Shown here: in pieces, positions 1 through 19,358 of the stretch
Position numbering within the stretch: position 1 is the stretch's first letter
How the letters are laid out: every line of letters begins with the position of its first letter
The notes under the pieces: model-generated
The model's input: the letters and a program-made list of their open reading frames with translations, nothing else
What the model was told of the DNA's origin: nothing
Database searches by the model: none
Made by a program: the position numbers and the translations under genes
Assembly (NCBI GenBank): GCA_900763685.1
Contig: CAAFLF010000011.1
Location: 1-19,358, forward strand
DNA length: 19,358 nt
Source: an uncultured Oscillospiraceae bacterium
GTDB lineage: Bacteria > Bacillota > Clostridia > Oscillospirales > Oscillospiraceae
Direction: 5' to 3'

Positions 1-32
1 CGAAATCCCCCCGGGAATCTTTCTTGGGAAGC

Positions 33-74
33 GCGAGGGGATATTCTTTTGATTTGAAAAGAATATCCTCTCGC
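33..74. repeat. Long hairpin (18-bp stem) upstream of the repeat pair
   Basis: The arms at 33-50 and 57-74 pair over 18 bp with a single G-T wobble and enclose a 6-nt loop (GATTTG). The stem is AT-rich in its upper half, which stands out against the GC-rich surroundings. It directly abuts the first copy of the hairpin-bearing direct repeat. There is no clean T-run after either arm, so a classical terminator is not well supported. It may be part of a dispersed repetitive element or a transcript end for a gene left of the window. Confidence 0.6.
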
Positions 75-166
75 AAGCCGCCGACCTTCGTCGGCGGCTC
101 TCCACCCCCCCAGGGGGCGGTCCACCAGGCCTCTGATAGAAGAATCAAGCCCCCGGATGCCATCCG
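73..166. repeat. Direct repeat copy 1 (hairpin-bearing element)
   Basis: This is the first of two ~93-bp direct repeats; the second is at 226-318. It contains a perfect 10-bp hairpin (76-85 with 90-99, loop CTTC). A run of C followed by a run of G comes next, at 103-120; this second hairpin is mismatched here but perfect in copy 2. The conserved tail begins TCCACCAGGCCTCTGATAGA. Nothing in it looks coding. It resembles a dispersed intergenic repeat of the REP type, which is an inference from structure only. Confidence 0.7.
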
Positions 167-225
167 GCCAAGTCCCGGGCTTCCCCGGCACCCCTGGCCG
201 GTCGGCCAGCCCCCGCGGCGGGGCC

Positions 226-318
226 GCAAGCCGCCGACCTTCGTCGGCGGCTCTCCGCCCCCCGCAGGGGGCGGTCCACCAGGCCTCTGATAGAAGGATC
301 AACCCCCAGATGTCATCC
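226..318. repeat. Direct repeat copy 2 (hairpin-bearing element)
   Basis: This is the second copy of the element at 73-166, offset by 153-154 bp. Hairpin 1 pairs 229-238 with 243-252 around a CTTC loop. Hairpin 2 pairs 255-262 with 267-274 (CCGCCCCC/GGGGGCGG, loop CGCA) and is perfect here. The 3' part has diverged slightly from copy 1. It ends only 8 bp before the -35 hexamer of the glyA promoter. Confidence 0.7.
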
Positions 319-325
319 CTCCCCC

Positions 326-355
326 TTGACATCCCACCCATTTTTTTGCTATCCT
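326..355 (+). promoter_or_regulatory. Sigma-A-type promoter for glyA
   Basis: A consensus -35 TTGACA (326-331) is followed after 18 bp by TATCCT (350-355). The same -10 hexamer is used by the tRNA promoter at 6919-6947. The predicted start of transcription at about 362 leaves a ~65-nt leader before the GTG start of glyA. I see no glycine riboswitch in that leader; it is too short. Confidence 0.6.
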
Positions 356-427
356 ACAAAATAGGACAAAACAACGGGTCCCATCCCCGAAGTGTTCGAT
401 CGAAAAAGAAAGAGGAGGACTTTCATC

Positions 428-1717
428 GTGATCAAGGAAACCATGGACTTTCTGTCCCAGTACGATCCCGAAGTCGGCGCTACCATTGAGAAGGAGTATC
501 ACCGGCAGCAGCGCAACATCGAGCTGATCGCCTCGGAGAACATTGTCTCTCCCGCCGTGATGCTGGCGATGGGCACCTGCCTCACCAACAAGTACGCCGA
601 GGGCTATCCCGGCAAGCGCTACTACGGCGGCTGCTACTGCGTGGATGAGACCGAGGAGATCGCCCGCCAGCGGGCCTGCAAGCTCTTCGGCGCCGAGCAC
701 GCCAACGTCCAGCCCCACTCCGGCGCCTCCGCGAACCTGGCCGCCTTCAAGGCCATGCTCCAGCCCGGCGACACCTACATGGGCATGAACCTGGCCCACG
801 GCGGCCACCTCTCCCACGGCAGCCCCGTGAACATCTCCGGCCAGTACTTCCATCAGGTCCCCTACTCTCTCAACGAGGAGACCGAGCAGCTGGACTACGA
901 TGAGATCTACCGGATCGCCCAGGAGTGCAAGCCCAAGATGATCCTGGCCGGCGCCTCCGCCTATCCCCGCAAGATCGACTTCGCCAAGTTCCGTGAGATC
1001 GCGGATTCCGTGGGCGCTTACTTCATGGTGGACATGGCCCACATCGCCGGCCTCGTGGCCGCGGGCGTCCATCAGAACCCCGTCCCCTACGCCGACGTCG
1101 TCACCTCCACCACCCATAAGACCCTCCGGGGCCCCCGGGGCGGCCTGATCCTCTGCAAGAACGAGATCACCAAGAAGAACATGGAGACCGGCGAGATGGA
1201 GACCATCAACCTCGCGAAGAAGATCGACTCCGCCGTCTTCCCCGGCACCCAGGGCGGCCCCCTGGAGCATATCATCGCCGCCAAGGCCATCTGCTTCGGC
1301 GAGGCCCTGAAGCCCGAGTTCAAGGCCTACGGCGAGCAGGTGGTGAAGAACGCCGCCGTCCTGGCCGACGGCCTCATCGCCGAGGGCTTCCGTCTCGTCT
1401 CCGGCGGCACCGACAACCACCTGATGCTGGTGGACGTCCGCAACTTCCACATCACCGGCAAGGAGATCGAGCACCGCCTGGACGAGTGCTTCATCACCGT
1501 CAACAAGAACTCCATCCCCAACGACCCCGAGAAACCCTTCGTCACCTCCGGCATCCGGGTGGGCACCCCCGCCGCCACCTCCCGGGGCCTGAAGGAGGAG
1601 GACATGAAGGAGATCGCCCGGGTCATGGGCATGATCGCCCGGGACTTCGAGGGCAACAAGACCGCCGCGCAGGAGGCCGTCGTCGCCATCACCAAGAAGT
1701 ATCCCATCTACGAGTGA
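428..1717 (+). CDS. glyA: Serine hydroxymethyltransferase
   Basis: This PLP enzyme interconverts serine and glycine with tetrahydrofolate as one-carbon carrier, in the cytoplasm. The 429-residue product has the normal length for the family. Diagnostic stretches are [12 protein letters not shown] near the N-terminus, the [15 protein letters not shown] substrate and PLP region, the [20 protein letters not shown] motif with the PLP Schiff-base lysine at about K231, and [10 protein letters not shown] after it. I chose the GTG at 428 because GGAGG (414-418) lies 9 nt upstream. An ATG at 443 has no such site, and the in-frame GTG at 392 lies upstream of the ribosome site. The gene has its own promoter and a strong terminator, so it appears monocistronic. 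The identity is very secure; only the start codon is open to doubt. Confidence 0.97.
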
Positions 1718-1735
1718 TTCCCTGCAACCGGTTTG

Positions 1736-1772
1736 AAACCGCTCCCCCGCCCTCGGCGGGGGAGCGGTTTTT
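1736..1772 (+). terminator. Intrinsic terminator after glyA
   Basis: A perfect 13-bp GC stem (1739-1751 with 1755-1767, loop CTC) is flanked by AAA on the left and followed by TTTTT (1768-1772). It ends 18 nt after the glyA stop and isolates glyA from the sigma-factor gene. Confidence 0.92.
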
Positions 1773-1781
1773 CCCGTTCAT

Positions 1782-1823
1782 CGAAAAATTTTTCGTGGGT
1801 TTTCCCCGGCTTTCCGGTATAAT
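1782..1823 (+). promoter_or_regulatory. Promoter of the ECF sigma gene with adjacent palindrome
   Basis: A perfect -10 hexamer TATAAT lies at 1818-1823, 32 bp before the TTG start. No good -35 hexamer sits 16-18 bp upstream. Instead a perfect 14-bp AT-rich palindrome, CGAAAAATTTTTCG (1782-1795), ends where the -35 should begin. The palindrome could be a regulator site or an UP-like element; this is inference. Confidence 0.45.
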
Positions 1824-1854
1824 GGGGTGAGAACGCGGGAAAGGGGGGCTCACT

Positions 1855-2391
1855 TTGGAGGATCGTGAGATCGCGGAGCGGCTGCGCTCCGGGGACGAGC
1901 GGGGCATGGAAGCCCTGCTGGGGCAGTATGGCCCCCTGCTCCGCTACGTGGTGCGGCCCATCCTGCCCCGGGAGCAGGACCGGGAGGACTGCCTCTCGGA
2001 GATCAGCCTCCGGATCTGGGCCCGGATCGGCGGCTACACCGAGGACCGGGGGACGCTTGCCGCCTGGCTCACCGCCATCGCCCGGAACACGGCCCTGAGC
2101 CACGCCCAGCGGGAGGGCTCCCGGACGCCGGAGGCCCTCAGCCACCAGACGGCGGACCCCGCCCCCTCGCCGGAGGAAGCGGTCCTCCGCCGGGAGCGGC
2201 AGGAGACCCTGCGCCGGGCCCTGGAGGCCCTGGACCAGAGGGACCGGCTCCTCTTCTACCGGAAGTACTACTACTGCCAATCCACCGCGCAGATCGCCCG
2301 GGAGCTGGGCCTCACGGAGCGGGCGGTGGAGGGGCGGCTCTATCGGATCAAGGCACGGCTGCGGCAGCGGATGGGAGGTGAGCGCCCGTGA
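1855..2391 (+). CDS. ECF-type (sigma-70 family) RNA polymerase sigma factor
   Basis: The 178-residue protein has the two-domain layout of extracytoplasmic-function sigma factors. Region 2 spans about residues 20-85, containing DCLSEISLRIWARI and the RGTLAAWLTAIARNTAL helix. Region 4 spans about residues 122-172, with the helix-turn-helix STAQIARELGLTERAVEGRLYRIKARLR. It would direct RNA polymerase to a small stress- or envelope-related regulon. The start is a TTG at 1855, 6 nt after GGGGGG; the next in-frame ATG (1907) would remove part of region 2. The stop overlaps the start of the next gene by 4 nt, so the two are translationally coupled. That is the usual arrangement for a sigma factor and its membrane-bound regulator. 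Which genes it controls cannot be seen here. Confidence 0.88.
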   Translation: MEDREIAERLRSGDERGMEALLGQYGPLLRYVVRPILPREQDREDCLSEISLRIWARIGGYTEDRGTLAAWLTAIARNTALSHAQREGSRTPEALSHQTADPAPSPEEAVLRRERQETLRRALEALDQRDRLLFYRKYYYCQSTAQIARELGLTERAVEGRLYRIKARLRQRMGGERP

Positions 2392-4043
2392 GCGAGAAGT
2401 TCTACCCCCCGGAGCCCCGGGACCCCACCGTCCGCCAGGCTCCAACTCCGCCCCCGGAGGCCTCTTCGGAGGATTTTGACGCCCTCCTCCGCTCCGCCCT
2501 GCCGGAGCTTCCACCCCAGGACGTGGTCCGGGAGGTGACCCCTCTCGGCGGGACTGTGCGGCTCATCACCTGGGGCCTGACCCTCAGCAGCGTGACGCTG
2601 AACATCGGCACCCTTCTGCCCCTCCTCATGCGGGTCTCCGGCACCCTCCTCTGCCTCATCGGCTTCCGCCGCCTCCGGCGGGAGAACGGCTGGTTCCGGG
2701 CCTGCTACGGCCTCGCCATCCTGCGCCTGGCGCTGGACTGGGCCGAAGAGCTGCGGCAGACCACCCTCCTCCGCCCCCCGGCGGCGCTGGAGACGGCCGT
2801 CCTGGCCGTCAATGTCCTGGCCCTGCTGGCCCTGTCCTTCTGCCTCTGGCGGGGACTCCTGGCCGCCCGGCGAAAGGCCGGGCAGCCCCCAAAGGCCACC
2901 GCCGCGGGGGCCCTCTGTCTCTGGTACGCCATCCTTTTCGGGGTGCTTTTCCTCGCGGGCGGCACCGTCACCGGCTGGTTCGTCTGGCTCCCGCTGCTCC
3001 TCTACCTGGTCCTTCTCTGGCGGCTCTTCCGCCTGGGCCGGGAGATGGAGGACTCCCGCTACGTCCTGGACCCGGCCCCCGTCCGCCTGACGGACGGCAA
3101 GCTGGCCCTCCTGCTGCTGACTGCCGCCGCCATCCTGACCCTCTGCGGCTACACCTTTTTTACTCGCCTTCCCATGGACTGGCAGCCCGACGCCCCCGTC
3201 TCCCAGGAGGCGGAGGCCATCCGGCAGGAGCTCCGGGACCTGAACTTCCCGGAGGAAGTCCTCCAGGACCTCAGTGAGGAGGACCTCCTGGCCTGCCAGG
3301 GCGCCACCCGGGTCGTCGTCCAGCAGAAGCTGGAGGAACTGGACGGCGACGCCCTGGGGGTGGACCGCTACACCGGCGACTGGCGGACCATCGCGGAGGA
3401 CTGGGGCAAGGGCCGCTACGACCTGCTCTCCACCGGCGTCGCGGTACAGCTCCCGGCGGAGGACGGGGAGCTCCGCTGGCGGCTCTTCCACCACTTCCTC
3501 TGGGTAGAGCCCCGGCGCCACCCCAGCGCCGACTGCCTTCGGCTGGTATCGCCGTCCTTCATCGACGGACAGGGCTATGACATCAGCGCCGCCTGGCGCC
3601 AGGACAGTGACTGCACCGGCCGCCTCCTCTATGAGGAGGAGGGCGTCACCCTGACGGCCCCCTACGCCGTGCTGGAGCGGGAGAGCTGGCGGGAGGAGAC
3701 CGCCTTCGGCTGGACCAGCGGCTCCACGGACTACTTCGCCGAGTTCTCCCTGCCGGACATGGCGGAGAACGCCCGTGGCTACCTCAGCTATACCGTCTGC
3801 GGTCCCGGGGAGCTGGAGACCTACAAGATGGAATCCTGGTTCTGCTACTACGGCATCAAAAACTGGCCCTTCTTCCCGGCGGCCACCAGCCGGGAGAGCT
3901 GGCGGCAGGACAGCTGGAACGCCAGGGACCGTTACTACAGCATGCTGGATATGCTGCAGTTCTGGAGCGTCTACCAGACCCCCGACGGCCGGGACGACTC
4001 CCCGATCCACGACCCCTACCACAGCCGGGACGACTGGAACTGA
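2388..4043 (+). CDS. Polytopic membrane protein coupled to ECF sigma factor (candidate anti-sigma or sensor)
   Basis: I do not recognise a named family. The 551-residue protein starts with a ~55-residue proline-rich, presumably cytoplasmic tail containing DFDALLRSALPELPPQDVV. About six hydrophobic segments follow between residues 55 and 258 (roughly 58-78, 79-95, 135-155, 172-190, 196-212, 238-257). The C-terminal ~290 residues (262-551) form a large soluble region rich in Trp, Tyr, Asp and Arg, likely extracytoplasmic. The GTG start overlaps the sigma-factor stop (GTGA) and is preceded by GGGAGGTG. By analogy with other sigma-first gene pairs, the short N-terminal tail could bind the sigma factor and the outer domain could sense a signal. 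No zinc-binding anti-sigma motif (HxxxCxxC) is visible, so that role is unproven. Confidence 0.8.
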   Translation: MSEKFYPPEPRDPTVRQAPTPPPEASSEDFDALLRSALPELPPQDVVREVTPLGGTVRLITWGLTLSSVTLNIGTLLPLLMRVSGTLLCLIGFRRLRRENGWFRACYGLAILRLALDWAEELRQTTLLRPPAALETAVLAVNVLALLALSFCLWRGLLAARRKAGQPPKATAAGALCLWYAILFGVLFLAGGTVTGWFVWLPLLLYLVLLWRLFRLGREMEDSRYVLDPAPVRLTDGKLALLLLTAAAILTLCGYTFFTRLPMDWQPDAPVSQEAEAIRQELRDLNFPEEVLQDLSEEDLLACQGATRVVVQQKLEELDGDALGVDRYTGDWRTIAEDWGKGRYDLLSTGVAVQLPAEDGELRWRLFHHFLWVEPRRHPSADCLRLVSPSFIDGQGYDISAAWRQDSDCTGRLLYEEEGVTLTAPYAVLERESWREETAFGWTSGSTDYFAEFSLPDMAENARGYLSYTVCGPGELETYKMESWFCYYGIKNWPFFPAATSRESWRQDSWNARDRYYSMLDMLQFWSVYQTPDGRDDSPIHDPYHSRDDWN

Positions 4044-4088
4044 CCCGCTTCTCCCCAAGGCCCCAGAGACCTTCCCCCGACCCACAAA

Positions 4089-4126
4089 AAGCGGCCCCCG
4101 CTTGGCGGGGGCCGCTTCCTTTTTTC
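4089..4126. terminator. Bidirectional terminator between convergent genes
   Basis: A perfect 13-bp stem (4089-4101 with 4105-4117, loop TTG) is followed by CCTTTTTT on the plus strand. On the minus strand it is followed by a T-run, the complement of the A-run at 4086-4090. It therefore serves both the sigma/membrane-protein operon and the convergent ABC ATPase gene, whose stop codon lies at 4127-4129. Confidence 0.9.
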
Positions 4127-5296
4127 TCAGATCAGGTTCTTCTCCGTCTCAGGATCAAAAAGATGGATGAGCTTGGGATCAAAGCTGAACTTCAGCACGG
4201 ACCCTCTGGGGTAGGCCCCGGCGTCGATGTTGGCGGTGGGCACCACGGCCACCACCTCCTGCTCGCCCGCCAGCAGGTGCAGGTGCAGCTCGCTGCCCAT
4301 CAGCTCGCTGACGTCCACCTTGGCGTCGGCCCCGGTCTCGTGGCCCACGGTGATGTGGACGGGCCGGACCCCGGCGGTGACGGTCATGCTGCCGACGCCC
4401 GCGGCCTTCAGGGCCTCGTTCTGCCCGTCGGTCAGGGGCAGGACATGGCCCAGGATCTCCACGGAATACTTCCCGCCGTCCTCGGTGAGCTTGGCGCCGG
4501 GGAAGAAGTTCATCTGGGGCGTGCCGATGAAACCCGCCACGAAGAGGTTCGCCGGGTGGTTGAAGACCTCCTGGGGGGTGCCGGTCTGCTGGATGACGCC
4601 GTCCTTCATGATGACGATGCGGTCGCCCAGGGTCATGGCCTCCACCTGGTCGTGGGTGACGTAGACGAAGGTGGTGTCGATCTTCTCCCGGAGCTTGATG
4701 ATCTCCGAGCGCATCTGGTTGCGGAGCTTGGCGTCCAGGTTAGAGAGGGGCTCATCCATCAGGAAGACCTTGGGGTTCCGGACGATGGCCCGGCCGATGG
4801 CCACCCGCTGCCGCTGGCCGCCGGAGAGGGCCTTGGGCCGCCGGTCCAGGTACTGGGTGATGTCCAGGATCTCCGCGGCCTCCCGCACCTTGCGGTCGAT
4901 CTCCTCCTTGGGGGCCTTCTTCAGCTTCAGGGAGAAGGCCATGTTCTCATAGACGGTCATGTGGGGGTAGAGGGCGTAGTTCTGGAAGACCATGGCGATG
5001 TCCCGGTCCTTGGGGGGCACGTCGTTCATCACCTTGCCGTCGATGGTCAGCTCGCCGCCGCTGATCTCCTCCAGGCCCGCGATCATCCGCAGGGTGGTGG
5101 ACTTGCCGCAGCCGGAGGGACCGACCAGAACGATGAACTCCCGGTCCGCGATCTCCAGGTTGAAGTCGTCCACCGCCAGGACGCCCTCCTCCGTGACCTT
5201 CAGCCGCCGCGCGGGGGCTTCCTCGCCCTTCTTTTTCTTCTTTTTCTCGGTGTTGGGATAGACCTTCTTGATGTGCTTCAGGGATACTGCTGCCAT
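4127..5296 (-). CDS. ugpC: Carbohydrate ABC transporter ATP-binding protein (MsmX/UgpC type)
   Basis: This is the ATPase subunit that powers sugar-uptake ABC importers; in Firmicutes one such MsmX-like protein often serves several importers. The 389 residues show Walker [10 protein letters not shown] (59-67), Q-loop [12 protein letters not shown] (103-114), signature LSGGQRQ (157-163), Walker B VFLMDEP (177-183) and the switch histidine in YVTHDQ (H215). A TOBE-like regulatory domain follows from about 285 to the end. An unusual lysine- and glutamate-rich insertion (about residues 17-39, with KKKKKK) splits the first strands from AVDDFNLEI. No permease or binding-protein gene is adjacent, which fits a shared ATPase. 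The ATG has no clear Shine-Dalgarno, but the N-terminus [14 protein letters not shown] matches the family. The gene has a clear promoter and a LacI-type operator. Confidence 0.93.
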
Positions 5297-5489
5297 GCGC
5301 GCTGCTCTGACGGCCCCGCCTCCGCGCGGACCGCCTCACGGCCGGGCAACGCCCGGGCCGCTTTCACGGCAGGTCTCCACACTGCCGCGCCGTTGAGCCT
5401 ACGGGGGTACCCATCCTTTCTTTCCCGCTCCGGCGCGATCAAGTGGAGTCACGGCGGAGGGGCGGAATGTCCCGGCAAAGCCGGGAAGC

Positions 5490-5505
5490 GGGCAAACGTT
5501 TGCCC
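5490..5505. promoter_or_regulatory. LacI-family-type operator palindrome
   Basis: GGGCAAACGTTTGCCC is a perfect 16-bp palindrome with the central CG and AAACGTTT core typical of LacI/GalR-family operators. It lies immediately downstream of the -10 box of the minus-strand promoter at 5513-5541, across the predicted transcription start, a position suited to repression. No LacI-type regulator gene is present in the window. Confidence 0.7.
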
Positions 5506-5512
5506 ATAAACC

Positions 5513-5541
5513 ATTCTAGCATGGCGGCGGGGAACTGTAAA
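5513..5541 (-). promoter_or_regulatory. Promoter of the sugar ABC ATPase gene
   Basis: Read on the minus strand, TTTACA (5541-5536) is followed after 17 bp by TAGAAT (5518-5513). The predicted start near 5506 leaves a ~210-nt leader before the ATG. That leader contains a CCCGGC-TTT-GCCGGG hairpin (5471-5485) and a GC-rich imperfect hairpin around 5340-5360. The -35 box abuts the base of the hairpin at 5539-5573. Confidence 0.65.
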
Positions 5542-5576
5542 GCCGCCGGAAAGTAGAACTTTCCGGCGGCTTTTTG
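5539..5576. terminator. Strong hairpin terminator after the HPP-like gene
   Basis: A 14-bp perfect stem (5541-5554 with 5558-5571, loop AGA) extends to 16 bp through AA/TT pairs. A TTTTT run lies on the plus-strand side. On the minus strand, the direction of the HPP-like gene that stops at 5583, the stem is followed only by TTTACAG. Termination of that gene is likely but the T-run is short. Confidence 0.7.
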
Positions 5577-5582
5577 GGGATT

Positions 5583-6509
5583 TTACCGGGAAATGGGTTC
5601 CTTCCGTTCCCGAAAGACCGTGATGGCCAGGGCCAGGAACAGCGCCGTCCCCAGCGCAATCTGAAGGGGGTAGCGGGGCAGCCGCTCCGCCGGCAGCAGC
5701 ATGGGCAGGATGGCCAGGGCCCCCGCCGGGGGCACGTATATCCCCAGGGAGCGGAGGATGGCGATCATGGCCGCCGCCGCCAGCAGCGCCGCCAGGATCA
5801 GGGGCAGGCCCAGAGCCCCCTGGATAAGAAGGCGGCTCGCCGTCCCCGCCAGGGCGCAGAGAACGATGGCCGCCCCCGCCCGGAAGGGCCGCTTCCGGGC
5901 CGCCGCCGTGGGGGAGGAGAACTCCGTGAAGGCCACCAGCAGCGGCGGCGCCACGGCGAAGCGGCAGTCCAGCGCCAGCGCCGCCCAGATCACGGGGGCC
6001 GCCAGCGCCAGCCGGAGCCCGGCGGCCCGCCAGTCCGCCGCCGCGGGACGGATGGGGGAGAAGCGGAGCTCCTCCCGGAGCCCCAGCCGCTCCAGCCCCC
6101 AGTGGCAGAGGAGGATGAGGCCCGTCAGCAGGAAGGCCGCGGCGGGGTAGACCCAGCTCTCCGTTCCCAGTAGCACCGGCAGGGCGATGGCGGAGATCAT
6201 GGGCGCGAAGCGGGTACCGGAGAGCAGGAAGACGACCTGCGCCAGACCGTAGGCCAGGGTCAGCCGCCCCCAGACCGGCAGCGGAACATAGCGGACCAGC
6301 AGCACGCCCAGAACGGCGCAGAGGCTTACCGTCACCAGCACCCGGATCCGGTCCGTCCGCCAGGCCAGCCTCGGCGCGAGGAAGGCCCCCACCGCAATGG
6401 CCGTGATCTCCGGGAAAATGATCTCGCTCTGGCCGCTGAGCTCCGCCGCGCCCACCATCACCGCCACGATGGCCAGGACCAGGATATCCGCGAGCAGCCG
6501 CTCCCTCAT
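5583..6509 (-). CDS. HPP-family-like integral membrane protein
   Basis: The 308-residue protein is almost entirely hydrophobic with about eight to nine membrane segments. Two parts resemble HPP-family proteins: a stretch around residues 190-210 with TEFSSPTAA, and the late motif YVPPAGALAILPML, reminiscent of the HPP-type (x)PPAGAxAL signature. No signal peptide, catalytic motif or soluble domain is seen. Some plastid and cyanobacterial HPP proteins are linked to nitrite transport, but no function can be assigned here. The ATG is preceded by GGGAGG with 7-8 nt spacing, so the start is secure. It lies directly downstream of the tRNA cluster terminator on the same strand. Upstream, two CGTGAA repeats (6526-6531 and 6534-6539) precede the ribosome site. 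The protein is real; the family assignment is moderate. Confidence 0.75.
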   Translation of the reverse strand: MRERLLADILVLAIVAVMVGAAELSGQSEIIFPEITAIAVGAFLAPRLAWRTDRIRVLVTVSLCAVLGVLLVRYVPLPVWGRLTLAYGLAQVVFLLSGTRFAPMISAIALPVLLGTESWVYPAAAFLLTGLILLCHWGLERLGLREELRFSPIRPAAADWRAAGLRLALAAPVIWAALALDCRFAVAPPLLVAFTEFSSPTAAARKRPFRAGAAIVLCALAGTASRLLIQGALGLPLILAALLAAAAMIAILRSLGIYVPPAGALAILPMLLPAERLPRYPLQIALGTALFLALAITVFRERKEPISR

Positions 6510-6548
6510 AAGTCACCCTCCCTTCCGTGAATCCGTGAAAAGGATAAT

Positions 6549-6581
6549 AAAAAAGCTCCATCCCGCAAAGCGGGACGGAGC
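6549..6581 (-). terminator. Terminator of the tRNA cluster
   Basis: On the minus strand, arms at 6581-6570 and 6566-6555 pair over 12 bp (one G-U wobble) around a TTT loop. TTTTTT then ATTATCC follows. It begins right after the CCA end of tRNA-Leu(CAG). Confidence 0.85.
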
Positions 6582-6582
6582 C

Positions 6583-6670
6583 TGGTGCGCGAGGCGGGAC
6601 TTGAACCCGCACGTCCGTAAGGGACACTAGAACCTGAATCTAGCGAGTCTGCCAATTCCACCACTCGCGC
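6583..6670 (-). tRNA. tRNA-Leu (anticodon CAG)
   Basis: The minus strand folds as a class II tRNA. The acceptor stem is GCGCGAG (6670-6664) with CTCGCGC (6593-6587). The anticodon stem-loop is CTAGA-TTCAGGT-TCTAG with CAG as anticodon. There is a long variable arm and a T arm with GGTTCAAGTCC, and the CCA end (6585-6583) is encoded. It is the last gene of a three-tRNA cluster, separated from the fMet tRNA by a hairpin at 6694-6727. Confidence 0.97.
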
Positions 6671-6682
6671 GCGTCTATTCAG

Positions 6683-6727
6683 AAAAAAGGGAACCTTCGT
6701 TCTCCCTCTCCCGAAGGAGAACGAAGG
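6683..6727 (-). terminator. Terminator-like hairpin inside the tRNA cluster
   Basis: A perfect 12-bp stem (6694-6705 with 6716-6727, 10-nt loop) lies between the fMet and Leu(CAG) tRNA genes. On the minus strand it is followed by TTCCC and then TTTTTT (6688-6683). The T-run is displaced by 5 nt, so it may terminate only partly or act as a processing hairpin. Confidence 0.55.
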
Positions 6728-6731
6728 CTCA

Positions 6732-6807
<76 letters not shown>

Positions 6808-6813
6808 ATATCA

Positions 6814-6900
6814 TGGTGCCGGTGACCGGACTCGAACCGGTACGGTATTTCTACCAAGGGATTTTAAGTCCCGCGCGTCTACCAATTTCGCCACACCGGC
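6814..6900 (-). tRNA. tRNA-Leu (anticodon TAA)
   Basis: This class II tRNA on the minus strand has acceptor stem GCCGGTG (6900-6894) with CACCGGC (6824-6818). The anticodon stem-loop GGGACTTAAAATCCC carries TAA, and a long variable arm and T arm GGTTCGAGTCC follow. CCA is encoded at 6816-6814. It is the first gene of the cluster, 19 nt after the promoter. Confidence 0.97.
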
Positions 6901-6918
6901 AGATCACCAGCATCATGT

Positions 6919-6947
6919 AGGATACCACGATCCCGCCCCGATGTCAA
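6919..6947 (-). promoter_or_regulatory. Promoter of the tRNA cluster
   Basis: On the minus strand, a perfect TTGACA (6947-6942) and TATCCT (6924-6919) are 17 bp apart. Upstream of the -35, two copies of GAAAAATTTC (6959-6968 and 6987-6996 on the plus strand) give A/T tracts 28 bp apart. These could act as UP elements for a strong stable-RNA promoter. Confidence 0.8.
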
Positions 6948-7084
6948 GGGGCTGGACGGAAAAATTTCAAAACCGGCCCCCGGAGAGAAAAATTTCCGCT
7001 CCCTTGCCCCCGTTCGTGCAATTTTTCCCGCGTCGGCGCGTAGGATGGTGGAGTTATCTCAAAGACGCGAAGGAGGAGAGAGCG

Positions 7085-7156
7085 ATGCTGTGGGATGGGA
7101 CCCGAGACCTGGATGATCTGATCTTCCCGGAGGAGTGGGAGATCAGCCAGAGATAA
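7085..7156 (+). CDS. Possible 23-residue acidic small protein
   Basis: An ATG at 7085 follows a strong AAGGAGGAG (7069-7077) with good spacing. The short frame begins MLWDGTRDLDDLIFPEEWE and ends at TAA 7154-7156. The peptide is acidic and tryptophan-containing with no membrane segment; I do not recognise it. A perfect hairpin (7158-7190) starts 1-2 nt after the stop codon. No convincing promoter is seen upstream: TAGGAT at 7041-7046 lacks a good -35. The ribosome site is the main evidence, so this may be a real small protein or a chance frame. Confidence 0.4.
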   Translation: MLWDGTRDLDDLIFPEEWEISQR

Positions 7157-7580
7157 TTTCGTCTGAAATGGCGCCGCCATTTCAGACGAGGAATTTCCTC
7201 GCTTTGGCGGCAAAGCCGCCAAAGCGAATGAAAGAACAGTCCGACCGCGCGCGAAACCGGTCCGCCCCAACGGGGCGGACCGGTTTCACACTTGCGGACT
7301 GAGAGGATTCGGGGAAACGGCTCCGCCCTTTCCCCGAGACAGCCCCACCCCGGCTCCGCCGGGGCGATGGCGATGGCACGCCGCTCGGGTGCCTTGCCCC
7401 GGCGGAGCCGGGGCCGCGACACTTCGCTCCGTGAGAGGAATTTTTCCCGCCGTACAGAAGGTGAATTGCCCCGAAGGGGCAAGAGAGACCACCCTGGGGT
7501 GCGCCGCCGGGAAAAATAGTTACGTCCTTTCCGTCGCCGGAGGCGGCGGAAACACAGGGGGCGAAGCCCCCCAGTGACCC
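7157..7580. repeat. Non-coding zone packed with perfect short-loop hairpins
   Basis: No gene is supported here. The stretch holds at least seven inverted repeats. They are 7160-7172/7176-7188 (13 bp, loop GCC), 7200-7211/7215-7226 (12 bp, loop AAA), 7253-7268/7272-7287 (16 bp, loop AAC), 7309-7317/7329-7337 (9 bp), 7348-7365/7396-7413 (18-bp pair, each arm itself self-complementary), 7466-7472/7476-7482 (7 bp, loop GAA) and 7557-7562/7566-7571 (6 bp, loop GAA). An outer pair ATTTTTCCCG/CGGGAAAAAT brackets 7439-7517. None is followed by a T-run. The set looks like stacked dispersed palindromic elements or one highly structured RNA. Confidence 0.65.
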
Positions 7581-7651
7581 CCCGGCGGTCCTGTTTGACT
7601 TTTGGCCGCGCTCCCTGCGAACCCCAGGATTTCCGCGGCTTCCCGGGGTTT

Positions 7652-7666
7652 TCGACCTGGGGTCGA
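7652..7666. promoter_or_regulatory. Dyad abutting the XRE gene promoter
   Basis: TCGACC (7652-7657) and GGTCGA (7661-7666) form a 6-bp dyad with a 3-bp centre, ending one base before the -35 box. Its position suggests an operator, possibly for autoregulation by the XRE protein encoded just downstream. This is inference. Confidence 0.35.
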
Positions 7667-7695
7667 TTGACATTTCCCCCGCTTTCGGGTATACC
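7667..7695 (+). promoter_or_regulatory. Promoter of the XRE membrane-regulator gene
   Basis: A perfect TTGACA (7667-7672) is followed after 17 bp by TATACC (7690-7695). The predicted transcription start near 7702 leaves only ~20 nt before the ATG, just enough for the ribosome site AGGAAAGGGGG. Confidence 0.7.
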
Positions 7696-7720
7696 GGATG
7701 GCAGGAAAGGGGGCAGCGGA

Positions 7721-8113
7721 ATGGACTGTACCAGTGTCGGCGGCTTCATCGCGGAGCTGCGCAAGGAAAAGGGCCGCACCCAGGCGGAGCTGGCGGAGCG
7801 GGTGGGCGTCACCGGAGGGGCCGTCAGCAAGTGGGAGCGGGGGCTCTGCTACCCGGATATTGAGACGGTGGTCCGCCTCGCGGAGGTCCTGGGCCTCAGC
7901 GTGGGCGAGATCTTAGCGGGCCAGCGCATCCAGGTCTATACCCCGGAGACCGTGGACACCCTGGCCAAGGAGAGCATCGAGGCCTACAGCGGCAGCGAGC
8001 GCCGCAGGATGCTCCGGCGGATGGGGGCGGTGCTGGCGGTCCTGGCGCTGCTGGCGGCCATCCTGATCCCGGAGATGCTCCGGCGGGCGGCGCCGGAGCA
8101 TCTCCGGCTTTGA
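7721..8113 (+). CDS. XRE-family regulator with C-terminal membrane segment (5' part of a frameshifted gene)
   Basis: The product (130 residues as read) has an N-terminal XRE helix-turn-helix at about residues 8-62, with RTQAELAERVGVTGGAVSKWE and PDIETVVRLAEVLGLSVGEIL. A basic linker (RRRMLRR) leads to a membrane segment at about 101-117. The ATG at 7721 fits the ribosome site and promoter; the frame is open further upstream to 7574, but that part would lie before the promoter. After the membrane helix the frame runs into a TGA at 8111-8113, while the neighbouring frame continues for another ~130 sensible codons to 8483. A +1 shift within a perfect 15-bp inverted repeat (8071-8085/8091-8105) would join them into a ~254-residue HTH-TM-outer-domain protein. 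The gene is therefore truncated, mis-sequenced or recoded. Confidence 0.8.
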   Translation: MDCTSVGGFIAELRKEKGRTQAELAERVGVTGGAVSKWERGLCYPDIETVVRLAEVLGLSVGEILAGQRIQVYTPETVDTLAKESIEAYSGSERRRMLRRMGAVLAVLALLAAILIPEMLRRAAPEHLRL

Positions 8114-8483
8114 GCGGACCTACTATGAGTACAGCCTCCTCTGCGACTTTGACGGCGCGGACATCGGCCAGCTCTTCGCCCAGTACCTCCTCAACGGGGA
8201 GCAGCGGCACGTCTTCGCCAGCTACCTGGTCCGCTGGGGGGAGGACGGCAAGATCCTCTCCGTGAACCTGATCCGCTGCGAGGTGCCGGAGAGATCGCCC
8301 TGGGACAACCGCTTCTACGCGGACCCCTTCCTCCTCTCCGTGGGGGAGGACAGCTTCCAGATCGTCCTCCAGCTCTCCGCCCGGGAGGCGGACAAGGAGC
8401 GCGGCACCGAGCAAAACGAGTGCTACACCATCCACTATGATAACGGCCTCGCCACCGCGGAGTTTGACGGATACCCCTTCTGA
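8067..8483 (+). pseudogene. Detached C-terminal domain of the XRE membrane regulator
   Basis: This frame is open from 8067, after a stop at 8064-8066, to TGA 8481-8483. It reads as a plausible globular domain from about 8104 (GFERTYYEYSLLCDFDGADI...) to the end. It has no ATG or ribosome site of its own near the beginning; the first GTG is at 8262, mid-domain. It sits in the +1 frame relative to the XRE coding region just upstream. It most simply represents the extracytoplasmic part of that protein. I do not recognise the fold. A terminator-like hairpin follows at 8491-8521. Confidence 0.65.
8071..8105. repeat. Perfect 15-bp inverted repeat at the frameshift
   Basis: GGAGATGCTCCGGCG (8071-8085) is exactly complementary to 8091-8105 around a 5-nt centre (GGCGG). 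It lies inside coding sequence, where the reading frame is lost. Such a perfect palindrome can arise by template switching or quasipalindrome correction. It can also cause sequencing compression or ribosome pausing. Confidence 0.8.
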
Positions 8484-8490
8484 CCCGGAT

Positions 8491-8524
8491 GCCCCCGGGG
8501 AAGCGGTGCCTCCCCGGGGGCTTT
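8491..8524 (+). terminator. Terminator-like hairpin after the XRE membrane regulator
   Basis: An 11-bp stem (8491-8501 with 8511-8521) with a 9-nt loop begins 7 nt after the stop at 8483. It is followed by TTTCT. The T-run is short but the position fits transcription termination. Confidence 0.6.
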
Positions 8525-8605
8525 CTCCGCCCTCCGCCCCGACACCCCCGCCCCCGGAAAACCGGAAACCCCTTCCATCCCCACCCCCGGGGACGGATTT
8601 CCGTA

Positions 8606-8635
8606 TTGACAAGGGTCCCGGGTTTGAAATATAAT
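8606..8635 (+). promoter_or_regulatory. Promoter of the XRE-cupin regulator gene
   Basis: Perfect TTGACA (8606-8611) and TATAAT (8630-8635) hexamers are separated by 18 bp. The predicted start near 8642 leaves a ~130-nt leader containing the GTGAA/TTCAC inverted pair at 8651-8696. Confidence 0.8.
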
Positions 8636-8650
8636 CTCATAAATACCAGT

Positions 8651-8696
8651 GCGTGAAAACACGGCATCCATGAAATCAGGCCCCGCTTTTTCACGC
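8651..8696. promoter_or_regulatory. GCGTGAAAA / TTTTCACGC inverted half-sites in the regulator leader
   Basis: GCGTGAAAA (8651-8659) is exactly complementary to TTTTCACGC (8688-8696). The GTGAA/TTCAC cores match the ATTCAC motif array in front of the catabolic operon (9459-9558). This suggests that the XRE-cupin protein binds its own leader as well as the operon. It is an inference from shared motifs. Confidence 0.45.
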
Positions 8697-8775
8697 CAGA
8701 GAAAAACGTTTACCCGCCGCCGCTCCCATCCGCTGGAAGGGGCTGGCGCCGGGCCGCCGGGGAGGATTGAGCGCC

Positions 8776-9348
8776 ATGAGCGATTCCATTGGGGAGAAGC
8801 TGAAACAGGTCCGCAACGCCAAGGGCATGACGCTGAAGGAGCTGGGGGACACCGCAGGGCTCTCCGCGGGCTACCTCTCCCAGCTGGAGCGGGGCAAGAG
8901 CTCCATCGGCATGAGCCAGCTGGGCAAGCTGGCCAACTGCCTGGGCGTGGATGTCCGCTACTTCATCTCGGAGGAGTTCCAGAGCGAGAATCCCGTGATG
9001 AAGAGCTACGAGAACGTGGTGCTCTACATTGAGAACGAGCGGAGCTTCCAGTACCGCGTCACCAACGACCTCCACAGCAAGGACCTCCTTCCCCGGATCG
9101 ATGTCCTCCTCCCGGGCTTCTCCACCGAGGCGGCCCACACCCACGGCGGCGAGGAGTTCATCTACGTGCTGGAGGGGGTCATGACCTTCGGCATCGACGG
9201 CAAGACCTACGAGCTCTACCCCGGCGACACCGCCCATTACAGCGCCACCACCGTCCACAGCTGGAGCAATAACACCAGCAAGCCCGTCCGGGTCCTGCTG
9301 GTCACCACCCCCAATTCCTTCAAGAAGGACCCTCCGGAGGAGGAATGA
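8776..9348 (+). CDS. XRE-family transcriptional regulator with C-terminal cupin domain
   Basis: This 190-residue protein joins an N-terminal XRE helix-turn-helix (about 8-62, with GMTLKELGDTAGLSAGYLSQ) to a cupin_2 effector domain (about 108-178). The cupin part retains a full metal-binding set: H121 and H123 in HTHGGEEF, E127, and H161 in TTVHSWSN. Members of this family usually sense a small metabolite and control neighbouring catabolic or transport genes. I chose the ATG at 8776, 10 nt from GGAGG (8761-8765); the in-frame TTG at 8767 sits directly on that site. It is transcribed alone from a consensus promoter and ends in a strong terminator. The catabolic cluster starting at 9642 is its likely target. 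Confidence 0.93.
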   Translation: MSDSIGEKLKQVRNAKGMTLKELGDTAGLSAGYLSQLERGKSSIGMSQLGKLANCLGVDVRYFISEEFQSENPVMKSYENVVLYIENERSFQYRVTNDLHSKDLLPRIDVLLPGFSTEAAHTHGGEEFIYVLEGVMTFGIDGKTYELYPGDTAHYSATTVHSWSNNTSKPVRVLLVTTPNSFKKDPPEEE

Positions 9349-9372
9349 CGCCCCCGCCGTCCCCCTCTCAAC

Positions 9373-9408
9373 GGCCAGACCCGTTTTGCCGGGTCTGGCC
9401 CTTTTTTT
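9373..9408 (+). terminator. Intrinsic terminator after the XRE-cupin gene
   Basis: A perfect 11-bp stem (9373-9383 with 9390-9400, 6-nt loop) is followed by a run of seven T (9402-9408). It separates the regulator from the catabolic operon. Confidence 0.95.
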
Positions 9409-9458
9409 GCCCCTTTGGAGCCAAATGGACGGGAAAATTTACCGAATTCCGTTATAAA

Positions 9459-9558
9459 ATTCACGAACAAGCATTTTTCCTGTTGAAAATTCACAAAACG
9501 AGACCGTTCGATTATACGGATTCACGAATGTGAAAAAACCTCTTTACAAATTCACAAA
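9459..9558 (+). promoter_or_regulatory. Four phased ATTCAC(G/A)AA sites upstream of the catabolic operon
   Basis: ATTCAC begins at 9459, 9489, 9520 and 9550, so the spacings are 30, 31 and 30 bp, about three helical turns each. Each copy continues as GAA or AAA. The third copy is a full dyad, TTCACGAATGTGAA (9521-9534). The region is strikingly AT-rich compared with its surroundings. The last copy lies between the proposed -35 and -10 boxes, which would suit repression. The likely binder is the XRE-cupin protein encoded upstream. Confidence 0.7.
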
Positions 9559-9570
9559 AATGATTATCAT
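9543..9570 (+). promoter_or_regulatory. Candidate promoter of the catabolic operon
   Basis: TTTACA (9543-9548) and TATCAT (9565-9570) are 16 bp apart, giving a predicted start near 9577 and a ~65-nt leader. The spacing is slightly short and alternatives exist in this AT-rich stretch, so the assignment is tentative. Confidence 0.45.
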
Positions 9571-9641
9571 ATGAGGTGGAGTTAAAAAATACGGCACGAA
9601 ACCCAGAAGAAGAAAAATTATCCAGGAGGAATTTCACAGAT

Positions 9642-10022
9642 ATGAAGCAAGAGCTTCGGGACGAGGCGTCCCTTGGCCCGGTCTCCGGCCTCTATTCCCA
9701 GGCCATCCGCTCCGGCGACCTCCTCTTCACCACCCAGATCGGCAACGTGAGGGGCGGCCCCCTGGCGGGGGAGGATATGTACACCCAGGCCGTCCAGACC
9801 CTGAAAAATGCCTCCGCCATCCTGGCGGCGGCGGGCGGCAGCCTGGCGGACGTGGTGAAATGCACCATCTACATCGTGGACATGGCGGACTATGACGCCC
9901 TGAATCAGGCCTACCGGGAGTGGATGCCCCAGCCCTACCCCGCGAGAGCCTGCGTCCAGGTCTCCCGCCTGAGCCCCGGCTCCCGGGTGGAGATGGAATT
10001 CGTGGCGGATCTCAGCCGCTGA
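9642..10022 (+). CDS. ridA: RidA family protein (enamine/imine deaminase type)
   Basis: RidA/YjgF/UK114 proteins hydrolyse reactive enamine or imine intermediates, mostly 2-aminoacrylate-type products of PLP enzymes; some subgroups are catabolic deaminases. The 126-residue length is typical. Family features include GPVSGLYSQAIRSGDLLFTT near the N-terminus, the central DVVKCTIYIVDMADYDALNQAY, and a C-terminal PARACVQVSRLSPGSRVEMEFVA with the conserved arginine that binds the substrate carboxylate. I chose the ATG at 9642, downstream of AGGAGGA (9624-9630); an in-frame GTG at 9576 would begin at the predicted transcription start. It is the first gene of the catabolic cluster, 57 nt before the DHDPS-family gene. 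That position suggests that the pathway makes an enamine or imine. Confidence 0.93.
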   Translation: MKQELRDEASLGPVSGLYSQAIRSGDLLFTTQIGNVRGGPLAGEDMYTQAVQTLKNASAILAAAGGSLADVVKCTIYIVDMADYDALNQAYREWMPQPYPARACVQVSRLSPGSRVEMEFVADLSR

Positions 10023-10079
10023 GCGGCTTTTCCAGTAAAAAGCGAGAAGAGAAGACACAAGATAAAAGGAGGAACCCCT

Positions 10080-10973
10080 ATGAACAAGGCACCGAAAGGC
10101 ATGTATGTCCCCATTATCACCCCCTTCCGGGAGGATCAGAGCATCGACTTTGAGGCCTTCCAGAAGGTCATCGACTACACCATCGAGAACGGCGTGGACG
10201 GTATGCTGATCACCGGCAGCACCGGAGAGTACCACACCATGACCCTGGAGGAGCAGAAGGAAGTCATCAAGCGCGGCTGCGAGTTCGTGGCGGGCCGTGT
10301 CCCCGTGATCGCGGGCGTGGGCAAGTCCACCGCCAAGGCCACCATCGAGCTTGCCAACTTTGCCGCCGACTGCGGCGCCGAGTATGGCCTGGTGCTGCCC
10401 CCCTACTATCAGCCCACCACCCGTCAGGGCATCATCGATTTCTTTAAGGAGATCGCCGCCGGTTCCAAGCTTGGCATCATGATCTACGACAACCCCCTGG
10501 CCACCGGCGTGGAGCTGGAGCCCGATCTCATCTACGAGCTGGCCCAGGTGGACAACATCGTGGCCCTGAAGGACACCTCCGACATGATCCACACCTGCCA
10601 GGTCCTGGCCAAGACCCGGACCCTGGACAAGGAGTTCAGCGTGTTCCAGGGCTATGAGCACACCATCCTGCCCGCCATGGCCGTGGGCGCCCAGGGCGGC
10701 TTCGCCATCCTGATGAACGCCCTGCCCAAGGAGTACGCCAAGCTTTACAAGCTGGTCCAGGAGAACAAGTGGCAGGAGGCCACGGACTTCAACATGAGCA
10801 TGGCGGACCTCTTCACCGCCATGGAGGAGGAGCCCTATCCCGGCCCCGTGAAGGCCGCCATGAACATGATGGGCCTCCCCGCCGGCTACGTCCGCAAGCC
10901 CCTGGTAGACGCCTCCGAGGGCCTCAAGGAGAAAATGCGCGAAAACCTCCGCGCCCTGGGCTACAACGTCTGA
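10080..10973 (+). CDS. DHDPS/N-acetylneuraminate lyase-family aldolase or dehydratase
   Basis: The family uses a Schiff-base lysine to cleave, condense or dehydrate 2-keto acids, often with pyruvate. The 297-residue protein shows the GSTGE motif (46-50), tyrosine Y136 in IMIYDNP and the lysine K164 in IVALKDTS, so the catalytic core is intact. The position equivalent to the DHDPS arginine that binds aspartate semialdehyde (PSRTG) is alanine here (PLATG, A141). It is therefore unlikely to be the lysine-biosynthesis enzyme; a keto-sugar-acid, N-acylneuraminate-like or other aldol substrate is more likely. The ATG is preceded by AAAGGAGGAA. It lies between ridA and an amidohydrolase in one operon, which points to catabolism. 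The exact substrate cannot be read from the sequence. Confidence 0.92.
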   Translation: MNKAPKGMYVPIITPFREDQSIDFEAFQKVIDYTIENGVDGMLITGSTGEYHTMTLEEQKEVIKRGCEFVAGRVPVIAGVGKSTAKATIELANFAADCGAEYGLVLPPYYQPTTRQGIIDFFKEIAAGSKLGIMIYDNPLATGVELEPDLIYELAQVDNIVALKDTSDMIHTCQVLAKTRTLDKEFSVFQGYEHTILPAMAVGAQGGFAILMNALPKEYAKLYKLVQENKWQEATDFNMSMADLFTAMEEEPYPGPVKAAMNMMGLPAGYVRKPLVDASEGLKEKMRENLRALGYNV

Positions 10974-11001
10974 TCCCCCGCGGAAGAAGGAGAGACTTCC
11001 C

Positions 11002-12585
11002 ATGTACGCGGAGAAGATCTATGTGAACGGCAGGGTCTACACCATGGAGCGGGAGGCGGAGGCGGTGGAAGCCTTCGCCGTCCGGGATGGCAAGATCGCG
11101 GCCGTCGGCACGACGGAGGAGATCCGAAAGATCCCCCACGAGGAAACGGTGGACCTCCAGGGCCGGACCGTGCTGCCGGGCTTCATCGACGCCCACCTGC
11201 ACCTGCTGGCCTACGGAGCGGGCCTCCTCAGCGTGGAGCTGCGGGGCACCGATTCCATCGCGCGGGTGCTGGACCTTCTGCGGCAGCGGGCCGGGACCAC
11301 GCCCAAGGGCGAGTGGATCCGGGGCCTGAACTTCGACCAGGAGACCTTCGCCGAGGGGCGGATGCCCACCCGGGAGGACCTGGACGCCGTCTCCACCGAG
11401 CACCCCATCCTCATCAGCCGCTACTGCCAGCATGTCCACGTGGCCAACTCCCTGGCCCTGAAGCTGGCCGGCATCACCCGGGAGACCGCCGCCGCGGACG
11501 AGCTCTGCAAGGTGGACGCGAACGGCGAGCCCAACGGCATCCTCTGGGATACCGCGGTGGCGCCGGTGCTGAGGATCATTCCGGACCCCATCGCCACCTA
11601 CGAGGCCAAGAAGAAGGCCGCCAAGGCCGTCTGCTATGACATGGCCCGCTACGGCATCACCGGGGCCCACACGGTGCGGGGACGCCATGTGGACCTGGAT
11701 GACTACCTGAACATCTACCAGGACCTGGAGGACGAGGGCCAGCTTCCCGTCCGGATCTACGCCTCCTTCGATGAGTTTCCCAACCTGCCCATGCGCACGG
11801 GCCTGGGCAACGAGAAGGTCCGCTACGGCTACTATAAGATCTATGTGGACGGGTCCCTGGGCGGCCGGGGCGCCTACTTCACGGAGCCCTACAGCGACGC
11901 CCCGGATACCTACGGCGCCATGATCCACACCCCGGAGGAGATCGACGCCCTGGTGAAGCGGGCCAACGACATGGGCCTGCAGATCGGCGTCCACTGCATC
12001 GGTGACAAGGCCATCGACTGTGTGGTCAGCGCCATTGAGAAGGCCTACGCCGAGAATCCCCGGCCGGACGCCCGCTTCCGCCTCATCCATGTGCTGGGCA
12101 TCAACAGGGAGCTCATCGAGCGCTGCCGAAAGCTCCCCATCATGTTTGACGTCCAGCCCAAGTTCCTGGCCAGCGACGTCCACTGGGCGGAGGACCGGCT
12201 GGGTCCGGACCGCTCTCCCTACGGCTTCGCCTGGAAGAAGCTCATCGACGCGGGCTTCGTGGTCACCGGCAGCTCCGACTGCCCGGTGGAGCCCTACAAC
12301 CCCTTCCTGGGCATCTACGCCGCCGTGACCCGGCAGGACCTGGACGGCTGGCCTGAGGGCGGCTGGTACCCCGAGAACAAGCTCTCCGTCTATGAGGCCC
12401 TCTGCCTCTACACCAAGAACGGGGCCTACGCCTCCTTCGAGGAGAAGATCAAGGGCACCATCGCCCCCGGCAAGCTGGCGGACTTCATCCTGCTGGACGC
12501 CGATCCCTACGCGGTGCCCCCGGCGGAGCTGAAGAACATCCGTGTTTTGAAGACTTATTTGGGTGGCGAAGTCACCTTTGAATAA
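11002..12585 (+). CDS. YtcJ-like metal-dependent amidohydrolase
   Basis: This 527-residue protein belongs to the amidohydrolase superfamily (amidohydrolase_3/YtcJ group), whose members hydrolyse amide or related bonds at a metal centre in the cytoplasm. Visible metal-site elements are DAHLHL (H65, H67) after LPGFI, a lysine in YYKIYVDGS (K279), GVHCIGDKA (H331), a later IHVLG histidine, and the catalytic aspartate in SSDCPVEP (D426). The N-terminal beta-sandwich strand IYVNGRVYTM and C-terminal APGKLADFILLDADP complete the fold. The gene follows the DHDPS-family gene by 28 nt with AAGGAGAGA before the ATG. In this operon it might remove an acyl or carbamoyl group from the imported compound; this is inference. 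Known YtcJ homologues act on diverse substrates, so specificity is open. Confidence 0.92.
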   Translation: MYAEKIYVNGRVYTMEREAEAVEAFAVRDGKIAAVGTTEEIRKIPHEETVDLQGRTVLPGFIDAHLHLLAYGAGLLSVELRGTDSIARVLDLLRQRAGTTPKGEWIRGLNFDQETFAEGRMPTREDLDAVSTEHPILISRYCQHVHVANSLALKLAGITRETAAADELCKVDANGEPNGILWDTAVAPVLRIIPDPIATYEAKKKAAKAVCYDMARYGITGAHTVRGRHVDLDDYLNIYQDLEDEGQLPVRIYASFDEFPNLPMRTGLGNEKVRYGYYKIYVDGSLGGRGAYFTEPYSDAPDTYGAMIHTPEEIDALVKRANDMGLQIGVHCIGDKAIDCVVSAIEKAYAENPRPDARFRLIHVLGINRELIERCRKLPIMFDVQPKFLASDVHWAEDRLGPDRSPYGFAWKKLIDAGFVVTGSSDCPVEPYNPFLGIYAAVTRQDLDGWPEGGWYPENKLSVYEALCLYTKNGAYASFEEKIKGTIAPGKLADFILLDADPYAVPPAELKNIRVLKTYLGGEVTFE

Positions 12586-12643
12586 GGAAAGCGACAAGAG
12601 AGAAAAGAAGATCCCGAAAAAACATTTCAGGAGGAGAAAACGA

Positions 12644-13675
12644 ATGAAAAGAATGCTCGCGACTCTGATGGTCCTGTCCCTGTCCCTGGCCCTGCTGGCC
12701 GGCTGCGGCAGCCAGGGCAACAACGCCGCCTCCGGCAGCAACGCCGGCGCGAATGGCGAGACCTACACCATGCGCATCAGCCACGCCGTGGCGGAGACCC
12801 ATCCCTCCCACCAGACCCTCCTGGCCTTTGAGAAGGCCGTGGAGGAGGGCACCAACGGCGCCGTCCAGGTGGAGCTGATCCCCAATGGCGCTCTGGGCGG
12901 CGAGACCCAGCTGGCCGAGATGGTGCAGCTTGGCTCCCTGCAGGGCACCGTCATCGGCGCGGACGCCGCCTCCGGCATCATCCCTGAGTTCGCCCTCATC
13001 GGCGCTCCCTACCTCTTCAACTCCCGCACCTCCGTCTACGCCGCTCTGGACGGCGAGTTCGGCGACACCCTGGCGGAGAAGGCCGCCAACTTCAACATCT
13101 ACGTGGCCGGCTGGGGCGACGCGGGCTTCCGCAACGTCACCAACTCCAAGCACGAGATCGTGACTCCCGATGACATGAAGGGCCTCAAGATCCGCGTCAT
13201 GGAGAACGAGCTCCACATGGACCTCTTCAAGGCCTTCGGCGCCAGCCCCGCTCCCATCGCCTTCAACGAGCTCTTCACCGCCCTGCAGCAGAAGACCGTG
13301 GACGCCCAGGAGAATCCCATCACCGTCTTCACCGTCTCTGGCTTCTATGAGGTCCAGCACTACATGACCACCACCGAGCACGTCTACACCGCCGCTCCCT
13401 TCCTCATCGGCCAGAGGTGGCTGGACACCCTGCCCGCCGAGTATCAGACCGTCGTGAAGGACGCCGCCTCCCAGTGGGTCACCGACCAGCGTCAGGCCAT
13501 GGAGGACGGCGAGGCCACCCACATGCAGACCTGCATCGACAACGGCATGGAGATCCGCGTCCTGACTCCCGAGGAGAAGCAGGTCTGGATGGACGCCGCC
13601 ACCGTGCTGGATGACACCATCGTCGCCAAGTACGGCCAGGAGCTGCTGGATCTGGCCCGCAGCTTCAACCAGTAA
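12644..13675 (+). CDS. dctP: TRAP transporter substrate-binding lipoprotein (DctP family)
   Basis: This is the extracytoplasmic receptor of a tripartite ATP-independent periplasmic-type transporter, which captures an organic acid and passes it to the membrane subunits. The 343-residue precursor begins with a lipoprotein signal peptide and lipobox LLAGC (C21), followed by a Gly/Asn/Ala/Ser-rich linker. The DctP fold is evident from MRISHAVAETHPSH and GLKIRVMEN, with R184 as the conserved carboxylate-binding arginine, and NELFTALQQKTVDAQENP. The ATG at 12644 is 9 nt from GGAGG; longer upstream forms would overlap the amidohydrolase. The partners dctQ and dctM follow after a 90-nt gap that contains a strong hairpin. 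The substrate probably carries a carboxylate but is otherwise unknown. Confidence 0.95.
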   Translation: MKRMLATLMVLSLSLALLAGCGSQGNNAASGSNAGANGETYTMRISHAVAETHPSHQTLLAFEKAVEEGTNGAVQVELIPNGALGGETQLAEMVQLGSLQGTVIGADAASGIIPEFALIGAPYLFNSRTSVYAALDGEFGDTLAEKAANFNIYVAGWGDAGFRNVTNSKHEIVTPDDMKGLKIRVMENELHMDLFKAFGASPAPIAFNELFTALQQKTVDAQENPITVFTVSGFYEVQHYMTTTEHVYTAAPFLIGQRWLDTLPAEYQTVVKDAASQWVTDQRQAMEDGEATHMQTCIDNGMEIRVLTPEEKQVWMDAATVLDDTIVAKYGQELLDLARSFNQ

Positions 13676-13714
13676 GCGTTCCATTTCCCGCGAGTAAGAG
13701 AGAAGGATACCCAT

Positions 13715-13748
13715 CGCGGCGGGAGAGGTCAAGGCCTCTCCCGCCGCG
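13715..13748 (+). other. Intercistronic hairpin between dctP and dctQ
   Basis: A perfect 14-bp stem (13715-13728 with 13735-13748, loop TCAAGG) lies between the receptor gene and the membrane-subunit genes. It is not followed by a T-run. Hairpins of this kind can protect the upstream message and give the binding protein higher expression than the membrane subunits. Confidence 0.75.
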
Positions 13749-13765
13749 TACAAAGAGGAGAGATC

Positions 13766-14257
13766 ATGAAAGTATTGAAATTCTTGGACGCCAAGCTGGA
13801 AGAGTACCTCATGACGGTGCTGACCATCGTCATGACCGCGCTCATCTTCCTGCAGGTCGTCATGCGCTATATCTTTAAGGATTCCCCGGCCTGGACGGAG
13901 GAGCTCTCCCGCTACCTCTTCCTGTGGGCCATCTGGATCGGCGCCAGCTACGGCGTCAAGACCCAGAGCCACGTCCGCCTCACCGTTCTCACCAGCCGCC
14001 TCAGCAAGAAGGTCCAGGATGTCATCAACGTGGTGGTCTGGTTCCTGTGGCTGGCCTTCACCATCTTCCTGGTGACCAAGGGCTTTGAGCTCGTCAGCAT
14101 CTTCCTGGCCTCCGGCCAGACCTCCACCGCCATGCACATCCCCATGTGGTTCGCTTACGCCTCCGTGCCGGTGGGCTGCACCCTGATGGCGTTCCGTCTG
14201 CTGCAAAACGCCTACTTCGCCATCCGGAACTATAAGAAAGAAAAGGAGGCCGATTGA
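13766..14257 (+). CDS. dctQ: TRAP transporter small membrane subunit (DctQ family)
   Basis: The 163-residue protein has four predicted membrane helices (about 15-35, 48-66, 88-108 and 126-150). It also has the family's conserved early stretch RYIFKDSPAWTEELSRYLFLWAIW, with FLQVVMRY just before. It pairs with the large subunit to form the membrane part of the transporter. AAAGAGGAGAGA precedes the ATG. The stop at 14257 is 2 nt before the dctM ATG, so translation of the two is coupled. A basic, lysine-rich C-terminus (YKKEKEAD) faces the cytoplasm by the positive-inside rule. Confidence 0.94.
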   Translation: MKVLKFLDAKLEEYLMTVLTIVMTALIFLQVVMRYIFKDSPAWTEELSRYLFLWAIWIGASYGVKTQSHVRLTVLTSRLSKKVQDVINVVVWFLWLAFTIFLVTKGFELVSIFLASGQTSTAMHIPMWFAYASVPVGCTLMAFRLLQNAYFAIRNYKKEKEAD

Positions 14258-14259
14258 TC

Positions 14260-15552
14260 ATGTCTGGCGTCGCTCTGCTCTTTATCCTTTTGATCGGCCT
14301 GATGATGGCCAGCGTGCCCGTGGGTATCTCCCTGGGCCTCTCTACCCTGGTGACCATGGTGCTCACCACCAACCTGGATGTCATCACCATCCCCCAGTAC
14401 TGCTTCCGGGGCCTGGATTCCTTCCCCCTCATGGCCATCCCCTTCTTTATGCTGGCGGGCAACCTCATGAAGTTCGGCGGTCTCTCGGAGAAGCTCATCA
14501 ACCTCTCCAACAGTCTGGTCCGGGGCTTCAAGGGCGGCCTTGGCCACGTGACGGTTCTGGCCTCCATGTTCTTCGCGGCCCTGTCCGGCTCAGCCCCCGC
14601 CACCGTCATGGCCATCGGCTCCAACGTCATTCCCCAGATGGAGAAGCACGGCTATGACCGGGGCTATGCCACGGCGCTGGCTTCCACCGCTGGTACCATC
14701 GGCGTCATCATCCCGCCCAGCATTCCCTTCGTCATCTACGGCGTGGTCAGCGGTGCGTCTATCAGCGATCTTTTCGTGGCCGGGATCATCCCTGGCATCC
14801 TCATCGGCATTGTGCTGATGGTGGTCAACTACATCTACGCCCGCAAGTATGGCTACGGCGGTGAGGGCCGCGCCAGCTTCCGGGAGTTCCTCCACGAGCT
14901 GAAGGACGCCATCTGGGCCCTGCTGGTGCCCGTCATCATCCTGGGCGGCATCTACGGCGGCATCTTCACCCCCACCGAGTCCGCAGTGGTGGCCGTGGTC
15001 TACACCCTCATCATCGGTTTTGTGGTCTACAAGGAGCTCACCTGGAAGAAGGTCTGGGACGCCTTCATGGAGACCGGCGCCCTCAACGGCACCACCACCT
15101 TCATGGTTGGCCTCTCCATGTCCTTTGCCGCTTACCTGACGTTGGCCGGCATCCCCTCCGCCGTGGGCCAGGCTATCCTCTCTCTGGACGCCGGCCCTGT
15201 GGTGATCCTGCTGCTCATCAACGTGGTGCTGCTGGTCGTGGGCTGCTTCGTGGATAACATCTCCTCCACCATCATCCTGACCCCCATTCTGCTGCCCATC
15301 GCCCAGGGCGTCGGCATGACCGCCGTGCAGTTCGGCATCGTCATGACCGTCAACCTGGCCATCGGCTTCATCACGCCTCCCTACGGTGTCAACCTCTTCT
15401 ACGGCAGCGCCATCGGCAAGGTCAGCATCGAGGAGCTCAGCAAGAAGATCCTGCCCTTCATCGGCGCCATGATCATCTGCCTGCTGCTCCTGACCTTCAT
15501 TGAGCCCCTGAGTATGTGGCTGCCCACCCTGATGGCCGCGAAGGCCGGCTGA
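14260..15552 (+). CDS. dctM: TRAP transporter large membrane subunit (DctM family)
   Basis: This is the ion-coupled transport channel of the TRAP system. The 430-residue protein is polytopic with roughly twelve hydrophobic segments. It shows DctM hallmarks: SFPLMAIPFFMLAGNLM, ALSGSAPATVMAIGS, TAGTIGVIIPPSIPFVIYG, GGIFTPTESAVVAV and FITPPYGVNLF. I chose the ATG at 14260, 10 nt after GGAGG (14245-14249) inside the end of dctQ; the TTG at 14254 is only 4 nt away from that site. The operon order P-Q-M is complete, so the transporter should be functional. Confidence 0.95.
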   Translation: MSGVALLFILLIGLMMASVPVGISLGLSTLVTMVLTTNLDVITIPQYCFRGLDSFPLMAIPFFMLAGNLMKFGGLSEKLINLSNSLVRGFKGGLGHVTVLASMFFAALSGSAPATVMAIGSNVIPQMEKHGYDRGYATALASTAGTIGVIIPPSIPFVIYGVVSGASISDLFVAGIIPGILIGIVLMVVNYIYARKYGYGGEGRASFREFLHELKDAIWALLVPVIILGGIYGGIFTPTESAVVAVVYTLIIGFVVYKELTWKKVWDAFMETGALNGTTTFMVGLSMSFAAYLTLAGIPSAVGQAILSLDAGPVVILLLINVVLLVVGCFVDNISSTIILTPILLPIAQGVGMTAVQFGIVMTVNLAIGFITPPYGVNLFYGSAIGKVSIEELSKKILPFIGAMIICLLLLTFIEPLSMWLPTLMAAKAG

Positions 15553-15600
15553 GCCACCCCCAGTTCCTTCAAAATCGCGTAATATCGGAGTTTGAATCAC

Positions 15601-16581
15601 ATGCCAAAATACAAAGTTCTCTACACAGATACCTGCTTCCCGGATACCAGCATCGAGTCGGCGGAGCTGGCGGCCATTGACGCGGAGCTGATCCTGGCCC
15701 CCGCCACGGATGAGGACAGCCTCATCGCCGCCGGCAAGGACTGCGACGGCGTGATCTTTGATTTCGCCCCCATGACGGACCGGGTCCTCAGCAACCTGCC
15801 CAAGTGCAAGGTGGCCTCCCGGGTGGGCATCGGCCTCAACAACATCGACATCCCCGCCGCCAGCCGCAACGGCATCATGGTGGCCAACGTCCCGGACTAC
15901 TGCTTCGAGGAGGTGGCGAACCACGCCGTGGCCCTGTACCTGGCCTGCAACCGCCGCCTGACCCAGTATGACCACCGGATCAAGGACCAGGGCAACTGGG
16001 ATGTCACCGGCGTCGGTCCCATCTACCGCATGACGGGCCAGAACTTCTGCCTCTACGGCCTCGGCAACATCGCCCGCCGGGTGGTGAAGCGGGTGAAGCC
16101 CTACGGCTTCCACGTCTATGCCTACGACGCCTACGCCAGTGACGAGGTCTTCCAGCAGATGGGTGTCACCCGGGTGAACTCCTTGGAGGAGCTTGCCGAG
16201 CTTGCGGACGCCTTCTCCGTCCACGTGCCCCTGACCCCGGAGACGGAGGGCACCATTGACCGGAACATCTTCCGCCGGATGAAGAAGAACGCCATCTTCG
16301 TGAACATCGCCCGGGGCCCCATCGTGAAGGAGGAGGACCTCATCGCGGCGCTGAACGAGGGCATGATCATGGCCGCCGGCCTGGATGTCGTCAGCGTGGA
16401 GCCCCTGCCGGCGGATTCCCCCCTCCTGAAGATGGACAACGTCCTTATCACGCCCCATGCCGCCTTCTACACCCGGGAGGCGGAGGACGAGCTGCGCAAG
16501 CGCAGCACGGAGGAGGTCATCTACGCCCTGACCGAGGGCAAGCCCCACGTCTTCGTCAACCAGTCCGACTTCGCCGTCTGA
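15601..16581 (+). CDS. D-isomer-specific 2-hydroxyacid dehydrogenase (CtBP-like)
   Basis: The family reversibly reduces 2-keto acids to D-2-hydroxyacids using NAD(P)H in the cytoplasm. The 326-residue protein has the Rossmann motif GLGNIARRV and the catalytic triad: R238 (NIARGP), E267 (SVEPLP) and H286 (ITPHAAF). The N-terminal part with YTDTCFPD and SRVGIGLNNID resembles the C-terminal-binding-protein-like subgroup. The ATG at 15601 lies 10 nt after GGAG; the in-frame TTG at 15592 is too close. It sits 48 nt after dctM and only 4 nt before the next dehydrogenase. In this pathway it could act on a keto acid released by the DHDPS-family enzyme; that is inference. Confidence 0.93.
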   Translation: MPKYKVLYTDTCFPDTSIESAELAAIDAELILAPATDEDSLIAAGKDCDGVIFDFAPMTDRVLSNLPKCKVASRVGIGLNNIDIPAASRNGIMVANVPDYCFEEVANHAVALYLACNRRLTQYDHRIKDQGNWDVTGVGPIYRMTGQNFCLYGLGNIARRVVKRVKPYGFHVYAYDAYASDEVFQQMGVTRVNSLEELAELADAFSVHVPLTPETEGTIDRNIFRRMKKNAIFVNIARGPIVKEEDLIAALNEGMIMAAGLDVVSVEPLPADSPLLKMDNVLITPHAAFYTREAEDELRKRSTEEVIYALTEGKPHVFVNQSDFAV

Positions 16582-16585
16582 GCCA

Positions 16586-17524
16586 ATGGAAAACGCCATC
16601 CGGAACATCACCGTCCTGGGCGCCGGCACCATGGGGTCCGCCATCGCGGAGTTCTTCGCGGCGGCTGGCCACCCCGTGGCGCTGTACAGCCGGACGGAGG
16701 AGACCCTGGCCCGGGCGAGAGCCGCCATGGCCGCCGACCTCGCCATGCTGGCGGAGACCGACGGCCCCCGGGAGGCGGCGGACACGGTCCTCTCTCATGT
16801 CCGCTGCTTCACGGACCTGGCCCAGGCCTCGGCGGAAGCCGACTGGGTCATTGAGACCGTGGCGGAGAACCCCCAGGTCAAAAAGGCCGTGCTGGAGGCG
16901 GCGGACCGCGCCGCCCCGCCCCACGCCTACCTCACCAGCGATACCTCCGCCCTGAACATCTTCTCCTTCCTGGAGACGGGGCGGCCTGAGCGGGTGCTCA
17001 TCACCCACTTCTTCAACCCCGCGAGCCTCATGCCCCTGGTGGAGATGGTCCCGGGACCCCAGACCTCGGCGGACGCGGTCCGGAAGCTGCGCGCCTTTCT
17101 GGAGAGCCTCGGCAAGCAGCCCATCCTCCTGCGGGAGTGTATCCCCGGCTTCCTCGCCAACCGCTTGACCCTGGCCCTGGCCCGGGAGGCCTTCTACCTG
17201 GCGGGGGAGGGCTACGCCTCTATTGAGGATATCGACCGGGTCATCACCTCCACCTTCGGACCCCGCTATGTCTTTGAGGGGATTTTCGACCTCTATGACC
17301 ACATCGGCATGGACGTGGGCTACGCCGTGGCCAAGGACCTGCTGCCGGAGCTCTGCTCGGATACCCAGGTCCCCCGCCTCCTGCGGGAGAAGCGGGAGGC
17401 CGGCGAGCTGGGCGTCAAGACCGGCAAGGGCCTGAAGGACTATACCGGCCAGGACATCCCGGCCCTCCGCCGGGAGCGCAACCGGAAGATCGCGAAGTCC
17501 CTCCGCCAGATACGGTCCCTCTGA
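16586..17524 (+). CDS. 3-hydroxyacyl-CoA dehydrogenase-family protein
   Basis: These enzymes oxidise L-3-hydroxyacyl-CoA or, in related subgroups, free 3-hydroxy acids such as carnitine or L-gulonate, with NAD. The 312 residues begin with the NAD motif VLGAGTMG (G12, G14, G17). The catalytic pair H141 (ITHFFNP) and E153 (PLVEM) is spaced by 12 residues as in known family members. The C-terminal helical domain starts at PGFLANRL. The gene starts 4 nt after the previous stop and has no visible Shine-Dalgarno, so it is probably translated by coupling. The ALNIFSFLETGRPERVLITHFFNP stretch fits the general family but does not settle whether the substrate is a CoA ester. A terminator-like hairpin follows. 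Confidence 0.92.
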   Translation: MENAIRNITVLGAGTMGSAIAEFFAAAGHPVALYSRTEETLARARAAMAADLAMLAETDGPREAADTVLSHVRCFTDLAQASAEADWVIETVAENPQVKKAVLEAADRAAPPHAYLTSDTSALNIFSFLETGRPERVLITHFFNPASLMPLVEMVPGPQTSADAVRKLRAFLESLGKQPILLRECIPGFLANRLTLALAREAFYLAGEGYASIEDIDRVITSTFGPRYVFEGIFDLYDHIGMDVGYAVAKDLLPELCSDTQVPRLLREKREAGELGVKTGKGLKDYTGQDIPALRRERNRKIAKSLRQIRSL

Positions 17525-17545
17525 TCTCTCTCATCTCAGTGCCCG

Positions 17546-17576
17546 AAAGCCGTCCCGTGGCCCGGGGCGGCTTTTT
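17546..17576 (+). terminator. Terminator-like hairpin inside the catabolic cluster
   Basis: An 8-bp GC stem with one wobble (17549-17556 with 17564-17571, 7-nt loop) extends by three A-T pairs and is followed by TTTTT (17572-17576). It lies between the HAD-family gene and the AEC transporter gene, 25 nt after a stop codon. No room for a new promoter exists before the next start, so it is probably leaky and tapers expression. Confidence 0.65.
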
Positions 17577-17596
17577 CGGAAAAGGAGCGTCACGGC

Positions 17597-18538
17597 ATGA
17601 TACAGCAGATCCTCTCCCAGGCGGCCAGCATCTTCCTCCTCATTGGACTGGGCCTCCTGGCCGCCAGGACGAAGATATTCCCGGAGGACGGCACGGACGT
17701 TCTCTGCCGGCTGCAGCTGAACGTGGTGACGCCCGTCATGATCCTCGTCACCATGCAGGGCCACACCTTCGCGGGCCAGTTAGCCATGGATACCCTCTGG
17801 TCCTTCCTCTCCTACGGCCTCACGGTGGCGGCGGTGGGGCTGCTGAGCTTCCCGCTGGTCAGGCTCCTCCGCCTGGGGGAGGAGGACCAGGGTGTCTGCC
17901 GGATCCAGCTGGCCTTCAAAAATATCGGCTTCATGGGCATCCCCCTGGTGAGCGCTGTGCTGGGCCAGCGCCCCGGCGTCGTCATCGTGCTGATGAACAC
18001 CCTCTTCGGCGTCCTGCTCTACTCCCTGGGCATGGTCCTGCTGCTCTACCGCCGGGGCTGCCGGGTCTTCAGTCGGGATTTCCTCCGGCGGGTGGTGAAC
18101 CTGCCGCTGGTGTCGTCCCTCCTGGGCATCCTGGTGCTGGTCACCGGCTTCACCCTGCCGGAGACCGTGAACCGGGGCCTCACCCTGGTCTCGGACATGA
18201 TGGTCCCTCTGGGGATGTTCATCGTGGGCCTGCAGCTGAGCCGCACAGACCTCCGCCGGATCGTGAGCCCGCGGAACCTGGCCTTCTGCGTCATCTCCCT
18301 CATCCTGGTGCCGCTGCTGGCGCTGGGCATCGGCTCTCTCCTGCCGGAGAGCGCCGCCGTCACCGCCACGCTGGTCTTCGCCATGGCCATGCCCTCCGGC
18401 ACCCTCTGCGCCATCCTGACGGAGGAGACCGGGCGGAATACCGACCTGGCCTCGGGGACGCTGGCGCTGAGCACCCTGTTCTCCCTGGGCACCCTCCCGG
18501 TCTGGGCGCTGTTTCTCCTCTCCCATTTTTCCCTCTGA
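17597..18538 (+). CDS. AEC-family (auxin efflux carrier-type) transporter
   Basis: The AEC family contains secondary transporters for organic acids such as malate or malonate in bacteria. The 313-residue protein has about ten hydrophobic segments in two similar halves. Family-like stretches are NVVTPVMILVTM near residues 40-52, AFKNIGFMGIPLV around 105-117, and FAMAMPSGTLCAILTEE near 275-291. The ATG follows AAAAGGAGCG. It lies 72 nt after the dehydrogenase gene, behind a leaky terminator. Beside a complete TRAP importer, this second carrier could export an end product such as a hydroxy acid, or import a related acid. The direction cannot be seen. Confidence 0.92.
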   Translation: MIQQILSQAASIFLLIGLGLLAARTKIFPEDGTDVLCRLQLNVVTPVMILVTMQGHTFAGQLAMDTLWSFLSYGLTVAAVGLLSFPLVRLLRLGEEDQGVCRIQLAFKNIGFMGIPLVSAVLGQRPGVVIVLMNTLFGVLLYSLGMVLLLYRRGCRVFSRDFLRRVVNLPLVSSLLGILVLVTGFTLPETVNRGLTLVSDMMVPLGMFIVGLQLSRTDLRRIVSPRNLAFCVISLILVPLLALGIGSLLPESAAVTATLVFAMAMPSGTLCAILTEETGRNTDLASGTLALSTLFSLGTLPVWALFLLSHFSL

Positions 18539-18568
18539 ATTTCCACCAATCCGAAAGGAGCGAACCCT

Positions 18569-19141
18569 ATGAAACGTGATCTTGGGCCGAAAGACCTCAT
18601 CTTCCCGGCGCCGGTCCTCATCGTCGGCACCTACGGCCAGGACGGTACCCCCAACGCCATGAACGTGGCCTGGGGCGGCATCTGCAGCTCCGTCCCGCCC
18701 GCCGTGGCCATCTCCATCCGCGAGACCCGCAGGACCTTTGCCAACATCCAGGCCAAGGGCGCCTTCACCGTGGCCATCGCCACCGAGGAGCTCATGGTCC
18801 AGGCGGACTACGTGGGCCTGGTCTCCGGCAGCAAGGGCAACAAGCTGGAAAAGGCCGGCCTCCGCACCGTGAAATCGGAGCATGTGGACGCCCCCGTCCT
18901 CCAGGACTTCCCCGTGACTCTGGAGTGCCGGGTCATGAGCGTCACGAAGATCGGCCAGCACATGCACATCGTGGGCGAGATCGTCAACGTCCTGGCGGAG
19001 GAGTCCGTCCTCAATGAGAAGGGCCAGGTCGACGCCGCCCGGCTGAAGGCCATCGCCTATGACCCCGCCGACAACCAGTACCTGGCGGCCAGCCGGCCCG
19101 TGGGCAAGGCCTTCTCCGCCGGCATCCCCCTCACCAAGTGA
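18569..19141 (+). CDS. Flavin reductase-like FMN-binding split-barrel protein
   Basis: The 190-residue protein matches the flavin reductase-like domain, with FPAPVLIVGTYGQDGTPNAMNVAWGGI at the N-terminal barrel and RETRRTFANIQAKGAFTVAI after it. The region near VGLVSGSKGNKLEKAGL is typical of the gut-bacterial and archaeal branch. These proteins bind FMN and either pass electrons to an oxygenase-like partner or act as reductases or redox proteins on their own. No partner flavoenzyme is seen in the window. The ATG is preceded by GAAAGGAGCG. It is 30 nt after the AEC gene, so it belongs to the same unit. Its electron acceptor is unknown. Confidence 0.9.
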   Translation: MKRDLGPKDLIFPAPVLIVGTYGQDGTPNAMNVAWGGICSSVPPAVAISIRETRRTFANIQAKGAFTVAIATEELMVQADYVGLVSGSKGNKLEKAGLRTVKSEHVDAPVLQDFPVTLECRVMSVTKIGQHMHIVGEIVNVLAEESVLNEKGQVDAARLKAIAYDPADNQYLAASRPVGKAFSAGIPLTK

Positions 19142-19147
19142 CCCACC

Positions 19148-19179
19148 CCTCCCGGGGCCCCTTCCTTCGCCCCGGGGGA
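19148..19179. repeat. GC-rich hairpin after the flavin reductase-like gene
   Basis: CCCGGGGC (19151-19158) pairs with GCCCCGGG (19169-19176) and extends by a wobble and two more pairs around a 10-nt loop. No T-run follows, so it looks like an intercistronic hairpin rather than a terminator. Confidence 0.5.
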
Positions 19180-19240
19180 TGGAAAATAGAAAGAAACCCC
19201 CGAAAAAACCGGAAAACAAGCTTTGAAAGGAGCAACAACC

Positions 19241-19358
19241 ATGACCATTCAGGAACAGATCGTCGCCGCGCGGGTCGCGCAGGCCGCCATCAAGGATTAC
19301 ACCCAGGAGCAGGTAGACAAGCTGGTCTACGAGGTCGCGAAGATCATCTACAAGAACG
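19241..19358 (+). CDS. N-terminus of a probable CoA-acylating aldehyde dehydrogenase (cut by window end)
   Basis: Thirty-nine residues are visible, from ATG 19241 (preceded by GAAAGGAGCAAC) to the window end. The start, MTIQEQIVAARVAQAAIKDY followed by TQEQVDKLVYEVAKIIYKN, has the helical pattern found at the N-terminus of acylating aldehyde dehydrogenases. These include succinate-semialdehyde dehydrogenase (acylating) and the AdhE-like group, often with a TQEQVD-type segment. No catalytic residue is in view. If correct, it would convert an aldehyde released by the DHDPS-family aldolase to an acyl-CoA. The call depends on a short piece, so the family is moderate while the presence of a gene is very likely. 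Confidence 0.6.
   Translation, partial: MTIQEQIVAARVAQAAIKDYTQEQVDKLVYEVAKIIYKN

What the first reader, a model, noticed from the sequence alone, without database searches (positions are those of the whole stretch)
9642..19358. Unassigned catabolic gene set: RidA, DHDPS-family lyase, YtcJ amidohydrolase, TRAP transporter, two dehydrogenases, AEC carrier, flavin protein, acylating aldehyde dehydrogenase
The cluster is co-directional with short gaps, and contains a complete importer, hydrolase, C-C lyase or dehydratase, redox enzymes and a second carrier under a dedicated XRE-cupin regulator. I do not recognise this combination as a described pathway. A consistent but speculative order is: import of a carboxylated N-acyl or amide compound by TRAP, hydrolysis by the amidohydrolase, imine clean-up by RidA, aldol cleavage to pyruvate or a keto acid plus an aldehyde, then oxidation of the aldehyde to acyl-CoA and reduction of the keto acid to a D-hydroxyacid exported by AEC.
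Basis: partly seen in the sequence, partly recalled or inferred. Interest (0 to 1): 0.72.

Follow-up and report, generated by a model that had tools for sequence, protein, structure and literature searches.

The report
Unassigned bacterial acid-degrading operon
A bacterium related to Oscillibacter carries an intact set of genes, apparently switched by its own regulator, that probably imports and breaks down a small organic acid whose identity is still unknown; the gene kinds are ordinary, and this combination matched none of the known pathways tested here.

Summary
The gene list is real. From 9642 to the window end, one strand encodes RidA, a DHDPS-family lyase, a YtcJ-type (Amidohydro_3) hydrolase, a TRAP importer (DctP, DctQ, DctM), a 2-hydroxyacid dehydrogenase, a 3HCDH-family dehydrogenase, an AEC carrier and a flavin-reductase-like protein, then 39 residues of a probable CoA-acylating aldehyde dehydrogenase. 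The closest named relative of the hydrolase is from Oscillibacter. Catalytic or binding residues checked in six proteins are intact.

New here: the leader holds four ATTCACRAA boxes spaced 30/31/30 bp (0.10 expected in the window), and a TTCACG-core inverted repeat follows the XRE-cupin gene's promoter, supporting dedicated regulation. DctP keeps five residues of a TRAP group whose solved members mostly hold hydroxy-acids. The lyase lacks DapA's substrate arginine and has Thr where a 4-hydroxy-2-oxo-acid aldolase has its hydroxyl-contacting Ser.

Sialate, hydroxyproline, lysine-synthesis and metallo-bile-salt-hydrolase readings fail at least one defining test each; a taurine-conjugate module is a live minor rival. 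Best reading: an inducible operon for a small hydroxy-carboxylate with a C-N bond, broken by aldol cleavage. Substrate unidentified. Moderate interest.

The parts
8606..8635 (+). sigma-70-type promoter of the regulator gene (TTGACA-18-TATAAT)
   Evidence: 12 of 12 consensus positions
8651..8696 (.). inverted repeat with TTCACGC arms just after the regulator promoter; possible autoregulatory operator
   Evidence: arms 8651-8664 and 8683-8696, 86% complementary; TTCACG core positions
8776..9348 (+). XRE-cupin regulator (HTH_3 + Cupin_2, PuuR-like architecture)
   Evidence: Pfam; NCBIfam PuuR 77 bits, below its cut-off of 211
9373..9408 (+). terminator-like hairpin between regulator and operon
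   Evidence: 11-pair stem at 9373-9400, 9 GC, T tract
9459..9558 (+). array of four direct ATTCACRAA boxes at 9459, 9489, 9520, 9550; probable operator of the operon
   Evidence: 4 found in the window, 0.10 expected; 0 of 20000 Markov samples of the intergenic stretch reach 3
9543..9570 (+). candidate operon promoter TTTACA-16-TATCAT; box 4 lies in its spacer
   Evidence: 10 of 12 consensus positions
9642..10022 (+). RidA-family enamine/imine deaminase
   Evidence: PF01042 E=4e-30; Arg102
10080..10973 (+). DHDPS/NAL-family class I lyase
   Evidence: PF00701 E=5e-72; Lys164, Tyr136, Tyr110, GSTGE kept, Ala141 in place of DapA Arg138, Thr166
11002..12585 (+). YtcJ-type Amidohydro_3 metal-dependent hydrolase; N-terminus does not look like a signal peptide
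12644..13675 (+). TRAP solute-binding protein DctP with a lipoprotein-like N-terminus
   Evidence: PF03480 E=6e-84; Glu87, Arg163, Arg184, Phe207, Asn224
13766..14257 (+). TRAP small permease DctQ
   Evidence: PF04290 E=9e-38
14260..15552 (+). TRAP large permease DctM
   Evidence: PF06808 E=1e-118
15601..16581 (+). D-isomer-type 2-hydroxyacid dehydrogenase
   Evidence: PF02826/PF00389; GLG, Arg, Glu, His motifs
16586..17524 (+). short 3HCDH-family dehydrogenase
   Evidence: PF02737 E=5e-51, PF00725; Ser121, His141, Glu153, Asn192 in 24 of 24 aligned
17597..18538 (+). AEC-family organic anion carrier
   Evidence: PF03547 E=4e-39
18569..19141 (+). flavin-reductase-like (FMN-binding split barrel) protein
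   Evidence: PF01613 E=7e-27
19241..19358 (+). first 39 residues of a probable CoA-acylating aldehyde dehydrogenase, cut by the window end
   Evidence: match to acetylating succinate-semialdehyde dehydrogenase 8cei, E=3.9e-4

Best explanation
A substrate-inducible catabolic operon of an Oscillibacter-like bacterium. Inferred steps: (1) an XRE-cupin regulator, autoregulated through a TTCACG inverted repeat, represses the operon by binding four TTCAC boxes on one helical face over the promoter until an inducer occupies its cupin domain; (2) the TRAP system imports a small carboxylate with a hydroxyl near the carboxyl group (2-hydroxy acid, sugar-acid or keto-deoxy-acid type); (3) the YtcJ-type hydrolase breaks a C-N bond (amide, lactam or formamide) in it or in a later intermediate, and RidA hydrolyses a reactive enamine or imine to the 2-oxo acid; (4) the two dehydrogenases set the oxidation level, the 2-hydroxyacid dehydrogenase most simply by oxidising the imported 2-hydroxy acid; (5) the DHDPS-family enzyme cleaves a 4-hydroxy-2-oxo acid through a Lys164 Schiff base to pyruvate and an aldehyde; (6) the acylating aldehyde dehydrogenase turns the aldehyde into an acyl-CoA for energy. 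Shown by sequence: gene content, intact active-site motifs, promoter boxes, DctP binding residues, non-DapA character of the lyase. Inferred: all reactions, their order, and that this regulator binds the boxes.
For: Gene content. Boxes and promoters. DctP: all seven PDB entries named in section 5 of PMC11668362 (read) are among the 60 hits listed for this DctP, with 7bbr and 4p47 first; that section says three of its ten homologues hold keto-deoxygluconate or uronates, two are open, one holds orotate and the rest hold pantoate or erythronate. Its conserved Arg152, Arg173, Asn213, aromatic 196 and acidic 76 (4P47 numbering) correspond to Arg163, Arg184, Asn224, Phe207, Glu87 here. Lyase: Ala or Ser at the DapA Arg138 position and Thr or Ser at Lys+2 in 23 of 23 aligned, window protein included; human HOG aldolase has the 4-hydroxyl-contacting Ser198 there and DapA has Ala163 (PMC3188589, passages); a DapA inside a dapA-dapB operon keeps the Arg. 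Contig sharing of lyase, hydrolase and 3HCDH relatives.
Against: The lyase scores above the NCBIfam DapA cut-off (238 against 206 bits). No substrate, product or growth phenotype is known. RidA and YtcJ imply nitrogen chemistry, but no aminotransferase, amino-acid dehydrogenase or ammonia-lyase was found among the genes scanned. Only 39 residues of the aldehyde dehydrogenase are visible. The DctP arginines and Asn are widespread in TRAP proteins and also present in isethionate-binding IseP, so they do not by themselves exclude a sulfonate; the crystal ligands were mostly co-purified. The TTCACG core alone is common: 18 sites in the window, 4 of them in the two promoters. None of the other 11 window proteins compared matches ten distant loci that hold a 32-41% relative of the hydrolase, so the grouping is not seen there.
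Confidence: 0.45

Rival explanations
1. The YtcJ-type hydrolase with RidA and the 2-hydroxyacid dehydrogenase belongs to D-amino-acid or modified-peptide use: it frees an amino acid from an N-acyl or cyclic derivative, RidA hydrolyses the imino acid and the dehydrogenase handles the 2-oxo acid; the DHDPS homologue is a deaminase or dehydratase rather than an aldolase.
For: 34-35% identical YtcJ relatives on a Shinella and a Sinorhizobium plasmid sit near D-amino-acid transaminase and P1-family peptidase genes and directly before a five-gene ABC importer; Shinella adds an M55 metallopeptidase, Sinorhizobium adds RidA and a 2-hydroxyacid dehydrogenase 4-6 kb away.
Against: Identity is low, those loci use ABC not TRAP import, and no aminotransferase, racemase or peptidase was found among the genes scanned in this window. 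Only two loci were read of 634 records matched. An oligopeptide importer plus a COG1574 protein also occurs in predicted taurine regulons, so those loci have another possible reading.
Confidence: 0.17
2. Taurine-conjugate or sulfonate module: the hydrolase frees taurine or a related amine sulfonate from an N-acyl form, a sulfonate is imported by an IseP-like TRAP protein, and the acylating aldehyde dehydrogenase acts on sulfoacetaldehyde.
For: Gut Amidohydro_3 enzymes of Bilophila hydrolyse taurine conjugates, and five of ten short ones (482-572 aa) show weak activity (PMC13081902, sections 7-9 and 11 read). Predicted TauR2 taurine regulons of three alphaproteobacteria include COG1574 (the YtcJ group), TRAP transporters of unknown specificity and an aldehyde dehydrogenase (PMC5320631, passages). 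The PDB relatives of isethionate-binding IseP overlap those of this DctP; IseP itself is a lower hit (121.7 bits). This odds figure was raised from 0.07.
Against: By offset from the shared metal ligands, the sulfonate-contacting Ser194, Gln381 and Asn443 are Cys142, Gly287 and Ile333 here. It has no extra C-terminal domain. No taurine-pyruvate aminotransferase, glycyl-radical lyase or sulfite-forming enzyme was found among the genes scanned, and this reading leaves the lyase and 2-hydroxyacid dehydrogenase unexplained.
Confidence: 0.12
3. The set is two or more separate transcription units that happen to be co-directional, with the dehydrogenases, carrier and flavin protein serving general metabolism.
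For: Gap of 72 bases before AEC and 99 bases before the aldehyde dehydrogenase; no transcript data; nothing tested ties AEC or the flavin protein to the rest.
Against: No + strand terminator-like site after 9400 and no + strand promoter-like site after 9570 up to 19358 in a consensus scan. 3HCDH relatives share contig lengths with hydrolase relatives (7257, 12824, 17848; a fourth, 4805, is probably chance) and with lyase relatives (11589, 12824).
Confidence: 0.13
4. A known pathway: sialate or trans-4-hydroxyproline degradation, or lysine biosynthesis.
For: The DHDPS family includes sialate lyase, the hydroxyproline-pathway deaminase (PMC4113996, passages) and DapA; the DapA HMM cut-off is passed.
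Against: No NanE, NanK, NagA, NagB, proline racemase or D-amino-acid oxidase family protein among the genes scanned; sialate-lyase HMM cut-offs not reached; DapA arginine missing in 23 of 23 aligned.
Confidence: 0.03

Closest known systems
TRAP-fed sugar-acid uptake such as CxaP of Advenella (PMC11668362 and PMC5812351, passages)
   Same: DctP of the same sequence group (7bbr is the best solved hit) with the five conserved ligand residues
   Different: Here beside RidA and an Amidohydro_3 hydrolase; no kinase or sugar-acid dehydratase among the genes scanned
N-acetylneuraminate lyase / KDG / 4-hydroxy-2-oxoglutarate aldolases (DHDPS superfamily)
   Same: GXXGE motif, Schiff-base Lys, Tyr, hydroxyl residue at Lys+2
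   Different: Below the sialate-lyase HMM cut-offs; own Glu193-His194 pair in 23 of 23 aligned; substrate unknown
Metallo-bile-salt hydrolases and short YtcJ amidohydrolases of Bilophila
   Same: Amidohydro_3, same six metal ligands and catalytic His
   Different: Three sulfonate-contacting residues replaced by offset, no C-terminal domain, no evident signal peptide
Predicted TauR2 taurine regulons with COG1574, TRAP and aldehyde dehydrogenase
   Same: YtcJ-group protein, TRAP transporter and an aldehyde dehydrogenase together
   Different: MocR-type regulator and oligopeptide ABC importer there; RidA, lyase, two dehydrogenases and XRE-cupin regulator here (those regulons were seen in passages only)
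PuuR-type XRE-cupin regulators
   Same: HTH_3 plus Cupin_2, beside a catabolic operon
   Different: PuuR HMM 77 bits against a cut-off of 211

Membership tests
DapA (4-hydroxy-tetrahydrodipicolinate synthase) | NCBIfam TIGR00674 score above cut-off | tested here: met
   238 against 206.15 bits
DapA (4-hydroxy-tetrahydrodipicolinate synthase) | Arg138 that binds aspartate semialdehyde | tested here: not met
   Ala141; Ala 19 and Ser 4 of 23 aligned, window protein included; Arg present in the Monoglobus dapA-dapB-operon protein
N-acetylneuraminate lyase and sialate pathway | nanA equivalog HMM cut-offs | tested here: not met
   124.5 against 382 and 155.7 against 281 bits
N-acetylneuraminate lyase and sialate pathway | Companion NanE, NanK, NagA, NagB | tested here: not met
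   absent among the genes scanned in the window; genes beyond 19358 not visible
4-hydroxy-2-oxo-acid aldolase type (HOGA/NAL/KDG group) | GXXGE, Schiff-base Lys, Tyr, hydroxyl residue at Lys+2 | tested here: met
   Gly46-Ser-Thr-Gly-Glu50, Lys164, Tyr136, Thr166
4-hydroxy-2-oxo-acid aldolase type (HOGA/NAL/KDG group) | Cleaves a 4-hydroxy-2-oxo acid | not testable with these tools
   needs an enzyme assay
Hydroxyproline degradation | Hydroxyproline epimerase (proline racemase family) and D-amino-acid-oxidase-type enzyme | tested here: not met
   neither found among the genes scanned; genes beyond 19358 not visible
Metallo-bile-salt hydrolase | Six metal ligands plus catalytic His | tested here: met
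   His65, His67, Lys279, His331, His363, Asp426, His144 in 25 of 25 aligned
Metallo-bile-salt hydrolase | Sulfonate-contacting Ser194, Gln381, Asn443, His544 | tested here: not met
   three of four placed by offset from shared ligands: Cys142, Gly287, Ile333; His544 could not be placed; no alignment to the Bilophila sequence was made
Metallo-bile-salt hydrolase | Additional C-terminal domain (about 4-fold activity effect in the paper) and signal peptide | tested here: not met
   527 aa, Amidohydro_3 spans 48-526; N-terminus MYAEKIYVNG judged by eye, no signal-peptide program was run
TRAP DctP, hydroxy-carboxylate group | Arg152, Arg173, Asn213, aromatic 196, acidic 76 (4P47 numbering) | tested here: met
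   Arg163, Arg184, Asn224, Phe207, Glu87; the first four are also kept in isethionate-binding IseP
TRAP DctP, hydroxy-carboxylate group | Binds a hydroxy-carboxylate | not testable with these tools
   needs a ligand screen; structure model unusable (pLDDT 33)
CoA-acylating aldehyde dehydrogenase | Catalytic Cys and NAD/CoA sites | not testable with these tools
   only 39 residues in the window; weak match

The most novel reading that the evidence does not exclude
A previously undescribed anaerobic pathway of Oscillospiraceae-type bacteria that takes a nitrogen-linked hydroxy acid (for example a hydroxy-acid amide or lactam of the pantoate/pantothenate size class) through hydrolysis, imine clearance, oxidation and aldol cleavage to pyruvate and an acyl-CoA, controlled by a four-box XRE-cupin operator.
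Probability: 0.25. Interest if true: 0.62.

Novelty: new variant of a known kind. Interest (0 to 1): 0.4.

Why it matters
The combination does not map to the known pathways tested here, and the window offers two concrete handles, a DctP with a probable ligand class and a mapped box array, that make its substrate findable by a ligand screen or an inducer screen. If the substrate is a dietary or host amide, taurine conjugate or vitamin-like acid, it would add an anaerobic degradation route. The kind of system, a TRAP-fed inducible acid-catabolic operon, is itself ordinary.

Tried and rejected
No whole genome is held for the window, so own-genome searches were impossible. Scans of viral contigs with the hydrolase alignment and the lyase alignment confirmed 0 of 38 and 0 of 13 candidate stretches. 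Relatives of the Draconibacterium genome gave 48 of 61 genomes with a hydrolase match at E <= 0.001, the best-scoring at 37% identity; in the ten loci L001-L010 none of the other 11 window proteins compared matched at E <= 1e-5 (flanks are about 1.5 kb for L007-L010, and L002, L004 and L006 are short contigs). DctP folded alone gave an unusable model, so no fold search was made with it. Fold searches with the hydrolase model gave uncharacterised Pyrococcus hydrolases first, then many amidohydrolases; no substrate follows. Plasmid neighbourhoods read: 2 of 634 records for the hydrolase, 3 of 1164 for the 3HCDH (one, Azospirillum, has a dapA-annotated gene about 7 kb away, which keeps the DapA arginine), 2 of 1788 for the lyase. 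None of the seven shows the set seen here. The Staphylococcus plasmid cluster with a 40% relative of the lyase beside an aldehyde dehydrogenase was checked as a possible hydroxyproline pathway: no epimerase in the region read, so it names no reaction.

Nine paper searches (0 papers; 36: 20; 44: 82, 12 listed; 59: 0; 78: 17, 10 listed; 79: 5; 80: 0; 87: 2; 88: 48, 12 listed) showed no paper on the full combination in their listings. This is a limited search of open-licence papers; most of the other listed papers were not opened.

Considered and dropped: carboxymethyllysine degradation (recalled lead, listing only), metalloBSH proper, sialate, hydroxyproline, lysine synthesis.

Full report
What is there. 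Twelve reading frames from 8776 to 19358 lie on the + strand: a regulator, ten complete genes and the start of an eleventh. Pfam assigns each complete one above its cut-off: XRE-cupin regulator, RidA, DHDPS family, Amidohydro_3 (YtcJ type), DctP, DctQ, DctM, 2-hydroxyacid dehydrogenase, short 3HCDH, AEC carrier, flavin-reductase-like protein. The last, truncated frame (19241-19358) matches the N-terminus of an acetylating succinate-semialdehyde dehydrogenase only weakly (E = 3.9e-4). Gaps from RidA to the flavin protein run from -4 to 90 bases with the DctM start used (+2 in place of -4 with the ATG); the last gap is 99. Most genes have a Shine-Dalgarno-like sequence.

Where it comes from. The hydrolase is 85% identical to a protein named from Oscillibacter valericigenes and 48% and 45% to two from O. 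hominis; most other close relatives are unnamed metagenome proteins. GC is 58-73%. I take it as an Oscillospiraceae-type bacterium, probably of a gut; the habitat is inferred, and no genome is held for it.

Is it one regulated unit? A terminator-like hairpin (9373-9400) follows the regulator. In a consensus scan of 8400-19358 no + strand terminator-like site follows 9400 and no + strand promoter-like site follows 9570. The leader holds four exact ATTCACRAA boxes at 9459, 9489, 9520 and 9550; the whole window was expected to hold 0.10 and none of 200 shuffles reached four. In 20000 Markov samples of the intergenic stretch none reached three; in 150 samples the longest evenly spaced chain of one-mismatch 9-mers was two, against four observed. 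Spacing of 30/31/30 is near three helical turns. Box 4 lies between the -35 and -10 of the candidate promoter, as for a repressor. The regulator's own consensus promoter is followed by an inverted repeat with TTCACGC arms. Of four TTTTCAC sites in the window three are in these two promoters (this motif was chosen after looking). Against over-reading: the bare TTCACG core occurs 18 times in the window, 4 of them in the two promoters, so the link between the two promoters is weaker than the box array itself. That the XRE-cupin protein binds either site is inferred.

What is imported. DctP's best solved relatives are 7bbr, 4p47, 4p9k, 4pdh, 4pdd, 4pfr and 4nq8. A 2024 study of isethionate-binding IseP (PMC11668362, sections 5 and 8 read) surveyed ten homologues. 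The seven entries that section 5 names are all among the 60 hits listed here: 7BBR with keto-deoxygluconate, 4N8Y and 4X8R with uronates, 4P47 and 4PFR open, 4NN3 with orotate, and 4XEQ; the rest held pantoate or erythronate, mostly co-purified. Which of 4p9k, 4pdh, 4pdd and 4nq8 belong to that rest, and with which ligand, I only recall. The five residues it marks as conserved are present here: Arg163, Arg184, Asn224, Phe207 and Glu87, the last being the acidic residue that typically contacts a ligand hydroxyl. The arginines, Asn and aromatic are also kept in IseP, so a sulfonate is not excluded by them. A small hydroxy-carboxylate is the likeliest class.

What the lyase is. It passes the NCBIfam DapA cut-off (238 against 206 bits) but not the sialate-lyase ones. 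DapA's Arg138, which binds aspartate semialdehyde, is Ala141 here and Ala or Ser in 23 of 23 aligned sequences (the window protein and 22 chosen of 120 listed relatives), while the DapA in a Monoglobus dapA-dapB operon has Arg. Lys164, Tyr136, Tyr110 and the GXXGE loop are kept. At Lys+2 it has Thr166 (Thr 18, Ser 5 of 23); human 4-hydroxy-2-oxoglutarate aldolase has Ser198 there, contacting the 4-hydroxyl, and DapA has Ala163 (PMC3188589, passages). I recall that sialate lyase has a Thr there too. This points to aldol cleavage of a 4-hydroxy-2-oxo acid, though dehydration or deamination is not excluded. A Glu-His pair (193-194), present in 23 of 23, is a candidate specificity feature.

The other enzymes look active: RidA Arg102, the Arg/Glu/His set of the 2-hydroxyacid dehydrogenase and the Ser/His/Glu/Asn set of the 3HCDH; those motif roles are recalled.

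Do the genes travel together? No neighbouring genomes could be fetched. As a proxy I compared the 'longest contig' lengths in the 120 rows listed of 6519 hydrolase, 6113 lyase and 1712 3HCDH matches (the hydrolase and 3HCDH searches scored only the best 8000 and 7998 candidates), leaving out contigs under 3000 bases. Hydrolase and lyase rows share four lengths (3533, 7342, 12824, 15805); hydrolase and 3HCDH share four (4805, 7257, 12824, 17848), of which 4805 comes from different sources and is probably chance; lyase and 3HCDH share two (11589, 12824). Jittered lengths give 0.25-0.32 coincidences on average; two or more occur in 2.3%, 2.0% and 4.3% of trials and three or more in 0.2%, 0.05% and 0.4%. 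So all three genes probably sit together on the 12824-base contig, at 78%, 65% and 54% identity, and pairs on others. This is indirect. Against wide conservation, ten loci with hydrolase relatives of 32-41% identity show no match to the 11 other window proteins, and none of seven plasmid neighbourhoods read shows the set.

Partial precedent. A 2016 regulon study (PMC5320631, passages) predicts TauR2 taurine regulons with COG1574 (the YtcJ group), TRAP transporters of unknown specificity, an oligopeptide importer and an aldehyde dehydrogenase. With the Bilophila work this makes a taurine-conjugate module the most interesting rival, although no other taurine gene was found among the genes scanned here and the lyase and 2-hydroxyacid dehydrogenase would be unexplained. 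The two plasmid loci with 34-35% YtcJ relatives instead show D-amino-acid transaminase and peptidase genes next to a five-gene ABC importer, one with RidA and a 2-hydroxyacid dehydrogenase nearby.

Verdict. It is an apparently inducible, intact operon of ordinary gene families in a combination that fails at least one defining test each for sialate, hydroxyproline, lysine-biosynthesis and metalloBSH systems. The substrate class is narrowed, not fixed, to a small hydroxy-carboxylate, and the reaction order remains a hypothesis.

Noticed in passing
window 9459-9558 and 8651-8696: Four evenly spaced ATTCACRAA boxes before the operon and a TTCACG inverted repeat behind the regulator promoter; a likely XRE-cupin operator array.
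   Followed up: yes
window 5291-5466 (- strand): malK-I RNA (RF03069, 102 bits) directly upstream of, and overlapping by 6 bases, a MalK-type ABC ATPase gene at 4127-5296.
   Followed up: no
window 72-307: Two overlapping direct repeats of 46 and 49 nt, each present twice about 154 bases apart at 91-94% identity, upstream of a serine hydroxymethyltransferase gene.
   Followed up: no
window 1855-4043: ECF-type sigma factor (Sigma70_r2, Sigma70_r4_2) overlapping by 4 bases a 551-aa protein with no Pfam family at E <= 0.001 and, by eye, membrane-like stretches.
   Followed up: no
eleven pairs of rows, e.g. P0013/P0049, P0054/P0064, P0081/P0114: Eleven pairs of the 120 listed hydrolase relatives share a contig length (counted), including Alkalibaculum and Oscillibacter hominis, suggesting tandem or duplicated paralogues with different substrates.
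   Followed up: partly
L017 5992-6876: A Staphylococcus equorum plasmid carries a 40% relative of the lyase between an aldehyde dehydrogenase and an amine-oxidase-type flavoprotein; it is annotated dapA but lacks the DapA arginine.
   Followed up: partly
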